DNA from: an uncultured Clostridia bacterium
GTDB lineage: Bacteria > Bacillota > Clostridia > Oscillospirales > Ruminococcaceae
Length of the DNA: 64,000 nt
Assembly (NCBI GenBank): GCA_947600065.1
Contig: CANQFZ010000003.1
Coordinates: forward strand, 62,001 to 126,000
Direction of reading: 5' to 3'
Shown: piece by piece, positions 1 to 64,000 of the stretch
How the letters are laid out: every line of letters begins with the position of its first letter
How positions within the stretch are numbered: the first letter of the stretch is position 1
Notes under the pieces: generated by a model
Database searches by the model: none
Seen by the model: the letters and a program-made list of their open reading frames with translations, nothing else
Told to the model about the DNA's origin: nothing
Position numbers and translations under genes: made by a program

Positions 1-1
1 T

Positions 2-733
2 GAGGATATGGGTGATATTGACCAAGCAATTAAGTTCCTCCGTAGCAGCTTGGAGTCAGTAAATGAAATGCGAATTAAAAACCGCTTGCAAAGGCTTTTA
101 AACCCAAAACCTTTGAAACCATATGGATCAATGGGATTAGCAACTATTGAGGGAAATGAGTATGATATTGCTACTGTAACCGAATTAGATTTGAGCGAAT
201 GCTTTTCTGATGATAATGATAATGAAATTGAAAAGCTTATAAATTTGGAATATTTAAATTTAAGTTTTAATTTTATTAGTAATATTACGCTGCTCTCCAA
301 TCTCACCAATCTGATATATCTGAATCTGAATAAAAATTGTATCAGCGATATAAGTCCGCTTACAAGACTTAAAAATCTGACAGATTTAAGTTTATGCGAC
401 AATGAGATTAGTAATGTAAGTACGCTTGAAAACATTACAGGTTTAACATTTCTATCTTTAAAAAGCAATGAGATCAACGATATAAGTCCACTTGCAAATT
501 TAACACAATTGATAGAACTGAAGCTTGATAATAACAGAATCAACAATGTTCACCCTCTCGCAAATCTTACCAATTTAATGTATTTGGATTTGGAACGGAA
601 TGAAATCAGAGACATAAGTCCGCTTGCCAATCTTACAAATTTATTAGAATTAAAATTAAATGGCAATCCAATCAGCGAAGAGGATAAAACTTGGCTTAAA
701 CAAAAACTGCCGAATTGTGAAATTTATTTCTAA
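2..733 (+). CDS. LRR protein, 5'-truncated by the window edge
   Basis: The reading frame is open to the left edge and begins in the middle of a TPR-like helix (DMGDIDQAIKFLRSSLE) that matches the TPR of the next genes. The true start with zinc ribbon and membrane helix therefore lies outside the window. About seven internalin-type 22-residue leucine-rich repeats follow (pattern NLTNLxxLxLxxNxISDISPLA), then the C-terminal cap KTWLKQKLPNCEIYF found at the end of the other LRR proteins here. It is predicted to sit outside the cell on a membrane anchor and to bind an unknown ligand. A gap of 24 bp with AAAGGAGAAA leads to the next paralogue, so the genes are probably co-transcribed. The apparent ATG at 8 is internal. 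Confidence 0.85.
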   Translation, partial: EDMGDIDQAIKFLRSSLESVNEMRIKNRLQRLLNPKPLKPYGSMGLATIEGNEYDIATVTELDLSECFSDDNDNEIEKLINLEYLNLSFNFISNITLLSNLTNLIYLNLNKNCISDISPLTRLKNLTDLSLCDNEISNVSTLENITGLTFLSLKSNEINDISPLANLTQLIELKLDNNRINNVHPLANLTNLMYLDLERNEIRDISPLANLTNLLELKLNGNPISEEDKTWLKQKLPNCEIYF

Positions 734-757
734 TTCTAAAAGGAAAAGGAGAAACTT

Positions 758-2179
758 ATGTTATGTAAAAACTGCGGAGCACCTCTCCAACAAAAGGACA
801 ATAAACTTGTCTGCCCGAATTGCGGTGCGGAGATTGACCTAACCGCGACCGATAAAGCTGCACCCGAGCCAACCTCGGAAACCCCTCAACCCGCCGCTGA
901 AACCGCTTCGGAATACATAGCTCCGCGCGGCTTTTCGTCAAAGAAGAACATTATAATTATAGTTATTGCGGCAATCCTTATATTAGGCTTAGGCGCGGGA
1001 ATAACCGTGCTGGCTTTGACTAATTCCCCGTCATTCAAGGTTTCGCAGGGCATTGACCTTGCAGAGCGCTATTTGTCCGAGCAGGATTACGAGCAGGCAA
1101 TTATTGAGTACGAGAAAGTACTTGAAATCGAGCCTATGAATGTTGACGCTTATCTCGGACTTGCTAAAGTTTACGAGAAAATGGGCGATATAGACAAGGC
1201 GGTCGAAATTTTGCGCGAGGGTCTGGAGATGACAGGCGACGAGCGAATAGAAAAACGCTTGAATAAGCTGCTTAATCCCGAAGAAAGTTCGTCAAGTTTA
1301 ACAAGCAGTTCCGCTCCTGCCGAAAGCTCAACCCCTGAGAACAGCAACCCTGAAGACTTGCCGCCATACGGCTCTATGGGCTCGGTGACAATTCAAGGCG
1401 TAGAATATGACATAGCGACAACGACTAAGTTGGAACTTAAAGAAAAAAGCGTTACGAATGATGACGTTGTACAAATTGGCAAACTCGTAAATCTGACATA
1501 TTTGGATTTGATGGAAAATCAAATCAGCGATATAAGTCCACTTACAAAGCTTACTAATTTAGAAACTTTGAGGTTGGATAACAATCAAATAAGCGATATA
1601 AGTGCGCTTGCAAATCTTACTAATCTAACAAGTTTGGATTTGAGTAGCAATCAAATCAATGATATAAGTCCGCTTGCAAATCTTACTAATCTAACAAGTT
1701 TGGATTTGTATAATAACCAAATCAGTGGTATAAAGCCGCTTGAAAATCTAACTAATTTGACGGAGTTGTATTTGTCTTTTAATCAAATCAGTGATATAAC
1801 CCCACTTGCAAATCTTACTATGCTGACATATTTGAATTTATGGAATAATCAAATCAGCGATATAACTCCTCTTGCAAATCTAACTAAACTGACAGAGTTG
1901 AATTTGTATTATAATCAAATCAGAGATATAAGTCAGGTTGCAAATCTTATTAATCTAACAGATTTAGAATTAAGTATAAACCAAATCAGCGATATAACCC
2001 CGCTTGCAAATCTTACTAATCTGGAAGAGTTGCGCTTGGATGTCAATCAAATTAGCGATATAACTCCGCTTGCAAATCTTACTAAACTAAATCATTTATA
2101 TTTGAGCGAAAATAAAATCAGTAAAGAAAATATAACTTGGCTTAAACAGCAACTTTCTAATTGTAGTTTTTATTATTGA
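758..2179 (+). CDS. Zinc ribbon-TM-TPR-LRR membrane protein
   Basis: 473 residues. Residues 1-25 form a CxxC...CxxC zinc ribbon (C3, C6, C19, C22). A lysine-flanked hydrophobic helix lies around residues 63-86, a TPR pair around 95-165, and a short Ser-rich linker around 175-200. About ten internalin-like LRRs and the cap TWLKQQLSNCSFYY complete it. The positive charges before the helix suggest the zinc ribbon is cytoplasmic and the LRRs outside. No catalytic motif is visible; the family role is likely protein-protein or ligand binding. The start is fixed by AAAGGAGAAAC about 6 bases upstream and by alignment to five paralogues. It belongs to a tightly spaced array of like genes. Confidence 0.88.
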   Translation: MLCKNCGAPLQQKDNKLVCPNCGAEIDLTATDKAAPEPTSETPQPAAETASEYIAPRGFSSKKNIIIIVIAAILILGLGAGITVLALTNSPSFKVSQGIDLAERYLSEQDYEQAIIEYEKVLEIEPMNVDAYLGLAKVYEKMGDIDKAVEILREGLEMTGDERIEKRLNKLLNPEESSSSLTSSSAPAESSTPENSNPEDLPPYGSMGSVTIQGVEYDIATTTKLELKEKSVTNDDVVQIGKLVNLTYLDLMENQISDISPLTKLTNLETLRLDNNQISDISALANLTNLTSLDLSSNQINDISPLANLTNLTSLDLYNNQISGIKPLENLTNLTELYLSFNQISDITPLANLTMLTYLNLWNNQISDITPLANLTKLTELNLYYNQIRDISQVANLINLTDLELSINQISDITPLANLTNLEELRLDVNQISDITPLANLTKLNHLYLSENKISKENITWLKQQLSNCSFYY

Positions 2180-2197
2180 TGAAAGTAGGAGAAACCT

Positions 2198-3931
2198 ATG
2201 TTCTGTGAAAACTGCGGAGCCGAGCTCCAACAAAAGGAAAATAAACTTGTCTGCCCGAAGTGTGGTGCGGAAGTTGACTTAACCGCGCCCGAGCAAACCT
2301 TGGCAATTTCTCAGCTTGACGCCGAAGCTGCTTCCGAATACATAACCCCTCGCGGGTTTTCGTCAAAGAAAAACATCATCATTATAATTCTCGCGGCAGT
2401 TCTTGTGATTGGGTTGGGTGCGGGAATTACGGCGATTGCTATAACGAACTCGCCATCATTTAAGGTTTCGCAGGGTATTGACCTTGCCGAGCGTTATTTA
2501 TCTGAGCAGAATTACGAGCAGGCAATTATTGAGTACGAGAAAGTGCTTGAAATCGAACCAATGAACGTTGACGCTTACCTCGGAATTGCCAATGCGTATG
2601 AGAAAGTGGGCGATATAGACAAGGCAATTGAAGTTCTCCGAGAAGGTCTGGAGATGACAGGCGACGAGCGTATCGAAAAACGTTTGAACAAACTGCTTAA
2701 TCCCGAAGAAAGCTCGTCGGGTTCAAGTAGCTCTGCGCCCGCCGAAAGCTCAATCCCAGAGGACAGCGATACCGAAGATTTACCACCTTACGGGTCTATG
2801 GGCTCAGTGACAATTCAGGGAATTGAATATGACATAGCGACAACAACTAAATTAGAATTAGAAGAAAAAAATGTAACAGATGATGACGTTGCAGAAATCG
2901 GAAAACTTGTAAATCTTAGATATTTGGATTTAGATAAAAATCAAATCAGCAATATAACTACGCTTGCAAATCTTACTAGGCTGACAACGCTGCATTTGAA
3001 CGATAATCAAATCAGTGATTTAAGTCCGCTTTCAAATCTTACTAATCTGACAAAGTTAGATTTGAGTAGCAATCCAATCAGTGATATAACTCCGATTGCA
3101 AATCTCACTAATCTGACAGAGTTGTATTTGGCTTTTAATCAAATCAGTAATATAAGCCCACTTGCCAATCTTACTAATCTGACAGCTTTGGATTTGCGGG
3201 ATAATCAAATCAGCGATATAAGTTCGATTGCAAATCTTACTAAGCTGACAGAGTTGATTTTGAATAGTAATCAAATCAACGATATAAAACCGCTTGCAAA
3301 TCTTACTAAGCTGACATTTTTGGATTTATGGTATAATCAAATCAGTGATATAAGTCCTCTTGAAAATCTTACAAATTTGAAAGATTTGAGTTTGATGGAA
3401 AATCAAATCAGTGATATAAGTCCTCTTGAAAATCTTACAAATTTGAAAGATTTGAGTTTGACAAATAATCAAATCCGCAATATAAGTCCACTTACAAAGC
3501 TTACTAAGCTGAAATATCTGAATTTGACAAATAATCAAATCAGCGATGTACAGCCACTTGCAAAATTGACAAATCTAACATATTTGGATTTGGGATATAA
3601 TCAAATCAGCGATATAAGTCCACTCGCTAATCTCACTAACCTAACAGGTTTGTATTTGTATCGTAATAAAATTACTGATATAAGTACACTTGCAAATCTT
3701 ACTAAGCTGAAAACTTTGTATTTGGAAGATAATCAAATCAGTGATATAACCTCGCTTGCAAATTTTACTAATCTGACAGAATTGTCTTTATGGGACAATC
3801 AAATCAGCGATATAAATCCGCTTACAAATCTTACTAATCTGACAGAATTGTCTTTATTCGGTAATCAAATTAGCGAAAAAGACAAGACTTGGCTTAAACA
3901 ACAACTTCCAAATTGTAAAATATATTTCTAA
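2198..3931 (+). CDS. Zinc ribbon-TM-TPR-LRR membrane protein
   Basis: 577 residues with the same order as its upstream neighbour: zinc ribbon (CENCG...CPKCG), membrane helix near residues 63-86, TPR pair, Ser-rich linker and LRR domain. It has about fifteen LRRs against ten in the gene before. Two adjacent repeats are identical for 61 bases, and one 70-base block is identical to a block in the next gene, so the LRR region is evolving by unit duplication and exchange. The start follows an AGTAGGAGAAAC ribosome site 18 bp after the previous stop. Probably an extracellular binding domain on a cytoplasmic zinc-ribbon anchor; the ligand is unknown. Confidence 0.88.
   Translation: MFCENCGAELQQKENKLVCPKCGAEVDLTAPEQTLAISQLDAEAASEYITPRGFSSKKNIIIIILAAVLVIGLGAGITAIAITNSPSFKVSQGIDLAERYLSEQNYEQAIIEYEKVLEIEPMNVDAYLGIANAYEKVGDIDKAIEVLREGLEMTGDERIEKRLNKLLNPEESSSGSSSSAPAESSIPEDSDTEDLPPYGSMGSVTIQGIEYDIATTTKLELEEKNVTDDDVAEIGKLVNLRYLDLDKNQISNITTLANLTRLTTLHLNDNQISDLSPLSNLTNLTKLDLSSNPISDITPIANLTNLTELYLAFNQISNISPLANLTNLTALDLRDNQISDISSIANLTKLTELILNSNQINDIKPLANLTKLTFLDLWYNQISDISPLENLTNLKDLSLMENQISDISPLENLTNLKDLSLTNNQIRNISPLTKLTKLKYLNLTNNQISDVQPLAKLTNLTYLDLGYNQISDISPLANLTNLTGLYLYRNKITDISTLANLTKLKTLYLEDNQISDITSLANFTNLTELSLWDNQISDINPLTNLTNLTELSLFGNQISEKDKTWLKQQLPNCKIYF
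3335..3461 (+). repeat. Tandem 66-bp LRR unit duplication
   Basis: Bases 3335-3395 and 3401-3461 are identical over 61 bases at a spacing of exactly 66 bp, which is one 22-codon LRR. The unit has a different register flank (ATGG against ACAA) just after the identity, consistent with a recent in-frame duplication inside the LRR domain. Confidence 0.9.
3603..3672 (+). repeat. 70-bp block shared with 5187-5256
   Basis: This block, from the AAATCAGCGATATAAG start to the AATAAAAT end, is identical base for base to 5187-5256 in the following paralogue, while the flanks differ. Because synonymous positions are also identical, it is best explained by recent gene conversion or unequal exchange between neighbouring LRR genes. 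Confidence 0.9.
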
Positions 3932-3949
3932 TTCTAAAAGGAGAAAATT

Positions 3950-6046
3950 ATGTTCTGTGAAAACTGCGGAGCCGAGCTCCAACAAAAGGAAAATAAACTT
4001 GTCTGCCCGAATTGCGGCGCGGAGGTTGACCTGACATCGCCCGAGCAAACCTTGGCATTATCTCAGCTTGACGCCGAACCCGCCTCCGAATACACTACCC
4101 CGCGCGGATTTTCGTCCAAGAAAAACATAATCATTATAATTCTCGCGGCAATTCTCGTCCTCGGTTTGGGCATTGGAATTACTGCGATTGCTGTGACAAA
4201 CTCGCCTTCATTCAAGGTTTCGCAGGGCATTGACCTTGCAGAGCGCTATTTGTCCGAACAGAATTACGAGCAGGCAATAATCGAATACGAGAAAGTGCTT
4301 GAAATTGAGCCAATGAACGTTGATGCATACCTTGGAATTGCCAAAGCTTATGAGAAAAACGGCGATATTGACAAGGCGATTGAGATTTTGCGCAAGGGCT
4401 ACGAACAAACGAACGACAACCGTATCAAGCAAAGGTTAGACGCGCTGACTAACCCGCCGCAGAGCTCTTCGAGCTCGTCAAGCAGTTCTGTGCCTGTAAG
4501 CTCGTCAAGCTCTCCCGTTTCGAGTTCCTCGAGCAGCGTGGAAAGCTCCTCTAGCAGTTCCGCTCCCGAGAGCTCTTCAAGCTCATCAAGCAAGCCCGCT
4601 TCTAGCAGCTCCAAGCCTGCAAGCTCGTCAAGCAAACCTGCTTCAAGCAGCTCCAAACCCGCAAGTTCGTCAAGCACTTCAAGTGGACCTGTCTATGGAT
4701 CTATGGGTTCGGTAACAATTTTAGGTAAAGAGTATGATATAGCTACTACCACGAAATTAGAATTAAGGGATTCTTATGTTACAAATGACGATGTTGTACA
4801 AATTGGTAAACTTGTAAATCTCACATATTTGGATTTGTACGGTAATCCAATCAGTGATATAACTCCGCTTGCAAATCTTACCAAACTGACATATTTGGAT
4901 TTGCATGATTTGTATAATATTAGATTCAGCGATATGAATCCACTTGCTAATCTCACTAATCTGGAAACTTTGAATTTGTACAGCCGTGAAATCGACGATA
5001 TAAGTGCGCTTGCAAATTTAACTAAGCTTATAGAGTTGAATCTGCAAGATAATGAAATCAGCGATATAACTCCGCTTGCAAAACTTACTAAGCTGACAAA
5101 TTTATATTTGTTTAATAATAAAATCAGCGATATAAGTCCGCTTGCAAATCTCACTAGGCTGGAAGTTTTGAATTTGGAATGGAATAAAATCAGCGATATA
5201 AGTCCACTCGCTAATCTCACTAACCTAACAGGTTTGTATTTGTATCGTAATAAAATCACCAATATAAGTCCACTTGCAAAGCTTACTAAGCTGACAAATT
5301 TGAATTTGGTGAGTAATCAAATCAACGATATAAGTCTGCTTGCTAATCTCACTAATCTGGAATATTTGAATTTGCAAGGCAATAAAATCAGCGATATAAA
5401 TCCGCTCACAAAGCTTACTAAGCTGACAACGTTGGTTTTGAGAAAAAATCAAATCAGCGATATAAAACCTCTTGCAAATCTTACTAAGCTGACAAATTTG
5501 GATTTGGAAAATAACCAAATCAGCGATATAAGTCCTCTTGCTAATCATACTAATTTGACAGAGTTGCATTTGACTGAAAATCAAATCAGTAATATAAAGC
5601 TGCTTGATAATCTTACTAATCTGACAGAGTTGTATTTGGACAATAATCAAATAAGCGATATAACTCCGCTTGCAAACCTTACTAATCTGACAACTTTGTA
5701 TTTGGACAACAATCAAATCAGCGATATAAAGCCGCTTGCTAATCTTACTAAACTGCCAACGTTGTATTTGAACGATAATCAAATCAGCGATTTAAATCCG
5801 CTTGCAAATCTTACTAATTTGACATTTTTGTATTTGTCCAACAATCAAATCAGCGATATAAGTCCGCTTGCAAATCTTACTAATCTGACAAGTTTGTATT
5901 TGTACGACAATCAAATCAATGATGTAAAGTCGCTTGCAAGTCTTACTAATCTGACAACTTTGTATTTGGACAACAATCAAATCAGCGAAGATAATAAAAC
6001 TTGGCTTAAACAGCAGCTTCCCAAATGCAGTATATATTATAATTAA
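3950..6046 (+). CDS. Zinc ribbon-TM-TPR-Ser stalk-LRR membrane protein
   Basis: 698 residues. It has the zinc ribbon, membrane helix and TPR pair of its neighbours, then a much longer Ser/Pro/Ala/Lys stalk (about residues 165-245) ending in four tandem KPASSSS units. About eighteen LRRs follow, the longest LRR domain of the array, and the cap TWLKQQLPKCSIYY. The stalk would hold the LRR domain away from the membrane. The start is set by AAAGGAGAAAATT 18 bp after the previous stop. Long antisense reading frames over this gene come from the repeat periodicity and are not genes. Confidence 0.88.
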   Translation: MFCENCGAELQQKENKLVCPNCGAEVDLTSPEQTLALSQLDAEPASEYTTPRGFSSKKNIIIIILAAILVLGLGIGITAIAVTNSPSFKVSQGIDLAERYLSEQNYEQAIIEYEKVLEIEPMNVDAYLGIAKAYEKNGDIDKAIEILRKGYEQTNDNRIKQRLDALTNPPQSSSSSSSSSVPVSSSSSPVSSSSSSVESSSSSSAPESSSSSSSKPASSSSKPASSSSKPASSSSKPASSSSTSSGPVYGSMGSVTILGKEYDIATTTKLELRDSYVTNDDVVQIGKLVNLTYLDLYGNPISDITPLANLTKLTYLDLHDLYNIRFSDMNPLANLTNLETLNLYSREIDDISALANLTKLIELNLQDNEISDITPLAKLTKLTNLYLFNNKISDISPLANLTRLEVLNLEWNKISDISPLANLTNLTGLYLYRNKITNISPLAKLTKLTNLNLVSNQINDISLLANLTNLEYLNLQGNKISDINPLTKLTKLTTLVLRKNQISDIKPLANLTKLTNLDLENNQISDISPLANHTNLTELHLTENQISNIKLLDNLTNLTELYLDNNQISDITPLANLTNLTTLYLDNNQISDIKPLANLTKLPTLYLNDNQISDLNPLANLTNLTFLYLSNNQISDISPLANLTNLTSLYLYDNQINDVKSLASLTNLTTLYLDNNQISEDNKTWLKQQLPKCSIYYN
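5187..5256 (+). repeat. 70-bp block shared with 3603-3672
   Basis: Second copy of the 70-base identical block described at 3603-3672. It codes for parts of two LRR units in the third complete paralogue. Confidence 0.9.
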
Positions 6047-6187
6047 ACACCCCACAATCCTGCCCGCATAAAAATGCCCCGCCCTTTTTCGAATGTGGAA
6101 ATTATTAACAATTTTCACGAAATGTGCTAAATTTTATTTGAGGCGAATATCAATAGCAACTCATTAAAACAATGAAAGGAGAAAATT

Positions 6188-8707
6188 ATGTTCTGTGAAA
6201 ATTGCGGAGCTGAGCTCCAACAAAAGGACGATAAGTTTGTCTGCCCGAATTGCGGCGCAGAAGTTGACCTGACCGCGCCCGAGCAAACCTTGTCAATATC
6301 TCAATTCAATACCGAAACCGCTTCGGAATACATAACCCCGCGCGGCTTTTCATCAAAGAAGAACATTATTATTATAATTTTAGCGGCAATTCTCGTCCTC
6401 GGTTTGGGCGTTGGAATTACTGCGATTGCTATAACAAACTCGCCTTCATTCAAGGTTTCGCAGGGAATTGACCTAGCCGAGCGTTATTTGTCCGAACAGA
6501 ATTATGAACAAGCAATTATTGAGTATGAAAAAGTTCTCGAAATTGAACCGATGAATGTTGACGCTTACCTCGGACTTGCCAATGCGTATGAGAGAAGCGG
6601 CGATATTGACAAAGCAATAGAAATCCTGCGAGAAGGTCTGGAGATGACAGGCGATGAGCGTATCAAGGAAAAGTTGGACGAATTGACTGATCCGCTGAAA
6701 ATGCCGAACGGATTTGAATGGGTATTAGAGCCGACTTATGAATATGATGATGTTGTTATGCTCAAAGATATTTTCGATTGTTTTGAAAAATATGTTACTC
6801 TTTATTATGACTACAATTTTCTTACTTATTCAAACTCAATGGATGTGGGTGGGTTATATGTCGTTAAAAAGGGAGATAAAAAAGGGCTGAATGACGCTTA
6901 CGGAAATGTAATTACCGATCCTCTGTTTAATTCGATTTATGGAGATAAGTCTTTTCTTCAGTTAAATGGACTATATACTCTTGACACACAATACAATTTG
7001 ACTTCTTACCCAACTGCTCACGGCTGGGGTACTATAGTTATTTTATTTAATTACTACGACAATCATATATACAACTTTTATTCAGGGGTGGGTTTTGGCC
7101 CCAATAATTATGAGCTGTCTGATGCTGATACAGCTATAGTATTTGGAGCAAATTTTATTCCCGATGATAATAAAGAATTGTGCTATGAAGATATTGAGGA
7201 TAGCCTTAATGGATGCGGATTGTATTCAAACGGCAAACTTGTTGTTCCGATTGAGTATGATGCTCCTTCAATAAATGATTTTGATAATAGATTTGTTGGC
7301 AATTCAACAAAAGACAAGTGCGTTATGATGAAAAATAATAAAATTTATATTTATGATTTAAACGGAAACTGCTTGTCTGACGGAATATATGAAAAAGAGG
7401 ATAATTTCGGCCAGGACGAAGTATACTTTGATGGTTATCTGACTGTTTGCCGCGATGGAAAATGGGGATTGCTCGATGAAAATTGCAATGAAGTTGTCAA
7501 GTGCCAATTTGATGATATAAGCGCGGTTTATGAAGGCAACGCATGGGTTAAACTGAACGGAAAATGGGGCGTAATAAAAATTAAGGGCTATTCAAGCTCC
7601 TCACCCTCAGACACTCCCGCCTCAAGCTCTAAACCTGTAGGCTCACCTACTTTAACAAGTAGTTCTTCAGAATCGGTTGAGGATTTGCCGCCATATGGTT
7701 CTATGGGTTCGGTTACAATTCAAGGGGAAGAGTATGACATAGCGACAACAACTAAATTAGTTTTGGTGGAAAATTCTGTCGTAAATTATGATGATGTTGT
7801 AGAAATAGGCAAGCTTGTAAATTTGACGTATTTGGATATACAATATACTCATCTCAGTGATATAAGCCCGCTTGCAAATCTGACGAATCTGACACGTTTG
7901 AATTTACAATATAATAGTATCAGCGATATAAGCCCACTTGCAAATCTGACACATCTGACACATTTGAATTTGTGGAATAATCGAATCAGTGATATAAGTC
8001 CTCTCGCAAATCTTACTAATCTTACAGATTTACGTTTGCACGGAAATGATATCAGTGATATAAGTCCGCTTGCAAATCTTACTAAACTAGAAACTTTATT
8101 GTTGACCGGCAATCAGATATACGATATAAGTTCCCTTGCAAATCTTACTAAGTTGGAAACATTATACTTGTCTGAAAATCAAATCAATGATATTAGTTCG
8201 CTTTCAAAACTTTATAATTTGGACTATTTGAATTTGACGAGTAATTCGGTAAGTGATGTAAGTCCGCTCGCAAACCTTACAAATCTTACACATTTGAATT
8301 TGATGAGTAATTCGGTAAGTGATGTAAGTCCGCTTGCAAATCTTATAAATCTTACGCATTTGTATTTGAATAGTAATAAAGTCAGCATTATAAGTGCGTT
8401 TGCTAATCTTGATAATCTTGAAGATTTGGATTTGAGCAATAATCAAATCAAAAATATTGCTCCGCTTGAAAATCTTACTAAAATAATAGAATTAAATTTA
8501 GGTGGGAATAAAATAAGCAACATAAGTCCTCTTGCAAATCTTAATACAATTACAAAGTTGATCTTGGGAAATAACGAAATCAGTAATATAACTCCACTCG
8601 CAAATCTTACTAATTTGACAGAACTGTACTTGTGGAATAATCAACTTGAGGAAGAAGATAAAAATTGGCTTAAACAAAAGCTTCCGAATTGTGAAATTGA
8701 TTTCTGA
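6188..8707 (+). CDS. Zinc ribbon-TM-TPR-WG-like-LRR membrane protein
   Basis: 839 residues. The N-terminal 165 residues match the neighbours (zinc ribbon, helix, TPR pair). A region of about 290 residues is then inserted; it carries WG-type repeat signatures such as KKGDKKGLNDAYGNVI, CRDGKWGLLDENCNEV and LNGKWGVIKI. WG repeats are beta-rich modules usually linked to binding. A Ser-rich linker (about 475-505) and about thirteen LRRs follow, ending KNWLKQKLPNCEIDF. It is preceded by a 141-bp gap, larger than elsewhere in the array, so an internal promoter is possible although I see no clear consensus. The gene is the best example of module insertion within the common scaffold. Confidence 0.87.
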   Translation: MFCENCGAELQQKDDKFVCPNCGAEVDLTAPEQTLSISQFNTETASEYITPRGFSSKKNIIIIILAAILVLGLGVGITAIAITNSPSFKVSQGIDLAERYLSEQNYEQAIIEYEKVLEIEPMNVDAYLGLANAYERSGDIDKAIEILREGLEMTGDERIKEKLDELTDPLKMPNGFEWVLEPTYEYDDVVMLKDIFDCFEKYVTLYYDYNFLTYSNSMDVGGLYVVKKGDKKGLNDAYGNVITDPLFNSIYGDKSFLQLNGLYTLDTQYNLTSYPTAHGWGTIVILFNYYDNHIYNFYSGVGFGPNNYELSDADTAIVFGANFIPDDNKELCYEDIEDSLNGCGLYSNGKLVVPIEYDAPSINDFDNRFVGNSTKDKCVMMKNNKIYIYDLNGNCLSDGIYEKEDNFGQDEVYFDGYLTVCRDGKWGLLDENCNEVVKCQFDDISAVYEGNAWVKLNGKWGVIKIKGYSSSSPSDTPASSSKPVGSPTLTSSSSESVEDLPPYGSMGSVTIQGEEYDIATTTKLVLVENSVVNYDDVVEIGKLVNLTYLDIQYTHLSDISPLANLTNLTRLNLQYNSISDISPLANLTHLTHLNLWNNRISDISPLANLTNLTDLRLHGNDISDISPLANLTKLETLLLTGNQIYDISSLANLTKLETLYLSENQINDISSLSKLYNLDYLNLTSNSVSDVSPLANLTNLTHLNLMSNSVSDVSPLANLINLTHLYLNSNKVSIISAFANLDNLEDLDLSNNQIKNIAPLENLTKIIELNLGGNKISNISPLANLNTITKLILGNNEISNITPLANLTNLTELYLWNNQLEEEDKNWLKQKLPNCEIDF

Positions 8708-8725
8708 TTCTAAAAGGAGAAAATT

Positions 8726-10189
8726 ATGTTCTGTGAAAATTGCGGAGCCCAGCTCCAACAAAAGAAAAACAAACTTGTCTGCCCAAAATGCGGCAAGAAA
8801 TATCAGCTTGAAGACAGCGGCAAAGAAAAAGATGAATACATAAAGCCGCACAGAATGTCTCCAAAGAAAAACATTATTATAATTATAATAGCGGCGCTTC
8901 TCGTGTTAGGAATAGGCGCTGGGGCAACTGTTCTTGCAGTTACAAATACGCCTTCTTATAAGGTTTCACATGGCTTGGAGATCGCCGAGCATTATCTTTT
9001 GGAGCAGGATTATGAACAAGCTATCATCGAATATGAAAAAGTTCTTAAAATTGATCCGATGAATGTTGACGCTTATCTTGGACTTGCTAAGGCTTATGAA
9101 AGATCGGGTGATATTGACAAGGCGATTGAAGTTCTCCGAGAGGGCTTGGATAAAACAGGGGATAAGAGGATAGAAAAAAGGCTTAACAAACTTTTGAATC
9201 ATGACGAAGGTACGCTGTCCGGCAAGGTCTGCAAAGCCTCTGATCAAAGCACGGCAGTTTCCGGAGCAATAGTTAATGTTTATAAAAATGATGACCTATA
9301 TACTGCACAAGAATCAGACGCAGACGGAAACTATTCAATAAGAAACATACCCGAAGGTCAGTATTATATAGAGATAACTGCCGATGGTTATATGGATTTC
9401 TGCTCTTATGCTACTGTTAAAAATGAAGAAAATACATATATGGAAACTTTCTTGATGATAGAAGGCTCGGAAGATGAAACAGGTATTGCTTGTGGAGAGG
9501 TCATTAATTCGCTTATGGGCAGTGGCGTTGATGATGCGATGCTTACTGTTAAAAAAGACTGGAACAATACAGATGAATTTGCCGAAACAATTACAACTAC
9601 AACGACAGATAGTTACGGCAGATATACCTTAGAACTTCCTTTAGGCAATTACACTGTTATTGCTTCCAAAGACGGATATGTAAAATCGTCATTTAATATC
9701 ATAGTTCAGCCCGGAACAACGAACAATCAAAATGGTACGATCTTTCCGGAGGTTTCGGACGATGTGTTTTTAATTACACTTACTTGGGGAGAAAACCCGA
9801 ATGACTTGGATTCTCATGTAGAGGGAACTCTTTCTGACGGAGAACATTTCCATGTCTTTTTTGAACATACAGTTCAATATGACGGAGAAAATGCTTTATG
9901 TGATCTTGATTATGATGATACTACCAGTTTTGGACCCGAACATATTACATTAAACCCCAATACTGATAAACCGTATTACTATTATATTTATAAATATGCA
10001 GGTAGGGGAACAGTGGCAGATTCCGGTGCCAAAATAACTGTATATAAAGGAAATGAACTTATTGCAGAATATAATGTACCAACTGATCTTGGAGATGAGG
10101 ATTTCTGGAACGTTTTTGCAATTAAAGACGGCAGATTGATCACTGAGAATACTATTACATCATCTGTCGATACAAGCTATGCTGATTGA
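8726..10189 (+). CDS. Zinc ribbon-TM-TPR protein with carboxypeptidase-regulatory and YfaP-like domains
   Basis: 487 residues. The zinc ribbon (CENCG...CPKCG), Lys-flanked helix (about 50-73) and TPR pair are those of the array, but there are no LRRs. Instead there are two carboxypeptidase-regulatory-like beta sandwiches (about 160-245 and 250-330; GNYSIRNIPEGQYYIEITADGY and GRYTLELPLGNYTVIASKDGY type cores). The C-terminal domain resembles YfaP/DUF2135 (LTWGENPNDLDSHVEG, then HITLNPNTDKPYYYYIYKY). These are adhesion- or binding-type folds, not enzymes as far as can be seen. The start is fixed by AAAGGAGAAAATT 18 bp after the previous stop. Confidence 0.87.
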   Translation: MFCENCGAQLQQKKNKLVCPKCGKKYQLEDSGKEKDEYIKPHRMSPKKNIIIIIIAALLVLGIGAGATVLAVTNTPSYKVSHGLEIAEHYLLEQDYEQAIIEYEKVLKIDPMNVDAYLGLAKAYERSGDIDKAIEVLREGLDKTGDKRIEKRLNKLLNHDEGTLSGKVCKASDQSTAVSGAIVNVYKNDDLYTAQESDADGNYSIRNIPEGQYYIEITADGYMDFCSYATVKNEENTYMETFLMIEGSEDETGIACGEVINSLMGSGVDDAMLTVKKDWNNTDEFAETITTTTTDSYGRYTLELPLGNYTVIASKDGYVKSSFNIIVQPGTTNNQNGTIFPEVSDDVFLITLTWGENPNDLDSHVEGTLSDGEHFHVFFEHTVQYDGENALCDLDYDDTTSFGPEHITLNPNTDKPYYYYIYKYAGRGTVADSGAKITVYKGNELIAEYNVPTDLGDEDFWNVFAIKDGRLITENTITSSVDTSYAD

Positions 10190-10288
10190 TCTTTAAGAAT
10201 AATCAACAACCCGATAAGGAAAATTAGGCTGTATAGCTTGACAAAAAAGTGATGAAAAGTAAAAATATATAAAACACAGGAGAAAATT

Positions 10289-12097
10289 ATGTTATGTAAA
10301 AACTGCGGAGCCGAGCTCCAACAAAAGGACGATAAACTTGTCTGCCCGAAGTGCGGCGCGGAGGTTGACCTGACATCGCCCGAGCCAACCTCGGCAACCC
10401 TTCAACCCGCCGCCGAAACCGCTTCGGAATACATAACCCCTCGCGGCTTTTCGTCCAAGAAAAACATAATCATTATAATTCTCGCGGCAATTCTCGTCCT
10501 CGGTTTGGGCATTGGAATTACTGCGATTGCTATAACAAACTCGGCTTCATTCAAGGTTTCGCAGGGAATTGACCTAGCCGAGCGTTATTTGTCCGAGCAG
10601 AATTATGAACAAGCAATTATTGAGTATGAAAAAGTTCTCGAAATTGAACCGATGAATGTTGACGCTTATCTTGGACTTGCTAAGGCTTATGAAAGATCGG
10701 GTGATATTGACAAGGCAATCGAAATTCTTCAAGAGGGTTACGAAAAGACAAACGATAACCGCATTAAGGAAAAGTTAGACGCACTGACTAACCCGCCGCA
10801 GAGCTCTTCAAGCTCGTCAAGCAGTTCTGTGCCTGTAAGCTCGTCAAGCGCTCCCGCTTCGAGTTCGACAAGCAATAACAAAAGTTCTTCAGCGGTTGGA
10901 AGTTCGTCGAGCTATTCATCAAGTTCTGTTCCTATAAGTAGTTCCTCAAGCACACCCCCAGAATCAAATCCCGTTGAAATCAGTTATGTAACGGCAGACA
11001 GATCTTATTTTGAACTTTCGTCTTATGAATACAACGGTCCTATTGATACGATTTACGGTTACAGTGGATATTATGAAAATATGAAGATCCCCGATTTTGT
11101 TAAATATATACTTGTGCCGGGAACAGATAATATGTATTATCGCTGGTGCAGCAAAGAAAGCGGAGATAAATTAAAAAATCTTATGCTTCCTGATAATTTG
11201 GTAGAGATAGATACTTTTGCACTTGATTCTTTCCCAAATCTTGAGAGTATAAATATATCCGAAAAAAATAAAAATTATGCCACAGTAGACGGCGTTTTAT
11301 ATAACAAGGATAAAACAAAGCTTATTTATTGTCCTGCAGGGAAAAAAGGTTTTTGTTCTATTCCCGATAGTGTAACTTCTGTTGAGCCATTTTCATTTAA
11401 CTACTGTAAATACCTTACCGGTATAAAAATCAGTAAGAAAATGACAAAAATTGAAAGTGGAATGTTTTATTTTTGTAATAGTCTTACGAGTGTGATTATT
11501 CCCGATAATATAAAAGAAATAGGCTCAAGCGCCTTTTCGCATTGTACAAGCCTTAAAACAATTACTATACCAAGTGGAGTAACTATTATAGAAGATGAGG
11601 CATTTTCATGCTGCACAAAACTTACTGAAATAAATGTTTCTGTAGGCAATAAAAATTATTGTTCAATAGACGGAGTATTGTTTACAAAAGATAAGACAAA
11701 AATCATATCATACCCCGCCGGGAAAAATGACAAATCTTATTCTATCCCTAATGGCGTTAAAGAAATAGACGGCGCTTTTTCCGGCTGCATAAATCTTGTT
11801 AACGTAAGCATACCAAATAGTGTTTCAAAGATAGGGTGGAATACTTTTGAAGATTGTCAAAATCTATCTAAAATTATATTGCCTGACAGCATAAAGGATA
11901 TAAAGCCGTATGCTTTTTATAATTGTAAAAATCTAAAAAATATATCTCTTCCAAACGGCGTAATACTTCATGCATCGTATGGAATAGATGAGTCATACAC
12001 TCCGTTTGACGGGTGCGAGAATATTAAGTTTACATATAACGGAAAAACTTATAACAGTTTTGATGAACTTCCCACGGAAATAGTGGTCTGGGAATAA
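10289..12097 (+). CDS. Zinc ribbon-TM-TPR-Ser stalk-BspA-like LRR protein
   Basis: 602 residues; last gene of the array. Zinc ribbon, helix and TPR pair are as in the others; a Ser-rich stalk lies around residues 165-230. The outer half consists of BspA-type (LRR_5) repeats, for example LTSVIIPDNIKEIGSSAFSHC and LKTITIPSGVTIIEDEAFSCC, a different LRR class from the internalin type next door. BspA-like repeats are common in host-associated bacteria and bind host or bacterial proteins. The 99-bp gap before it holds a TTGACA at 10238 but no convincing -10 box. The start is fixed by ACAGGAGAAAATT. Confidence 0.87.
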   Translation: MLCKNCGAELQQKDDKLVCPKCGAEVDLTSPEPTSATLQPAAETASEYITPRGFSSKKNIIIIILAAILVLGLGIGITAIAITNSASFKVSQGIDLAERYLSEQNYEQAIIEYEKVLEIEPMNVDAYLGLAKAYERSGDIDKAIEILQEGYEKTNDNRIKEKLDALTNPPQSSSSSSSSSVPVSSSSAPASSSTSNNKSSSAVGSSSSYSSSSVPISSSSSTPPESNPVEISYVTADRSYFELSSYEYNGPIDTIYGYSGYYENMKIPDFVKYILVPGTDNMYYRWCSKESGDKLKNLMLPDNLVEIDTFALDSFPNLESINISEKNKNYATVDGVLYNKDKTKLIYCPAGKKGFCSIPDSVTSVEPFSFNYCKYLTGIKISKKMTKIESGMFYFCNSLTSVIIPDNIKEIGSSAFSHCTSLKTITIPSGVTIIEDEAFSCCTKLTEINVSVGNKNYCSIDGVLFTKDKTKIISYPAGKNDKSYSIPNGVKEIDGAFSGCINLVNVSIPNSVSKIGWNTFEDCQNLSKIILPDSIKDIKPYAFYNCKNLKNISLPNGVILHASYGIDESYTPFDGCENIKFTYNGKTYNSFDELPTEIVVWE

Positions 12098-12113
12098 CAA
12101 AGTTATAAAAAGA

Positions 12114-12344
12114 ATGGAGGATCAAAACACGAAAATAACCAAAATAGTAATTACCGTCGGTCCATGTGCGGGAAAATCAACCGCCATGAGCTGGGTGCAA
12201 AAAGCATTTACGGAAAAGGGTTACAGAGTGCTTTTCATTCATGAAGATTTTTTAAAATTTCTACCGATATTAGACAACAAAGCAATTGACAATCCTGAAA
12301 AAATTTTGTATGATATAAGTAGGGGAGGCGATGTAAATGAATGA
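12114..12344 (+). pseudogene. Broken duplicate of the AAA ATPase front end
   Basis: The first 42 or so codons repeat the P-loop region of the following gene almost exactly (PCAGKSTAMSWVQKAFTEKG), then the frame diverges into unrelated sequence (FIHEDFLKFLPILDNKAI) and stops 8 bases into the next gene. A good ribosome site GGAGG (12116-12120) stands 8 bases before ACG at 12129, exactly where the intact copy has its ATG, so the original start codon appears mutated. The only ATG in frame (12114) overlaps the GGAGG itself. The P-loop also has V in place of the first G. I judge it a non-functional remnant. Confidence 0.7.
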
Positions 12345-13647
12345 TTATCGGTTCGGGAATTTCATCTATGAACTGCGAAAAAAATCAGGACTTTCTCAAT
12401 CGGAATTAGCCGAAAAACTTGGAGTGACAAACAAAGCGGTTTCAAAATGGGAAACGGGCAGGGCAAAGCCAACTACAAATATTATCAGAAAGCTCTCCGC
12501 ATTTTTTAATGTTGATGTGAATGAGCTGTTAAATCTTAAAGATGAGGACAAAAATATGAAAATAACCAAAATAGTAATTACCGGCGGTCCTTGTGCGGGA
12601 AAATCAACCGCAATGAGCTGGGTACAAAAAGCATTTACGGAAAAGGGTTACAGAGTGCTTTTTGTTCCCGAAACGGCAACAGAACTTATAACGGGCGGGG
12701 TCACTCCGTGGGATTGTTCAACAAATGTTGAATATCAAAAGTGCCAGATGAGATTGCAGGAGGAGAAAGAAAAAGTTTTTGAACAGGCGGCAAGGTCAAT
12801 GCAGTCCGAAAAAGTGCTTATCGTATGCGACAGAGGAGCTCTTGACAATAAAGCATATATGAGCGATATCGAATTTTTTTGCGTGCTTTCGTTCCTCAAT
12901 AAAACCGAGGTTGAGCTTCGTGACAGCTATGACGCGGTATTTCATCTTGTCACTGCCGCAAAAGGCGCAAAAGAATTTTATACCACAGCAAATAACGCAG
13001 CCAGAACGGAAACTGCCGAAGAAGCAGCGGCGCTTGACGATAAGCTTATTTCTTCATGGACAGGACATCCTCATCTCAGAGTTATTGATAATTCTACGGA
13101 TTTTGAAGACAAAATGAAGCGCCTGATCAGTGAGATAGCCGCCTTTCTCGGCGAGCCTGAGCCTTTTGAAACAGAGCGAAAGTTCCTTATTGAATATCCG
13201 GATATAAAATGGCTTGAGAGTATTCCAAACTGCCGCAAAGTTGAGATCATTCAAACTTACCTCAATTCCGCTGATAAAGATGAAATAAGACTTCGCCAGC
13301 GCGGTGAAAATGGAAGCTACATTTATTTTCAGACAACAAAGCGCGCGGTTTCAGGACTTAAACGTGTAGAGATCGAACGACGCCTTTCAAAGGACGAATA
13401 TCTGTTCCTTCTTATGGACGCAGATACCTCAAAGCGTCAGATAAGAAAAACGCGCTATTGCCTTACATATAATAATCAATATTTTGAAATAGACGTTTAT
13501 CCTTTTTGGAATGATAAAGCAATTTTAGAAATTGAGCTTAGCGATGAAAACACTCCCGTAGATTTTCCCGAGCAAATAAAAATAATAAAAGAAGTAACGT
13601 TTGACGAGAGCTATAAGAATGCATCTCTTGCAAAAATTGAAAGGTGA
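12337..13647 (+). CDS. XRE-type HTH fused to AAA ATPase and CYTH domain
   Basis: 436 residues. Residues 1-68 are a Cro/CI-type helix-turn-helix (SGLSQSELAEKLGVTNKAVS). An AAA_28-like P-loop domain starts at residue 74 with GGPCAGKS and contains a VCDRGALD Walker-B-like segment. The last 160 residues are a CYTH domain (ERKFLIEYP, the EIRLRQR and EIDVYPFW strands), a fold that binds triphosphates with metal ions. AAA_28-CYTH proteins are known; the HTH in front is unusual. The internal MKITKIVITGGP at 12556 could be an older or alternative start. AGGGGAGG precedes the chosen start. It may be a nucleotide- or polyphosphate-responsive regulator, but this is inference. Confidence 0.82.
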   Translation: MNDYRFGNFIYELRKKSGLSQSELAEKLGVTNKAVSKWETGRAKPTTNIIRKLSAFFNVDVNELLNLKDEDKNMKITKIVITGGPCAGKSTAMSWVQKAFTEKGYRVLFVPETATELITGGVTPWDCSTNVEYQKCQMRLQEEKEKVFEQAARSMQSEKVLIVCDRGALDNKAYMSDIEFFCVLSFLNKTEVELRDSYDAVFHLVTAAKGAKEFYTTANNAARTETAEEAAALDDKLISSWTGHPHLRVIDNSTDFEDKMKRLISEIAAFLGEPEPFETERKFLIEYPDIKWLESIPNCRKVEIIQTYLNSADKDEIRLRQRGENGSYIYFQTTKRAVSGLKRVEIERRLSKDEYLFLLMDADTSKRQIRKTRYCLTYNNQYFEIDVYPFWNDKAILEIELSDENTPVDFPEQIKIIKEVTFDESYKNASLAKIER

Positions 13648-13654
13648 GTTAAAT

Positions 13655-14206
13655 ATGGAAAGAACATTATATTCGCTTTCGGAGCATTTTGACGAGATAG
13701 ATTTAGTATATGAAAAAGCCGAAAAGAATAAAACCACATTTGACATTTATCTTGATATTGAAAAATCGGCTTTAGCAGAAGCAGAAAACAATTGTGATAT
13801 GTTTATTTGTGACGGCGCTACTGTTACAGAGGAAAAATTCAGTTCGTTAAGTGATGAAATTAAATCCTTGATGATATACGAGCTTTCAAAAAGGGGATTA
13901 TATGGCTTTTCTCCATCAATGGAAGCTCCCGAGATAAGGGTCACGCTTACCGAATATTCTCCGATAGTGCTTGGTTGCACAATGTTTTCCATATTGAACA
14001 GCATAGAAAAACTTGACGGAACGTACAATGAGATTTTCCCCAAAGCGTCGCTTGTTATAGAAGCACCGTTCGGTGGAAAAAAGGGACTTGTAAAGCTTGA
14101 AATGATGGTTATGCTGTTATATCCGTGGTTGTCAGTGAGAGAAGAATCAATAAATTTAATTGCCACAACAGCAAAAAAATTAAGTCAGACTTCGATAGGC
14201 AAATAA
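13655..14206 (+). CDS. Hypothetical protein following the CYTH fusion
   Basis: 183 residues, not recognised. The chosen ATG at 13655 follows AAGGTGAG, which overlaps the stop of the HTH-AAA-CYTH gene, so the two are likely translated from one message. The upstream in-frame ATG at 13601 lies inside the previous gene. The protein looks soluble and acidic, has no signal peptide or transmembrane helix, and shows no motif I can assign. Its gene ends just before a convergent terminator. Confidence 0.7.
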   Translation: MERTLYSLSEHFDEIDLVYEKAEKNKTTFDIYLDIEKSALAEAENNCDMFICDGATVTEEKFSSLSDEIKSLMIYELSKRGLYGFSPSMEAPEIRVTLTEYSPIVLGCTMFSILNSIEKLDGTYNEIFPKASLVIEAPFGGKKGLVKLEMMVMLLYPWLSVREESINLIATTAKKLSQTSIGK

Positions 14207-14274
14207 ACCCGTACACTAAAAACGTTAAGCTGGCAAAAGCACATTTGGTAATCTGTTAAGTAGTGAATAAAAAT

Positions 14275-14312
14275 CGGCTGTCGGCATAAATCTAGTTGCC
14301 AACAGCCGTTTT
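14275..14312. terminator. Bidirectional intrinsic terminator
   Basis: CGGCTGTCGGCA (14275-14286) pairs with TGCCAACAGCCG (14297-14308) with one mismatch, followed by TTTT, and preceded by AAAA on the other side. It sits between two convergent genes and can serve both. Confidence 0.8.
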
Positions 14313-14326
14313 CATATTGATTATGT

Positions 14327-15346
14327 TCAAAACTCAATCTTCATATTATTCAAAAATCCCTCGACATTGTTTACCGACTTTTCCGATTCATCTGTCAGAA
14401 GTCCGTCGTCTGTCAGTATCGGCGTATCGAGAACGGATTTAATTGAAACAGCAATGCTTGCGCACGAGGCAATTGCCTTTTTTGAGTCAGTAGAGTACTT
14501 GCTGTAATCGTCGCCCTCTGCGCTGAATATGTCCTCCATTTTATAAATAAGCGGCAGAAAATAAGAATCAAGCCGTGCAAGCAGACTGTAAAACATATAT
14601 GTTCTTCTTCTGATTGTTGCGCATTGCAGCGACGCTGTTTCAAGCTGAGCCGCTATCTGTTCAGCTTCAGCTTTGTTGGTATTTGCTTTTTCAAGCTCTT
14701 TTTTCGCGGCATGACCTGCAACAAGTCCCATTACCATAAGCGCAGGACCTGCGACAAGTCCTCCGAGTACAACCGTGCCTCCCGCCATTCCGAGACCACC
14801 CGCAGCCAAAGAACCTCCCCCGAAAAACGCAAGCGTGGCATTTGTCGCTGCCGCTCCGCTAAGAGAGGCAATTGCTGTTCCCGTTGACGCACAAGCAAGC
14901 GCCTGCGCCGCGCCATATGCGCCGAATGCAGCAAGCGCGCCGCCTGCCGTTCCCGCAACAGCGCCTCCCGCAAGCGATCCCGCAAAACTCACCATTGACT
15001 TAAGTTCAACAAAATCCTGCTTGTCTATATGCAGCTTGTTTAATTCTTCAAGCCCCTCAGAGCCTCTGAAATCTACATTCTTTATCTTTGAAAATGTTTC
15101 AAGAAATTCGGTTATGGTGTTATTAAGGACAAATATCTTTTCCTCTCCGAGCTTTGTCAGAGCCGTTCCGCAGGCAAGCCTTTCGGCATTTATCCGCGCA
15201 GTGGAAGTTTCTACGAGTTCGCTCGCGCTTTTGTTTATCTGCGTTGCGGAGTAATGATCTACTCCTGCTTTCACACCTGTTCCTATACCCAATCCGCCCG
15301 TAGCGGCAGCGGCGGCGATACCTATAAATAAAATCGGCAGCGGCAT
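14327..15346 (-). CDS. Gly/Ala-rich membrane-associated protein
   Basis: 339 residues, function not recognised. It starts with a hydrophobic stretch (MPLPILFIGIAAAAATGG) and has a long Gly/Ala-rich hydrophobic central region (about residues 115-215) that could form several glycine-zipper-like membrane helices. Amphipathic helical segments flank it on both sides. GGAGGG precedes the start and overlaps the end of the upstream TerB-like gene by context, so both belong to one leftward operon. No enzymatic motif is visible. A role at the membrane, together with the TerB-like partner, is inferred from position only. Confidence 0.75.
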   Translation of the reverse strand: MPLPILFIGIAAAAATGGLGIGTGVKAGVDHYSATQINKSASELVETSTARINAERLACGTALTKLGEEKIFVLNNTITEFLETFSKIKNVDFRGSEGLEELNKLHIDKQDFVELKSMVSFAGSLAGGAVAGTAGGALAAFGAYGAAQALACASTGTAIASLSGAAATNATLAFFGGGSLAAGGLGMAGGTVVLGGLVAGPALMVMGLVAGHAAKKELEKANTNKAEAEQIAAQLETASLQCATIRRRTYMFYSLLARLDSYFLPLIYKMEDIFSAEGDDYSKYSTDSKKAIASCASIAVSIKSVLDTPILTDDGLLTDESEKSVNNVEGFLNNMKIEF

Positions 15347-15349
15347 TTT

Positions 15350-15910
15350 TTAACCCTCCTGAAGTGAAATCAGTGTTTTTACACTGTCCATTAACGTATT
15401 TATACGCTCGTTTATTTGGTTAACGTGAGCTTCTATGGTGAGATACGGCTTGTTTGTGCTTTTTATCCAGGTCAGTTCTTTTTCCAGATCCATCAGTGTT
15501 TCGGCGCTGCTGTGCATTTCGTGGAATATTCCCTTGTCTATGCCGAATTGCTCCACAATATAATTTACCAGCTCTTGTTCTTCTACGTTAAAGCATTCGT
15601 CGCTGTAAGCCACCGCAAGCAGATCCCAGATCAGCAAATTTGGCGGGATAAGCGTGTCTTCCTCCGATATTACCGAATTGAATAAAACCTCGCTCACGCC
15701 CTTTTTAAGCGACTCTGCATATTCTTTCATATCATCTGTTGGCGCGAGAACAGCTTTACATTCGCCTATAAGGCTTTCCTTTATCTGCTCAAAATTAGGC
15801 TCAAGTTCATTTCCTATAGCGTCAAACTTTTCTTCTTCGCTTTGATAAATTTCACCGTCCGCTGCTATCAGAAAATAAATAAGCTTCAGCGCGCTCTTTG
15901 TTGAAATAAG
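15350..15910 (-). pseudogene. TerB-like gene lacking its start
   Basis: The frame reads a typical TerB-like helical protein: ALKLIYFLIAADGEIYQSEE near 15860-15895, then DLLAVAYSDECFNVEEQELV around 15620. TerB-like proteins are tellurite-resistance-type acidic helical proteins of unclear chemistry. The in-frame ATG at 15730 falls in the middle of the domain. No ATG, GTG or TTG with a ribosome site exists in frame at the expected N-terminus. Instead the frame runs into the DNA of a truncated M48 peptidase gene. A deletion that removed the start is the simplest explanation. A shortened 126-residue product from 15730 remains possible. Confidence 0.65.
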
Positions 15911-16229
15911 AGAAAAATCTTGATGTTATGCAGATCATAGGGTAGGTAGTGCCCATAGTAAAAGCGTTAAGCTCTTTAGATTTTACATAGTAGAGTTCGG
16001 GTAGGGGAATACCGAGATTTTCACAAATAGGCGGCAAGAGCCTGTAGATTTCGGGAAACTGATTTTCGCTAATTCTTATTGCCGTAGACATCAACTCTAT
16101 CTTTTCGGCTTTTTCGTTCGTGTTCGCCAGATAAAGTTCTTTAAGCCGCACAAGTTTAGGAAAAGCGTTCAAGGCATTGAAAGCTTTTCTGTCAAGCTCG
16201 TGCATATACAGTTCTGAGCTATAAGGCAT
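15852..16229 (-). pseudogene. M48-type peptidase N-terminal fragment
   Basis: Starts at MPYSSELYMHELD (ATG at 16229, ribosome site AAGGAAAG) and follows the M48 metallopeptidase pattern through NLGIPLPELYYV, KSKELNAFTMGTTYPMICITS. In this family the zinc motif HExxH should follow within about 25 residues. Here the frame instead passes into the TerB-like gene in the wrong frame and stops at 15852, so all catalytic residues are missing. The join lies near 15905-15915. The fragment is probably inactive. Confidence 0.7.
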
Positions 16230-16233
16230 AACT

Positions 16234-16458
16234 TTACTTTCCTTTCTTGTTTTTATTTTCGGGAACAAACTCCATTATATCGTCCAACTTGCAGTCAAGC
16301 GACGTGCAAAGTTTTTCGAGAGTTTTAACGCGGACGTCCTCGTTTCGCCCGAGCTTTGCCATAGCGTTTGTAGTAATCCCCGCAAGACGGGTAAGTTCTG
16401 TCTTGTTTATGTCTTTATCTATCAGCATTTTCCAAAGCTTATTATAGCTGACAGCCAT
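16234..16458 (-). CDS. Small XRE-family transcriptional regulator
   Basis: 74 residues consisting almost entirely of a Cro/CI-type helix-turn-helix (KTELTRLAGITTNAMAKLGR and VKTLEKLCTSLDCKLDDIMEF), a class typical of one-domain regulators in Firmicutes. It is the first gene of the leftward operon with the M48 fragment, TerB-like and Gly/Ala-rich genes and ends 5 bp before the M48 start. A consensus promoter lies 55 bp upstream. Autoregulation is likely for this class but no operator can be proven here. Confidence 0.85.
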   Translation of the reverse strand: MAVSYNKLWKMLIDKDINKTELTRLAGITTNAMAKLGRNEDVRVKTLEKLCTSLDCKLDDIMEFVPENKNKKGK

Positions 16459-16513
16459 CTTAAACCTCCGTTTCTCACTTCTTCATTTGAACAGCAAATC
16501 TTTTCCATAAAAC

Positions 16514-16542
16514 ATTATAGCATATTATTTTATAATTTTCAA
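16514..16542 (-). promoter_or_regulatory. Sigma-A-type promoter for the HTH operon
   Basis: On the minus strand, TTGAAA (16542-16537) and TATAAT (16519-16514) are separated by exactly 17 bp, about 55 bp upstream of the small HTH gene. Confidence 0.8.
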
Positions 16543-16697
16543 GATATTTTTGAGATTTTCAAGAATATTTTCATAATAAAAATACCCGCTTTATAATAAT
16601 ACAAATTGCAAAGCGGGAAAATATATATTACATAATAATCACTTTAATGTCAAATTTTTATTTATTTAATGTCTTATAATTATGACATATTAAAAAT
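16543..16697. other. AT-rich gap with two inverted repeats
   Basis: No gene. CCCGCTTT (16585-16592) pairs with AAAGCGGG (16610-16617), and an imperfect palindrome with ATGTC/GACAT arms spans 16669-16688. Either could be an operator or a back-up terminator; neither has a clear T-run. Confidence 0.5.
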
Positions 16698-16726
16698 AAA
16701 GGCTGAACCCTTACGGCTCAGCCTTT
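16698..16726 (-). terminator. Terminator of the DrmAB-Hsp70 operon
   Basis: AAAGGCTGA (16698-16706) pairs with TCAGCCTTT (16718-16726); additional CC/GG pairing extends the stem. Read leftwards the hairpin is followed by TTTATTTTTAATA. It is 40 bp after the stop of the last operon gene. Confidence 0.85.
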
Positions 16727-16766
16727 ATACAATATTCTCACAAGCGGCGGGATAATTCTAGTATTC

Positions 16767-18569
16767 TTACATCGTGTCACTTAAAAAACCCAAATCTGAA
16801 TCTTCCGGCGTTCCTACTACCGATGCTCTGTCAAGAAAGCAGTTAAACCGTTCACATGAAGTTTCGGGCAATAGAGTACAGTCATGACAGGCGGCGTAAT
16901 TTAGGCTTTTATAACCTTGTTTCATAGAAGAAATGCACAATGGATCGCCGCTGCACCAACTCGCGCGTTCAAGCATACTGTCCATAATTTTTTCAAACAC
17001 ATCTTTATTATCTGCAATGCTTATAAGTCCTCCAAGACTGCTGTCACTATCGGATGATGACACATAGATAAGCACACCGCACATTTTAACTTCATTATTG
17101 TCACCTATCTCGCTGTAGATCTTTTCTCTTATAGAAGCAGTGCTGTAACCGCAGATGTTTGATATTTCACGAATAAATAAATGTGCAAAAGTATGAAGCA
17201 TAACATAGGTTTCAGAAAATGTATTAAAAATAAAGTTACTGTCCTCCATAGCTTTCTTCATAGTTTTATAACGTGAAGAATGAGTGTTTTTCCATTTTGT
17301 AACTTTATTTTTATTAAACCTGATAAAAATACCTTCTCCTGTCAGTTCTACCGCCGGAAGCCATGACTTTTTATATTGAGAAATAGGAACGCTGTTTGCT
17401 TCGTTACGAATAATTCTGGTAAATCCCGTAAATGCTTGAGTGACAGTAAGCCTGTCAACTACTGCGATCTGCTCGAAATAAGGCTTATATTTTTCGGGAA
17501 TATCAGCTGAATATGACGAGAAATTATCTTCATTTTTATTCTCGGCTTTTGACAGAACCGCATATTCATCTTCATAAACCGATAATTCCGAACAATTTGG
17601 TTTTTCACCCTCTGCCGATTTTACAATATTCCACGACCGCAAAATCTCGTCATCGTCAATATTGTTGTCGTGAAGAATTTGCCTTATTGCATACACTATT
17701 TTATTTTCGTCAACTACTTTTAACAAGCCGTAATTTTTTTGGATAAAGCTCACTATCTTTTTACTCCAGGGCGGAATAAGCAATGCGGATTTTGTAATGG
17801 GAAAATATACACCCGAAGCCGAACGCAGTCTTGCCCGCATTTTGTCATGACAGCCGTATTGTGTTCCGGAATTAGGATTTTTAAAGTGTGGGTATTTACA
17901 CGTACATGGAAAATCGGAAAGAGCATTATCCGAAAATGCTTGAATCATACTTCTTGTAGCTTTACATTCCGTACATTCAAGCCTTAGGCTGTCAATATCC
18001 GTTCGATTATAAATATTTACCATTTTAATTCTTGGTGATTTAATTCCCGACGGGCAAGGTTTTCCGCTATGTACCCACCAATCATAAGGAAAATCGTCCA
18101 TATGTCCCCTTGCGCATACAACGATAAAACGTGATGCGTTCAGTGTGTTTTTGCAATTCGGACATCTGTGGCGGTCTTTTGCATCTAACTCCTTGTAATC
18201 GTAGATATAACCACATCTTGAGCAATGCAATTTTTCGGGGAATATATATGACGGAATGTCTTTGCTTTTTGAAAAGCTGTTAGTACTTTGTGCAGTCCTC
18301 GGCATTAAAAAGTATTCTGCTCCTGTTATGACTGAAAGATTTTCATTGAATATCTTTCGGTTTTCAACTTTTCCGAAATCATTCGGATCATAGTCCCAGT
18401 CATCGGTAGAAGCAATAACTACAGTGTCATCTTTAAAATCAACAATCGAACCTACGCCAAAGGTCGTTATTATCTGAGTTTTTCTTATATTGCCTACACT
18501 TATTTTTTCATTTGAAAAGATGGACATATCGTCGCCATTGTTTTTTCTTCTGAATGTAGGTTTTGACAT
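16767..18569 (-). CDS. drmB: DrmB-like DUF1998 protein
   Basis: 600 residues. The N-terminus (VGNIRKTQIITTFGVGSIVD) and the Cys-rich part (CSRCGYIYDYKELD, CPNCKNTL, CARGHMDDFPYDWWVH) are typical of DISARM DrmB. The C-terminal DUF1998 domain (about 470-590) is clear: FAHLFIREISNICGYSTASI, SLGGLISIADN and the Cys cluster CHDCTLLPETSCERFNCFLD. DrmB binds the DrmA helicase in DISARM and helps DNA loading. It follows the DrmA-like gene by 11 bp with ribosome site AGAGGG and is the last gene of the operon. The gene symbol is by homology to DISARM; the surrounding gene set is not that of the classical classes. Confidence 0.88.
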   Translation of the reverse strand: MSKPTFRRKNNGDDMSIFSNEKISVGNIRKTQIITTFGVGSIVDFKDDTVVIASTDDWDYDPNDFGKVENRKIFNENLSVITGAEYFLMPRTAQSTNSFSKSKDIPSYIFPEKLHCSRCGYIYDYKELDAKDRHRCPNCKNTLNASRFIVVCARGHMDDFPYDWWVHSGKPCPSGIKSPRIKMVNIYNRTDIDSLRLECTECKATRSMIQAFSDNALSDFPCTCKYPHFKNPNSGTQYGCHDKMRARLRSASGVYFPITKSALLIPPWSKKIVSFIQKNYGLLKVVDENKIVYAIRQILHDNNIDDDEILRSWNIVKSAEGEKPNCSELSVYEDEYAVLSKAENKNEDNFSSYSADIPEKYKPYFEQIAVVDRLTVTQAFTGFTRIIRNEANSVPISQYKKSWLPAVELTGEGIFIRFNKNKVTKWKNTHSSRYKTMKKAMEDSNFIFNTFSETYVMLHTFAHLFIREISNICGYSTASIREKIYSEIGDNNEVKMCGVLIYVSSSDSDSSLGGLISIADNKDVFEKIMDSMLERASWCSGDPLCISSMKQGYKSLNYAACHDCTLLPETSCERFNCFLDRASVVGTPEDSDLGFLSDTM

Positions 18570-18580
18570 TATTTTGCCCT

Positions 18581-21500
18581 CTATCTCTTAGTAAAATAAA
18601 CATTTGCTGTCGGCTCAACATTTCTTACAGAATTCAGTATAGTCGGTATATCCGAGCCGCTTTGATTATCAGCACTGCGGAAAAGAGCAATATCCTCATT
18701 ATGATAATCTGTGAACACAAGTTTATTAGGAAGACTATTTGCAAGCTTTTCCCAACAATCAAGGTAATAATCAAGCCATTCCTCTGCGTATTCTGTGATG
18801 CGAGGCTCTACCTCATCAACGCGCTTCAGTATATTTTGCTTTATATTTTCAACATCTTTATCGTTCCTTAAAAAAAAGCAGGCGTTTGCGTTAGGGTTGT
18901 ATTTCGACACAGTGTGCCTTATAATTGCCATCATAGCGCAGTGTAAAGCCTTTTCAACAGCTCTGGGAGAATATGAAGTAACGCTTGTCGCTTCTACATA
19001 CTTGTAAAACGTGCTGTGATAATAAATAAACTGTTCATAATATGATTTGTCCCGAGATCTCATACCGTTATAAAGTGAAATAACCAGCCCGGGATTTGTT
19101 CTCCCTACACGGCTTGTAGCTTGTATATATTCCGAGTTTGACTTTGGCTGTCCGTAAACACACATAACACCGAGCCTGTCAATGTCTATACCTACCGACA
19201 GCATATTTGACGCCATTATATAATCAAAACAGTCTTTGTTTGTATATCTGTGGGAAAGTCTTTCAAGAACTCCTTTAATATCTTTAGCCGAATTTCGGCT
19301 TGTAAGTTCATCGTTTTTGAAATATGACGGTATATCGGCGTTTGCACAGTCGATTTTCATATTTACGCTTTCAGCCTCTTTTTTGAACTTATATGCTGCA
19401 AGATACTTTATTTCAGACGTGATACGGTCCAATATTATTATCGAATTAGAGCCAAGTTCTTTAAGAGAATTAAAATACCCTACATATGTATAAAACTGGT
19501 CGACAACATCAGTCGGTTTTCCTTGAAGCCTGTAAAGATGTTTCATAAAAGTAAGCAAAGCAAAGATCTTAATAAGCATTTCCGATGTTCCAAAGCCGAT
19601 GGAACAAACGCCGAGATACGTTCTTGCAGGTCGTTTTGTTTCATCAGCCTCTACAGCAAAAAACGAATCCGTGTGCGATAATCCGTTCGGAGGAAATTGT
19701 ATCATCTTTCTGTTGTAAAGAATTTTAATTTGGTTGTCGGCATTTTTTACTGTTGCAGTTGACGCAATGATCTTAGGCGCTTTGCCATAGTGTTTGCATA
19801 TGTTTTCAATTGCAATTTCATATATTCCCGTGATTGAGCCGAGCGGTCCCGAGATAAGATGAAGCTCGTCTTGAATGATAAGCTCGGGCGGTTTGCACCC
19901 GTTAGCACCGAGTAAATTTCCTGCTTTTTCTTCCCACGTTATTCTTGCAAATTTATCGACCGTACTAAGAACAAAAGTAGGCGCCACACGGTAAATATCG
20001 TCATCTACCACATAAATCGGCAAATGCTTGTGAAACTCACATTCGGGATTGTTGCTGCAGGATATATTCATTTTTCCGCTGATTATCTCATAACCACCCA
20101 CATTTATTTCTGCACCGCACCAAGGGCATTTTACAATTTGCATGGGGTTTGCTTCGTATAAAACAGCCGTCGGATCTTCACAAATTTTTTTCAGCGCTTC
20201 TGTTGCGTTTTCTATGTGGTTAGGTGTCATTCCCGAGCCTATCCAAAGTCCGATAGATATTTCACTCCCGGGAATACCGTACTTTTTCCTCATGTGTTCG
20301 CAAGCGCAGATAAGGGCGGTCGCTCTTTCAAATTGCTGAAGTGTAAGCAGTCTGAGGGTATATTTCATAATAACCGTAACGCCGTTTATATTGTTGCTTT
20401 CTCCATTAAGCCTTCTGAAAAATATAACAAATGCCGCAACTCCGAGATAAGCTTCGGTTTTGCCTCCGCCCGTTGGGAACCACAAAAGGTCTACGTCATT
20501 ATGAAATTCCGAGTTGTCGTCAACTATATCGGGTATTATCTGAAGTATATACGCCATTTGAAAAGGATACCAGCTTACTGTATCAGGCTGGCAGCGCTTA
20601 GTTTTAACTCGCTGTAAAAGCATTGCCTCATTCATATATAGAAAAGCTTTCCAAGCCGTATCGTTATTTTCAAGTATCTTAACTCCCATATTCAGACGTG
20701 AAATACAGCGCTCAATATTTCCAAACGTATCTGAAGCCGTATCGGGATATTTTTCAATAAGCTCGGCATTGTTGCTCTTTATATTATCATACCAATTCTG
20801 ATATTGTATAACAAAGGAATTAAGCCTTTCACAGGCTGCTTTTCTGTCTGCTATATTCCAATAATTCATATAAAGATAGTCCGAGTTATCGAGCATTCTC
20901 GGCATCATCTGAAGCATTTTGTACTGCGGTATAAATTCGCTTCTGACTTCTGTAACAATGCCATGATTTTCAGCAAATACTGCCGAACATCCGTGGCCGT
21001 ATGCATAATTGTTTACAGTGTCATAAAGCATATCATTCTTTTCATCTTCAAATGATTTGCGGACATTTCTTCTGTAAACGGGCATAAAACCTTTGTCACT
21101 TTTAATCGACAGCTCGCATTGAAACAACGCACCCGTGTTGCTTCCCGGGAAATCATTGCCGGCTTCGTGCATATTAAGAACAGACACCGTTACAAGCTCG
21201 CTGTTGTCATTGTATATTTTTCTGACATGAAGATATATTTTTACATCGCTGCTTTCCGTGCATGACACTACCATATTGCAAACTCTTGCAGGAACAATAA
21301 CATCTGACTCGATTTTTTTAGCTTCCCGAGAATAATAATGTCGCTTCGTTTCATTGTCGGCATCGGTAATTATCTTTTCTGAATGGTGATAAACAGCATA
21401 TGAAAATTCAATATTCAGCTTGTCATTTGAATAAACTGAAAAAGATACCCCGAATGAAGATGGTTTATAAATATTTATATTCTTAGGCTCTTCACTGTCG

Positions 21501-21718
21501 CTAAATTCGTCCTCAAACATTTCGTCTTCTGAGCGGTCTATACCGGATACTTCTGAATTTTTGCTTTTTGGCTGCGCCCAAAGAATACCGAGCGAATAAC
21601 GACTGAGTGGATCTTCGATTTCTAATACTTCGTTTTTTTCGATAGGTCCTATGAAATCCGTCCTAAGATGTTCTGCAATTTCGTCTATTGCATTATAAAA
21701 CTCCGAATAACTTGACAT
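18581..21718 (-). CDS. drmA: DrmA-like SF2 helicase
   Basis: 1045 residues from MSSYSEFYNAID (start at 21718, 4 bp after the upstream stop; the in-frame ATG at 21751 lies inside the previous gene). Helicase motifs are Walker A PTGGGKTEAYLG near residue 413, DELH (IIQDELHLISGPLG) near 615, SNMLSVGIDIDRLGVM and QATSRVGRTNPGLVI in the C-terminal RecA fold. A CPWCG...CSNNPEC zinc element is inserted between. The pattern and length fit DrmA, the DNA translocase of DISARM. It is paired with the DrmB-like gene directly downstream, as in DISARM. Confidence 0.88.
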   Translation of the reverse strand: MSSYSEFYNAIDEIAEHLRTDFIGPIEKNEVLEIEDPLSRYSLGILWAQPKSKNSEVSGIDRSEDEMFEDEFSDSEEPKNINIYKPSSFGVSFSVYSNDKLNIEFSYAVYHHSEKIITDADNETKRHYYSREAKKIESDVIVPARVCNMVVSCTESSDVKIYLHVRKIYNDNSELVTVSVLNMHEAGNDFPGSNTGALFQCELSIKSDKGFMPVYRRNVRKSFEDEKNDMLYDTVNNYAYGHGCSAVFAENHGIVTEVRSEFIPQYKMLQMMPRMLDNSDYLYMNYWNIADRKAACERLNSFVIQYQNWYDNIKSNNAELIEKYPDTASDTFGNIERCISRLNMGVKILENNDTAWKAFLYMNEAMLLQRVKTKRCQPDTVSWYPFQMAYILQIIPDIVDDNSEFHNDVDLLWFPTGGGKTEAYLGVAAFVIFFRRLNGESNNINGVTVIMKYTLRLLTLQQFERATALICACEHMRKKYGIPGSEISIGLWIGSGMTPNHIENATEALKKICEDPTAVLYEANPMQIVKCPWCGAEINVGGYEIISGKMNISCSNNPECEFHKHLPIYVVDDDIYRVAPTFVLSTVDKFARITWEEKAGNLLGANGCKPPELIIQDELHLISGPLGSITGIYEIAIENICKHYGKAPKIIASTATVKNADNQIKILYNRKMIQFPPNGLSHTDSFFAVEADETKRPARTYLGVCSIGFGTSEMLIKIFALLTFMKHLYRLQGKPTDVVDQFYTYVGYFNSLKELGSNSIIILDRITSEIKYLAAYKFKKEAESVNMKIDCANADIPSYFKNDELTSRNSAKDIKGVLERLSHRYTNKDCFDYIMASNMLSVGIDIDRLGVMCVYGQPKSNSEYIQATSRVGRTNPGLVISLYNGMRSRDKSYYEQFIYYHSTFYKYVEATSVTSYSPRAVEKALHCAMMAIIRHTVSKYNPNANACFFLRNDKDVENIKQNILKRVDEVEPRITEYAEEWLDYYLDCWEKLANSLPNKLVFTDYHNEDIALFRSADNQSGSDIPTILNSVRNVEPTANVYFTKR

Positions 21719-21722
21719 TTTA

Positions 21723-24035
21723 TTACTTCTTTTCAAATACAAGATGTGCAAGTCCCGTTACTTGAATTCCAAAACATATTCTTGATTTTTGAAATTCTAT
21801 CGGAACATTATCATTAAACTTTTTTAATATCTCTGTTGTTATTTCGCTGACATAAATATTTTCCAAGCCTATTGGCAGTCTGGAATTATAATTGGTCATG
21901 CTTATTGCCTGACTAAGTTCGTTAATTATTGTTTTTGAAAACAAACCGATACAGCGGTCATTGTGGTATATTTCAAAATAACCTGTGGATGGGGAACGTT
22001 TTGCAGAAAGCTTATCGTATAACTTTACGTTGCCCGCAATATATTCCTGCAAATCGAGCGCGTCGTCAAATCCGCCCGATACAAATGAACTGCTGTCAAT
22101 GTCGCCTGTCAATCCCACAGCAATGCTTTTGCAGTATCGGTTGTTATAATGTCGGAGAATTTCAAACGCTCGTTGAGAATGTATACTGCCGAAATTTTTA
22201 ATATTTTTCTTCATTATATAAAACTGCTTTTTTGGACGCGTAAGAGCAACATATCTTACCCTTGCTTCTTCGGCGCTAACAGGAGAATGTTTAATATACG
22301 ATGGGATAAGAATTACATTTTCAAACTCTCTTCCCTTTGCTTTATGTATAGTAGAAACCGTAAGCAGAGGTGCTTTTCCGTAAAACTCATTCGGAATATT
22401 GTCGGGCTTTGAAAGCGCCTTTATCAAATCAAAAACGTTTAATATAACAGCGTTATCCTGTGCTCGCGTCATTTCGCAAAGCTTATTCCATAGGAAGTCG
22501 GGGTCAACCTTAAAATCACTTCTGAACATGAACCTCTCTTTAAAATCCTCTTTACTAATCGTTTCATTGCAATAATCCCAGAACACATCAGCTATCCACC
22601 TTGGCAGAGGATTGGCGTTATTTACGCCTCGGTTAAGTGTGTGCTCAATGCCTTTTTTGCACAGTAATCCGCTTATGTATTCCGCTTCGCCGTTGCTTCT
22701 GCATAAAATTGCCGTCGATACAGCCGGAGTTTGAGAAAGATTTTTGATATACTGTTCAATCTTTGACGGATTTAAATATTTATTTCCAATTTCGCTTGCA
22801 TATTTATTTTGTTCTGAATTGTTTTCGTTAAGTAATACTTTGCGCATTTTTTCGGCTTCGTCAGCGAGCTTTGGAGTTTGCCTATTGTTGACAGTAATTT
22901 CATATCGAAGTATATCATTGGGGAACAGTTCCTCGGCGCGTTTATAAAACTCAACCGAGTCAATTTTAGCTTCTTTATCAGCCGAATAATCGTAAATAGA
23001 TTGACATCTGTCGCCCGCAAGCAAATACCCGCAATTAACGTTTTCCAGTATTTTCAATACCATCTCTGCTCGTTCGTTTACAAGATCTTGAAGTTCATCA
23101 ACCACAAAATAGCTTATTCCCTCAAAATCCTCCGCCGATGCATATTTGTTGAACAGCTTTATGCGCTCGTCGTAGCCGTAGCTATCAAAATTCTCGGTAA
23201 TAACGCCTTGCTCTTTCATGTCTATTAAAAAATATGTCGCATAAGAATCGAAAGTCAAAACACAAATATTTTTTGCGGAAGGTTTAATTTCTCCGTCTAC
23301 AACAGCCTCGTTTATCCTGCTTAAAACTAATTCTTTAGCAGAACGCGTATAGCAAAGAACATAGATTTCTTCGGCAGGGCAAAGGTCGTTTTTCAGAATA
23401 TAGATCAGACGCCTTATAATAGTATACGTTTTTCCCGTTCCGGGACCCGAATTCAGTATAATGTGGGAACCAAACGGCGCTGATATAATACAGTCCGGCT
23501 CGGTTATTTCGGTATACAGTCTGCTTGTCTGTTGTAATTCAACAGCAGACAGTTCTTTAGGCGCGGAATATTCTTTCGGGGTAAATTCTTCCTCCGCTTC
23601 ATTTAATTCTTTTATGGACACAACAGTATTATTTTCTATGCTAATGCCGTGTTTTTTTAAAAATTCCTGCAGGCTGTTATCTTCTTCTGCGTCTTCTGCG
23701 TCAACAGTCTCGCGCTCTATCTTTTTCGGCGTACAGCCATAAACACCTGGACAGTCGGTATACTCGCACCTACATTCCCAGAAGAGTTCTCCGTCTTTCA
23801 AAACCGCGCCGTATGACATTTCGCCGCTGTGAGCATTAAAGCATCTTTGATTTTCCGATATAATTTTTTCTTGAACCTGCGTAAGCGGTATTGCTTCAAA
23901 CCCTATATAACGGTTTTTTATATCTTTAAGCAGTTTAGCACCCGTTATCTTTCCGACATATTTTCTGTCTTTTCTGATGTCGCTGTTACTTCTGACATAT
24001 ATGTTTGAAGCAATATTTATATTTGACTTAACCAT
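21723..24035 (-). CDS. UvrD/Rep-family SF1 helicase with Cys-rich N-terminus
   Basis: 770 residues. The N-terminal 190 residues include a Cys cluster (CRCEYTDCPGVYGC) likely to bind zinc. SF1 motifs are complete: GPGTGKT near residue 195, VDELQD near 312, LLAGDRCQSIYDY, STIHKAKGREFENVIL and RVRYVALTRPKKQFYI. It is therefore probably an active 3'-5' DNA helicase or translocase; no nuclease motif is seen at its C-terminus. It starts 3 bases after the Hsp70-like stop. Its place between an Hsp70 and DrmAB suggests it belongs to the same complex or pathway. UvrD-like helicases occur in several defence systems (for example Gabija GajB). Confidence 0.88.
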   Translation of the reverse strand: MVKSNINIASNIYVRSNSDIRKDRKYVGKITGAKLLKDIKNRYIGFEAIPLTQVQEKIISENQRCFNAHSGEMSYGAVLKDGELFWECRCEYTDCPGVYGCTPKKIERETVDAEDAEEDNSLQEFLKKHGISIENNTVVSIKELNEAEEEFTPKEYSAPKELSAVELQQTSRLYTEITEPDCIISAPFGSHIILNSGPGTGKTYTIIRRLIYILKNDLCPAEEIYVLCYTRSAKELVLSRINEAVVDGEIKPSAKNICVLTFDSYATYFLIDMKEQGVITENFDSYGYDERIKLFNKYASAEDFEGISYFVVDELQDLVNERAEMVLKILENVNCGYLLAGDRCQSIYDYSADKEAKIDSVEFYKRAEELFPNDILRYEITVNNRQTPKLADEAEKMRKVLLNENNSEQNKYASEIGNKYLNPSKIEQYIKNLSQTPAVSTAILCRSNGEAEYISGLLCKKGIEHTLNRGVNNANPLPRWIADVFWDYCNETISKEDFKERFMFRSDFKVDPDFLWNKLCEMTRAQDNAVILNVFDLIKALSKPDNIPNEFYGKAPLLTVSTIHKAKGREFENVILIPSYIKHSPVSAEEARVRYVALTRPKKQFYIMKKNIKNFGSIHSQRAFEILRHYNNRYCKSIAVGLTGDIDSSSFVSGGFDDALDLQEYIAGNVKLYDKLSAKRSPSTGYFEIYHNDRCIGLFSKTIINELSQAISMTNYNSRLPIGLENIYVSEITTEILKKFNDNVPIEFQKSRICFGIQVTGLAHLVFEKK

Positions 24036-24037
24036 AA

Positions 24038-25474
24038 TTACAAATCCTCAATATCTTTTAAGTCATAATAAAACCTAAGCTTATTTATATCCTGTACTAC
24101 CTTATATTCGTCACCAAATTTTTTGTTTTTAATTTCGGCTTTGGCTATCTGATTTTTACCTATCTCAATCGACAGTTCAAACATTTCGTCAATGTATCCT
24201 TTTGCCTTAACAGTCATGACGGCATATCTGTTTCTTCCCGTTGATTCGGTAAAAATAAAATGCGCGTCACGTGCATCTGTTGTCAAAGAGAAAGAAACAG
24301 GCTCGGATCTGTCGCCTACCTTGTTTATATCTTTTTTAAGTACAGGATATGTCTCGCCGTCGCTGAGTAAAATGCAGATGTCGTCCGCAAGCCTGTATTC
24401 GCAGTCAATTGCTGATGTTATCGCTGCTCCTTTTGCTACCATCCATTGATACCTGCCGCCCTCGTCTTCAAATATTATTTTATCTTCATCAAACAGTGAA
24501 AGTATTATATCTGCAAACGGTCTTAATCCGCTCGACCCGCCCGCAAGAATAACTTTGTCGATGTTTTGGGGATTGACGTTTGCTTTTTCCATTATCTTTT
24601 TTATAGCGGGTATAACGTTGTTTTGTATAAGAGGAATGACAATTTCCGAAAAAGTGTCATAATCAATATCGACAGGTCGTGTTTTTGTACCAAAAGTCAT
24701 AGTATAATCATCGGCGGTGGTAAAGTCAATTTTCATTCTCTCGACTTCGTTCATAAGCTTATCTTTATTTGTTGCTTCAAGATCCTCAAAAGATGTATTC
24801 GGATATATTTTCGGAAGCAGCCTTTGCGCAAGTTCTTTATCTATATCATCGCCGCCGAATTTTACACCATAAACAGCGTCCTCAAAAACTTTGTTGCATT
24901 TGAGATTAAGTATGCTTAAATCAAGCGTGCCGCCGCCAAAGTCTATGACCATAACCTTTGAGCATGCTTTTATATCCTTGACTTTCGAAATATATGCGGA
25001 GGAAGATTCGCTTATAAAGCCTTTAACTTTTATGCCTATCTTTTCGGCGGCTTCAAGCAGATCTGTTCTTGCTTTTGCGGAAAAGTCAACGGGGATAGAG
25101 AAAACAGCCTCGGAAAAATCGGATTGATTCACTGTTTGTTTTACATATTTCAGAAATAAAGCCGTAAGTTCTTTTCCGTTATATTTTTCACCATTTACAT
25201 CTATTACTTTGTCTGTTCCGAGCAGTGATTTAAATGATGTGACAATTTCATAGTTGTCAGCATATACGTTTATATTCTCTTTAACCTCGCGCCCAAATTT
25301 AATATCACTATTATTAGTTCTTGATATAGCAATGCAGGAGCTGAACGGCATAAGATCTTTCCCGTCAGTTCCAAATCCTGTTCCTTTAAAACCCAAGCCC
25401 TGTTCGTATTTATACAAATAGACAGAGGTGTTTGTTGTGCCAAAATCAATGCCGAAATATGCTCCGCTTTTCAT
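24038..25474 (-). CDS. Hsp70-like (DnaK-type) ATPase with short C-terminus
   Basis: 478 residues. The actin-like ATPase domain has phosphate-1 DFGTTNTS (9-16), phosphate-2 IDFGGGTLDLS (around 172), and the adenosine motif AGGSSGLRPFADI (around 315). DnaK proteins have about 610-640 residues; here only about 110 follow the ATPase domain, enough for a beta-type substrate domain but without the helical lid. A dedicated, operon-borne Hsp70 of this size is not the housekeeping DnaK. It overlaps the upstream gene by the ATGA tetranucleotide, indicating translational coupling. It may assemble, switch or sense state of the helicase complex; this is inference. Confidence 0.9.
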   Translation of the reverse strand: MKSGAYFGIDFGTTNTSVYLYKYEQGLGFKGTGFGTDGKDLMPFSSCIAISRTNNSDIKFGREVKENINVYADNYEIVTSFKSLLGTDKVIDVNGEKYNGKELTALFLKYVKQTVNQSDFSEAVFSIPVDFSAKARTDLLEAAEKIGIKVKGFISESSSAYISKVKDIKACSKVMVIDFGGGTLDLSILNLKCNKVFEDAVYGVKFGGDDIDKELAQRLLPKIYPNTSFEDLEATNKDKLMNEVERMKIDFTTADDYTMTFGTKTRPVDIDYDTFSEIVIPLIQNNVIPAIKKIMEKANVNPQNIDKVILAGGSSGLRPFADIILSLFDEDKIIFEDEGGRYQWMVAKGAAITSAIDCEYRLADDICILLSDGETYPVLKKDINKVGDRSEPVSFSLTTDARDAHFIFTESTGRNRYAVMTVKAKGYIDEMFELSIEIGKNQIAKAEIKNKKFGDEYKVVQDINKLRFYYDLKDIEDL

Positions 25475-26703
25475 TTGTTATTCCCCTTATAGTCAATTCC
25501 GTTTCTATCAAGCGCTCTGAAAACTTTCTTTATTATCGCCTGTAACGACTCATAATTGATTTCGCTGACATCTGAATTTTCGTATTCAAGCCAATCTTCG
25601 TACAAGAGAGAAAATGCATTTTTCAAATTAAAACGAATTTTTTCAGCCTCAAGAGATGCTTCGCGGCTGTTTATTGCATAAGCGTCTTTCAATTTGTTAT
25701 AAAGCTCTGCGTTATTACTTTCAAGAGCTTCTATCTGCTTTTTTAGATCGTCTTTTTCTGTTTTAACAGTTGCCAAGGATTGATTTGCAGCCTGAAGTTT
25801 TTCTTCCTGCTCGGCTATGATTGCTTTTAATGATACATTCTCTGCGCCTACTAAACGACACTTGTTTATCTCGCCTTGTATCGGTACAATTAAACTTTCG
25901 ACAGCCGCAATAACAGCAGCCCTATCATTTGCTATATCTCCCTTTAAACCGATATACAGCTCTTTTAAAGTCATATCATTCAAGGAGGTTTTATCAGCTT
26001 TTTTATCTGAAACGGAAGCCGGCTTTTCGTCTATAGAAGTTTGGCTGTTCGCGGATTTTTCAGCTGTTTCACTTGCGGTAAAACCTGCAGTTTCAAAGCC
26101 GTATTTTTTTGCCCATTCAGCAATCAATGTCCCGCATTTTGCTTTAGTTATATCCGGGAAAATTTTATTTATGGCATTCCATATATCATTCAAGCCGTTA
26201 TTGTCTACATCTGAATAGTCCGGCATAAAGATCCTGCCTGATGTTTCGTTTATAAGCGAATAGAACATTTTTTTAAATTTTTCCGATTTTACAGCAAACC
26301 CTGCAATAAACGAAACAAGATATGGAAGCTGAGTAGATGTCAATGATTCGTCTTTATAATTATTCATGATTGAAGAAACCGCAAAGGCATACTTCTGGAC
26401 AAAATATTGTGATTTGCTCTTGTTGTTATCGGTTTTTATAAATTCTTTAATAACTTTGTCAAGTAAATCTACTGAAGCGATTTTTGCTTTAGTGATGTTA
26501 TCAAAATAGACTTTAACTACATCTGCCGAAAATCTTGAAAGCTGAACGGCAACTTCGCTCTTTAAATTTTCTTCGCTTATTGTCATCTCAACAAGAAGTC
26601 TTGCAACGTCCCGTGTTTTTTCGTTGTTCAACTGGGACTTATTTTGTTTGTATTCATTATATAACGCGTTCAGCTTTTCCTGTACTTCTTTAAAATTATT
26701 CAT
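25471..26703 (-). CDS. Coiled-coil protein with GrpE-like C-terminus
   Basis: 410 residues from MNNFKEVQEKLN (ATG at 26703 with AAGGAGG 6 bases upstream; the ATG at 26724 precedes this site). The first 190 residues are helical, not recognised. A linker rich in Ser/Ala/Glu follows, then a long coiled coil (about 275-345). The tail (SLLYEDWLEYENSD, SLQAIIKKVFRALDRNGIDY) resembles the end of GrpE helices, where a coiled coil leads to a bundle ending in LxxxGV. GrpE is the nucleotide exchange factor of Hsp70. Since the next gene is an Hsp70, a co-chaperone role is a reasonable inference, not proven. Confidence 0.75.
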   Translation of the reverse strand: MNNFKEVQEKLNALYNEYKQNKSQLNNEKTRDVARLLVEMTISEENLKSEVAVQLSRFSADVVKVYFDNITKAKIASVDLLDKVIKEFIKTDNNKSKSQYFVQKYAFAVSSIMNNYKDESLTSTQLPYLVSFIAGFAVKSEKFKKMFYSLINETSGRIFMPDYSDVDNNGLNDIWNAINKIFPDITKAKCGTLIAEWAKKYGFETAGFTASETAEKSANSQTSIDEKPASVSDKKADKTSLNDMTLKELYIGLKGDIANDRAAVIAAVESLIVPIQGEINKCRLVGAENVSLKAIIAEQEEKLQAANQSLATVKTEKDDLKKQIEALESNNAELYNKLKDAYAINSREASLEAEKIRFNLKNAFSLLYEDWLEYENSDVSEINYESLQAIIKKVFRALDRNGIDYKGNNK

Positions 26704-26720
26704 AAAAATCCTCCTTATAA

Positions 26721-28091
26721 TCAAACAATTGTTATCATATCATCGGGCATTTCGCAATACCCCTTTATCATTTCTACAATGGACTTCAGATCGGATAGGG
26801 AAGTGGCGTTTAATACTTGCAATCCGTTTGACAGCTTATTACAATCTTCCACAGGTACTGCCGTTCTATAAAAAACGTCCTTTTGACGTAATTTAAAAGC
26901 TAGTCCCGCAATACGAGCCATTTTAAACGGTTTGTAATTTATTGAAAACTCGCACACATTTTTTAATGCGTCCGAATAATCGTAGGCTGTTATTACTTTC
27001 CCATTGATTTTAAGAGTTATGCCGTTTGAAATATTATCGTTTAATGCTTTTGTTTCAGCCATTGTTTCAGTCGGCATTTCTGCTTTGCTTTCAATTCCCG
27101 TTTCCAAACCAGTTGGTTCATCATTTGAATTGTCCTCTTCATTTGGTTCTTCTGATATATCTGTGAAATTATTTCTGGTAATATACTCGATTATCATTTG
27201 GCTGCTGTCAATAGAACAAAGTTCAAGCAAACGCTTTACATGCTTAATTAAATCGGGAGCATTTAGGTTTCCTTCAGCAAAAAAATCAGATGTTATTCTT
27301 ACTCCTCTGCGAAGCCTATGAGCAAGGGTTTTATTTGCAAAGTCTATCCGATGTCCATATAGCGATTTGCCGATCAAGTTTTTTAAAATGTCTACATAGT
27401 TATTGTCGTTGTAAAGCAAACCAAGAAATTTAGCATATAAATCAGTCCAGTTTGCGACAGTATACTTCCTATTGTAAAATGAGAATGAAAGCGGTTTTGA
27501 TTTTATATAAATATAGGGCGTATCAAAATTTATTGTCTTTACATCATCATATTTCGTTAAGTGCTGCGAAGGACTGTGAGATGTTTTTGATTTGTGTTCA
27601 GACTGTGCTGTTATATTGACAAAGCTATTGACAGCATCATACAAAGATCTTAAAAGATCAGAATATTGACGAAACTTCTTTCTTCTCTTCTGAACTCTGC
27701 TGTACTCTTCTCCGTCATCAATGTCAAATAATTCATTGTATTCTCTTTGGATATTTATTAGCGCAGAATTTACTCTTTTGTTCAAATCATCAAGATGCCT
27801 ATATAATTCATCATTTGTCAAAAGAGTGTATTCTTCGGAATTTGGTTCAATGTTATGACTTTCAATTATCTCGCCGCAGCAAGTGTGTATTTTTTGTATT
27901 AAACGAACCTTGTTCAATACCGATAATAATTCTTGTACATCAACCGTTTCGGAGGAAAGAAATTTAAGATACTCTTTTTTTCCTTTTTTATAGTCATTTA
28001 CTATATTCTGAATAAAATCAAGAATACCATTTTCAACTTCTGCCTCGTTACTTTCATTTAATTCGGAGATGATTTTAAAATCGTCGTTCAC
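26721..28091 (-). CDS. First gene of the DrmAB-Hsp70 operon, unknown
   Basis: 456 residues from GTG at 28091, which has AAAGG 9 bases upstream. The frame is also open from TTG at 28130, but the predicted transcription start is at about 28128, so that codon would not be translated normally. The N-terminal 170 residues are helical and charged. The middle part (LSFSFYNRKYTVANWTDLYA, then ELCSIDSSQMIIEY) resembles a small wedge domain seen at the ends of restriction-type proteins, but I cannot name the family. An acidic, low-complexity linker separates a second small domain. It may be the target-recognition or adaptor subunit; this is a guess from position. Confidence 0.72.
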   Translation of the reverse strand: MNDDFKIISELNESNEAEVENGILDFIQNIVNDYKKGKKEYLKFLSSETVDVQELLSVLNKVRLIQKIHTCCGEIIESHNIEPNSEEYTLLTNDELYRHLDDLNKRVNSALINIQREYNELFDIDDGEEYSRVQKRRKKFRQYSDLLRSLYDAVNSFVNITAQSEHKSKTSHSPSQHLTKYDDVKTINFDTPYIYIKSKPLSFSFYNRKYTVANWTDLYAKFLGLLYNDNNYVDILKNLIGKSLYGHRIDFANKTLAHRLRRGVRITSDFFAEGNLNAPDLIKHVKRLLELCSIDSSQMIIEYITRNNFTDISEEPNEEDNSNDEPTGLETGIESKAEMPTETMAETKALNDNISNGITLKINGKVITAYDYSDALKNVCEFSINYKPFKMARIAGLAFKLRQKDVFYRTAVPVEDCNKLSNGLQVLNATSLSDLKSIVEMIKGYCEMPDDMITIV

Positions 28092-28135
28092 ATAATCAAA
28101 CCTTTCAGAATTATATTTGTTAAATTGCAATTATC

Positions 28136-28164
28136 ATTATAACATATTTTTACTAAAATAGCAA
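28136..28164 (-). promoter_or_regulatory. Promoter of the DrmAB-Hsp70 operon
   Basis: On the minus strand TTGCTA (28164-28159), 17 bp, then TATAAT (28141-28136). Transcription would begin at about 28128, placing the GTG start at 28091 behind a leader of about 37 bases with AAAGG. Confidence 0.82.
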
Positions 28165-28243
28165 TATTTCGAATTAAAATTCTTTGAGCATTTTATATAC
28201 CCCCTAATCAAGCACAAGTCGTAAAATGAGACTGAGTCAAATA

Positions 28244-28274
28244 TTCAGCATCTAACTTCTTAATCTTCAGCATC
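28244..28274. repeat. Direct repeats upstream of a promoter
   Basis: TTCAGCATCT occurs at 28244-28253 and 28265-28274, 21 bp apart (two helical turns), ending 10 bp before a -35 box. This is the geometry of an activator or repressor binding pair. Confidence 0.5.
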
Positions 28275-28284
28275 TGGTCAGGTA

Positions 28285-28313
28285 TTGACAAAGCTCCCAT
28301 GATTTGTTATAAT
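28285..28313 (+). promoter_or_regulatory. Consensus promoter, upstream of the pair
   Basis: TTGACA (28285-28290), 17 bp, TATAAT (28308-28313): a perfect consensus directing rightward transcription from about 28320. Confidence 0.85.
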
Positions 28314-28319
28314 ATCAAC

Positions 28320-28386
28320 AAGTAAGATGGTAGTGCTTAGCACAATGCTCAAAACGTTCCGCGTGCTTATTCGGAACTTTTCTTTT
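28320..28386 (+). ncRNA. Candidate short RNA between promoter and terminator
   Basis: From the consensus promoter at 28285-28313 the transcript would meet GTTCCG (28356-28361) pairing with CGGAAC (28372-28377), followed by TTTTCTTTTTT. That predicts an RNA of roughly 65 nt. It contains no credible ORF. It could be a free small RNA or an attenuating leader of the exonuclease-RecQ gene. Length and existence are predicted only. Confidence 0.45.
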
Positions 28387-28389
28387 TTA

Positions 28390-28418
28390 TTGACATCAAG
28401 GCGTAAAGTTGTTATAAC
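28390..28418 (+). promoter_or_regulatory. Promoter of the exonuclease-RecQ operon
   Basis: TTGACA (28390-28395), 17 bp, TATAAC (28413-28418), starting transcription about 10 bases before the ATG at 28435. Together with the hairpin just upstream this argues that the in-frame ATG at 28327 is not the start. Confidence 0.75.
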
Positions 28419-28434
28419 ATCGGGCGGTGAATAT

Positions 28435-31400
28435 ATGAAGCATATCTTCTTTATTGATACCGAAGTCAGCGAAACCGATCATAAAGCGTGTGATTTCGGT
28501 GCAGTAAATGAAAATGACAATAAACTGCATACGAGTTCGGGTCGGGAATTTCACGACTTTATTGCAGATGCAGAATATCTCTGCGGTCATAATATCATTG
28601 ATCATGACGCGCAATATATCAAAATAACCGAAAACGCAAATTTTATCGACACTTTATATCTGTCACCGCTGATGTTCCCTAATAAACCATACCACAGACT
28701 TTTAAAAGATGATAAGCTCCGGACGGACGAACTTAATAATCCGTTAAATGATGCAATAAAGACAAAAGAACTTTTCTATGATGAAGTCAATGCTTTTTTA
28801 GAGCTTAATGTTAAAACTAAACTCATCTACTATATGCTCTTGAAAAACAGCAATTACTTTTCGGGATTTTTTGATTATCTGGGATTTTTTGCAGACAGCG
28901 ATGTCAAAGCGGCAATTAGGCTTCAATTTGCAGGGAAAATATGTGAAAATGCGCCGCTCGATGATGTCATTAACAGCTCGCCGATAGAGCTTGCATACTG
29001 CCTTGCGTTGATTTCTGCAACTGAAGAACATTCTCTGATACCGAAGTGGGTGCAGGTCAATTATCCGAATACAGAAGTGGTTATGCGAGAGCTTCGAGGC
29101 ACTTCCTGCCATAAATGCGAATATTGCAAATCAATGCTTGAACCTGTCGCCTATCTTGGCAAATATTTCGGTTATAACAGCTTTCGCAGATACAACGGCG
29201 AGCCTTTACAGGAAAATGCAGTCAAAGCGGCTGTGGAACATAATTCTCTGCTTGCTATATTCCCAACCGGCGGCGGTAAATCATTGACTTTTCAGATACC
29301 TGCGCTTATGGCGGGGGAAACAGAACGTGCGCTGACTGTCGTTATTTCTCCGTTACAGTCGCTTATGAAAGACCAGGTCGATAATCTTGAAAAGCGCGGT
29401 ATTGCAGAAGCTGTCACTATAAACGGTCTTCTCAGTCCTATTGAGAGAGCAGAGGCAATAGAGCGCGTTGAATCGGGCATTGCTTCCATTCTCTATATTT
29501 CTCCCGAATTGCTTCGATCTGTTACTATTGAGCGGCTTTTATTGTCGCGTCATATTGACCGTTTCGTCATTGATGAAGCGCATTGTTTTTCGGCGTGGGG
29601 TCAGGATTTTCGTGTGGACTATCTTTATATAGGCGATTTTATCCGTGAATTGCAGGAAAAGAAAGGGTGCAGGATACCTGTTTCTTGCTTTACTGCAACC
29701 GCAAAGCAAAAGGTCATCAGCGATATTAAAGATTATTTTAAGGACAAACTCGGGCTTGAGCTTCTGTTGTTTGCAACATCTGCAACGCGCACTAATCTTC
29801 GATATGAAGTGCTTTATAAAGAAACCGACGACGAAAAATATGAAGCTCTCCGTTGCCTTATCGAGGAGAAAAACTGCCCTACTATCGTCTATGTTTCAAG
29901 GACAAAAAGGACGAGTGAACTTGCGGATAAACTTTGCTGCGACGGTTTTAAAGCAAGACCTTTCAATGGTAAAATGGACAGCAGCGAGAAACAGGAAAAT
30001 CAAGAGGCTTTTATAAATGATGAGGTTCAGATAATAGTTGCAACATCGGCTTTCGGTATGGGCGTTGATAAATCCAACGTTAAATTGGTCGTGCATTACG
30101 ATATTTCGGATTCGCTTGAAAACTATGTTCAAGAGGCAGGCCGCGCGGGACGTGATGAGAATTTACAGGCGGAATGTTATGTGCTGTTCAATGACAATGA
30201 TCTGGACAAACATTTCATCCTTCTTAATCAGAGCAAACTCAGTATCAGTGAGATACAGCAGGTCTGGAAAGCTATAAAAGACTTTACTCACACACGTTCG
30301 GATGTGTGCTGCTCGGCGCTTGAAATAGCCAGACAGGCAGGCTGGGACGACAGCGTTTCCGAAATCGAAACAAGGGTAAAAACAGCGCTGCAGGCTCTTG
30401 AAAATGCAGGGTATATAAAGCGCGGGAAGAATGTTCCCCGAGTATATGCAGACGGTATACTTGCAAAGAGTACAATTGAGGCAAACAAGAAAATCGATGT
30501 TTCTACCAAATTTAATGACGATAAGGAAAGAACCGCGGCTAAGCGTATCATAAGCAAACTTATCTCAAAAAGGAGTATTTCAAAAGCGGGAAACGACGAT
30601 GCGGAATCAAGAGTAGACTACCTTGCGGATATACTCGGCATTGAAAAATCGGACATTATACGTTACATTCAGATAATGCGCGAGGACGGTTTGCTTGCAG
30701 ACAGCAAAGACTTGACTGCATATATACAGAAAACTGATACCGTCAATAAGTCTATGATCGTTCTTCACCGCTTTCAAACCCTTGAAACCTTTCTGCTCGG
30801 GGATATTGAGAATATAGAAGCTGACAAGTTATGCTTGAACTATAAGGAACTGAATGAAGCGGCTCTTGAACGAGGAATAAGAAACAGTTCGGTAAGATCC
30901 ATAAAGACATTGTTTTATTATTGGACGATACGTAACTATATTAAAAAAGAGCAGTATCAGACTACGGATAAAGTTATCATTATACCGAAAATGACTATTG
31001 AGCAAATTAAGAAAAATCGTCGGAACAGTTATGCTGTTTCAGAGTTTATTATAAACTATCTGTTTGAGATAAGCGGCGGAGATATAAATTGTAAAGATGA
31101 AGCGCTCGTGGAATTTTCGATACTGGAATTGATAAACAAATACCGTGAACAATTCTTGACGGATATAAACGAACAGGATATAGAAGAAGCACTGTTGTTT
31201 CTCTCCAAGATCGGGGCATTGAAGCTGGAAGGCGGCTTTCTTGTGCTTTACAGCGGTATGCGTATAAAGCGGCTGATACTTGACAATAAAAGGCGCTATA
31301 AGGTGGAGGATTACAAACAGCTTAATGAATTTTATCAGCAGAAAATACAGCAGATACATATCGTAGGCGAATTTGCGAATATGATGGTACGCGACTATAA

Positions 31401-33204
31401 TCAGGCTTTGCAATTTGTAGACGATTATTTCAGAATGGATCATAAGAAATTCCTGTCGAAGTATTTCTCCGGCGAAAGATCCGCCGAGATACAACGAAAT
31501 ATCACGCCCGAAAAATACCGAAAACTGTTTGGCACCCTATCGGAAAGACAGCTTGAAATTATCCGTGACGATACTTCAAAATATATTGTTGTCACCGCAG
31601 GACCGGGCAGTGGCAAAACGAGAGTACTTGTGCATAAGCTGGCGTCGCTTTTAATGCTTGAAGACGTGAAGCATGAACAGCTTCTGATGCTTACATTCTC
31701 CCGCGCCGCCGCGATAGAGTTCAAACAGCGTTTGTGCGGACTGATAGGGAAAGCAGCAAACTTTATAGAGATAAAGACGTTTCATTCATACTGCTTTGAT
31801 TTGCTTGGAAAGATTGGCAATTTACGCGAATCGGAGAATATTGTTAAAGACGCAGGCAAGCTGATAAGAAGCGGGGAAGTCGACTTAGGCAGGATCACAA
31901 AATCGGTCCTTGTCATAGATGAAGCGCAAGATATGGACAATCATGAATACAGTCTTGTAGAAGCGCTTATGGAAAGAAACGAGGATATGCGTGTAATTGC
32001 CGTAGGAGATGACGACCAGAATATCTATAAATTTCGCGGCTCCGACTCAAAATATCTGAGAAAGTTTATAACCGAACATGAAGCCAAGCGGTATTCTTTG
32101 ATAGACAATTATAGAAGCTGTAAAAGTGTCATAAGATTTGCAGATGAGTTTGTAAGATCAATTTCCGACAGAATGAAATCGGAGGATATTATCGCTGTTT
32201 CGGATAATATTGGCGAAGTCGGTCTTGTAAAGCATAGCTGTGTAAATATGGAAACGGCGTTGGTCGAAGATATGCTGCAAACTTCCGCTAAGGGCGACAC
32301 TTGTATACTTACAAGCACCAACAATGAAGCCTTGCTTTTACTTGGTATCCTGAAGCAGAGAAATATCCCCGCAAAACTTATTCAGTCCATTGACGGATTT
32401 GATCTTTACGATATTGCAGAAATACGCTATTTCCTTAAAATGCTGGATAAGAATTCCTCTCCTATTATCGACAATGATCGGTGGAACAGTGCGGTAAAAG
32501 CATTACAGGAGAAATACAGCGAAAGCGACTGCCTACCCATAATTATGAATATTATAAATGTATTTGAGGAAGTCAACGAGAAAAAATATCGTACCGATTT
32601 TGAAATGTTCCTGCACGAATCAAAAGTAGAGGATTTTTATACGTATGAACAGGGCGTTGTTACTATCTCAACAATGCATAAGTCAAAGGGCAGAGAGTTC
32701 GACAATGTTTATATGCTTATAGGTAATGTAGATATGAGAAGCGACGAGGAAAAAAGAAAGCTCTATGTCGGTATGACAAGAGCAAAAAATGTACTACATA
32801 TTCACTATTACGGCAATACTTTCGACAAATATTCCGAATATGCAAACTTTAAGGTTGACGCATTTGATTATCCCAAACCATCTGAACTTATATTGCAGCT
32901 TTCACACAAAGATGTATATCTAAACTTTTTCAAGGATAAAAAAGCATTGATATTACAGTTGAAAAGCGGTATGCATCTTACTGTTACAGGCAACAGGCTG
33001 CATGCAAAGGTAAACGGAAAATCCGTTCCTATTTTGCAATTTTCAGCCGATTGCAATGAAAATGTTAAACAACTCATATCATCGGGATATAAGCCTTATG
33101 ATGCAGTGATACGTTTTATCTGTGCATGGAAAGGGAAAGAGGATACCACAGAATCGGCGGTCATTTTGGCAGATGTTTATTTTCATACAAGTACAAATCA
33201 ATAA
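28435..33204 (+). CDS. DEDD exonuclease-RecQ-UvrD triple-fusion helicase
   Basis: 1589 residues from MKHIFFIDTEVSE (GGGCGGTG ribosome site). Residues 1-170 look like a DEDD 3'-5' exonuclease: FIDTE (the DxE pair), CGHNIIDHDAQYI. From about 250 a RecQ helicase follows: PTGGGKS near 280, VIDEAHCFSAWGQDFR, SAFGMGVDKSNVKLVVHYD, QEAGRAGRD. A helical/winged region links to a UvrD-type helicase from about 1030: AGPGSGKTRVL near 1056, VLVIDEAQDMDN, VGDDDQNIYKFRGSD, TMHKSKGREFDNVYML, VGMTRAKNVLHIHYY. All motors look intact. It would unwind and degrade DNA. It heads an operon with an RNase H-like and an ImmA/IrrE gene, divergent from the DrmAB-Hsp70 operon. Confidence 0.9.
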   Translation: MKHIFFIDTEVSETDHKACDFGAVNENDNKLHTSSGREFHDFIADAEYLCGHNIIDHDAQYIKITENANFIDTLYLSPLMFPNKPYHRLLKDDKLRTDELNNPLNDAIKTKELFYDEVNAFLELNVKTKLIYYMLLKNSNYFSGFFDYLGFFADSDVKAAIRLQFAGKICENAPLDDVINSSPIELAYCLALISATEEHSLIPKWVQVNYPNTEVVMRELRGTSCHKCEYCKSMLEPVAYLGKYFGYNSFRRYNGEPLQENAVKAAVEHNSLLAIFPTGGGKSLTFQIPALMAGETERALTVVISPLQSLMKDQVDNLEKRGIAEAVTINGLLSPIERAEAIERVESGIASILYISPELLRSVTIERLLLSRHIDRFVIDEAHCFSAWGQDFRVDYLYIGDFIRELQEKKGCRIPVSCFTATAKQKVISDIKDYFKDKLGLELLLFATSATRTNLRYEVLYKETDDEKYEALRCLIEEKNCPTIVYVSRTKRTSELADKLCCDGFKARPFNGKMDSSEKQENQEAFINDEVQIIVATSAFGMGVDKSNVKLVVHYDISDSLENYVQEAGRAGRDENLQAECYVLFNDNDLDKHFILLNQSKLSISEIQQVWKAIKDFTHTRSDVCCSALEIARQAGWDDSVSEIETRVKTALQALENAGYIKRGKNVPRVYADGILAKSTIEANKKIDVSTKFNDDKERTAAKRIISKLISKRSISKAGNDDAESRVDYLADILGIEKSDIIRYIQIMREDGLLADSKDLTAYIQKTDTVNKSMIVLHRFQTLETFLLGDIENIEADKLCLNYKELNEAALERGIRNSSVRSIKTLFYYWTIRNYIKKEQYQTTDKVIIIPKMTIEQIKKNRRNSYAVSEFIINYLFEISGGDINCKDEALVEFSILELINKYREQFLTDINEQDIEEALLFLSKIGALKLEGGFLVLYSGMRIKRLILDNKRRYKVEDYKQLNEFYQQKIQQIHIVGEFANMMVRDYNQALQFVDDYFRMDHKKFLSKYFSGERSAEIQRNITPEKYRKLFGTLSERQLEIIRDDTSKYIVVTAGPGSGKTRVLVHKLASLLMLEDVKHEQLLMLTFSRAAAIEFKQRLCGLIGKAANFIEIKTFHSYCFDLLGKIGNLRESENIVKDAGKLIRSGEVDLGRITKSVLVIDEAQDMDNHEYSLVEALMERNEDMRVIAVGDDDQNIYKFRGSDSKYLRKFITEHEAKRYSLIDNYRSCKSVIRFADEFVRSISDRMKSEDIIAVSDNIGEVGLVKHSCVNMETALVEDMLQTSAKGDTCILTSTNNEALLLLGILKQRNIPAKLIQSIDGFDLYDIAEIRYFLKMLDKNSSPIIDNDRWNSAVKALQEKYSESDCLPIIMNIINVFEEVNEKKYRTDFEMFLHESKVEDFYTYEQGVVTISTMHKSKGREFDNVYMLIGNVDMRSDEEKRKLYVGMTRAKNVLHIHYYGNTFDKYSEYANFKVDAFDYPKPSELILQLSHKDVYLNFFKDKKALILQLKSGMHLTVTGNRLHAKVNGKSVPILQFSADCNENVKQLISSGYKPYDAVIRFICAWKGKEDTTESAVILADVYFHTSTNQ

Positions 33205-33238
33205 ACGGTTATTGAGAATATAAGTTTGGAGGATAAAT

Positions 33239-34219
33239 ATGGAAAATGAAATAAGTTATTTAGAGCATGCTAAAATGTACATAGATTGCCTTGCAAACGG
33301 CATTGACCCTGTGTCGAATTTGCCTGTTAATGCCGATACGCTCCGCAATGAACAGGTTATAGCATGTTTTGAATATATTTCAGATGTTCTTGAAAGAGAT
33401 ATTTGTAATATTGAATACGATAAGGATAAGAAGAACGATTTTTTCATAACCGACGAGCAATTTGCCGAGCTGAATATCTATGAAAACAACCGCAAGGTAA
33501 GCGAAATTGCAGATGAGATAAATCGTGTTACACAAGTAAATAAAACGAGAAAAATGTCGGCGGTATGGATAAACAATTGGCTTGAAGCAGAGGGGTATCT
33601 ATGTAAAAGCGATTTAAATGGTCGTATCTCAACCGAAAAAGGCAAGCATATCGGCATAACTACCGAGCGTCGAAAAGCGAAAGACGGAAATGAATATTAT
33701 ACTAACCTTTACTCACCGCAGACGCAAAAATTTATATTTGAACATCTTAATGAAATAATTGCTTTTAGAAATGAGCATTCAGATAATGCGGAAGAAAAAA
33801 TAGAAAACATTGATTTTCCTTATGAGCTTTCAATTAAAGAATTTATACAACGGCAGCCCGATAAATGCTTTATACTGTCCGTCGGCAGTTGTGATACGCT
33901 TGCAAAACGCGGAAGCTATACGGCGGTATTGCTTTTCAAAGGTAAAAGTAAGATACTGAAGAAGTCGGACATTCCGACTAACTCTTCAAACAAATGCATA
34001 CTGACAGGTATCCTTGACGCGGTATCAGCCATCAAAATGCCTACGGATATTGTCATTCTTACCTCGACTCCTCTGGGCTTTAATACGCCTAAAAGCATAA
34101 ATTATAGTATTTGTGAGGAAATATTTCGTATACTCGAAGAGAAAAATTGTACTTTTTCCATAGCTGTATGCCAAGGCAAAGGATCAGAGCTGAATGACTT
34201 TATTCAATCACTTGAATGA
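33239..34219 (+). CDS. Helicase-associated protein with RNase H-like C-terminus
   Basis: 326 residues. The N-terminal half has the conserved opening YLEHAKMYIDCLANGIDP...IACFEYISDVLE and a winged-helix-like part (KMSAVWINNWLEAEGYL). I recognise this pattern from proteins near RecQ-type genes, but it has no firm name. The C-terminal 120 residues (FILSVGSCDTLAKRGSYTAVLLF, then ILTGILDAVSAIKMPTDIVI, KNCTFSIAVCQGK) alternate beta strands and helices like an RNase H fold. I cannot identify a full acidic catalytic set, so it may be inactive. The gene follows by 34 bp with TTGGAGG and overlaps the ImmA-like gene by ATGA. Confidence 0.7.
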   Translation: MENEISYLEHAKMYIDCLANGIDPVSNLPVNADTLRNEQVIACFEYISDVLERDICNIEYDKDKKNDFFITDEQFAELNIYENNRKVSEIADEINRVTQVNKTRKMSAVWINNWLEAEGYLCKSDLNGRISTEKGKHIGITTERRKAKDGNEYYTNLYSPQTQKFIFEHLNEIIAFRNEHSDNAEEKIENIDFPYELSIKEFIQRQPDKCFILSVGSCDTLAKRGSYTAVLLFKGKSKILKKSDIPTNSSNKCILTGILDAVSAIKMPTDIVILTSTPLGFNTPKSINYSICEEIFRILEEKNCTFSIAVCQGKGSELNDFIQSLE

Positions 34220-34635
34220 ATTTAGTAGTTGAGAATACAAATTATGAAATTGTTGATGACAATGATATGCCAGCAAATTTCTTTGCACAATGTTACCAGA
34301 AACCTGAAGGCGGTTTTGTGATACAAATCAAGGAAACGGTATATAATGGTGCTTGTTATAATAACAACTATGCTTTTCGTTGTTTTATCTGTCATGAGAT
34401 CTGCCATGTAATGCTTTTTTGGCTCGACTTTACACCTATATCAGCCCGGTCATTTGGAGATACAGAAATCGAACCGTTCAGAAGTGTTGAGTGGCAGGCA
34501 AAGGCATTGACAGGAGAAGTCATGATTCCCTATGAGGCTTAAAAAGGATTGACATCAGAGGAAATAATCGAAAAATATCATGTTACAAAAAAATCAGCAG
34601 AATACAGAGTAAAGCAGGATATAAAGAATAAGTAA
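34216..34635 (+). pseudogene. ImmA/IrrE metalloprotease with an internal stop
   Basis: The frame starts inside the previous stop (ATGA overlap) and encodes an ImmA/IrrE-type protease: zinc motif HEICH near residue 60 and SVEWQAKALTGEVMIPYEA, the usual helix after it. A TAA at 34540-34542 interrupts the frame, which then continues without shift (KGLTSEEIIEKYHVTKKSAEYRV) to TAA at 34633. That tail is the standard ImmA ending, so a single nonsense change is likely. The truncated 108-residue product keeps HExxH and might still act. ImmA proteases cleave phage-type repressors; the target here is not evident. Confidence 0.8.
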
Positions 34636-34689
34636 TGAAGTTTTTAAAAAGTTAAGGTGATTCCGATGCATAATTATTTTTGACAAAGG

Positions 34690-34765
34690 AAAACGCATTG
34701 ACAAGTTGCCGCTAACAACAAATCAATGCGCTTTGGGAAGTTATGAGTATGCTCATAACTACTAC
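34690..34765 (-). ncRNA. Candidate small RNA with two hairpins
   Basis: Leftward from the consensus promoter at 34772-34801 the transcript folds as hairpin GTTATGAG/CTCATAAC (34740-34747 with 34752-34759), then a larger stem TCAATGCG partner pair CGCATTGA (34723-34730 with 34694-34701), directly followed by TTTTCC on the minus strand, like an intrinsic terminator. The predicted RNA is about 75 nt with no ORF. In DNA the flanks TTGACAAAGGAAA (34680-34692) and TTTCCTTTGTCAA (34789-34801) also form a 13-bp inverted repeat, so the whole block could fold as a three-way junction. Confidence 0.5.
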
Positions 34766-34771
34766 GGGTTT

Positions 34772-34801
34772 ATTATATCATAGCTTCCTTTCCTTTGTCA
34801 A
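34772..34801 (-). promoter_or_regulatory. Consensus promoter for leftward small RNA
   Basis: On the minus strand TTGACA (34801-34796), 18 bp, TATAAT (34777-34772). No protein gene lies downstream within the next 130 bp in this direction. Confidence 0.7.
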
Positions 34802-34830
34802 TCGGCAAATTATACAAATATTATTTGATT

Positions 34831-34845
34831 GCCGGTTTAGCCGGC
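34831..34845 (+). other. GC hairpin just before the DUF4417 ribosome site
   Basis: GCCGG (34831-34835), loop TTTAG, CCGGC (34841-34845), ending 3 bases before AAAGGAG of the DUF4417 gene. It may affect translation. Confidence 0.5.
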
Positions 34846-34859
34846 AGAAAGGAGAAGCT

Positions 34860-35483
34860 ATGACTTCTTTAGACATGAGAGAAAGCCATCTCTTTATGAG
34901 AAACGGCTTTGATGTTACGGGCAAGTGGGATATTCCTATCGTAAAGAAGCAGGAATTTCCTCTTGATAATGTGCGTCTTATCGCATATTCTGACACAAGG
35001 CAGAATGACAGACCGGAGAATACCGCTTGCGGAGTGCATTTCTTTATTGACGATTATCGTTTTACGGGCATTTACAACAATCCTGAGAGAAGCATTGAGA
35101 AGCTCTCACAGTATGCTTTCCTGCTTACACCTGATTACTCTACTTATTCAGATATGAATTATTGGAGACAACTTGAAAGTGTTGCACATAGTCATTGGGT
35201 AGGAGCATATTGGCAGAGTAGGGGCTTGAAAGTAGTTCCGACTATGACATGGAGCGACAGCAGAAGTTACTCTTTTTGTAATGACGGAGTCGAAAAGGGG
35301 AGTATTGTTGCTGTAGGCATGATTGGCTGCAAACGGTCGAAGAATGAATTTCTGCGCGGATATAATAATATGCTTGAAATAATTGAACCGTCCGCGATAA
35401 TTGTTTTTGGTTCACCGTTTTCTGAAATGGACGGTAACATCATAGCTGTAGACTATCGCAGTTCAAGAAAGGTGGTGCGTTGA
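34860..35483 (+). CDS. DUF4417-like protein
   Basis: 207 residues from MTSLDMRESHLFMRNGFD; AAAGGAG stands 7 bases before this ATG, whereas the in-frame ATG at 34743 has none. Features typical of DUF4417 proteins of phages and mobile elements are FDVTGKWDIPIVKKQEFPLD, GVHFFIDDYRFTGIYNNPER and IVFGSPFSEMDGNI. The biochemical role of the family is not established. It overlaps in TGATATG with the MGGRG-type gene that follows, the usual partner. The last 25 codons are duplicated downstream at 36247-36318. Confidence 0.75.
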   Translation: MTSLDMRESHLFMRNGFDVTGKWDIPIVKKQEFPLDNVRLIAYSDTRQNDRPENTACGVHFFIDDYRFTGIYNNPERSIEKLSQYAFLLTPDYSTYSDMNYWRQLESVAHSHWVGAYWQSRGLKVVPTMTWSDSRSYSFCNDGVEKGSIVAVGMIGCKRSKNEFLRGYNNMLEIIEPSAIIVFGSPFSEMDGNIIAVDYRSSRKVVR

Positions 35484-35484
35484 T

Positions 35485-35868
35485 ATGGGCGGTAGAGGAA
35501 CTTATGCAGCCGGGAATAATGTTCCCTATACTTATGAAACTGTAGGATATGTTGAAGATGCAAAGGTCTTATTCGGAAAACCCGGAACAGGCTTACACGA
35601 TTTACCCGTTGAAGCACATTCAAGCAATGTATATGTTAAGTTGCATAAGGACGGTACATTAAATATGATGAGGATATATGATGAGCATTATCTCACAGCG
35701 GAGATAGCTTATCACCCTGAGCCGGATTTAACAGGAAATCGTAAACCGGTACTGCATATTCACTACTATGATCGCAGCCTCATGCGAACTGATGCAGCTT
35801 ATTTAGACTATGAGACCTTTAAAAAGTATGAAAAATATCTTGTAGGAAGGAAGTGGTATAATGATTGA
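35485..35868 (+). CDS. MGGRG-type small protein, copy 1
   Basis: 127 residues, beginning MGGRGTYAAGNN, a signature of proteins that accompany DUF4417 genes on phages and integrated elements. A segment VLHIHYYDRS and a terminal KYEKYLVGRKWYND are also conserved in the second copy at 36320. No enzyme motif can be assigned. It overlaps the stop of the DUF4417 gene and the start of the next small gene, implying one coupled transcription unit. Confidence 0.7.
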   Translation: MGGRGTYAAGNNVPYTYETVGYVEDAKVLFGKPGTGLHDLPVEAHSSNVYVKLHKDGTLNMMRIYDEHYLTAEIAYHPEPDLTGNRKPVLHIHYYDRSLMRTDAAYLDYETFKKYEKYLVGRKWYND

Positions 35869-36151
35869 CGGAAATGCAAGAGATTTCATTGAAAAACTTC
35901 ATTATGAAGATCATTATGTGATTTACAATGGTAATAAATATTTCTTTAATGGTTGTCAGACCAAAGCATCATCTGACGGAACAGTAGAATACGTAAGTCT
36001 CGAAGTATATAATCTTACAACAGATGAAACGATCTTTTCAATAAAAAAACCTTTTTCTTCTGAATGTGTTCGTGCTTTAGAAGAAGCACCAATCTGGGGT
36101 GGAAAAACGTTTTGGGAAATCGAAAATGAAATGCAATGGGTTGATGAATAA
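35861..36151 (+). CDS. Small protein, tiny-paralogue family (1)
   Basis: 96 residues, overlapping the MGGRG gene by 8 bases. It shares a pattern with 36748-37026, 37054-37347 and 38354-38599: an N-terminal helix (NARDFIEKLHYED), then YNGNKYFFNG and a WEIENEMQWVDE tail. Function unknown. Its closest relative is the gene at 37054 (KSFYEVEIMMKWVDG tail). Confidence 0.65.
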   Translation: MIDGNARDFIEKLHYEDHYVIYNGNKYFFNGCQTKASSDGTVEYVSLEVYNLTTDETIFSIKKPFSSECVRALEEAPIWGGKTFWEIENEMQWVDE

Positions 36152-36318
36152 TGACAGGCAAAAATATAAGTGAGTTTATTTTAGACCTTTATTATAATTC
36201 TGAAATAGAGTTTACCTATGAACAGAGTGCTGTTATCTGTTTTGGTGAACCTTTCAAAGAAATGGGCGGTAACATCATAGCTGTAGACTATCGCAGTTCA
36301 AGAAAGGTGGTGCGCTGA
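36151..36318 (+). other. Chimeric 55-codon ORF
   Basis: An in-frame ORF joins the start of the tiny-paralogue family (MTGKNISEFILDLYYN) to the end of the DUF4417 protein (EMGGNIIAVDYRSSRKVVR). The junction is at about 36220-36245. The 3' part repeats bases 35409-35483 almost exactly and is followed in the same TGATATG register by the second MGGRG gene. It is a recombination scar of a duplication; whether a peptide is made is unknown. Confidence 0.75.
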
Positions 36319-36319
36319 T

Positions 36320-36751
36320 ATGGGCGGCAGAGGTGCATATACAGAAGGTAAACAGAAAAAATATGTTTATAGCACTGTTGGTGAAATTGAAGGTGTAAAA
36401 GTATTAGAACCTGTCAATGATAAAGCAAGTCATAGTATGCCGGCTGAAGCACATTCTTCAAGAGCATACATAGTGCTTGACAAGGAAAACGGAGTGTTCA
36501 GGCAGTATAGAGAGTTTAATGAGGGACATCTTTCTACTCTTGAAATAGGTTATCATTTTGAAAGCGGTCTTTCTGAGAATGGTAAAAATGTATTTCATAT
36601 TCACGAATACTCACAGCCGGGCATTGAACATCGTCAGAAGGGCAGGCTAATGACACCGGAGGAGATACAGAAGTACAGGAAGTATTTCAAAGGTGTTTCA
36701 GAGTCACAAATCAATGACTATCTTGATTATTACAGGAGGCGAAACAAATGA
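36320..36751 (+). CDS. MGGRG-type small protein, copy 2
   Basis: 143 residues, MGGRGAYTEGKQKKYVYSTV start, with the same layout as copy 1: VKVLEPVND against AKVLFGKPG, LPVEAHSS against MPAEAHSS, and FHIHEYSQ against LHIHYYDR. It is longer at the C-terminus (MTPEEIQKYRKYFKGVSESQ). It arose with the chimeric ORF before it as part of a tandem duplication. Function unknown. Confidence 0.7.
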   Translation: MGGRGAYTEGKQKKYVYSTVGEIEGVKVLEPVNDKASHSMPAEAHSSRAYIVLDKENGVFRQYREFNEGHLSTLEIGYHFESGLSENGKNVFHIHEYSQPGIEHRQKGRLMTPEEIQKYRKYFKGVSESQINDYLDYYRRRNK

Positions 36752-37026
36752 CAGGCAGAACTATAAGGGAGTTTATTACAGAACTGTATAACAATCCTGA
36801 AATGGAATTTATCTATCACAGCAACCGTTACATGATTTCGGGCTATATTAGTCCTTCCGGCGGTATATATACTTTGGAACTTTGGAATATAACGACGAAC
36901 AGCCTTGTGTTTAAATGTTCAGACAAACTTCGTGAGAATTGCGTAGAGCAGTTTGAGAATTCAATGCTGTTTGATAACAGAACGATTTATGAAGCGGAGG
37001 ACGAGATAAATGTCCAGTACGGCTAA
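36748..37026 (+). CDS. Small protein, tiny-paralogue family (2)
   Basis: 92 residues, coupled to the previous gene by ATGA overlap. The N-terminus TGRTIREFITELYNNPEMEF is the intact version of the sequences truncated at 36151 and 37347. Then YHSNRYMISGY and an acidic tail follow. Function unknown. Confidence 0.65.
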   Translation: MTGRTIREFITELYNNPEMEFIYHSNRYMISGYISPSGGIYTLELWNITTNSLVFKCSDKLRENCVEQFENSMLFDNRTIYEAEDEINVQYG

Positions 37027-37053
37027 AAAGAAATACTTTGGAGGTGTTACAAG

Positions 37054-37347
37054 ATGGAAGCCGGAAATGTAAAAGAATTTGTAAATAATCTAAACATTCA
37101 GGACGAAATGGTGAGATATGACGGTCATCTTTATTATTTCTACGGTATCAGATATGATAGTGACAGAAATGTATATTATACGAGCATAGATCAATTCGGC
37201 ATTGATATTTATCATTTTGAAAAAGAGTTTTACTATTATGAAAGCTCAGACTCGTCGGATTGTCTTGAACATCTTTTATCAGATAATTATTGGAACGGAA
37301 AAAGCTTTTATGAAGTTGAAATAATGATGAAATGGGTTGACGGATAA
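37054..37347 (+). CDS. Small protein, tiny-paralogue family (3)
   Basis: 97 residues with a strong GGAGGTG site 7-8 bases before ATG. NVKEFVNNLNIQDEMVRYDG and the tail MMKWVDG match the gene at 35861. Rich in Tyr, Asp and Ser; likely soluble. Function unknown. Confidence 0.65.
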   Translation: MEAGNVKEFVNNLNIQDEMVRYDGHLYYFYGIRYDSDRNVYYTSIDQFGIDIYHFEKEFYYYESSDSSDCLEHLLSDNYWNGKSFYEVEIMMKWVDG

Positions 37348-37508
37348 TGACAGGCAAAAGTATAAGTGATTTTATTTCAGACCTTTAATATAATTTTGAA
37401 ATAGAGTTTACCTATCACAATGAACGCTATATAATCTCCTGATATGTAGGTAAACGAGATTTGGTTTATTACGGACAAGTCAAGTATCTTGAAAAGAGAT
37501 TAAAATGA
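37347..37508 (+). pseudogene. Decayed tiny-paralogue gene
   Basis: From ATG at 37347 the frame reads MTGKSISDFISDL, TAA, YNFEIEFTYHNERYIIS, TGA, YVGKRDLVYYGQ and stops at 37506. Two in-frame stops break an otherwise recognisable member of the family of 36748. Confidence 0.75.
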
Positions 37509-37891
37509 AAAAATTAAGAGAAATGAACAAAGAAATATTCAGGAATAACCTTATTGCAACTCTCAATGAGTTTTCTTATACAGCAACTCCTAAATTTAAA
37601 ATAACACCGGTATACGATCCTAATAAACTTCCAAGTGGTGATGATGATTATTTTCGTTTAGTCATTCTTGGCAAAGACAATATTGGCAGAAAGATTCTTT
37701 CACTTAATGATACTGTTGAAGTTCTTTCTTGCTGTTCTCCTTATGTCCCAACACAAATCAAGGTTTTATATCACGGAGATAAAGATGGGATATCATTGTT
37801 TGAGCTCTTAACGAGTACTCGTATCAGAAAGCCTTCACAACTTGCAAATATTGAGACGGGTCATCCGCCGTTTAAGGCGATTTTTGGATAA
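37505..37891 (+). CDS. Hypothetical protein
   Basis: 128 residues, not recognised. Basic N-terminus (MKKLREMNKEIFRNN), central beta-like segments (DDYFRLVILGKDNIGRKILS, PTQIKVLYHG), and a PPFKAIF tail. It lacks a strong ribosome site and overlaps the pseudogene stop, so translation may depend on upstream genes. It ends 7 bp before the terminator-promoter module. Confidence 0.55.
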   Translation: MKKLREMNKEIFRNNLIATLNEFSYTATPKFKITPVYDPNKLPSGDDDYFRLVILGKDNIGRKILSLNDTVEVLSCCSPYVPTQIKVLYHGDKDGISLFELLTSTRIRKPSQLANIETGHPPFKAIFG

Positions 37892-37897
37892 AACAAT

Positions 37898-38009
37898 AGC
37901 GGTCAACCCTCGCAGGCTGACCGCTTATTTTACTTGACAATCCCTCTAATGGATGGTATAATTAGTTTTAAGAAAGATGACTTTAGAAATTCAATTGGAG
38001 AAACAAGAA
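37898..38009 (+). promoter_or_regulatory. Terminator-promoter-leader module, copy 1
   Basis: AGCGGTCA (37898-37905) pairs with TGACCGCT (37918-37925), then a T-rich run, TTGACA (37934-37939), 17 bp, TATAATTAG (37957), and a leader ending AATTCAATTGGAGAAACAAG before ATG at 38010. The terminator of one gene and the promoter of the next are fused in about 110 bp. The same module recurs at 39127. Confidence 0.85.
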
Positions 38010-38351
38010 ATGACAAAGAAACTTGTTTATATCGCTATGTATCGCGCCCTCGATTGTTTGTTTGATGAAACTCAAAGAGAAGATTTGGGAAAATATCTTA
38101 GTGAAGCCAATCCTTATTCTTTCACTGACCGCATGTCTGCTGACCCCGCTGTCTTTGACGGATTCAACAATTTTTTTGACAGTTTATATTCCAATGATAT
38201 AACTGTTGAAGAAAGTTATAACTTCGTTAGAAAGTATCTTATTTCTGAACACTTGTCTTATTATGGGTCTTTTGCTCCGATTTTTGATGATATCAGTTTG
38301 GAAGAATGGACAAAGTTGTGCGGTATAGTCGCAGATGAGGAGGCTGAGTAA
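38010..38351 (+). CDS. Small acidic protein, cassette gene 1
   Basis: 113 residues from MTKKLVYIAMYRALD. The in-frame ATG at 37977 lies in a leader that is conserved, without start codon, in module copy 2, so the ATG after TTGGAGAAA is preferred. Helical and acidic (SLEEWTKLCGIVADEEAE). Size and charge recall immunity proteins of toxin systems, but no family is recognised. Confidence 0.65.
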   Translation: MTKKLVYIAMYRALDCLFDETQREDLGKYLSEANPYSFTDRMSADPAVFDGFNNFFDSLYSNDITVEESYNFVRKYLISEHLSYYGSFAPIFDDISLEEWTKLCGIVADEEAE

Positions 38352-38353
38352 AA

Positions 38354-38599
38354 ATGAGAATTTCAGAGTTTATTACTTTGGTTGATGAGGGACACGAGAT
38401 TGAATTCGTTTATGAAGGCAGAAAGTATTCTGTTACATACGGCGAAGTCAATGGAAAGGAAGTAATTTCATTTTGCGAATTCTATAAGGATAGCGTTGAG
38501 GTTGAAACGGTTGATGAATTGCTTGATGTTGTTTATGACAATAAAAAAGTATCTGATATGATTGAAATGCTGACGGAAAATGACGTGTGGGTATTCTGA
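38354..38599 (+). CDS. Small protein, tiny-paralogue family (4)
   Basis: 81 residues, 2 bp after the previous stop. MRISEFITLVDEGHEIEFVY and EGRKYSVTYGE follow the tiny-paralogue pattern. A strongly acidic tail ends in WVF. Function unknown; co-transcribed with cassette gene 1. Confidence 0.65.
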   Translation: MRISEFITLVDEGHEIEFVYEGRKYSVTYGEVNGKEVISFCEFYKDSVEVETVDELLDVVYDNKKVSDMIEMLTENDVWVF

Positions 38600-38665
38600 G
38601 TAACTGCCCAATAGCTCGCAGATGAGCAAGGAAAAGGCTCTATTACTATTTAGGAGGAATCGAAA

Positions 38666-39121
38666 ATGAACAGCATTATTGGAGATATTGTCCCTTTTGA
38701 GGGATATGGTGAGTTTGTTCTCTACCAAAGCATAAATGAGGCTAAAACTGTAATCAAAAATCACAAAATCAAATACACATCAGAAGTATGGGAAAACAAC
38801 GAATGCACTGATCCTGTTCCGTGGACGATTATAAGAACAGATGATAATATCCACTTGTTTTTCGCAAAGGATAAATTATTCAAGATTTATTTTAGCGACG
38901 GATGCGATGCCAAACTTTCCAATGGTATTTCAATCGGTATGAAAATTGATGAAGCTCTAGAAATTGATCCTGATCTTGAATATGATGATTGGGAAGAAGA
39001 TTATCAGTCTCCGCAGGGATACTGGCTTGAAGATGATCTTGATAATGGTACTGTAATGTCAATTAGTATCTTTATCAAAGAAGCATTGGACGAAGAACTC
39101 TTTGAAAAATACAATTGGTAG
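38666..39121 (+). CDS. Small acidic protein, immunity-like
   Basis: 151 residues with an excellent TAGGAGGAATCG site. It is very acidic near the C-terminus (DDWEEDYQSPQGYWLEDDLD). The strand-rich central part (WTIIRTDDNIHLFFAKDKLF) and acidity resemble polymorphic-toxin immunity proteins in general. No toxin gene is seen nearby and I cannot name a family. Confidence 0.65.
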   Translation: MNSIIGDIVPFEGYGEFVLYQSINEAKTVIKNHKIKYTSEVWENNECTDPVPWTIIRTDDNIHLFFAKDKLFKIYFSDGCDAKLSNGISIGMKIDEALEIDPDLEYDDWEEDYQSPQGYWLEDDLDNGTVMSISIFIKEALDEELFEKYNW

Positions 39122-39126
39122 TAAAA

Positions 39127-39234
39127 AGCGGTCAACTCTCGCAGGCTGACCGCTTTTTGCTTGACAAACCCACAACGAGGTGGTATAATTAGGTTCAAGA
39201 AAGATAACATTAGAAACTCAATTGGAGAAAAAAT
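39127..39234 (+). promoter_or_regulatory. Terminator-promoter-leader module, copy 2
   Basis: AGCGGTCA (39127-39134) pairs with TGACCGCT (39147-39154), then TTTTT, TTGACA (39161-39166), 17 bp, TATAATTAGG (39184), and the leader AACTCAATTGGAGAAAAAAT before ATG at 39235. It closely matches copy 1 along its whole length. Confidence 0.85.
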
Positions 39235-39513
39235 ATGATTAACCCACATGAAACTAAAGCTTTTGATTTGCTTTATAACTTTGTTCACGAGCATTTCGAT
39301 GGAGTATATCAATTAGCATTTAAAAATGGTGCTGAAATAACAGCAGAGTATGATACGGATTACGAAACTGACAATGGACTTGAATTTGAAGAAGACGGTT
39401 ACGAGGAATATATTACGATTATTTTTAAAAACATCGCTGACAACACGCTGTTTGAAGTAAACTGTTTTAATTTCCCCGATAAGGTGCTTTATAACGGCGA
39501 ACAAATAATTTGA
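39235..39513 (+). CDS. Small acidic protein, cassette gene 2
   Basis: 92 residues (MINPHETKAFDLLYNFVHEH). Acidic central part (DTDYETDNGLEFEEDGYEEY) and a hydrophobic C-terminal strand. Expressed from its own module promoter. Function unknown; immunity-like by size and charge only. Confidence 0.65.
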   Translation: MINPHETKAFDLLYNFVHEHFDGVYQLAFKNGAEITAEYDTDYETDNGLEFEEDGYEEYITIIFKNIADNTLFEVNCFNFPDKVLYNGEQII

Positions 39514-39832
39514 TTTAAAACAGAAAATTTTGCCTAAAAATGAAGAGCATGGTTTTTGTTGATTGGCTTTATAAGGCAGCAAAAACCATCCCAAAATGTG
39601 GAGTGAATATTACATTGACAGAGTTCTTGCCTATTGCGAAGGGATGCTTGAAGAGTAAATAATCATAAGGTCAGTCCCTCACCCCACTCTCGGGGTGAGG
39701 TGGCTGTACCGTAGGAGAAAGAAAAGATGAATACCGACGTTTTGCAATAATTCTTTCCGTGACATCATCAGTGAAATTGACTTTGATTTATGAATAATGC
39801 GAAGTAACCAGAAAGCAGGAGGATTTTAGACA
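39514..39832 (+). other. Gap with gene remnants and a 9-bp hairpin
   Basis: No intact gene. A fragment MWSEYYIDRVLAYCEGMLEE lies near 39596-39658 and a short broken ORF follows GGAGAAAG near 39727. CCTCACCCC (39677-39685) and GGGGTGAGG (39692-39700) form a perfect 9-bp stem without a T-run. Confidence 0.5.
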
Positions 39833-40207
39833 ATGGACACTGGCAAGTTGGTCAATAATACAACATTTTATGACGGCTTTGAAGACGAGCCTGAAATCGA
39901 AATTTTTATTGCTGAAAACACAAATTTCAATATTCATATTTGGGTTGGCTATATCAGTGATATATATGATAAGCCAATTTTTGATGGAAATGAATGGAAA
40001 GGCTTTACAAGAGATTATCAGCAGGAAATCGGAACTTATGAAAAAGAAGATGTAACCATTGATACTGCTGAATATTATGAAGACCTTTTGAATTACAAAG
40101 ATAAGGATTTTAGATTTGAAGAAACCAGAGAGTGCTATGAGCTTCTTTGCAGCTTTATAGAGTATGCCAAGGAAAATGGCAAAACAGTGAAAGTAAATTG
40201 GTGGTAA
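39833..40207 (+). CDS. Small acidic protein, immunity-like
   Basis: 124 residues; GCAGGAGGATTT precedes the ATG. Acidic, aromatic-rich (NIHIWVGYISDIYD, YYEDLLNYKDKDFRFEE) and ends KVNWW. No family recognised. The next gene starts 5 bp after its stop. Confidence 0.65.
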   Translation: MDTGKLVNNTTFYDGFEDEPEIEIFIAENTNFNIHIWVGYISDIYDKPIFDGNEWKGFTRDYQQEIGTYEKEDVTIDTAEYYEDLLNYKDKDFRFEETRECYELLCSFIEYAKENGKTVKVNWW

Positions 40208-40212
40208 ATGTT

Positions 40213-40587
40213 ATGAATAAGGAGAATTTATATTCAGCTTTTAAAGCACTATTTCCCGAATGTGAGGATATTCTTGACTCATTGGCAAAGACAGCAAATG
40301 CAGATGAAAACGACGGTATGCATATAATGTTTTCTTTTGTAGTTATTCCTTTTGTTATTGAACTTATCAAGAAAGAAGATAACGAGAGGTTGTCAAGAGC
40401 TTTCGATTATTTTGAAAAAATGGCTTCTTCCCATTTGGCAGATGTTACAGAAGTTCTTGAATTTACAGTAATTGAAAACCTGATGTCCAATGGTAAAGGC
40501 ATTTATGATAAGGCAAAGACCTTTATGGGCGATAATATGATGGAGTGTTGTAAAAGAGCCGAGCAATTTTTACAGGTCGGAGAATAA
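40213..40587 (+). CDS. Small helical protein, immunity-like
   Basis: 124 residues from MNKENLYSAFKAL; the longer frame from 40147 lies inside the previous gene. All-helical pattern with VTEVLEFTVIENLMSN and YDKAKTFMGDNMMECC. I recall similar unnamed small proteins in toxin-immunity neighbourhoods, but the assignment is weak. Confidence 0.62.
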   Translation: MNKENLYSAFKALFPECEDILDSLAKTANADENDGMHIMFSFVVIPFVIELIKKEDNERLSRAFDYFEKMASSHLADVTEVLEFTVIENLMSNGKGIYDKAKTFMGDNMMECCKRAEQFLQVGE

Positions 40588-40591
40588 TAAA

Positions 40592-40640
40592 CAGGCGGTC
40601 AACCCTTGCAGGCTTGACTGCTTTTACTTGACAATCTCCT
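40592..40640 (+). repeat. Truncated third copy of the module
   Basis: GGCGGTCAA (40594-40602) pairs with TTGACTGCT (40614-40622) and is followed by TTTT and ACTTGACAATC as in copy 1, but no -10 box or leader follows; the copy breaks off at about 40640 before the convergent ThpR-like gene. Confidence 0.75.
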
Positions 40641-40663
40641 AACATCGCCGCGGCTTTTGTCAT

Positions 40664-41179
40664 CTAAAGCCGATTTAATTCAACGCTCCCTATCTCCGTA
40701 TAAACAGCGCCGTGCTTTCCGAAATCCGAGCGCATCAGAGAAAAACTGCCGACAGTCATTGACGCTTTGTCCACCTCAATATCCGCAAATCCTGTGTTGC
40801 CGCTTGCGTTTCTCATCAGTGTTATGTGAGGATTAAAACTTTTCCTGTCGAAAGGTATCTGTTCGGTTGAAAGATAGTGCCTAAGCTGCTTTACAAGAGC
40901 CTCAAGCCGAGGCTCTTTTTCAATTCCTGCCCAGAGAAGATTTCCGAAATTTCCTATATACCCGCCGAGCGTCAGCGAAAACTGCCCATACCGAACTTTA
41001 TCCATTACTTCAAGAACTTTTTCGGGTTCATTGTATTCGCCTATAAAAGCAAGCGTCAGGTGCATATTGTTTATATCCGTAAAGCGTCCCTTAAAACTGC
41101 GCTGCCTGAGTTCATTCTGCGCGTCAGTCAGGGCGCGTTTTATGTTGTCGTCAAGCCGAATTGCTATAAATAATCTCAT
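40664..41179 (-). CDS. thpR: RNA 2',3'-cyclic phosphodiesterase (2'-5' RNA ligase family)
   Basis: 171 residues from MRLFIAIRLDDNIKRAL. Both H-x-T-x motifs of the 2H phosphoesterase family are present: HLTLAFIG near residue 42 and HITLMRNA near 123. The length is normal for ThpR. The enzyme opens 2',3'-cyclic phosphates on RNA in the cytoplasm. The start at 41200 would add MVGFFVF, which overlaps the terminator flank, so 41179 is preferred. A terminator separates it from the upstream gene. Confidence 0.88.
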   Translation of the reverse strand: MRLFIAIRLDDNIKRALTDAQNELRQRSFKGRFTDINNMHLTLAFIGEYNEPEKVLEVMDKVRYGQFSLTLGGYIGNFGNLLWAGIEKEPRLEALVKQLRHYLSTEQIPFDRKSFNPHITLMRNASGNTGFADIEVDKASMTVGSFSLMRSDFGKHGAVYTEIGSVELNRL

Positions 41180-41191
41180 AAACACAAAAAA

Positions 41192-41220
41192 GCCGACCAT
41201 TCAAAATCGGAACGGTCAGC
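41192..41220 (-). terminator. Terminator of the DUF308 gene
   Basis: GCCGACC (41192-41198) pairs with GGTCAGC (41214-41220) with one G-T pair; read leftwards it is followed by TTTTTT. It lies between the DUF308 stop and the ThpR start. Confidence 0.75.
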
Positions 41221-41234
41221 TTTTATCATACCTT

Positions 41235-41795
41235 TTAAACATTTATTTCTTTGCTGTTCTTATCAAGATTTTTGAACATTTTGTAAGCCAATATCACTGT
41301 AATTAAGTCGGAAATACCGCTTATTATCATGGCAATTCCGATTATTGTCATTATCATATCTGCGGCAATGTCGGGTGCTATCATAAAGAAAACGCCCGCC
41401 ATAATATTTACGACAGATATTATCATTATTATCCAAGGCTTTGATGTGCTTGACTTGAATATATCAATGGCTTTTTGCATTTGCCTGAAACCGTTAAGTA
41501 TGATTGAAAATCCAAACGCAATAGGAACGTACAGAATAATTACATTCCTTAAAATAATTGTCAGTATACCCAGAGTAATAAGCATAGCTCCTATGACAAA
41601 GCCGCCGTTTGATATGTTTGTTTCGGCTTTGCGGGCAATATAACTTATTGCAAAAGCCGCTCCCAGAATGATCATTATAACTCCCGCTGCAACACAAAGC
41701 GGTATAAGCGCTCTGTTTCCCGTGACTATAGCGAACACGCCCAGAGCAATGTACAAAATCGGCGTTATAAACGGAAAAATATTACTTTTTTTCAT
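41235..41795 (-). CDS. DUF308 (HdeD-like) membrane protein
   Basis: 186 residues with six hydrophobic helices in three pairs, the HdeD/DUF308 layout (ILYIALGVFAIVTGNRALIP, ALITLGILTIILRN type repeats). Such proteins are small inner-membrane proteins; HdeD is linked to acid stress in enterics but the general role is unknown. GGAGATATCATT precedes the start. It is 33 bp after the large surface-protein gene and probably shares its transcript. Confidence 0.82.
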   Translation of the reverse strand: MKKSNIFPFITPILYIALGVFAIVTGNRALIPLCVAAGVIMIILGAAFAISYIARKAETNISNGGFVIGAMLITLGILTIILRNVIILYVPIAFGFSIILNGFRQMQKAIDIFKSSTSKPWIIMIISVVNIMAGVFFMIAPDIAADMIMTIIGIAMIISGISDLITVILAYKMFKNLDKNSKEINV

Positions 41796-41828
41796 AATGA
41801 TATCTCCTTGTTTTTATTTGTAAATAAA

Positions 41829-44800
41829 CTATTTTGTCGGTTGTTTCCTGCGGGTTTTTGCTTTAACAATAATGAATATGATTGCTAAAAGAATTACAAC
41901 TCCGCCAACTATCAAAATAACAATGAGCATAGTGTTATCCGAATTTCCCGATATGCAGAATATCTCGCTCCCGTTTTCAAAGTCAAGATCATTAACGATG
42001 AGATAGCTGCCGTTTTCGGTGAATTGAACAGGTTCCCAAGCGCCGTTTACATATTGCAGAAGCTGAGAAGAGTTTTCGGACTTTAAAAATCTCAGCGCTT
42101 TCGGAGTACAACCCTCCGCCGTAACGATCCTGAGTTCACCGCCTTCGGGTGGGAATATCGAACTGCTTTCGGTTGTAACCGTTATCCTCGCTTTGTCGTC
42201 AAAACTTCCGTCCGCCAGCAGCAGCGGAAGCCCTTCCTTATTCTGCTTGTCGCTTGCTATAGAACTTAACAGCTGTATATATTCCGCTTTATAGACGCGC
42301 GGGAATGTTATGTTGTCAAAATCGGATCTATCCCAGCGTGCAAAATATCCTTCTATTTCGGGAATTTCTGGGATTTCCGACAAATCGACAGAGCCGCCGA
42401 ATGGAACTGTTATCTTTCCGAGAGTTTCCCCGTTTGCCGTAAATTCAATTACAATATTCGCAAAAGCTCCTGCTCTCTTCGCAAATTCGGCATAGTCCAA
42501 AGGCTCTGCAATTCCCGCATAACTTACTCGATCTATACCCGCGACGCCTCTGTCCACAAAGAAATTATCCGAGATCTCGGTGTTCTTTTTGCTGAAATCA
42601 ACATATCCCGCAAGCGCTCCTATTTTTTCTGTGAAATCGGTTATATCCGATATAGCCAGACAGTCTGTGATTATGCCGCCCTCGCCCGCAATACCGCCGA
42701 TATATGCCGAGCCCGAAAGAGTTACTTTTGATAAGCATTCGCGGAGCTTCGCAGAAGAATATCCCGCGATACCGCCGACATAATTTCCGTTTGTACTGCT
42801 GATATTGCCGCTTGCGCGGGAATTTTTCACAAGTCCCATATCCATTCTTCCGACAATACCGCCGCAGTAATTTTTCTTTGCAATTATCTCACCCGAATTT
42901 TCGCAGTCCTCAATTACGTCCATAACATTATAGCTGAAATTTATCGAACGGTCGCCGCTTTGCGCTATGTCGTCCTCGGGATCAAGGTCATATTCAATTG
43001 CCATAGCGCCCGTTATGCCTCCGACATTAACGTCGCCCTCGATTTTTCCTTCGTTTATACAGCCCGCAGCTTTGCCGTGACTGTCATTTTCCGACGTATC
43101 GTCCTGCTCTGAAATATCCTCTGAAATGCCGTTTTCATCATCATCTGACAGCAAGTCTTTATATGTGTCTTTGAAAATATCGAATATACGCCCGAGACAG
43201 TCGCTTATTTTCTGAATGTCGTCAAGGAGAATATTGCTTTCGGAATTTGCAATGCTTCCGATCCTCGACAAAGTGGAAATCATATTCTGCATATTGTCCG
43301 AAAGCGAGTCCGCAGCACTCGTAAACGTTTCGTCAAGAGCAGGGAAGCGAACATCGCTTTTTTCCGAGAGCGTTTTTGCAATATCTTCAAACTTCTGTAC
43401 AAATTCGGAGAGCTTATCGCTTATTTGTGACATTATCTTTGCCGCTTCGCTTGCTTTTGAAGCCGCAGACGTTAGCGAATCAACAGCGTTTTTGAGAGCT
43501 TTTGACGCTTCGTCTATATTTCCGCTCGCGCCGTTTATAGAATTAACGGCGTTTGCAATTCTTTCAGCCGCGTCCGCGAGTGAGCCGAATGCCTCGGTTA
43601 ATCCCGAAGCGTCGATATTGTCCAGGATAACGTTCACTTCATCGTTTATATCCGACAAATTATCCGACATATCCGAAATAGCGGAAAGTATTATATCAAG
43701 TTCTTTTGTTGCCGTGTCAAGCGTATCTTTGGGAACAGTCGAACCCGTTATTGCTTTAAGCGCCGTCGACATATCGCTTGCCGCAGCTGAAGCATTACTG
43801 AGTGCAGTTTGAAGTTCCCGTGAGGCAGTTTCGAGTTCATCGAGCGCTTTCTGCATACTTTCGGGATCGGTCGCCGAACTAAGATGTTCAGAAGCTTCTT
43901 GAAGTGCGTCAGCTGCATTTTTCAGCTCGTCTGTCGCCGCAGTCAGATCATCGGGATCAATAGTATGACCGCCGCCTATTGACGCCGAAAGTTTCTCTGC
44001 CGCGCGTCCGAGCGCAGCAGAAGCCTCGTTCAGTTTAGTAAATGCCTGCCCCATTTCACCCGAATCAATTGAAGCCGAAATATCTCCTACCGCTCCGCTC
44101 ATATCACTTAGCGCGTCAAGAACATCCGACAGGCTTTCCGAAAATGCATTAACGCTGTTTTTCAGCAGTTTCCAATCATCATTTCCAAGCCGGTCTGACA
44201 GAACTTTTATCGCATTGTTCAGGCGGCTCGCCGCGTCAGATATATCACGCATATTGCTTGTTATTTTGTCAAAAGAACTTGTAATATTTTTAAGAGAGGT
44301 TTTTATTGCCTCGGCGTCTCCGAGCGATTTCTGAATTTCAAGTATCGCGCTTTTTATATCGCGCATTCCCGCTTCAAGCTCCGAAAGTGAGCTTTCAATA
44401 TCTTTAAGCGCCTTCTCGGCAGCGTCTATAGCTTCGCCGCTGTATTCTCCCGCTTGCTTCAGTTCGGTCAGTGCTTCTTCGCATTTATCCGCAAAATCAC
44501 CTATCAGCTGTATCGCTTCATTTAATGAATTAAGCGCGTCGGGTACACTGTCGAGCGCAATATCCGCTCTTGCTAAAAGCTCGTTTATTCCATTCGAATA
44601 ACCGTTAAAGATCTCCTCGGTTCGGTCGGCAATAGTTTCCGCGTCTTTTTGTGCTGAATTCATTTGAGAAGTCAGCTTCTGAACCTCGTCATTTATCTTG
44701 CTGCCGCTTCCGCGCGTGTCGTTTATCAGCTTATCAACATATTTTGAAAGCATATCCATTTCATCTTCAAGACGCTGTACCGTGTCTTCGGAAAATTCTA

Positions 44801-45719
44801 TGCTTCTGTAAGGTTCCATTTGTCCCGCAATACCGCCTATATCTTTTCTTCCGTATACGTCGCCCGTGTTCGTGCAGGAATAAAGCATTCCGCATTGACG
44901 GCCGACAATACCTCCTATATTATATCCTGTGTGCTGATAACCTATAGTTCCCGAATTAGAACAGCGCTGTATTATTCCCGAAGAATATCCCGCGATACCG
45001 CCTATGTCCGACTTAACTATTACATTCTCGGCAGTCAGATCTCCTGTTTCAAGGTCGTCCGCGCTTATTGTTGTATCGGCATAAACAGTGTTTATATTTC
45101 CACTGTTCGAACAGCCTGTTATAATGCCGAGATTTGTTCCCGCAATGCCGCCGCCGCTGCTTTGAGCAGAAACCGTTGCAGATGAAACACAGCCGTTTAT
45201 AACGCCGCTTTCGTCGTTCTTCCCGACAATTCCTCCTATGCTGTCATTTCCCGAAACCGTTCCTTGAAACTCGCAGGAAGAAAGCATACCTTTGTTTACT
45301 CCCACTATTCCTCCGACCATATTTCCCGAACCGCTCGGAGAAACGTTTCCTTTGACCTTCAGATCTTTTATTATCGAGCCTTTTTCGGCACAGCGGAACA
45401 GTCCTGTTTCAGAAGCGCTGTCGTGTATTGATAGTCCCGAAACAGTATGACCGTTTCCGTTGAATGTTCCGCAGAAGATAGGAACTCCTAAAAAGTCATT
45501 CCCGCTAAGATCTATGTCGGCTTTAAGCTCAACTTTCATATTTTTGCTCGCAGAATCGAGCCGACATTCTTCCGCAAATTTCAAAAATTCATCGGTATCC
45601 GATATATAGACAGTTCTGTCAGTGTTTACTGTTTCGGCAAAATTCTTTACGGGAATAATAAGACTTACCGCGAGCGCGGCAGCCGATACAACGGAAACTA
45701 TTTTATGTAATTTTTTCAT
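41829..45719 (-). CDS. GLUG-repeat and coiled-coil surface protein
   Basis: 1296 residues. Signal peptide at 1-28 (MKKLHKIVSVVSAAALAVSL), GLUG-like beta-helix repeats at about 95-300 (GGIVGVNKGMLSSCEF, GGIAGTNLGIITGC) and again at about 900-1060. Between them lies about 550 residues of Ser/Ala/Asp-rich helix (SLNEAIQLIGDFADKCEEAL type), probably a long coiled coil. A membrane helix near 1265-1287 (MLIVILIVGGVVILLAIIFI) is followed by a short basic tail. It overlaps the MMPL gene context (stop and start 1 bp apart), suggesting the two act together at the cell surface. Confidence 0.82.
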   Translation of the reverse strand: MKKLHKIVSVVSAAALAVSLIIPVKNFAETVNTDRTVYISDTDEFLKFAEECRLDSASKNMKVELKADIDLSGNDFLGVPIFCGTFNGNGHTVSGLSIHDSASETGLFRCAEKGSIIKDLKVKGNVSPSGSGNMVGGIVGVNKGMLSSCEFQGTVSGNDSIGGIVGKNDESGVINGCVSSATVSAQSSGGGIAGTNLGIITGCSNSGNINTVYADTTISADDLETGDLTAENVIVKSDIGGIAGYSSGIIQRCSNSGTIGYQHTGYNIGGIVGRQCGMLYSCTNTGDVYGRKDIGGIAGQMEPYRSIEFSEDTVQRLEDEMDMLSKYVDKLINDTRGSGSKINDEVQKLTSQMNSAQKDAETIADRTEEIFNGYSNGINELLARADIALDSVPDALNSLNEAIQLIGDFADKCEEALTELKQAGEYSGEAIDAAEKALKDIESSLSELEAGMRDIKSAILEIQKSLGDAEAIKTSLKNITSSFDKITSNMRDISDAASRLNNAIKVLSDRLGNDDWKLLKNSVNAFSESLSDVLDALSDMSGAVGDISASIDSGEMGQAFTKLNEASAALGRAAEKLSASIGGGHTIDPDDLTAATDELKNAADALQEASEHLSSATDPESMQKALDELETASRELQTALSNASAAASDMSTALKAITGSTVPKDTLDTATKELDIILSAISDMSDNLSDINDEVNVILDNIDASGLTEAFGSLADAAERIANAVNSINGASGNIDEASKALKNAVDSLTSAASKASEAAKIMSQISDKLSEFVQKFEDIAKTLSEKSDVRFPALDETFTSAADSLSDNMQNMISTLSRIGSIANSESNILLDDIQKISDCLGRIFDIFKDTYKDLLSDDDENGISEDISEQDDTSENDSHGKAAGCINEGKIEGDVNVGGITGAMAIEYDLDPEDDIAQSGDRSINFSYNVMDVIEDCENSGEIIAKKNYCGGIVGRMDMGLVKNSRASGNISSTNGNYVGGIAGYSSAKLRECLSKVTLSGSAYIGGIAGEGGIITDCLAISDITDFTEKIGALAGYVDFSKKNTEISDNFFVDRGVAGIDRVSYAGIAEPLDYAEFAKRAGAFANIVIEFTANGETLGKITVPFGGSVDLSEIPEIPEIEGYFARWDRSDFDNITFPRVYKAEYIQLLSSIASDKQNKEGLPLLLADGSFDDKARITVTTESSSIFPPEGGELRIVTAEGCTPKALRFLKSENSSQLLQYVNGAWEPVQFTENGSYLIVNDLDFENGSEIFCISGNSDNTMLIVILIVGGVVILLAIIFIIVKAKTRRKQPTK

Positions 45720-45720
45720 A

Positions 45721-48210
45721 TCAGTCGTCCTCCGTCAATATGCTTTCGTCGTCCTCGGAGAATTCGGAAATGCTCTTATCTATTCTTTCGCGCAGATCCT
45801 CAGCGTCCTCGCTGTCAAGCTGTGCGCTTACTTCTCCATGAATTATTCCGCTTATTTTAGCATCAACTATTCCGCTGACATAACCGCGAACTCGTCCGTT
45901 TACATGAATAAGCCCTGAAGTATGATGTATTCGGTCGATCTTTTTGAGAGTAAACGAAGTTTTTTCAATTATCGCGTCTCCAAGCAGTAATATCTGCGGC
46001 AGAACGCACATTACAAGAACTATTGAAATAAGCGTTCCACGTCCGAGACACTCGCCGACCGCCGATATAGCTACGTCCGAGGACATAAATCCTATAAGAA
46101 GACCTGCAACGGAAAGTATCATTCCCGAAGTGATAATAGTCGGAAATGCCTGGTTTAGCGTTTCAACTATAGCTTCTTTCGGCGACATTTCGCGTTTAAG
46201 CTCGGAATATCTGCTGGAGATAACTATAGCATAGTCGATATTAGCACCCATTTGAATTGAACTTACAATAAGGTAACTTAAAAAGAATATGTTTGTATTT
46301 TCAACGGCGGGAACAGAAAAGTTTATCCATATAGCTCCCTCGATTATTGCCATAAGCAGTACCGGAAGTCCCGCAGATTTAAATGTGAATACAAGTATGA
46401 CCAGAACGAACAGAGCCGATAAAATACTAATCATCAGATTGTCGTCAACGAACGAAGTTGACAGATCAAGGTCGCTTGTCGAGTCGCCGACAATAAACGA
46501 ATTGTCTTCGGGATAATATTTGTACATTATCTCGTGAAATTCTTTGAGCTTAGCGAAAGTTTCGTCGCCCTCCATGGGGAGATTTGTTTTAATGAGCAAA
46601 CGCGAATATTCGTCGGTTTTGAGCTGAAGTTTAGCGTCAGTCAGCTTTCCGTTAAGCTCGTCGAGCATTTCTGTCATATCATCATCAAGCGTTATAACTC
46701 CCGCTTCTTTCTGTTCGTAAACATAGTCGAACATATCAATCAGCGGAACGCCATAGTCCGAGATGTTCCCCATAAGCTTTCCGTAGTCTTCATGCGACAC
46801 GGCATAAGCCGAATACAAAACGGAAATGACCTCAACGTCCATATCAATAAGCTCCGCAAATTGCCTTGGCGTTAAAGCGTCCGTCAGATAATACCCGTCC
46901 ATAGCTTCTGTATTTGCAAGACCCTGCGTTGAATTTACGGCGGGATCTTCGGCGATCTCCATTAAAAGCCGCTGTTCGGATACATAGTCCCCCGACGGCA
47001 CTATCATTACCATAAGATTATCAACTTTGAAGTTGTCGCGGATCTTTTCCTCGGCTATCTGCGAATCGTTTTTCTTATAGGTAGTACCCGATGCATAATC
47101 ATAAACGTAATTGCATTGATTTGAGAAAATAAATGCCGCAACTAAAACTATAACAAAGATCGGCGGTATAACAAAACGTGTTTTAACGTCCATTTTACCG
47201 ACAGCCGTAATATTCGGAACAAAGTTTCTGTGGTGCGTTTTGTCGATAAGACCCGAAAAAGACATAAGCAGTCCAGGCATAAGGGTAAAGACCGAAAGTA
47301 TGCTGAAGAAAATCGCTTTGATAAGCACAATGCCGAGGTCAAGTCCGAGCATAAACTGCATGAACATCATCGCAACAAGCCCCGAAACTGTTGTCAGACA
47401 GCTTGAAGATATTTCGGGAATAGCTTTGCTCAGCGCGGTTATGACCGCCATTCGCGCGTCGTGTGTAACGCGTTCTTCGGTATAACGGTTGCAAAGTATA
47501 ATTGCGTAGTCAATTGCGAGCGCGAGCTGTAAAACTACCGCGATAGAGTTTGACACAAACGAAATTTCTCCGAGCAGGAAATTTGTACCCATATTGAGCA
47601 GAGCCGCCATACCGAATGTGATAAGCATTACGGGCACTTCCATATATGTTTTGGAAGTGAACAGCAAGACCGCGACAACTATTACAATAACTATTACAAC
47701 AACTATCTGCATTTCCGCGGCGATACTGTCAGCCTGATTTGCTCCGACTTCGCTTGAAATATAAGTATCATAAGGCTCGACAAGCTCTTTGAGCTTGTTC
47801 ATGGCACTTTTAGCAATTTCGTCCTCGGCTTCGCCTTTAAATGTGACGGAGATCATTGCCGCGCCGTTGTGATAGTGTGCGTCGGTCATGTCTATAACAG
47901 CCTCGGAAACGCCGTCTATTTCAAGTATCTGTTCTGCAATATTTTCGGCAGTTTCATATGTCACGTTATCTATCATAACATTAGCCGTACCATATGTAAT
48001 AAACTGCTCATTCATAAGTGTAAGACCGCGCTTTGTTTCGGTAGAATCGGGCAGGTATGAAGTGATGTCGTTATTTACCTTTGTCCATTGCATACCGAAA
48101 ACGCAAAATATTGCCGCTAAAATAAAGAACAGAAAAAAGCCCTTGCGCTTGTCTACAATAAGCGTCGCAACTTTTGTGACAAAGCCTTTTTTCTCTTTTT
48201 CTTCGCTCAA
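45721..48210 (-). CDS. MMPL/RND-family transporter
   Basis: 829 residues. The two-half RND layout is clear: one helix, an extracytoplasmic loop, five helices (AALLNMGTNFLLGEISFVSN, ALAIDYAIILCNRYTEER), then the repeat (SIQMGANIDYAIVISSRYSE). The DYAI motifs match proton-relay segments of MMPL proteins. These export lipids or peptides using the proton gradient. The start is TTG at 48210 with AGAGGTGAT upstream; an ATG 4 bases before is out of frame. A C-terminal soluble tail with acidic repeats follows. It is coupled to the GLUG surface protein. Confidence 0.88.
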   Translation of the reverse strand: MSEEKEKKGFVTKVATLIVDKRKGFFLFFILAAIFCVFGMQWTKVNNDITSYLPDSTETKRGLTLMNEQFITYGTANVMIDNVTYETAENIAEQILEIDGVSEAVIDMTDAHYHNGAAMISVTFKGEAEDEIAKSAMNKLKELVEPYDTYISSEVGANQADSIAAEMQIVVVIVIVIVVAVLLFTSKTYMEVPVMLITFGMAALLNMGTNFLLGEISFVSNSIAVVLQLALAIDYAIILCNRYTEERVTHDARMAVITALSKAIPEISSSCLTTVSGLVAMMFMQFMLGLDLGIVLIKAIFFSILSVFTLMPGLLMSFSGLIDKTHHRNFVPNITAVGKMDVKTRFVIPPIFVIVLVAAFIFSNQCNYVYDYASGTTYKKNDSQIAEEKIRDNFKVDNLMVMIVPSGDYVSEQRLLMEIAEDPAVNSTQGLANTEAMDGYYLTDALTPRQFAELIDMDVEVISVLYSAYAVSHEDYGKLMGNISDYGVPLIDMFDYVYEQKEAGVITLDDDMTEMLDELNGKLTDAKLQLKTDEYSRLLIKTNLPMEGDETFAKLKEFHEIMYKYYPEDNSFIVGDSTSDLDLSTSFVDDNLMISILSALFVLVILVFTFKSAGLPVLLMAIIEGAIWINFSVPAVENTNIFFLSYLIVSSIQMGANIDYAIVISSRYSELKREMSPKEAIVETLNQAFPTIITSGMILSVAGLLIGFMSSDVAISAVGECLGRGTLISIVLVMCVLPQILLLGDAIIEKTSFTLKKIDRIHHTSGLIHVNGRVRGYVSGIVDAKISGIIHGEVSAQLDSEDAEDLRERIDKSISEFSEDDESILTEDD

Positions 48211-48248
48211 GCATTATCACCTCTTGTTTTATTCTGCACAAAAGCGGT

Positions 48249-48310
48249 GCTGTGAAATACAGCGTAATTTCACTGCGTTTTATGTCTATATTAAACAAAA
48301 GTTTCACAGC
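48249..48310. promoter_or_regulatory. Three copies of GCTGTGAAA-type half-site
   Basis: GCTGTGAAAT (48249-48258), ATTTCACTGC (48267-48276, inverted, one mismatch) and TTTCACAGC (48302-48310, inverted) lie in the leader of the mmpL transcript, just downstream of its promoter. This suggests a repressor operator. Confidence 0.5.
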
Positions 48311-48324
48311 ATTTTTGTAAATAA

Positions 48325-48353
48325 ATTATAGCACTCAAACATATGAATGTCAA
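48325..48353 (-). promoter_or_regulatory. Promoter of the mmpL-GLUG-DUF308 unit
   Basis: On the minus strand TTGACA (48353-48348), 17 bp, TATAAT (48330-48325): a perfect consensus with a leader of about 105 bases. Confidence 0.88.
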
Positions 48354-48583
48354 GTAAAATTTCAATATTTATACTCAAAAAACTGTATTATTATGCGGTT
48401 TGTCGTTCTCACATTGTATACTAAAAAACAGTTTGTTTCATATAAAGTATCATTATATAAACAGTGTACTTTTCTATTGCGACGTGCACTAAATGAAGAA
48501 TAGAATAAAACAATTTGCTGCGCTTAGTACTAGTTAAGTATTGTAAATAAGCAAAGATAGCTCTGATATAGTTGCGCATAGGG
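48354..48583. other. Intergenic gap between divergent promoters
   Basis: AT-rich, no ORF with a ribosome site. I see two partial repeats around CAGTTTGTTTC and AAACAGTGTAC but no firm feature. Confidence 0.4.
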
Positions 48584-48612
48584 TTGACAATTGTACACAA
48601 ATATGGTATAAT
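48584..48612 (+). promoter_or_regulatory. Promoter of the secreted Ser-rich protein
   Basis: TTGACA (48584-48589), 17 bp, TATAAT (48607-48612), and AAGGAGATG before the ATG at 48645. The GGTATAATTAGGTT block equals that of the cassette modules at 39182. Confidence 0.87.
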
Positions 48613-48644
48613 TAGGTTAATAAAAATAACAAGGAGATGTTTTT

Positions 48645-50822
48645 ATGAAAACAATTAGTAAGTACATAATCAGCCTGTTTCTGGCGATATTCATATTTGG
48701 TATAATTCCGACAGCAAATGCGTCAACGGCATTATTTCCCAAACCTATTGAGGATTTTCACAAAGATGGACCAATAAACAGTTATCTTGTAACTACAAAC
48801 AACGGCTATATGCGAGTGTACTATGACGAAAACAGCAAGAAAGTCGGCATAGAGTATTACGACAGTAATTTCAATATCACGTCTACAAAGTCAATCGCTA
48901 TGGAGCTTAGTCTCTGGGGCGGTTTTTATAAAGGGAAAGACGCATATTATCTTATTGAGGGACAAGATAATTTAAACGAAGTCTATGGCGCTGAGTATAT
49001 GCGCGTGATAAAATACGATTTCAATTGGAATAAAAAAGGCACGGCAAAGGTTACAACAGCACTTCCAGATACAAGTACGCCGTCTGTAGGTGAACCGCCC
49101 TCAAATCACACAAGCGGAGTTTTCCGTAGTAATGTAAGCGTTGAAGAATATAACAACACTCTTTACATAGCAACAGGCAGGCTTGGTTACCGTGACAGTG
49201 TAGGTGACAGACATCAAGGTCTTTTGTTGGTAGCTGTTGACGAAAGCACAATGGAGTGCCATATCGTTGATGAAAACTTTTACCATTCCGACGACCAATA
49301 TTTAGTTAATGACGGTTCTGACATTTATATGGTAGAGTCAAGAGCTGATAAATATTTGTATTTGTCGTTGTATGACAGTAATATGTACAGCGGTGATACT
49401 TACAACGACAGGTCTGAAAGAACAAAAAGCAAAGGCAGCATACTTGACTTTAAATTTGCCGACAGTTTCGATACTATCTTCGGAATGGAACTTTCTGACA
49501 ATAATGTATTGACTGTTCTTGAATCTTCCGACCAAGACGCATCCAATATAGAACACGCTTTTGAAGATTATGAAAATGTTTATCTGACTGTAACGCCTAA
49601 ATCGAATATGACAAAAGAGGCAACGACCATAAAAAAATTAACCGATTATACGAAACAAACTTACATTGCCGCTTCACATCTCACAAAAATCAACAACAAC
49701 CGTTTTTTGGTTATGTGGGGAGAGACAAGCACAACAATTCCGAAAGCAACTGACAGTAACGATACACTTTCTGGTTATACCTTGCACTATATCTTTGTTG
49801 ACGGAAACGGAAACAGTCTCACGCAGGAATACACGGTAAACGCTCGTGTGTCAGAATGTCCGCCTATTTTGAACGGTTCTAAGGTGGTTTTCTCGTCATC
49901 TTCTGAGCTTACTTTCAACTTTTACACAATAGATGCTAACAGCGGAGCTTTCAGTAAAAAAGTATACCGTAAACTTGGTGATAATGTTACTTGGAGCGTA
50001 GACAGCAATGGAACAATGACTGTTTCGGGTACGGGAAAAGTTGAGGCAGACTCGGAAAACAGTGAAATGAATACATTGAGAGGTTTGGTAAACTGTATAA
50101 AAATAGACGAGGGAATAACGGACATAGACAAAAATGTATTTTATCCGTTGGGTGATGTTGAAAAAGTTTATCTTCCGAACAGTGTGAAAAGTATAGGCAA
50201 AGATGCCTTTGATACAAATGATGATTTGTCGGTAGCTCTTGGGTTTGCACCTCAGATATTCTATTGCAATTCGGGCAGTTACGCTCAGAAATATTGTGAG
50301 CAAAACGATATAAGGTACGAATTGCTCGATAGCACTCAGCAAAGCCAATCAAGTTCATCAAGCAAAACCACTTCTTCGAGTGTAAAGCCTCAAAGCTCAT
50401 CAAATAAAAACAGTTCATCATCTAAGAGTTCAAGCAAACCAAGTTCATCGAGCGCTAAGCCTCAAAGTTCGTCAAGTTCTTCTTCATCAGTTCCTGCAAG
50501 TTCAAGCGTTACCGAAAGTTCGACAGTGACTTCAAGTTCGTCAACAGGCAATACATCAACATCTAGTTCTTCGGTTAGTTCGTCAAGTTCCTCGGTAAGC
50601 ACTTCAAGTTCTTCAAGTGCCACATCTTCCGTTCCTGCCGAAAGTGCTTCTTCAAGCAACGGTTCTTCGGGCAACAGTTCTTCGAGTTCGTCTGTAAGTT
50701 CAACCGTAAATGCTGAAAATACTTCGGACAATGGCTTGCGGATTATAATTGCAGTTGCAGGCGGTGCAGTTGTGGTTGCAGGTGCGATAATAGCAGTAGT
50801 TGTTGCTAAGAAAAAGAGATAA
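48645..50822 (+). CDS. Secreted Ser-rich protein with BspA-like segment and membrane anchor
   Basis: 725 residues. Signal peptide 1-27 (YIISLFLAIFIFGIIPTANA). Residues 30-450 form a beta-rich domain of repeated strand pairs, possibly propeller-like, not named. A BspA-like LRR segment follows (IKIDEGITDIDKNVF, VYLPNSVKSIGKDAF, about 475-530). A Ser/Thr stalk of about 130 residues leads to a C-terminal membrane helix (IIIAVAGGAVVVAGAIIAVV) and KKKR. It would be anchored outside the cell with the stalk spanning the wall. It has its own consensus promoter and terminator. Confidence 0.83.
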   Translation: MKTISKYIISLFLAIFIFGIIPTANASTALFPKPIEDFHKDGPINSYLVTTNNGYMRVYYDENSKKVGIEYYDSNFNITSTKSIAMELSLWGGFYKGKDAYYLIEGQDNLNEVYGAEYMRVIKYDFNWNKKGTAKVTTALPDTSTPSVGEPPSNHTSGVFRSNVSVEEYNNTLYIATGRLGYRDSVGDRHQGLLLVAVDESTMECHIVDENFYHSDDQYLVNDGSDIYMVESRADKYLYLSLYDSNMYSGDTYNDRSERTKSKGSILDFKFADSFDTIFGMELSDNNVLTVLESSDQDASNIEHAFEDYENVYLTVTPKSNMTKEATTIKKLTDYTKQTYIAASHLTKINNNRFLVMWGETSTTIPKATDSNDTLSGYTLHYIFVDGNGNSLTQEYTVNARVSECPPILNGSKVVFSSSSELTFNFYTIDANSGAFSKKVYRKLGDNVTWSVDSNGTMTVSGTGKVEADSENSEMNTLRGLVNCIKIDEGITDIDKNVFYPLGDVEKVYLPNSVKSIGKDAFDTNDDLSVALGFAPQIFYCNSGSYAQKYCEQNDIRYELLDSTQQSQSSSSSKTTSSSVKPQSSSNKNSSSSKSSSKPSSSSAKPQSSSSSSSSVPASSSVTESSTVTSSSSTGNTSTSSSSVSSSSSSVSTSSSSSATSSVPAESASSSNGSSGNSSSSSSVSSTVNAENTSDNGLRIIIAVAGGAVVVAGAIIAVVVAKKKR

Positions 50823-50836
50823 TTAAATAACATAGT

Positions 50837-50868
50837 GTCGGGCAGAGAAATTTGTCCGACTTTTTTTT
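50837..50868 (+). terminator. Terminator of the Ser-rich protein gene
   Basis: GTCGGGCA (50837-50844) pairs with TGTCCGAC (50853-50860, one G-T pair), followed by eight T. Confidence 0.88.
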
Positions 50869-50883
50869 AACCTAAAAATATAG

Positions 50884-51107
50884 TTGACAAATTTATATAC
50901 TTGTGTTATACATACCCGCTGATTGTAAGCAGGAAAGTGTTCGATCAATTGTTCATAGCTGAAAGATAAGCTTACGGAGTTGGAGAAAAAGAGAAGCTAC
51001 ATAAACAAAAAGCTCTCCGAGTATTCAAATTTGAACGTCAGAAATTTGCCGAACTTGAAACAGGCAAAAAGCTGTATCAAAGGTTGAGGGCGTTTAAGCC
51101 GCCGTAG
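50884..51107 (+). pseudogene. Promoter followed by a decayed ORF
   Basis: TTGACA (50884-50889), 17 bp, TATACA (50907-50912) precede a region with no intact gene. From about 50975 a frame reads EKEKLHKQKALRVFKFERQ and FAELETGKKLYQRLRAFKPP to a TAG at 51105-51107. It looks like the C-terminal end of a charged helical protein, perhaps of a mobile element, but the family is uncertain. Confidence 0.45.
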
Positions 51108-51128
51108 CTATTTTGCATAGACAGAAAT

Positions 51129-51165
51129 CCCGAACTTTTAAAAAGGTTCGGGGTATTTTTATTTT
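51129..51165. terminator. Intrinsic terminator
   Basis: CCCGAAC (51129-51135) pairs with GTTCGGG (51146-51152 region), followed by a T-rich tract to 51165. Confidence 0.75.
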
Positions 51166-51176
51166 TAAGTAAATAG

Positions 51177-51212
51177 CGCTCCCGAAATCAAACGGTTTCG
51201 GGAGCGTTTTTT
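51177..51212. terminator. Strong intrinsic terminator
   Basis: CGCTCCCGAAA (51177-51187) pairs perfectly with TTTCGGGAGCG (51196-51206), then TTTTTT. It lies just outside the left repeat of the invertible segment. Confidence 0.85.
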
Positions 51213-51340
51213 GTTATAAGACTAATTTTCCGAAATCAAGAATTTTTCGGGAATAATTTTCAGACGATTTTTGTGCAAATTGCCTAATACATAAAAAATC
51301 CAACCTAAATCAAAAATCGAGCAGTATCAACCGCCCGAAA
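51213..51340. other. Gap between terminators and left inverted repeat
   Basis: No ORF or clear signal; AT-rich with scattered TTCGGGAA-type fragments. Confidence 0.4.
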
Positions 51341-51367
51341 TTTCGCAAAAGTAAATCATTGACGAAA
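51341..51367 (+). repeat. Left inverted repeat of invertible segment
   Basis: 27 bp beginning TTTCGCAAAAG and ending CATTGACGAAA. Its reverse complement occurs at 52699-52725 with one mismatch (position 51346 against 52720); 21 bases (51347-51367) are perfect. The two copies enclose the recombinase gene and the polysaccharide promoter. Confidence 0.92.
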
Positions 51368-51428
51368 CGGTGGTAAAATATTAAATTGTCAAAGAGCTAA
51401 ATTACAAGGGAAAACAGCGTGACAAACC

Positions 51429-52508
51429 TCAACCAAAAGTAATTCGTTTCATATATTCCTGTTTAATTGCAAAGTCTGAATGAACGTAACGTTCGAGAGT
51501 TATGCGGACGCTTGAATGTCCGAGCAGTTCGCTGAGAGCCTTAATGTCAAAGCCGAGCTTTACGCATTCCGACGCAAACATATGCCGAAGCGCGTGAAAA
51601 TGAATTGACGGCAAATTTACGTTTTTCAAAATCTTCGCAAAGCGGTATTGCATTGTTCTCGGTTCAACGGGCTTTTCCTTACCCGAGCATATGTAAAAAT
51701 CGTCGTTTCCCTTGAACTTGCTAAGCAAGCATAAAACGCTTTCGGGAATAGGAATACAACGTTTCGAGGTTTCACTTTTAGGCTCGGTCATGATAAGTTT
51801 TGTCCTGTGCGTTTCATTGTGCGTTTGTATCCTTTGTATTGTTTTCCTGACGGTCAATGTACGTTTTACAAAGTCGATATCTTTCCATTGCAGCGCGCAC
51901 AGCTCGCCTATTCTAATGCCCGTTGTCATTGCAAGCATTATGCCGAGATTTTTAGTGTTTAAGTTTTCAATCAGGTAACGTTTTAAATCATCTTTATTGT
52001 CATCTAAAATTGCAATATCTGCAGGTTTCTTTTTTGGCATAACAATCCCGTCAAGCGGGTCTTCTATGTGATAATGCTTCACGGCAAATTTAAAAATACT
52101 CTTCATCAGAACAACAATGTCAGAAATATATCTGTCTGAAAGTCCGCTATTTTGCTTTGCGTGAATGAAATCGTAAATGTTATTTGTCGTTATTGACGAA
52201 ACGGCAAGTTCACCAAAAACTGGATGAATATGATTGTTCCATTTTAATTGATAATTAGCACGAGTGGATTCTTTTGTCCTTAGCTGAATACTTTGAAGCC
52301 ATTCGTTGTAAATACATTTCAGCGGAATGATGCAATTTGAATTGCTAATTTGGTTATTAAGCTTGAAGCTTATCATTTTTGACTGAACGGCTTCCTTGGT
52401 TTTGGCAAAAAAATAAATGAAAGAGCGTTTTGTGCCGCTCTCTCCGTCCTTTTTAATACGCCCCTCCCAGCGATCGTCCTTGCGATGATAAATATTAAAT
52501 CCCACCAT
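51429..52508 (-). CDS. Tyrosine recombinase, likely DNA invertase
   Basis: 359 residues. SAM-like N-terminal binding domain (NNIYDFIHAKQNSGL, near 105) and a catalytic domain with the full R-K-H-R-H-Y set: TGIRIGELCALQW near 200, HALRHMFASE near 305, LGHSSVRITLERYVH near 328 with the nucleophile Tyr. Length and start (GGAGGGCATT before ATG) are normal. No excisionase, relaxase or phage gene lies nearby. It lies between 27-bp inverted repeats, so it is probably an invertase acting on these and not an element integrase. An extended -10 (TGGTATAAT on the minus strand, 52674-52682) may drive it. Confidence 0.9.
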   Translation of the reverse strand: MVGFNIYHRKDDRWEGRIKKDGESGTKRSFIYFFAKTKEAVQSKMISFKLNNQISNSNCIIPLKCIYNEWLQSIQLRTKESTRANYQLKWNNHIHPVFGELAVSSITTNNIYDFIHAKQNSGLSDRYISDIVVLMKSIFKFAVKHYHIEDPLDGIVMPKKKPADIAILDDNKDDLKRYLIENLNTKNLGIMLAMTTGIRIGELCALQWKDIDFVKRTLTVRKTIQRIQTHNETHRTKLIMTEPKSETSKRCIPIPESVLCLLSKFKGNDDFYICSGKEKPVEPRTMQYRFAKILKNVNLPSIHFHALRHMFASECVKLGFDIKALSELLGHSSVRITLERYVHSDFAIKQEYMKRITFG

Positions 52509-52573
52509 AATGCCCTCCTTGTAGATAATTCACAAATTTTTACGGAAATTTATGTGCTGTTTGCAATAACCTA

Positions 52574-52602
52574 TTGACAACCTTTATAATTTGTGATATA
52601 AT
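52574..52602 (+). promoter_or_regulatory. Polysaccharide-locus promoter inside the invertible segment
   Basis: TTGACA (52574-52579), 17 bp, TATAAT (52597-52602). It points at rfbA, 140 bp away, with no terminator between. As it is inside the inverted repeats, inversion would point it away. Confidence 0.88.
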
Positions 52603-52698
52603 TCAATTGTTTATAGTTTTAATAATCTGCGATCAAACTGCGTGTACAGCACTTTCCCGTTTCTTACTCCTTGATTATACCATTTTGTACAACGGTTT

Positions 52699-52725
52699 TT
52701 TCGTCAATGATTTACTTTTACGAAA
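52699..52725 (-). repeat. Right inverted repeat of invertible segment
   Basis: 27 bp, TTTCGTCAATG to TTTTACGAAA, the inverse of 51341-51367 with one mismatch. It lies between the promoter and the rfbA ribosome site, inside the untranslated leader. Confidence 0.92.
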
Positions 52726-52748
52726 AATTTTTAATGGGAGAAATTAAA

Positions 52749-53627
52749 ATGAAAGGCATAATCCTCGCCGGCGGCAAAGGCACGCGGCTTTATCCGAACA
52801 CGATAGCAGTAAGCAAGCAGCTATTGCCGATATATGACAAACCGCTTATTTATTATCCGCTTTCGGTGCTGTTGCTTGCAAATATCCGCGAAATTCTTCT
52901 TATCTCAACGCCAGAAGACACGCCGAATTATGAAAAACTTCTCGGCGACGGCAGCAAGATTGGTGTACATATCGAATACAAGGTTCAGGACAAGCCTCGC
53001 GGACTTGCGGACGCGTTTATCCTCGGCGCAGATTTTATAGGTAACGACAGCGTTTGCCTTGTCCTTGGTGACAACGTATTCTTCGGTCAGCATTTTTCGG
53101 CAATTCTTGAGAGTGCCAAAAATCAGGCTGAAAAATACGGCGCTGCAATTTTCGGTTATCCCGTAAAAAATCCTAAAGAATTTGGCGTAGTCGAATTTGA
53201 CGAAAAAAACCGTGTAATTTCCATAGAAGAAAAACCCGAATATCCAAAATCAAATTACGCTGTTCCCGGGCTATATTTTTACAACAATGAAGTTGTAGAA
53301 ATTGCAAAGAATGTAAAGCCTTCTGCACGTGGAGAAATTGAAATTACTTCAATAAATAATCATTATCTTGAACAGGGCAAATTGCAGGTAACTCTTATGG
53401 GACGCGGCATGGCATGGCTTGACACGGGTTCTCCGAAAGGCATGCATAAGGCGGGCGGGTTTGTTAAAACTGTTCAGGAAATGCAGGGCTTTTATATTTC
53501 ATGCATTGAAGAGATCGCATGGCGGCGCGGTTTTATCTCAACCGAGCAGCTTAGAAAATGCGGCGAAGAACTTAAAATGACCGATTACGGAAAGTATATT
53601 TTATCGCTTGCGGAGGACAAAAAATGA
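52749..53627 (+). CDS. rfbA: Glucose-1-phosphate thymidylyltransferase
   Basis: 292 residues from [16 protein letters not shown] (GGGAGAA upstream; the in-frame ATG at 52671 lies before the inverted repeat and is rejected). The nucleotidyl-transfer motif [18 protein letters not shown] and [19 protein letters not shown] are those of RmlA. It makes dTDP-glucose from glucose-1-phosphate and dTTP, the first step to dTDP-L-rhamnose. First gene of the operon behind the invertible promoter; overlaps rfbB by 4 bases. Confidence 0.96.
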
Positions 53628-54643
53628 CGATCATTGTAACAGGCGGCGCGGGTTTTATAGGCTCAAACTTCATCTTCCATATACTGAAAAAGTATCCCGA
53701 TTACCGCATAATATGCTTGGATAAATTGACATACGCGGGAAATTTGTCAACGCTTAAAGGCGCTATGGATAAGCCGAACTTCAGATTTGTAAAAGCGGAT
53801 ATTTGCGATAGAAACGCAGTTTATTCGCTCTTTGAAGAAGAACACCCTGACATTGTAGTAAATTTTGCTGCGGAAAGTCATGTTGACCGTTCAATAGAAA
53901 ATCCCGAAATTTTCTTGCAAACCAACATTTTGGGAACACAAGTTCTGATGGACGCTTGCAGGAAGTACGGAATAAAGCGTTATCATCAGGTATCTACAGA
54001 TGAAGTTTACGGCGATCTTCCGCTTGACAGACCCGATCTGTTTTTTACGGAAGAAACGCCGATACATACAAGCAGCCCGTATTCGAGCTCAAAAGCAGGA
54101 GCAGATCTTCTGGTGCTTGCATATCATCGGACATACGACTTGCCTGTAACAATTTCAAGATGTTCTAATAATTACGGACCTTATCATTTCCCCGAAAAGT
54201 TAATTCCGTTAATGATAGCAAACGCGCTCAATGACAAGCCTTTGCCCGTTTACGGAAAAGGCGAAAATGTCCGCGATTGGCTTTATGTTGAAGATCATTG
54301 CAAGGCGATAGATTTAATTATTCACAACGGTAAAGTCGGAGAAATTTACAATATCGGCGGACATAACGAGATGAAAAATATCGACATTGTAAAGCTCATC
54401 TGCAAAGAGCTCGGCAAACCCGAAAGCCTTATTACATACGTTACCGACCGCAAGGGGCACGATATGCGTTATGCAATCGATCCGACGAAAATACATAATG
54501 AGCTTGGCTGGCTACCCGAAACGAAATTTGCGGACGGCATTAAGAAAACGATAAAGTGGTATCTTGAAAACCGCGAGTGGTGGGAAGAAATTATCAGCGG
54601 TGAGTATCAGAATTATTATGAAAAGATGTACGGCAACAGGTGA
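53624..54643 (+). CDS. rfbB: dTDP-glucose 4,6-dehydratase
   Basis: 339 residues, short-chain dehydrogenase fold: NAD-binding GGAGFIGSN at the N-terminus, the [10 protein letters not shown] signature, catalytic YSSSKAGAD with Tyr and Lys, and [14 protein letters not shown]. Converts dTDP-glucose to the 4-keto-6-deoxy sugar. Coupled to rfbA by ATGA overlap and followed 4 bp later by rfbD. Confidence 0.96.
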
Positions 54644-54647
54644 GAAG

Positions 54648-55556
54648 ATGAAAGTATTAGTAACAGGGGCGAATGGTCAGCTCGGCTGGGATATGATATT
54701 GGAGCTTAAAAAGCGTGGTCACGAGCCGATAGCGACCGACATCATTGACAGCTTTGAGCAGGACTGCGAGTACATAAAGTTGGACATAACCGATGAGGGC
54801 GCGGTTCGCGAAGTCATTAAAAAAGTTAAACCCGATGCAGTCGCGCATTGCGCCGCATGGACGGCAGTTGACGCCGCAGAAGATGAGGATAACAAGCCGA
54901 AGGTTTACGCAATCAATGTTTTGGGGACGAAGTACATAGCCGAAGCTTGCAGAGAGATCGACTGCAAGATGATTTATATCTCTACAGATTACGTTTTTCA
55001 TGGGCAGGGAACAGAGCCATGGAAACCTGATTGCAAAGACTATAAGCCTCTTAATTACTACGGTCAGACGAAATTGGAAGGCGAGCTTGCGGTTTCGGAA
55101 ATTCTCGATAAATTTTTTGTTGTAAGGATTGCTTGGGTATTCGGTATCCATGGCAATAATTTTGTAAAAACAATGTTGAAATTGACCGAGAAAAATTCGA
55201 AAATTCGTGTTGTAGATGACCAGGTCGGCACGCCGACATACACATATGATCTTGCAAAATTGCTTGTAGATATGGCGCAGAGTGAAAAGTACGGTTATTA
55301 TCATGCAACGAACGAGGGCGGATTTATTTCGTGGTATGAATTTGCGTGTGAAATTTTCCGTCAGGCGCAAAAAAGAGTGAAAGTAGTTCCTGTTTCCACA
55401 AAAGAATACGGAGCTTCAAAAGCTGCAAGACCGTTTAATTCAAGACTTGATAAGACAAAGCTTTCGCAAAACGGTTTTATTACGCTGCCTGATTGGAAGG
55501 ACGCACTGTCAAGATATATTAAGGAGATAGAAAATGGGACAGATACTGGTAGATAA
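54648..55556 (+). CDS. rfbD: dTDP-4-dehydrorhamnose reductase
   Basis: 302 residues from MKVLVTGANGQLGWDM (AGGTGAG overlapping the rfbB stop). Rossmann motif GANGQLG, ISTDYVFHG and catalytic YGQTKLEGE are present, with RIAWVFG. It carries out the last reduction to dTDP-L-rhamnose with NAD(P)H. The order rfbA-B-D-C is a common variant; it overlaps rfbC by 23 bases. Confidence 0.95.
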   Translation: MKVLVTGANGQLGWDMILELKKRGHEPIATDIIDSFEQDCEYIKLDITDEGAVREVIKKVKPDAVAHCAAWTAVDAAEDEDNKPKVYAINVLGTKYIAEACREIDCKMIYISTDYVFHGQGTEPWKPDCKDYKPLNYYGQTKLEGELAVSEILDKFFVVRIAWVFGIHGNNFVKTMLKLTEKNSKIRVVDDQVGTPTYTYDLAKLLVDMAQSEKYGYYHATNEGGFISWYEFACEIFRQAQKRVKVVPVSTKEYGASKAARPFNSRLDKTKLSQNGFITLPDWKDALSRYIKEIENGTDTGR

Positions 55557-56103
55557 AAATGTTGGAGGGATAGAGGGACTTTGTATAATACAACCCTCTG
55601 TTCATGGAGACAGCCGCGGTTATTTTATGGAAACATACAGTCAGCGCGATATGGAAGAAGCAGGACTGAATTATACTTTTGTTCAGGACAACCAGTCTAT
55701 GAGTACAAAAGGTGTTCTTCGCGGGTTGCATTTTCAGATCAATTATCCGCAAACAAAACTTGTACGTGTAATTAAAGGCAAGGTTTTCGATGTTGCGGTT
55801 GATATTAGAAAGGACAGCGAGACTTTTGGAAAGTGGTTCGGAGTGGAGCTTTCAGATGAAAACAAGAAACAGTTTCTAATCCCTAAAGGTTTTGCACATG
55901 GATATCTTGTTCTGAGCGATGTTGCAGAGTTTTGCTATAAGTGTGATGATTTTTATCATCCCAACGACGAGGGCGGGATCATATGGAATGATCCGGAGAT
56001 TGGGATAGAGTGGAAATTAAAAGATATTCGACAGCCGATTTTGTCGGATAAAGATAAAGTACATGGCGGTATAAAGGAAATTGCTGCCGAAATGAGGAAA
56101 TAA
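55534..56103 (+). CDS. rfbC: dTDP-4-dehydrorhamnose 3,5-epimerase
   Basis: 189 residues, cupin-type epimerase: FVQDNQSMSTKGVLRGLHFQ with the catalytic His, VVDIRKDS-like AVDIRKDSETFGKW, PKGFAHGYLVLSD. Epimerises C3 and C5 before the rfbD step. TAAGGAGAT stands before the start inside rfbD. Confidence 0.96.
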   Translation: MGQILVDKNVGGIEGLCIIQPSVHGDSRGYFMETYSQRDMEEAGLNYTFVQDNQSMSTKGVLRGLHFQINYPQTKLVRVIKGKVFDVAVDIRKDSETFGKWFGVELSDENKKQFLIPKGFAHGYLVLSDVAEFCYKCDDFYHPNDEGGIIWNDPEIGIEWKLKDIRQPILSDKDKVHGGIKEIAAEMRK

Positions 56104-56108
56104 TTTTA

Positions 56109-56990
56109 ATGAATATAAGCGTTATAATCCCCACGCTGAATGCCGGTCAATACATAAAAGACCTTTTAAACAGTTTGTACAGTCAGACGTTAAAACCTAA
56201 TGAGATAATAATTGCCGACTCACAATCCGATGATGACACGACAAAAATTTGTCGGGAATTTCCGAAAGTGAAAATAATCAACGTCAATAGGAAAGAATTT
56301 GACCACGGTGCGACAAGAGATATGGCATTAAGGCAGTCCGAAGGCGAAATTGTCGTTTTTATGACTCAGGATGCGTTGCCGGCAAACGAGTATACTATTG
56401 AAAATCTGATAAAGCACTTAAATAGCGAAGAAAATATTGCGGTTGTCTCGGGACGCCAAATCGCAAGAGAAAACGCTTCTGAAATGGAAAAACTTGTCCG
56501 AGAGTTTAATTATCCGAGTGAAAGCAACATTCGAGCTAAGTCTGACATAGGAAAATACGGGATTAAGACTTTTTACTGTTCGGATGTCTGCGCGGCATAT
56601 AACAAAGAAATTTATCTGAAACTCGGTGGGTTTGAGCATCCCTTGAAAACAAACGAGGATATGTTTTTTGCGGCTAAAGCGGTAAATAGCGGTTATAAGG
56701 TCGGATATGCGGCAGAAGCAAAAGTGATACATTCACACGATTTTACCTTGAAAGAGCAGTATAAGCGGAATTTTATTTTAGGATACGAAATGGAAAAACA
56801 CAAGGAACTGCTTGGAAATGTTTCTGCCAATTCAGAAGGATTTAAACTTGCAAAAAGTGTATCATCTAGATTGTTAAAAAAGGGAAGGATGTTTTCTTTT
56901 TTTAGATTTGGATTTGATTGTTGTGCAAGGCTTTTGGGAAGTAAGATGGGAAAAGGAAAGTTTAAAAATGATGTACATAATAACTCATAA
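56109..56990 (+). CDS. GT2-family glycosyltransferase, possibly rhamnosyl
   Basis: 293 residues, GT-A fold: SVIIPTLNAGQYIKDLLNSL start, DSQSDDDT nucleotide site, FDHGATRDMAL and MTQDALP (the DxD-like site). FDHGATR and QD are typical of rhamnosyltransferases, which would fit the rfb genes upstream. Cytoplasmic, adding a sugar to the lipid-linked repeat unit. Only 5 bp after rfbC. Confidence 0.88.
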   Translation: MNISVIIPTLNAGQYIKDLLNSLYSQTLKPNEIIIADSQSDDDTTKICREFPKVKIINVNRKEFDHGATRDMALRQSEGEIVVFMTQDALPANEYTIENLIKHLNSEENIAVVSGRQIARENASEMEKLVREFNYPSESNIRAKSDIGKYGIKTFYCSDVCAAYNKEIYLKLGGFEHPLKTNEDMFFAAKAVNSGYKVGYAAEAKVIHSHDFTLKEQYKRNFILGYEMEKHKELLGNVSANSEGFKLAKSVSSRLLKKGRMFSFFRFGFDCCARLLGSKMGKGKFKNDVHNNS

Positions 56991-57765
56991 AAAAGTAAAA
57001 ACACCAATTTTAAACGGATATGTTCCTTTACTTGTAGGTGCTTATAATAAAGAATTATATGATTACAAAAGAGATGATTCTGGAGATAATATTTCGTACA
57101 AAAATTCTGATTACTGCGAATTAACCGGATTATATTGGATATGGAAAAATACTGATGATAGTTATAAGGGAATAGTTCATTACAGAAGATTTTTTTGCAA
57201 AAGCAGATGGAATGGTAATGAAAAAAATATAATATCAATTGATAAATTAAATGAATGGCTAGAAGAATATGACTTAATTACTACATATCAAGAACATATT
57301 CGCTTTAGTTTAAAAAAGAAGTTGATTCTATACCATTGTTCTGAAGAAGTTTTTGATGCTATGCGTGATTCGGTTCTGCGTCTTTACCCTGAATATATTG
57401 ATTGTTTTGATAAGGTTTTTAATGGAAATACAATGTCCATTTGTAATATGGTATATTGTAAAAAGAAAGTTTTTGATAGCTATTGCGAATGGCTTTTTAA
57501 GATATTAAATGAAACTGAAAAAACTGTTGAGCAAAAGAAATTAGAATATCAGCCTCGACTATATGGCTTCTTGAGTGAAAGACTGTTTAATGTATGGATA
57601 AATTATAATAATTTAAATTGCAAAAGACAGCCTATAATGAACATCGAGTTCAATCTTTTAAAAAGAACAAAATGGATTTTTACAACATATATTTCAGATT
57701 TGATTTTTAAGATAAAAAAACTGCGTAATGGTGCGATCAAGGGTTACAATTCTAAAGGAAGCTAA
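56968..57765 (+). CDS. DUF4422 glycosyltransferase-like protein
   Basis: 265 residues from MMYIITHKKVKTP (AAAAGGAAAG upstream; the ATG at 56908 lies far inside the previous gene). The DUF4422 pattern is seen in YVPLLVGAYNK, YCELTGLYWIWKN, GIVHYRRFF and the late LEYQPRLYGFLSERLFNVW. DUF4422 proteins sit in capsule loci and are thought to transfer sugars. Clearly more AT-rich than the rfb genes. Confidence 0.85.
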   Translation: MMYIITHKKVKTPILNGYVPLLVGAYNKELYDYKRDDSGDNISYKNSDYCELTGLYWIWKNTDDSYKGIVHYRRFFCKSRWNGNEKNIISIDKLNEWLEEYDLITTYQEHIRFSLKKKLILYHCSEEVFDAMRDSVLRLYPEYIDCFDKVFNGNTMSICNMVYCKKKVFDSYCEWLFKILNETEKTVEQKKLEYQPRLYGFLSERLFNVWINYNNLNCKRQPIMNIEFNLLKRTKWIFTTYISDLIFKIKKLRNGAIKGYNSKGS

Positions 57766-57867
57766 TATATTATGTTGTATGCTTATGTAAATAAGACTTT
57801 GTCAATGCAATAAAGAGAATATTTTATAAATAAGACTGTAAAATTCCATAAAGGAGTCTTTAACTTA

Positions 57868-59058
57868 ATGAAAGATGCTCTGATTTCTTTGGCAATATAT
57901 TTTGTTCTTTTTTCGGTAGTTTTGTTTTTTGCATATTTGGTTGATATAAACAAACGCAAAAAGAAGAAAAAAGAAACAATTATATTTGGGCTACTTGTTG
58001 TAATTATACCCTGTATCTTCGCGGGTATGCGAGCTGATTCCGTAGGTACTGATATAAGAGTTTATGCCAAAACTGTATTTGAATATGTTTTGCATAGCGG
58101 ATCTATATTAGAAACTCAGCAAGTATATAATGTTGAATTAGGATATGTTACATTAGCGTATGTATGTTCAAAAATATCGTCATCATTGTCTTTTTTTCTT
58201 TTTGCAACTGAATTGCTAATAGTAGTGCCGGTTTATTGTGTCGCGTATAAAAGAAGTAAGAAATGTTCTGTTTGGTTTACAATGTTAGTGTATTTATTGG
58301 TATTCTATTGTTCAACATTCAACATTATGAGACAAAGTATAGCAGCTTCATTTTTACTTCTTTCATATCAATTTTTTGAAGAGAAAAAATTGAAAAAATC
58401 AATAATTTTTGCCGTTATAGCTTGCTTTTTCCATAATTCAACTATTGTTGGAATTGCAATGTATTTAGTAGCAAAATTCATTGGACAAATTAAAAATAAA
58501 GTAAAACAAGGATTTATTACATTATTTGCTTCACTTGTGATTTTGATTGTATCAGTGTATTGGTATGATTTTTCAATGTTTTTTATAAAAAAAGGTTTGA
58601 TATCAGATAAATTTTTATTTTATGTTGAAATATTCAGACAATCTGAAGTTTCAAGCAGTTATATGTTCATAATTTCGAGAGGAAATTATGTGGAATTAAT
58701 ATTCAGAATTTTATTTGTTTTATTATCGTTTATTCTAATTTATCTTAACAAAAAAACAAGCAAAAGTCCTGAGGTTAATTTTTATATGTTTCTAATTTTT
58801 ATATCTGAATTGATTTACGCTTTAGTATTTGTCGTATTTCACTCATCGTATGGATTGAGAATTATTTGGTTCGGAGAGTGGATACTCTTGTTGCTTTTCC
58901 CCTCTTTGTCGTATTCTGAGGAGAAAAGTACTGATGGAAATACAAAAACTATATCTACAAATTTGATGATAATTTTAATTATATGTGTTTTATATTTTTC
59001 AATAGGATTTGTAGGATTGGGATGGCATGGCGTTAAGCCGTTAAGATTTAGATTTTAA
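57868..59058 (+). CDS. EpsG/Wzy-type polysaccharide polymerase
   Basis: 396 residues with about ten to eleven hydrophobic helices. Pattern typical of the EpsG family: CIFAGMRADSVGTDIRVYAKT, FNIMRQSIAASFLLLSYQFF and FHNSTIVGIAMYL. It would polymerise repeat units outside the membrane. TAAAGGAGTC before the start. Strongly AT-rich. Confidence 0.88.
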   Translation: MKDALISLAIYFVLFSVVLFFAYLVDINKRKKKKKETIIFGLLVVIIPCIFAGMRADSVGTDIRVYAKTVFEYVLHSGSILETQQVYNVELGYVTLAYVCSKISSSLSFFLFATELLIVVPVYCVAYKRSKKCSVWFTMLVYLLVFYCSTFNIMRQSIAASFLLLSYQFFEEKKLKKSIIFAVIACFFHNSTIVGIAMYLVAKFIGQIKNKVKQGFITLFASLVILIVSVYWYDFSMFFIKKGLISDKFLFYVEIFRQSEVSSSYMFIISRGNYVELIFRILFVLLSFILIYLNKKTSKSPEVNFYMFLIFISELIYALVFVVFHSSYGLRIIWFGEWILLLLFPSLSYSEEKSTDGNTKTISTNLMIILIICVLYFSIGFVGLGWHGVKPLRFRF

Positions 59059-59072
59059 AAGGAGTTTTTATT

Positions 59073-60020
59073 ATGACCCCACTTGTTTCAATAATTTGTA
59101 TAACCTATAATCATGCTGAATTTATTGAGTCAGCAATTGAAGGGTTTATATCTCAAAAAACGAATTTTCCTTATGAGATTATAATACATGATGATTGTTC
59201 AACAGATGGCACTACTGAAATAATAAAACAATATTCACAAAAATATCCTGATTTGATAAGACCATTTTACGAAGACGTAAATTGTTTTTCACGAGGTATA
59301 AAGGTTCTTCACAGATTAATGTGTGAAGAAGCAAAAGGTAAATATATAGCTATTTGTGAGGGTGATGATTATTGGTGTGATCCTCATAAATTACAAAAAC
59401 AAGTAAACTATATGGAAGAACATGATAATTGTTCGTTGGTATTGCATAACGGTTATCAGTTTGACTATGATGTGAAATCTAAAACGCCAATTGATCCTTA
59501 TGAGAAAGATGGCATAATAAGTGATAAAGATATAATCTTAGAACCGGGTAAAATGCCTCCTACAGCATCAATGATGTGGAGAAAAAAAGATTTAGCTGAT
59601 ATGCCGCAATTATTTCAATATACACCTGTGGGTGACAGAACGCGAAGAATGTATCTTATTCTTAAAGGCTATACTTATTATATGTCAGATATTATGTGTG
59701 TTTACAGAGTAGGGGTGCCCGGTTCATTCGGTAAAAGAACAGTAGAAAATCAAAACTATAATAAAAAAGTCCTTGATGGTATGCTGGATTTTTACGATAA
59801 ATATGATGAATACACACATGGAAAGTTCAAAGAAGAAATCGAATTAGTAAAATCAAGAGAATGGTATCATTTTTACCGACGCTCCGGACAGCATATGAAA
59901 GCATTTAAAACTGATTATTTTAAAAATCATTTTACCTGTGCAGAAAAAATTAAATATCTTGTTTCTGTAATTCTACCGAACCCAATAAAAAAAATAATAA
60001 AAAAATATTTTATTAAATAA
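59073..60020 (+). CDS. GT2-family glycosyltransferase
   Basis: 315 residues. SIICITYNHAEFIESAIEGF and HDDCSTDGTTEII mark the GT-A donor site; CEGDDYWCDPHKLQKQ contains the metal-binding GDDYW. C-terminal basic helix (KKIIKKYF) suggests contact with the membrane. AAGGAGTTTTT upstream. Sugar specificity unknown. Confidence 0.9.
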   Translation: MTPLVSIICITYNHAEFIESAIEGFISQKTNFPYEIIIHDDCSTDGTTEIIKQYSQKYPDLIRPFYEDVNCFSRGIKVLHRLMCEEAKGKYIAICEGDDYWCDPHKLQKQVNYMEEHDNCSLVLHNGYQFDYDVKSKTPIDPYEKDGIISDKDIILEPGKMPPTASMMWRKKDLADMPQLFQYTPVGDRTRRMYLILKGYTYYMSDIMCVYRVGVPGSFGKRTVENQNYNKKVLDGMLDFYDKYDEYTHGKFKEEIELVKSREWYHFYRRSGQHMKAFKTDYFKNHFTCAEKIKYLVSVILPNPIKKIIKKYFIK

Positions 60021-60047
60021 TTATTTATATTTTTGGAGGAATATTTA

Positions 60048-61484
60048 TTGCAAAACAATAAAATAATTAACAACTTCCTCTGGCGTTTTCTCGAACGCTG
60101 TGGTGCGCAGGGCGTAACTTTTATAGTATCTATAGTCCTCGCGCGGTTCCTTAATCCTGATGTTTACGGAACAGTCGCACTTGTAACAGTATTCACAACT
60201 ATAATGCAGGTTTTTGTAGACAGTGGAATGGGTAACGCACTTATTCAGAAGAAAGATGCGGACGATTTAGATTTTTCGAGCGTGTTCTATTTCAATATCG
60301 CGATATGTTCGATTTTGTACATAATAATGTTTTTCACCGCACCTATAATTGCGGGCTTTTACGATATGCCTGATCTAACTCCTGTTATACGAGTGCTGAG
60401 TTTAGTAATAATAATCTCCGGTATAAAAAACGTTCAGCAAGCATATGTTTCTCGAAACTTGATATTTAAGAGGTTTTTCTTCTCAACGCTCGGAGGAACG
60501 CTTGGAGCAGCGGTAGTCGGCATAGTTATGGCATGTCTCGGCTTTGGCGTTTGGGCGTTGGTTGCTCAAATGGTTTTCAACGTGCTTGTTGACACTTTAA
60601 TTTTATGGCTAACGGTAAAATGGCGACCAAAACTGATGTTTTCATTTCAGAGGTTAAAAAGTTTATTTTCATTCGGCTGGAAACTGCTGGCTTCGGCACT
60701 GTTGGATACGGTTTATAATGAACTACGTCAACTAATAATTGGGAAAATGTACAGTTCAGATGATCTTGCTTTTTTTAATCAAGGAGAAAAATTTCCCAAA
60801 GTTATAGTAACCAATATAAATACATCAATTGACAGTGTTCTCCTTCCGACCATGTCCACCGAACAGGATAACCGCGAACGTGTGCGTGCAATGACGCGCC
60901 GAGCCATTCGGACAAGCACATATCTCATGATGCCGATGATGGTCGGTCTTGCGGTATGCGCCGAACCGTTAGTCAGCCTTATTCTTACAGATAAATGGCT
61001 CCCATGCGTGCCGTTTCTACGGATTTTCTGTTTTACATTTGCGTTCTATCCGATTCATACCGCAAACCTCAACGCTATCAAGGCCATGGGTCGAAGCGAT
61101 ATGTTCTTGAAACTGGAAGTTATAAAAAAAGTATATGGTTTGGCTATTTTACTTTCTACGATGCAGTTTGGTGTCATGGCAATGGCATATAGTCTGCTTG
61201 TCTCAAGTATTATCAGTCAGATAGTCAACTCGTGGCCGAATCGGAAACTGTTGGATTACCGATATATTGATCAACTGAAGGATATGCTCCCGCAGATTGG
61301 GCTTTCCCTTTTTATGGGCGTAGTTGTATTTTGCGTGCGGTTTCTGCATCTGAGCAGTTGGTTGACATTGCTTATTCAAGTGCCATTGGGTGCGATAATT
61401 TATATTGTTGGATCGAAGATATTTAGATTTGAGAGTTTCAATTATGTGCTGAATACCGCTCGAAATTTTCTGAAACACAAATAA
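60048..61484 (+). CDS. Wzx-type oligosaccharide flippase
   Basis: 478 residues, starting at TTG 60048 with GGAGGA 8 bases upstream; the earlier TTG at 60033 overlaps that ribosome site. Polysaccharide-biosynthesis family with 12-14 helices (FLERCGAQGVTFIVSIVLAR, FLNPDVYGTVALVTVFTTIM, GMGNALIQKKDADD). It flips the lipid-linked repeat unit to the outer face. Less AT-rich than the three genes before it. Confidence 0.9.
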   Translation: MQNNKIINNFLWRFLERCGAQGVTFIVSIVLARFLNPDVYGTVALVTVFTTIMQVFVDSGMGNALIQKKDADDLDFSSVFYFNIAICSILYIIMFFTAPIIAGFYDMPDLTPVIRVLSLVIIISGIKNVQQAYVSRNLIFKRFFFSTLGGTLGAAVVGIVMACLGFGVWALVAQMVFNVLVDTLILWLTVKWRPKLMFSFQRLKSLFSFGWKLLASALLDTVYNELRQLIIGKMYSSDDLAFFNQGEKFPKVIVTNINTSIDSVLLPTMSTEQDNRERVRAMTRRAIRTSTYLMMPMMVGLAVCAEPLVSLILTDKWLPCVPFLRIFCFTFAFYPIHTANLNAIKAMGRSDMFLKLEVIKKVYGLAILLSTMQFGVMAMAYSLLVSSIISQIVNSWPNRKLLDYRYIDQLKDMLPQIGLSLFMGVVVFCVRFLHLSSWLTLLIQVPLGAIIYIVGSKIFRFESFNYVLNTARNFLKHK

Positions 61485-61549
61485 TTTATAGAAAAAATTG
61501 AAAATGAGATAGAATGGATATTATATCAGTTAAGAAGGAAGTGTGCAAC

Positions 61550-61821
61550 ATGAATATTGATCTATTAAAAAACAAAAAATTGCTTGATTATAGCTATTTC
61601 TCACAGCTGAAAGATAGCTCCCACAGATAATACTCTCACTTGCAATAGGCGCAATAGTCTACTGCGTTTCGTTCATATGCCTGAGTGATATAGTAACGCT
61701 CTGCATTCAAGTTCCGCTTGGCGCAATTATATATTTCGCTGCATAGTGGATTTTTAAATTGGATAGTTTTGAATACGTATTGAATATAGTAAAAAACTTT
61801 TTAAAAAAGAAAAGAGGATAA
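61550..61821 (+). pseudogene. C-terminal remnant of a second Wzx flippase
   Basis: NKKLLDYSYFSQLKDSS, then after a frameshift PQIILSLAIGAIVYCV, TLCIQVPLGAIIYFAA, TAG, WIFKLDSFEYVLNIVKNFL and TAA at 61821. It matches the end of the flippase just upstream (NRKLLDYRYIDQLKD, IQVPLGAIIYIVG, FESFNYVLNTARNFLK). One frameshift and one stop show decay. Confidence 0.8.
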
Positions 61822-61829
61822 ATGAAACG

Positions 61830-63026
61830 ATGAAAAAACTTCTTTTGCTTGGCGGGTCCCGCTATATAATTCCTGTAATAGAAACAGCTCATAAGCTTGG
61901 AGCGTATGTAATTACCTGCGATTACCTGCCGGATAATATTGCTCATAAGTATTCCGATGAATATTGGAATATCAGCATTGTTGATAAAGATGCAGTTCTT
62001 AAGGCTGCGCAGGAAAATAAAATCGACGGAATTATGTCATTCGCCTGCGATCCCGGGGTTGTGACTGCTGCTTACGTTGCTGAGAAAATGGGACTGCCAT
62101 CATGCGGACCTTACGATTCGGTTTGTATCCTTCAGAACAAGGCAAAGTTCCGTAAATTCCTTTCCGAAAACGGCTTTAATGTACCGATGGCAAAGGGTTA
62201 TTCATCTTTGGAGGAGGCACTTAATGATACTTCATTGTTCCATTGGCCTGTCATAGTTAAACCGACAGACTCAGCTGGAAGCAAAGGAGTGACCCGTGTT
62301 GATACTCCTGAAAAACTGAAGGAAAGCATTAAATATGCACTTAGTTTCTCTCACAGCGGAGAATTTATTATTGAAGATTTCCTTGAAAAGAAAGGACATT
62401 CGTCTGATACCGACAGCTTTTCTGTCGACGGAGTTCTGAAATTCGTTTCGTTCTCTGCGCAGAGATTTGATGAAAATTGTGAGAATCCGTATACACCTGC
62501 TGCATATACTTGGCCGGCAACGATTTCTCAGGAACATCAGGAAGAGCTTGCCAATGAGATATGGCGTCTTTTGAAATTGCTCGGCATGAAAACGTCGATA
62601 TACAACATTGAAACAAGAGAATGCACCGACGGCAAGGCTTATATAATGGAGTGCTCCCCTCGCGGCGGAGGAAACAGGCTTGCCGAAATGTTAAGATATG
62701 CTACCGGCGAAGATCTGATAGAAGCAGCCGTTTCAGCTGCGCTCGGAGAAAAAGTAAATATAGTGCAGAAGCCATATAACGGTTATTGGGCAGAGATAAT
62801 ACTACACAGTAAAAAGCCCGGAATATTCGAACGGATTGATATTTCAGAAGAATTAACAGGAGAAATTATTGAAACAGATTTATGGGTACAACCCGGAGAT
62901 TATGTAGGTGGATTCTCCGGAGCAAACGAAGCAATCGGAACAATGATACTGAAATACGATTCTAAGGATACAATGGAGAAAGAGATGGGGAAAATCAGTA
63001 AGATGGCAAAGGTAATTCTCCGATAA
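61830..63026 (+). CDS. ATP-grasp enzyme
   Basis: 398 residues. N-terminal Rossmann-like part (LLLLGGSRYIIPVIETAHKL), then the ATP-grasp core: VIVKPTDSAGSKGVTRV as phosphate loop, GEFIIEDFLEKKG, and YIMECSPRGGGNRLAEML with the metal-binding Glu. Such enzymes join an acid to an amine or thiol using ATP. In a polysaccharide locus it may add an amino acid or similar group to a sugar, together with the aminotransferase-like gene next to it; this is inference. Confidence 0.85.
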   Translation: MKKLLLLGGSRYIIPVIETAHKLGAYVITCDYLPDNIAHKYSDEYWNISIVDKDAVLKAAQENKIDGIMSFACDPGVVTAAYVAEKMGLPSCGPYDSVCILQNKAKFRKFLSENGFNVPMAKGYSSLEEALNDTSLFHWPVIVKPTDSAGSKGVTRVDTPEKLKESIKYALSFSHSGEFIIEDFLEKKGHSSDTDSFSVDGVLKFVSFSAQRFDENCENPYTPAAYTWPATISQEHQEELANEIWRLLKLLGMKTSIYNIETRECTDGKAYIMECSPRGGGNRLAEMLRYATGEDLIEAAVSAALGEKVNIVQKPYNGYWAEIILHSKKPGIFERIDISEELTGEIIETDLWVQPGDYVGGFSGANEAIGTMILKYDSKDTMEKEMGKISKMAKVILR

Positions 63027-63072
63027 CGCCTATAAGGATATATTCAACTTGAATGAAATGGAAGGATCATTT

Positions 63073-64000
63073 ATGAATGAAATCGGCGGTTATATAGAAT
63101 TTGAGAGATACTTCGGAAAAATGCTTCACGAGGACGCGGTGGCATTAAACTATGCAAGAAATGCTTTACTGTATCTTTGCAAGGCTAAAGGTATTAAAAA
63201 GATAGCCATACCGAAATTTCTCTGCGATTCCGTTGGAGTAGTATGCAGGAAAAATGGCATTGAATACCAATATTACAGCATTACTGACGAATTTATTCCT
63301 AAAAACATCACTTTCGAAAGTGATGAATGGATTTACATTGTAAATTATTACGGTCAGCTTAGTAATGAACGGATTAAGGAATTTAAGAAAAAGTATGACC
63401 GGATAATTGTAGACAATGTTCAGGCATATTTTCAGAAGCCGGTTGACGGTGTAGATACAATTTACACCTGCCGCAAGTTTTTCGGAGTACCCGACGGAGC
63501 CTTTCTGTATACCGACAGGCTGTTAGACGATGAGCTTCCTCTGGACGAATCTTTTAAGAAAATTCATTATCTGCTCGGAAGATTTGAGCGGAAGGCGTCC
63601 GAGTTCTATTCTGAATATACTGCGCATGAAAAATCCGCTGAAAATGAACCGATAAAGCATATGTCCAAGCTTACGGAGAACCTTCTGCGAGGCATTGATT
63701 ACGAAGCTGTTAAAAAGCGACGAACGGACAATTTCAGACTTTTGCATAATGAATTTGAAAGCATAAACCGGCTTAAGCTGACAGTTCCGGAAGGCGCGTT
63801 TATGTACCCGCTATATGTTGATAATGGCGCGGAATTACGAAAAAGGCTACAAGCGGAGAAAATTTATATTCCGACTTTATGGTTGGACGTGTTCGACGTC
63901 TGCAAAGAGGATGAGCCGGAATATGACATGGCTAAGAATATTCTGCCCTTACCTGTGGATCAGAGATATGGGGCGAATGAAATGAAATATATAAGAGAGG
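63073..64000 (+). CDS. DegT/DnrJ-like PLP aminotransferase, cut by window end
   Basis: Open from ATG 63073 (GAAGGATC upstream) to the right edge, at least 309 codons. YARNALLYLCKAKGIKKIAI, IVDNVQAYFQKPVDGVDTIY and CRKFFGVPDGAFLYTD follow the DegT/DnrJ/EryC1 fold, with Asp in DNVQ contacting the cofactor and Lys in CRKF as Schiff-base residue. It probably aminates or binds a keto sugar or related compound. The C-terminus is outside the window. Confidence 0.8.
   Translation, partial: MNEIGGYIEFERYFGKMLHEDAVALNYARNALLYLCKAKGIKKIAIPKFLCDSVGVVCRKNGIEYQYYSITDEFIPKNITFESDEWIYIVNYYGQLSNERIKEFKKKYDRIIVDNVQAYFQKPVDGVDTIYTCRKFFGVPDGAFLYTDRLLDDELPLDESFKKIHYLLGRFERKASEFYSEYTAHEKSAENEPIKHMSKLTENLLRGIDYEAVKKRRTDNFRLLHNEFESINRLKLTVPEGAFMYPLYVDNGAELRKRLQAEKIYIPTLWLDVFDVCKEDEPEYDMAKNILPLPVDQRYGANEMKYIRE

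Follow-up and report, generated by a model that had tools for sequence, protein, structure and literature searches.

Background

DISARM systems of class 1 and class 2 contain DrmA, DrmB and DrmC, together with DrmMI or DrmMII and with DrmD or DrmE. DrmC is often missing and is dispensable. The DrmAB complex of DISARM binds ssDNA and 5'-overhang DNA (PMC9142583). Bell et al. 2025 (PMC12458937) described ARMADA, BRIGADE, TALON and many uncharacterised DISARM-like classes, and Hsp70 is absent from the main text of that paper.

We analysed a window of 64,000 nucleotides from a gut bacterium. It contains an operon that links drmA and drmB to an Hsp70 module. No name or description for this layout was found in PADLOC or in the openly licensed PMC literature, which is a partial base and gives weak evidence. 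We rate the arrangement as a previously undescribed DISARM-related variant, with the caution that the partial literature calls for.

Operon layout

The operon occupies positions 16767-28130 of the minus strand. It contains six ORFs with spacings of -29 to +11 bp. A motif scan found a promoter-like site with an extended -10 (TTGCTA-17-TATAAT; 28136..28164, minus strand), and a hairpin scan found an intrinsic terminator with a 14-pair stem (16696..16728, minus strand). The first-pass annotation had described six leftward genes with one promoter and one terminator, and all six ORFs were recovered, flanked by both signals. Across the region there were 54 promoter matches vs 40 expected from shuffles and 13 terminator matches vs 9, which is a slight excess only. 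The operon arrangement is not due to chance, because the same order was seen in 15 other distinct loci.

Gene 1 (26721..28130, minus strand) encodes a variable protein. Its GTG codon at 28091 is preceded by a GAAAGG Shine-Dalgarno sequence, and the TTG at 28130 sits 6 bp from the -10 box. The gene probably starts at the GTG and not at the TTG. The predicted structure was poor (pLDDT 65), and we do not trust the fold matches obtained with it. The protein had no Pfam match, and no relatives were found in viral contigs, plasmids or phages. A stretch at about residues 200-337 has counterparts in two proteins: one of 790 aa (L010:8900-11272), whose IDGQQR motif is GmrSD-like by eye, and one of 1272 aa from another genome (L011:521-4339). 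From its sequence, this stretch is possibly a shared defence-associated domain. In a related locus (L012:15339-18323), the gene 1 protein has a HIRAN domain at its N terminus and contains insertions that the window copy lacks.

Gene 2 (25471..26724, minus strand; likely ATG at 26703) encodes a 417-aa protein with helical repeats and a long coiled coil. The predicted structure contained a helical-repeat domain and a 130-residue helix (pLDDT 84), and the protein has a conserved C-terminal motif. The fold matches were generic helical repeats of HEAT/ARM-like type. This protein had been called a GrpE-like coiled coil, an identity that we rejected. It had no informative Pfam match, and its profile comparison with two GrpE sequences only was no better than shuffles (hhalign 12.6 vs a shuffled mean of 10.6, with 14 of 100 shuffles scoring as well).

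Gene 3 (24038..25474, minus strand) encodes a 478-aa Hsp70. It contains a nucleotide-binding domain and a short C-terminal region of about 100 residues, without a lid. The Hsp70-like call was borne out by Pfam (HSP70, 4.4e-26), by matches to DnaK structures and by intact ATPase residues. Residues D10, E156, D178-T183 and D212 were invariant in the eight aligned sequences (8/8), and the phosphate and adenosine motifs were present in the profile match. The protein and the host DnaK were 28% identical across 455 aligned positions. Genes 1 and 2 and the Hsp70 gene had no informative match in PADLOC 2.0.0. The operon does not encode a J-domain protein or a recognisable nuclease.

The fourth gene (21723..24035, minus strand) encodes a 770-aa UvrD-family helicase. 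The UvrD-like call was upheld by Pfam (UvrD, 1.2e-17) and by a GajB-like match in PADLOC (2.3e-22). DrmA (18581..21751, minus strand; likely ATG at 21718) is an SF2 helicase of 1056 aa that was matched by PADLOC at 3e-221. DrmB (16767..18569, minus strand) is a DUF1998/MZB protein of 600 aa with a PADLOC match at 8.8e-82. Its MZB domain scored over the Pfam cut-off. By phmmer, the sole PDB match of each was its DISARM counterpart in 7s9v (7s9v_A at 3.1e-143 for DrmA; 7s9v_B at 2.8e-72 for DrmB). Both earlier calls, DrmA-like and DrmB-like, agree with these matches.

DrmA keeps the helicase motor motifs and a C-terminal NSxRxV motif. The valine of this motif aligns with Serratia Val1296, a proposed methylation sensor. 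The residue was mapped through L016, in which residue 1097 equals 1296 provided that the final residues align ungapped. At the trigger-loop position, DrmA appears from its sequence to have an acidic loop, shorter than the one in Serratia DrmA.

Three other features of the window were noted. A 138-aa ORF past the terminator (15852-16268, minus strand) looks by eye like a metallopeptidase-type gene fragment and had no Pfam match. A phage-type integrase (51429-52508, minus strand) lies about 23 kb from the operon. A divergent gene (28327-33204), part of a feature at 28285-33204 of the plus strand, encodes a 1625-aa RecQ-like/UvrD-like double helicase, with a perfect TTGACA-17-TATAAT promoter ahead of it. 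It was rejected as an operon member and is missing beside the other Hsp70-type loci.

Recurrence and co-inheritance

DrmA was searched in genomes of the order and the phylum, and a DrmA alignment was run against contigs of 84,980 species. The best 80 loci of the genome scan were kept. At least about 110 drmA loci were gathered in all. The order coiled coil-hsp70-uvrD-drmA-drmB was found in at least 16 distinct loci, window included, of which three (L014, L022 and L048) lie on contigs that stop at drmA with drmB out of view. These loci were from Bacillota, Synergistota and Melainabacteria (window, L008, L012, L013, L014, L021, L022, L024, L045, L047-L049 and L053-L056). L046 and L051 duplicate L008 and L021, respectively, and were not counted separately. 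The coiled-coil gene of L024 was assigned by position, and uvrD is split in L013. According to their record titles, the contig-scan loci included one from Synergistaceae (L048) and one from Gastranaerophilales (L053), besides loci of Anaerosalibacter (L054) and of Eubacterium coprostanoligenes (L055). In a same-phylum sample, this Hsp70 family was present in 9 of 398 genomes.

The conserved core consists of five genes; relatives may carry another gene in place of gene 1 or lack it. Gene 1 falls into the families window/L008/L012/L045, L013/L047, L021/L022/L054 and L024, and no gene 1 was recognised in L014, L049, L053 or L055. The six-gene unit that was first proposed therefore stands as a recurrent core of five, with a variable and sometimes absent sixth gene.

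The neighbourhoods of the loci also contain other genes. AbiE is a neighbour in L014, and a LlaJI restriction enzyme is a neighbour in L056. In Anaerosalibacter, a reverse-transcriptase (RVT_1) protein is encoded immediately downstream of drmB (L054:15014-17125). In L021, L053, L055 and L056, drmB is followed by a gene for a NERD-UvrD protein, which is possibly a supply of nuclease.

The pairwise distance correlations were 0.973 for Hsp70-DrmA, 0.986 for Hsp70-DrmB, 0.972 for DrmA-DrmB and 0.886 for coiled coil-DrmA, with permutations that treat related loci as exchangeable. In a host DnaK control of eight genomes, the correlation was 0.991 for Hsp70-DrmA vs 0.879 for DnaK-DrmA, with a partial correlation of 0.96. 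The coupling of Hsp70 to DrmA is as tight as that of DrmA to DrmB, and the DnaK control does not explain it. Recurrent co-occurrence, which the first-pass annotation took as the sign of a system, was found: DrmAB and the Hsp70 module are co-inherited in at least 16 distinct loci. Across these loci, the Hsp70 and coiled-coil genes are conserved with drmAB and are not scattered neighbours.

Methyltransferases and DrmC

The six proteins of the window operon contained no methyltransferase (PADLOC and Pfam) and no DrmD or DrmE (PADLOC). DrmC had no PADLOC match in the operon, as the earlier report of no PLD-type DrmC had stated, and none was found across the 16 Hsp70-type loci. For METHYLTRANSFERASES, neither the window genome (98.6% complete assembly) nor the same-genus relative G033 gave a C5 methyltransferase match. 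Other contigs of the window genome contained one HsdM-type match and a few N6/N4 methyltransferase matches.

A C5 methyltransferase was present in or beside the operon in the canonical DISARM-type loci L016, L017, L018 and L033, and also in L027 and L028. Among the Hsp70-type loci, L022 has a neighbour with a DrmMII match (5e-156); it lies upstream of gene 1 at a distance of 988 bp, and an ORF on the opposite strand separates the two. L021 has a DrmMII-type gene 465 bp upstream, adjacent to the operon and outside it. A regex search near the loci for other methyltransferases and PLD nucleases found only separate neighbour genes, in L012 and L041. The absence of a methyltransferase holds for the operon but does not characterise the class as a whole. 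The phrase "without methyltransferase" was therefore correct for the operon; as a defining trait it goes too far, since a DrmMII-type gene adjoins the L021 and L022 operons.

Exchange of the upstream module

A 78-row DrmA tree, built by a quick method with SH-aLRT, no bootstrap and a long-branch warning that included L024, placed 15 Hsp70-type rows, L057 and L052 in one group with support of 100. A careful 29-row tree recovered the same group at 99/99. The DrmA of L024 was outside the main group, and 15 of the 16 Hsp70-type DrmAs were inside it. L052 starts at a contig edge.

L057 (Acetatifactor sp.; 3628-14884) encodes ZorA, ZorB and ZorC directly upstream of UvrD, DrmA and DrmB, with gaps of 2-12 bp. 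ZorA was matched at 5.7e-25, ZorB is of MotB/OmpA type, and the ZorC match was weak. The three genes occupy the slot held elsewhere by the coiled-coil and Hsp70 genes. This swap is one locus, nested inside the Hsp70-type DrmA group, and from its sequence it is an apparent Zorya/DISARM hybrid.

The sacsin-type loci are a second large class without Hsp70. In a group of actinobacterial and chloroflexotal DrmAs (SACS; support 100), the upstream slot is occupied by a protein of roughly 1390-1860 aa. Two of these proteins are, by profile, a sacsin/Hsp90-like ATPase fused to a helicase, and the others were assigned by size and position. Such a sacsin-type ATPase-helicase, TmtA-like in PADLOC, is encoded before UvrD-DrmA-DrmB in L058:2075-14932, in L068:3322-15045 and in comparable actinobacterial loci of the range L060-L100.

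The Hsp70 side also occurs alone. Five of the nine phylum genomes bearing this Hsp70 family had no DrmA match. The contig of L134 is cut inside uvrD, and L136 has no drmAB downstream. L135 (G610; 485-13814) encodes coiled coil-Hsp70-UvrD, then a PLD nuclease, a 1019-aa unknown protein, a second UvrD, a PAPS reductase and DUF4007, with no DrmAB. L137 and L138 were left out as Hsp70-type loci; their Hsp70 is more distant, and they have no coiled coil or DrmAB. Given the module swaps and the DrmAB-less loci, the Hsp70 side acts as a movable module, and UvrD is found with either side.

Proposed function

We give even chances to the reading that this is a phage-defence-type, DISARM-related operon in which a UvrD-DrmAB effector is gated by Hsp70, the helical/coiled-coil protein and gene 1. 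The family and the context suggest the antiphage role. In its favour are the match to the DISARM DrmAB structure, the recurrence and co-inheritance of the genes, the intact motor and ATPase motifs and the exchange of the upstream module. The best reading of Hsp70 is that of an exchangeable trigger for the UvrD-DrmAB effector, because ZorABC and sacsin-type proteins fill its slot. ZorAB has been modelled as sensing infection and recruiting DNA-damaging effectors (PMC11890865). Phage sensing by bNACHT25 requires host DnaJ, a precedent for chaperone-based sensing (PMC12169576). The first-pass annotation had proposed Hsp70 as a switch in a DISARM-related system. The DISARM-related core holds, and the ZorABC swap in L057, a single locus with a weak ZorC, supports the switch; we infer the gating itself, and with it the client that is sensed.

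In a resting cell, the Hsp70 module would restrain the effector. Infection would expose a client, which may be a phage protein or nucleoprotein or a load of unfolded protein. This client would be read through the variable gene 1 protein and the Hsp70 ATPase cycle. UvrD and DrmAB would then be licensed onto free single-stranded or 5'-overhang DNA ends and would translocate. The operon has no recognisable nuclease, and therefore the effector would have to block DNA, unwind it or depend on nucleases from elsewhere. Phage DNA would be blocked or made accessible to nucleases, which may come from the host here and from the neighbouring NERD-UvrD in some relatives. Infection, and perhaps the acidic DrmA loop, would control loading, and this control, not methylation, would protect self DNA. 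Self and non-self would thus be told apart by a route other than methylation, as first proposed, with the proposed methylation-sensing valine still conserved. Weighing against the gating reading are that valine, the DrmMII-type genes beside the operons of two relatives, the lack of a J-domain protein and of a recognisable nuclease in the window operon, the place of L024 outside the main DrmA group and a ZorABC swap seen in one locus with a weak ZorC.

A rather unlikely alternative, although the leading one, is that Hsp70 and the coiled coil are dedicated assembly or folding factors for UvrD-DrmAB, and that detection falls to DrmAB itself, acting on DNA ends as it does in DISARM. This role fits a chaperone family such as Hsp70, whose ATPase motifs are intact here and which is co-inherited with DrmAB. 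However, most drmAB operons have no chaperone, close DISARM relatives included, and the Hsp70 module occurs without DrmAB in L135. ZorABC can also fill the Hsp70 slot, and in Zorya it serves to sense and recruit, not to fold. More doubtful is that the operon is DISARM in all but layout, with methyltransferases elsewhere marking self and the DrmA valine sensing methylation. Against this, neither the window genome nor G033 has a C5 methyltransferase match, and linkage to a methyltransferase is exceptional among Hsp70-type loci, whereas canonical DISARM has one in the operon. The conserved valine, the DrmMII-type genes adjoining the L021 and L022 operons and the N6/N4 methyltransferases elsewhere in the window genome are in its favour.

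Two further readings have little probability. Hsp70 may be a nucleic-acid-binding subunit, a role proposed for CnuD of CoCoNuT, steering the helicases to phage RNA or DNA. CoCoNuT operons combine an Hsp70-like domain with coiled-coil and HEAT-like parts (PMC11090510), much as genes 2 and 3 do, but its Hsp70 ATPase motifs are degenerate and those here are intact, and we consider this improbable. We give hardly any credence to a DNA-repair or stress operon unconnected with phages. Helicases and chaperones do serve repair too, but this DrmAB groups with DISARM DrmAB, its Hsp70 family is sparse (the 9 of 398 genomes), and relatives have AbiE, LlaJI and DrmMII-type genes as neighbours.

Beyond the reading of Hsp70 as a gate, we tentatively suggest, with somewhat less than even confidence, that UvrD-DrmA-DrmB is a plug-in effector with exchangeable sensors: Hsp70 here, the Zorya motor in L057 and the sacsin/Hsp90-like ATPase in actinobacteria. 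Phages would then be sensed by the Hsp70 form via the protein-folding state, and self would be spared without methylation. If this is true, the Hsp70 form is a bacterial immune system that reads protein folding. That a gut bacterium shares the DrmAB-Hsp70 set with remote relatives, spread over at least three phyla, suggests a chaperone-type sensor instead of methylation reading. How DISARM-like helicases separate phage from host DNA becomes testable with the same DrmAB core, an operon free of methyltransferase and an ATPase chaperone. The exchange of Hsp70 and the Zorya motor in one slot suggests that sensors and effectors mix more freely than current catalogues assume.

Comparison with known systems

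The operon resembles CoCoNuT (an McrBC subclass with CnuD) in its Hsp70-like protein, its HEAT-like and coiled-coil parts and its restriction-type operon. It differs in having no McrB, McrC or HEPN and in its intact ATPase motifs. Its UvrD is best matched by GajB profiles, as in Gabija, but there is no GajA OLD-family nuclease. ARMADA, Druantia and TALON share the YprA-family helicase core, and ARMADA II shares the GajB-like UvrD. Those systems have a helicase-DUF1998 fusion and nuclease domains, whereas the window operon has none of these. ARMADA also has the PglX methyltransferase and the BrxHII helicase (PMC12458937), and neither is in the window operon. Zorya type I (ZorABCD) resembles it in the proposed logic of an upstream sensor that acts on a DNA-processing effector, and in L057 ZorABC sits in the same slot. 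The window operon has no ZorA/ZorB membrane motor, and its effector is UvrD-DrmAB and not ZorD. DISARM resembles it in having DrmA and DrmB as separate adjacent genes, which are homologous over most of their length, with the motor motifs, the NSxRxV motif and a zinc-binding DrmB. In place of DrmC, DrmD, DrmE and a methyltransferase, the window operon has Hsp70, a helical/coiled-coil protein, UvrD and a variable protein.

Follow-up and report, generated by a model that had tools for sequence, protein, structure and literature searches.

Is a bacterial protein that carries an exonuclease and two helicase motors of different superfamilies a machine in its own right, or one component of a larger system encoded by the genes around it? 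A locus in a 64,000-nucleotide stretch of DNA from an uncultured Clostridia bacterium of the Ruminococcaceae raises this question. We analysed the whole stretch, hereafter called the window. An initial annotation had joined the gene to an RNase H-like protein and an ImmA/IrrE protease downstream, and had proposed that this set and a divergent DrmAB operon form a defence island or compound system.

Results

One open frame encodes an exonuclease and two helicase motors

The open frame extends over 28327-33204 of the plus strand (1625 codons). Because homologues align from M37, at base 28435 (20-member alignment), we set the start of the gene there, in agreement with the initial annotation, which gives a protein of 1589 aa (28435-33204, plus strand) in the order exonuclease, RecQ, putative winged helix, UvrD. 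A sigma-70-like promoter, matching the consensus at 12 of 12 bases and identified by that match only, lies upstream (28285-28313, plus strand). The proposal that one protein combines an exonuclease with RecQ and UvrD motors is borne out by profiles and predicted fold. The RecQ core (29155-30291, plus strand; residues 241-619; TIGR00614, E 1.1e-83) exceeds the subfamily cut-off (281.6 against 219.8 bits) and falls well below that of the housekeeping RecQ equivalog TIGR01389 (321.3 against 640.2 bits). The UvrD/PcrA-type core (31534-32919, plus strand; about residues 1034-1495) likewise belongs to the UvrD/Rep group, with PF00580 at 124.3 bits and PF13361 at 73.6 bits, both above cut-off, and does not reach the PcrA equivalog TIGR01073 (124 against 911.2 bits).

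Between the motors is a linker (30232-31569, plus strand; residues 600-1045) whose AlphaFold2 model (pLDDT 83.2, pTM 0.48) contains repeating units of helix and strand. Foldseek returned only weak matches to this model, many of them winged-helix proteins, and no confident single fold match; we infer that the linker may consist of several winged helices.

The architecture is kept over its full length in the 20-member alignment, and the median length across 109 sequences is 1595 aa. This set comprises 101 loci, after removal of one duplicate (L073, a copy of L042, which is still present in a second set of 110 rows), together with the window and seven distant plasmid copies; L063 is counted only as the plasmid copy Acib, and L142 is truncated by the end of its contig. 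In five loci of both sets (L082, L088, L124, L131 and L144), the matched stretch contains a single stop. The catalytic residues of both motors, namely the RecQ Lys and first DEAH Asp and the UvrD Lys and first motif II Asp, are retained in 109 of 109 sequences. In the 110-row set, RecQ K282 is retained in all 110 rows and the DEAH box is intact except for one E-to-K replacement.

The exonuclease keeps its acidic residues and lacks the DEDDh histidine

No model in Pfam, NCBIfam or PADLOC matches the first 240 residues, and the assignment of this region (28435-29169, plus strand; residues 1-245) as a DEDD-fold exonuclease with a helix bundle comes from predicted fold and residue counts. An AlphaFold2 model built from residues 1-245 of the window protein and 68 relatives has a mean pLDDT of 91.6. 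Its best fold match is S. aureus DinG (Z 12.9 over 221 residues, VIA-align), and this match spans the whole modelled stretch, past the nuclease proper. A DNA polymerase entry, ExoX, DnaQ domains and Pol III epsilon follow (Foldseek and VIA-align); the WRN exonuclease is not among the matches listed in the VIA-align comparison, and its absence from that listing says nothing against it. Because the predicted fold groups the domain with DEDD exonucleases, and four acidic residues (D8, E10, D58 and D106) are in place, the initial DEDD call is correct at this level. D8, E10 and D58 are conserved in 108 of 109 sequences, with a gap in the remaining one, and D106 in all 109.

The call does not extend to the DEDDh subtype. 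Residue 101, which occupies the DEDDh His position, is Asn in 103 sequences, Ser in 6 and His in none of the 109. A profile of the domain aligns N101 to the catalytic His of a TREX-type exonuclease; because this match is weak (E 0.079), our placement relies on fold and on motif spacing, which is N-x-P-x-x-D in the fusion, compared with the H-x-A-x-x-D pattern of DEDDh motif III. Since the acidic metal ligands are invariant and a His never appears, the Asn/Ser site looks like a selected variant and not random decay. Loss of the His could nevertheless leave the exonuclease weak or dead.

The downstream genes do not track the fusion

The fusion is followed after 34 bp by a gene for a 326-aa protein (33239-34219, plus strand), which in turn overlaps an ImmA/IrrE-like frame (34216-34635, plus strand) by 4 bp. 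The 326-aa protein consists of a small N-terminal domain of about 180 residues, known in related clostridia, and a degenerate C-terminal RNase H-like domain in the last 130 residues (33821-34219). The similarity to RNase HI is weak (E 0.001 in one profile search, 0.023 in another), and V, I and S occupy the positions of catalytic residues D10, E48 and D70, so RNase H activity is unlikely, judging from these replacements. The ImmA/IrrE protease of the initial annotation fares similarly: an HEICH motif with a downstream E can be read by eye within 34216-34542, and the frame has no profile match and is interrupted at codon 109 by a TAA (34540-34542). Thirty more codons run on past this stop to 34635, which the initial annotation took as the end of the locus. 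Either a pseudogene or an assembly error could explain the interruption. A DUF4417 protein (34743-35483; PF14386, E 7.7e-51) is encoded downstream of it.

Coupling of these two genes to the fusion is not conserved. The small N-terminal domain was found in 14 of the 197 genomes searched in the window's family, only 2 of which have the fusion; it adjoins the fusion at L043, L050, L076, L090 and L103 and is otherwise found mostly away from it. At ten other loci of the small domain that we inspected, there was no RNase H-like or ImmA-like partner. Neither gene tracks the fusion elsewhere, and we therefore reject the RNase H-like/ImmA operon as a conserved unit.

The fusion and the DrmAB operon share a variable block

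To the left of the fusion, an operon on the minus strand (16767-28130) encodes DrmB (NF038324, 452 bits against a cut-off of 240), a DrmA-like protein (NF038325, 903 bits against a cut-off of 950), a UvrD-like protein, an Hsp70-like protein and two unknown proteins. This six-gene operon is rare in the family, judging from DrmA (1 of 197 genomes). A gap of 304 bp (28131-28434) separates the divergent operons. The idea of a shared back-to-back promoter region holds for the divergent layout; each side has its own promoter-like site, the leftward one (28136-28164, minus strand) agreeing with the consensus at 10 of 12 bases and, like its counterpart, identified by consensus match only.

Both the fusion and the Drm operon lie within a 24.5-kb block (16659-41186) that is absent from the close relative G587, which has 118 bp in its place: a 7263-base alignment to G587 (96.1% identity) ends at 41187 of the window, and after these 118 bases the match resumes at 16658. 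A second close relative, G094, carries different genes at this site, and the site is therefore variable. Beside the block, the window retains a 138-aa remnant of an M48-type peptidase (15852-16268; named by eye), which is whole in G587 at 582 aa. Repeated small-gene cassettes occupy 35384-40625, with a terminator-like hairpin in three copies (37895, 39124 and 40591), a promoter-like stretch duplicated at 37928 and 39155, and paralogous MGGRG-type proteins (35485-35868 and 36320-36751). Farther away is the gene for an HTH-AAA_28-CYTH protein (12337-13647); of the 11 genus genomes searched at E 1e-60, only the window's own contains a match.

The initial annotation was right to place the fusion next to a DrmAB operon, and both are part of a variable block; its compound-system reading finds no support. 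Among the 197 family genomes, DrmA was matched in 1, the window's own, against 8 for the fusion, so the seven other fusion genomes are without DrmA, and by co-occurrence the fusion does not belong to a DISARM-type DrmAB system. Near 30 other fusions, none of the window's Drm-operon proteins was found, except that the UvrD-like protein matched the fusions' own UvrD part. Because of the discrepancy in family counts, we do not regard the divergent operons as a unit, and together with the 30 neighbourhoods it leads us to reject a compound system with DrmAB.

The fusion is widespread, patchy and present on plasmids

At E <= 1e-120, and with the window's own genome included in both counts, the fusion was matched in 8 of the 197 genomes searched in the family and in 24 of the 391 searched in the class. 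Among 11 genus mates, a relative was found in one, G584, where it lies in two pieces on separate contigs; eight others have RecQ-length frames only, of about 600 aa, and two have no match. The window's own genome also encodes a separate RecQ-type frame of 605 aa. Beyond the class, relatives that agree with it in length and domain order extend to Bacillota, Bacteroidota, Campylobacterota, Pseudomonadota, Cyanobacteriota and others. A scan of named genomes with an alignment of the family confirmed at least 581 relatives, and the best 80 of these were taken on: 59 are from Bacteroidota, 18 from Bacillota and one each from three other phyla (by NCBI titles), most at about 51-58% identity.

Plasmids carry the gene as well, with 23 matching records that range from Bacteroides to Aliarcobacter, Thiothrix, Rhizobium and Nostoc; on 7 of the 23, a single place gives coverage of at least 80%. 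Of ten plasmid regions inspected, eight contain one large gene annotated as a RecQ family ATP-dependent DNA helicase, and two (Croceicoccus and Phocaeicola) are unannotated at the fusion's place. No relatives were found in phages, nor in viral contigs with a single-protein query suited to close relatives, and a phage origin of the fusion is unsupported.

A FastTree gene tree of 84 rows intermixes families and orders within Bacteroidota; Desulfospira and a bin of Lentisphaerota also fall within the Bacteroidota, and one Opitutales bin groups with the Bacillota. On this tree, five phylum labels require 7 changes against a minimum of 4, an excess of a kind that by itself is no proof of transfer, and contamination of metagenome bins can also yield mixed trees. 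Taken together, however, the mixed tree, the patchiness and the plasmid copies make horizontal transfer of the gene likely.

Neighbourhoods reveal no conserved partner

Across 100 loci, covered for up to 10 kb on each side (1343 proteins), no gene is a conserved partner of the fusion. One locus, L074, was left out of this set as a suspected duplicate, although it is in fact distinct. The largest neighbour cluster, of proteins with response-regulator domains, reaches 11 of the 100 loci, followed by ABC transporter-type ATPases at 8 and McrB-like proteins at 7 (all named by eye). At two loci from Bacteroidales bins (L079 and L081), a RecQ-type gene encoding 680-682 aa lies 6-7 bases upstream of the fusion.

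At 79 named loci, the nearest genes, classified by eye, are mostly housekeeping-looking or of no recognised kind. About 10 of the 79 have a restriction- or toxin-like nearest neighbour, a figure based on selection by eye without a matched control; by profile, these ten are three McrC (PF10117), two AAA_5, one HsdR and one each of a helicase with PLD and DUF3427, HNH, AbiEii and DUF6088. The initial annotation had named core-genome contexts without defence genes as the setting that would speak against its reading. Such contexts are largely what we see, with these loci as a minority of exceptions.

PADLOC profiles matched 105 families among the nearest neighbours (126 of 137 proteins), with at most 3 members each, and 46 families in 20 arbitrary regions of fusion-bearing contigs (126 of 154 proteins), none of the 25 families listed having more than 2 members. 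This comparison counts families and not matching proteins, and its two sets differ in taxonomy, the first drawn from named loci, mostly Bacteroidota, and the second from genomes of the window's class and family; for these reasons we claim no enrichment of defence genes.

Discussion

Characterised RecQ and UvrD/PcrA motors are known to translocate 3' to 5' along single-stranded DNA. Because the two motors share this polarity, the fusion would most likely load on a 3' single-stranded tail, gap or fork. The RecQ motor could then open the duplex, while the UvrD motor would pull the same strand or strip protein from it and the exonuclease would shorten the 3' end thus exposed. Branched DNA that is abnormal or foreign would be the fusion's probable substrate. 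Two motors of one polarity speak against a RecBCD-like two-strand machine and point to work on one strand or to hand-over between the motors.

On balance, we favour a horizontally mobile, stand-alone DNA-processing enzyme, a reading that we consider somewhat probable, and the RNase H-like gene, the ImmA-like gene and the DrmAB operon are local neighbours of the fusion, not its subunits. A three-gene operon whose RNase H-like and ImmA-like products assist the fusion is suggested by the short spacing and by the five loci at which the small N-terminal domain adjoins a fusion; it is made very unlikely by the absence of this domain beside the other fusions examined, by the small overlap in family genomes, by the lost RNase H site and interrupted ImmA-like frame, and by the lack of such partners at the ten other loci. 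More improbable still is a compound defence system built from the two divergent operons, which would account for their placement across a 304-bp gap in one variable block and does not accord with the rarity of DrmA among fusion genomes or with the 30 neighbourhoods, in which the only resemblance to the Drm operon was UvrD to UvrD.

Within the stand-alone reading, what the enzyme does is more evenly balanced, as repair and defence fit about equally. It could be an accessory genome-maintenance enzyme, akin to the WRN- or ExoDinG-like repair helicase-nucleases, that acts in damage tolerance and has no anti-phage or anti-plasmid role. The housekeeping surroundings and the high sequence conservation, as expected of a repair enzyme, favour this possibility, and the nearest solved exonuclease, that of DinG, is reported to be active in S. 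aureus (PMC11981726, in the available text). The fusion's patchy presence, apparent transfer, coexistence with an ordinary RecQ and plasmid copies sit less comfortably with repair, which we hold to be a realistic possibility that falls short of probable. The same mobility, patchiness and plasmid copies, together with restriction- or toxin-like nearest neighbours at 10 of 79 named loci and McrB-like proteins within 10 kb at 7 of 100, favour a single-gene defence system against phage or plasmid DNA. Neither PADLOC nor NCBIfam holds a full-length model for the fusion, however, and the ten neighbours were selected by eye without a matched control, with most loci showing none; defence, too, is an option that we take seriously without expecting it to prevail.

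Several known proteins share parts of this architecture. Like the Werner protein WRN, the fusion has an exonuclease followed by RecQ, and its RecQ core matches that of WRN. The WRN exonuclease is of the DEDDy type, and to our knowledge WRN has no UvrD domain. DpdF, PsyrT and other RecQ-like defence proteins in PADLOC also share the RecQ core, but the match is confined to that part (for DpdF, NF041063, 212.3 bits against a cut-off of 550). A 2014 survey of the RNase H-like superfamily described, as cluster F.14, RecQ helicases with an RNase H-like exonuclease domain (PMC3985635). By this description, the cluster resembles the fusion in having the exonuclease domain together with RecQ; in the available text of the survey, however, UvrD occurs nowhere and a missing His is not mentioned (PMC3985635). 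Exonuclease-helicase fusions of the ExoDinG type have also been described already, and S. aureus DinG is reported to be an active ssDNA and ssRNA exonuclease (PMC11981726, in the available text). The S. aureus and B. subtilis DinG proteins share with the fusion an N-terminal DEDD exonuclease and helix bundle placed on an SF2 helicase (Z 12.9 for S. aureus DinG), but their SF2 helicase is a different one, and they are not known to carry a UvrD motor. Their exonuclease site is of the DEDDh type, with its His (PMC11981726, in the available text). The combination of exonuclease and RecQ is therefore already known in print. For the triple fusion and the Asn/Ser site we found no description, and for the term DEDDn no use, in the literature searched, which lay outside subscription papers and most preprints.

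More broadly, these proteins might be mobile one-gene enzymes of immunity or fork processing that make up a large family not recognised so far, spread over many phyla and often plasmid-borne, in which two motors of the same polarity feed a DEDD exonuclease with a new type of active site (Asn or Ser in place of His), although in this specific form we regard the idea as doubtful. If active, the fusion would combine a nuclease with motors from two superfamilies in a single polypeptide, one under strong selection over many phyla for which our searches nevertheless turned up no function, and its Asn/Ser site would represent a type of DEDD exonuclease whose activity is directly testable. The fusion and its DrmAB neighbour offer a clean example of genes that are adjacent within a variable block without forming one system. 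The fusion itself belongs to a family that is widespread and uncharacterised; its members are usually stand-alone genes and are likely to pass between bacteria.

Follow-up and report, generated by a model that had tools for sequence, protein, structure and literature searches.

A probable self-contained invertible promoter cassette, carrying its own tyrosine recombinase, upstream of an exopolysaccharide operon in an uncultured clostridial bacterium

The window analysed here is the whole 64,000-nucleotide stretch of contig CANQFZ010000003.1, from an uncultured member of the Ruminococcaceae (this genome is G000 below). Within it, a pair of short inverted repeats encloses a segment whose only open reading frame encodes a tyrosine recombinase (Table 1). 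The repeats pair at 26 of 27 positions, as the preliminary description had claimed. Near the right-hand repeat the segment contains an outward promoter with a perfect (12/12) match to the sigma-70-type consensus and a spacer of 17 nt; a TG precedes its -10 element, and the runner-up in the 2.2-kb region scores 10/12. The right repeat lies in the leader of rfbA, the first gene of the target operon, and ends 23 nt before its ATG, so that a complete promoter cannot fit in between. Inverted repeats around an outward promoter beside a gene start are the arrangement by which invertons are recognised. Downstream of rfbA follow rfbB, rfbD, rfbC, glycosyltransferases, an EpsG-type polymerase, a flippase and an ATP-grasp gene (Pfam matches to nucleotidyl transferase, dehydratase, RmlD, dTDP-sugar epimerase, glycosyltransferase 2, EpsG-type polymerase, flippase and ATP-grasp), and genes on the same strand run on past the end of the window. 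On the other side, two terminator-like hairpins lie 133–214 nt outside the left repeat in a flank that carries no large gene. The perfect promoter, the paired terminators and the placement of the right repeat in the rfbA leader had each been proposed previously, and all are borne out. Between these hairpins and a more distant MMPL gene lies a gene for a 725-residue serine-rich, signal-peptide-like protein (window positions 48645–50822), most of which is omitted from the alignments with the two congeneric genomes considered below.

Table 1. Features at the predicted invertible cassette (window coordinates)
Feature	Position	Strand	Remark
Terminator-like hairpin outside left repeat	51127..51154	+	
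Terminator-like hairpin outside left repeat	51175..51208	both strands	promoter would face this hairpin when OFF
Left inverted repeat, putative recombination site	51341..51367	+	10-bp arm, 7-bp spacer, 10-bp arm
Spacer of left repeat, GTAAATC	51351-51357		
Tyrosine recombinase gene, within the predicted invertible segment	51429..52508	-	359 aa
Outward promoter, TTGACA-17-TATAAT	52574..52602	+	towards rfbA (predicted ON as seen)
Conserved extended -10, TGGTATAAT, candidate recombinase promoter	52674..52682	-	inward
Right inverted repeat, second putative recombination site	52699..52725	-	
Spacer of right repeat	52709-52715		same as left spacer on opposite strand
rfbA (nucleotidyl transferase), first gene of target operon	52749..53627	+	PF00483, E 2.8e-75
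Remainder of target operon in the window	53624..63026	+	Pfam

The enclosed gene had been taken for a tyrosine recombinase, and the domain searches agree (Pfam Phage_integrase, E 2.4e-28; Phage_int_SAM_3, E 1.1e-11). Both the core-binding and the catalytic domain of the tyrosine recombinase fold are present according to Pfam and structural matches, and the R, HxxR, H and Y residues, which we take to be the catalytic residues, are kept among the aligned family members. By sequence, the closest solved structures are Tn1549 Int and XerA; matches of a structure model of moderate quality (mean pLDDT 70) agree, with Tn1549/Tn916-type integrases among the top two fold matches. The protein falls far below the cut-offs of both NCBIfam models for tyrosine-type DNA invertases (27.5 bits against 221 and 26.4 bits against 222). 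In the same model residues 5–52 are predicted to form three strands and one helix. This is the composition of integrase arm-binding domains. Pfam at E values up to 1 returned no arm-domain model on the recombinase, and the structural matches begin near residue 56–58; residues 1–57 were hardly probed by the fold search. In the excerpted text of PMC8138268 arm domains are linked to mobile elements; were such a domain confirmed here, the enzyme would be an arm-type integrase acting as an invertase.

The 17-base inner part of the repeat, allowing fewer than 3 mismatches, occurs elsewhere in the 2.2-Mb genome only at both ends of a second cassette (L026), whose recombinase is 92% identical to that of the window. 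A search of 43 genomes from the genus for the 27-base pattern, allowing at most 3 mismatches, gives 12 sites, corresponding to both ends of six cassettes; the reversed 27-base control pattern has no match in the same genomes. Family-wide, the repeat consists of two opposing 10-bp arms (consensus TTTCGCAAA plus one base) on either side of a 7-bp spacer, as in the core sites of tyrosine recombinases. In 69 of the 74 cassettes examined, that of the window included, 10 or more of the 20 arm pairs, summed over both sites, are in dyad. The paired spacers of one cassette differ at 3 of 483 positions and the paired arms at 196 of 1380, with 151 of the latter mismatches in the inner arm. Between cassettes the spacers vary, 56 different ones being found in 69 cassettes. 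Agreement within a cassette combined with divergence between cassettes fits the requirement of strand exchange, although the spacer count is partly circular, as the repeats were detected through a matching core; the inequality of outer and inner arms is not explained in this way.

Two congeneric genomes, G034 and G040, allow the locus to be compared between relatives. The left flank in G034 is orthologous to that of the window, comprising the MMPL gene and its neighbour (95.8% identity over 7.2 kb), then terminators and the left repeat; the terminator flank has related counterparts in both genomes. Inward of this repeat, the window and G040 continue into the 3' end of the recombinase gene, whereas G034 continues into the promoter end, so that its promoter faces the terminators. 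On the far side in G034, the 3' end of the recombinase gene is next to a polysaccharide gene, glf (for UDP-galactopyranose mutase), whose GTG start is 26 nt from the repeat. When the window cassette is flipped in silico it aligns with its G034 counterpart (L060) as a single stretch of 1579 nt at 88.7% identity, whereas unflipped it gives two opposed alignment pieces, and the breakpoints of the inversion between window and G034 are the repeats themselves. A comparison of strains had been suggested as a check on the proposed switch; the comparison between relatives yields both a reversed cassette at an orthologous locus and the arrangement predicted for the OFF state.

Reversal is seen at further loci. 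The second cassette of the window's genome and its counterpart in G041 (L063) are reversed relative to L061 of G034, beside the same lipoprotein gene; on the other side the same gene start, phosphoglucomutase-like by eye, is present in both G000 and G041, where the contigs end. Two loci of one genome, G350 (L142 and L150), are reversed with both flanks homologous, and reversal also occurs between helicase loci L125 and L131 and between surface-protein loci L104 and L106. At these other reversed loci some flank matches start within 8 nt of the repeat and others 15–86 nt out, which makes the breakpoint less sharp at the latter. Contig ends 90–200 bp outside several cassettes were considered as a trace of mixed orientations and rejected, since a tangle of two orientations should break at the repeat itself.

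The opposite orientations might instead be errors in metagenome-derived genomes. The close relatives found in the named collection are contigs of metagenome-assembled genomes (MAGs), from assemblies labelled Lapin, and one of them is visibly odd: L051 (CANQMH010000100.1, 1–3726) has an rfbA leader flanking the cassette on either side, contains the site three times and the promoter region in duplicate, and its ends look like mutual inverted repeats. Yet breakpoints coincide with the repeats in several loci and genomes, plasmid records of Ruminococcus albus 7 and Vescimonas fastidiosa MM35 share the design, and a mixed assembly would itself require both orientations in the sample. We therefore regard assembly error as extremely unlikely.

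In every comparison the segment is met in both orientations between species or between loci only, each orientation representing a different species or a different locus of one MAG. This pattern would also be expected of an old invertible promoter whose recombinase has ceased to switch it and which is now fixed in each lineage. A dead enzyme would, however, permit decay of its sites and reading frame. Instead, the frames are open in six of six close cassettes, the catalytic residues are retained in the aligned members, and within each close cassette the two sites have identical spacers and at most 3 differences in the arms, which renders a frozen switch very improbable.

With high confidence, then, we interpret positions 51341–52725 as a self-contained invertible promoter cassette with its own recombinase, and very likely one that turns a sugar coat on and off. 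The promoter switch previously inferred upstream of the exopolysaccharide operon is supported by the reversed orthologues and by the repeat-flanked relatives described below. In the proposed mechanism the encoded recombinase would bind both 27-bp sites and invert the DNA between them, an activity that we infer, together with continuing switching within one population. The orientation seen in the window would be the ON state, with the promoter presumably transcribing rfbA and the downstream operon. After inversion (OFF) it would fire into the hairpins at 51127–51208, leaving the operon promoterless. Because the recombinase gene would move within the segment along with the signals for its expression, of which the inward extended -10 is the probable one, the enzyme could be produced in either state. 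This motif is found in eight of eight aligned cassettes; among 75 related cassettes it occurs exactly in nine (1.3% in shuffles), seven of which are the close group plus L102. A family-wide inward recombinase promoter was accordingly rejected, and the motif is proposed for the close group only.

Relatives of the recombinase (E ≤ 1e-60) are present in 17 of 43 genomes of the genus, 69 of 396 of the family and 20 of 391 of the class. Inverted repeats were scored at 85 distinct loci from genus and family, which represent the better-scoring part of the recombinase family (60 regions were fetched, and the duplicate loci L048, L049, L050 and L052 were removed), and around 149 other open reading frames of like size from the same loci. 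Repeats scoring at least 14 flank 75 of the 85 recombinase genes against 4 of the 149 controls, and at a score of at least 17 the counts are 68 and 1; ten of the 85 loci have no repeat, and seven more a weak one. Between recombinase start and repeat, an outward promoter with at most two mismatches is found in 67 of the 75 cassettes (8.7% of mononucleotide shuffles), and one with at most one mismatch in 50 (0.4%). The class-level search gave 25 loci, three of which (G105, G153 and G231) belong to the window's own family, with repeats scoring at least 14 in 23 and at least 17 in 22; the arm sequence differs at these loci, and two repeats longer than 160 nt may be something else. In the window's genome, a third related recombinase (33% identical) is flanked by repeats pairing at 27 of 27 positions, and five further integrase-like genes lack such repeats. 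Two named strains carry the design on plasmids: pMM35_02 of V. fastidiosa MM35 has a 29/29 repeat near a dockerin protein gene, and pRUMAL02 of R. albus 7 a 20/20 repeat with a perfect promoter. Other R. albus copies include one with a weak 24-nt repeat and a third with none. On pRUMAL02 a 48%-identical recombinase sits in a dense recombinase island (L208, 3897–11333), between two genes annotated as tyrosine recombinases and three annotated as members of the recombinase family.

Judged from the sequences, the same kind of predicted cassette recurs before many other genes in gut Clostridia. The outward genes at cassette edges encode glycosyltransferases, Wzz, Glf, pilin, NPCBM, dockerin, LRR and lectin proteins, as well as LytTR response regulators, ResIII/HA helicases and PLD-type proteins (30 edge genes were scanned, 7 of them giving no Pfam match at 0.001). 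By a simple distance rule applied to the 75 cassettes, 12 have an outward gene on the promoter side only and 42 on the other side only, 8 have one on each side and 13 have none; the excess on the non-promoter side fits a bias towards the OFF state, though it was not predicted. Of 15 LytTR genes, 13 lie on the non-promoter side; of five helicases, three lie on the promoter side, a weak sixth match (L051) being excluded. In one subfamily (L072, L073, L075, L159 and similar) the cassette stands between genes that by eye are of conjugation type and a LytTR regulator, and the promoter points away from the regulator. Cassettes beside PLD-type and ResIII/HA helicase genes (L142 and L150, in G350:C7 and C12; L110, L113, L125, L131 and L067) occur in both orientations. 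PADLOC returned mostly partial matches to restriction-type proteins, for which reason a phase-variable defence role is only suggested.

On a tree of 40 recombinases, chosen for labelable targets and assigned by hand to four target classes from Pfam scans and the appearance of the sequences, the class changes 13 times where 3 changes would suffice and shuffled labels give a mean of 21.5 (the row for L075, with a faulty translation and an end branch of 5.5, is to be disregarded). Cassettes thus mostly keep their target class, yet have been re-used repeatedly.

Such re-use raises the alternative that we are dealing primarily with a small mobile element whose repeats are transposition ends, inversion and promoter activity being side effects of insertion. 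The surplus of target-class changes is in keeping with this, as are the resemblance to Tn1549 integrase and the presence of two cassettes with closely similar recombinases at unrelated loci of one genome, between which DNA homology stops at the repeats (window 51340–52726 against L026 122–1523). An empty site was sought through the left flank and MMPL gene in the 43 genomes of the genus, and no clean one was found; the candidate G037 has the same MMPL neighbour at 91%, but unrelated genes adjoin it, with neither a site nor a clean junction. Inverted sites with an asymmetric spacer, moreover, favour inversion over excision as a general principle, and the strong outward promoter together with orthologous loci in both orientations indicates a maintained switch. 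We consider a mere mobile element unlikely. A recent exchange of target operons between two cassettes was also examined, because G040 joins the MMPL flank to a glycosyltransferase operon found elsewhere in G034; homology on the glycosyltransferase side begins 100–157 nt outside the repeat, and a recent site-specific exchange is therefore unsupported.

Starting from the invertible promoter as the preferred reading, it is conceivable, and we propose it tentatively, that the cassette is a portable element, in which an integrase-like recombinase and a strong outward promoter between inversion sites would spread, render neighbouring genes phase-variable and act in places as an either/or selector between divergent genes. 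If so, sugar coats, adhesins, LytTR regulators and restriction-like helicase genes would have been made phase-variable by the same means. In L107 (G180:C48, 2668–4260) a cassette lies between two divergent, paralogous genes for large surface proteins; leaders and sites together form a 181-nt inverted repeat, and inversion would swap the expressed gene. The nearest relative outside the genus, at 66% (L102, G180:C23, 5267–8746), is flanked by a glycosyltransferase-8 gene and, in divergent orientation, a nucleotidyltransferase gene, possibly as an either/or polysaccharide switch.

The preliminary description likened the locus to FimB/FimE, the Tsr enzymes of Bacteroides and RecV of Clostridioides difficile. 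The likeness holds for the type of recombinase; in layout, with the recombinase inside the segment, the cassette is closer to Hin of Salmonella. The Hin segment, too, contains an outward promoter. Its recombinase gene lies inside the inverted H segment, as excerpted in PMC5903667, but Hin is an enhancer-dependent serine recombinase (PMC3798978, in excerpt), whereas the window enzyme matches Pfam Phage_integrase and is not of the Hin type. The RecV switches share with the cassette a tyrosine recombinase and inversion at short repeats beside clostridial genes; there one recombinase serves several sites, according to the same excerpts of PMC5903667, whereas here each cassette carries its own. Invertible promoters, including ones with recombinase genes inside the segment, are thus already known from that source, which also describes, in Providencia stuartii, a putative invertible segment of 844 bp with a recombinase ORF inside it, as a single case from another phylum, at a fimbrial locus and with 14-bp imperfect repeats. 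The nearest prior finding, compared here by description, is the clostridial inverton group 139 together with invertase group 35, for which the excerpted text of PMC11892184 gives reads in both orientations and a linked tyrosine recombinase family, encoded nearby in group 139. The two group-139 elements quoted there enclose about 205 and 227 bp, too little for a recombinase gene and unlike the self-contained segment of about 1.4 kb in the window. Tn1549/Tn916-type integrases drive conjugative transposons, whereas the recombinase here stands alone between inverted sites. Among open-licence papers no description of this clostridial family of self-contained cassettes was found, and what appears to be new is that Clostridia contain a large family of self-contained tyrosine recombinases that has been re-used before many genes.

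Clostridia are major gut bacteria, and invertible promoters have been worked out chiefly in Bacteroides and C. difficile. A switch that brings its own enzyme can be identified from sequence, by a repeat, an integrase and an outward promoter within about 1.4 kb, so that candidate phase-variable genes can be listed from assemblies without reads. Since some cassettes adjoin genes for restriction-type helicases or LytTR regulators, switching may extend beyond surface structures to defence and signalling. The design is present in the named strains R. albus 7 and V. fastidiosa MM35, and the cassette is compact enough for testing in E. coli. A 33%-identical recombinase on an Enterococcus raffinosus plasmid (L210, 4731–6270) is associated with an 18-nt inverted repeat; a helix-turn-helix gene and the accessory secretion genes secA2/secY2 lie downstream of it.
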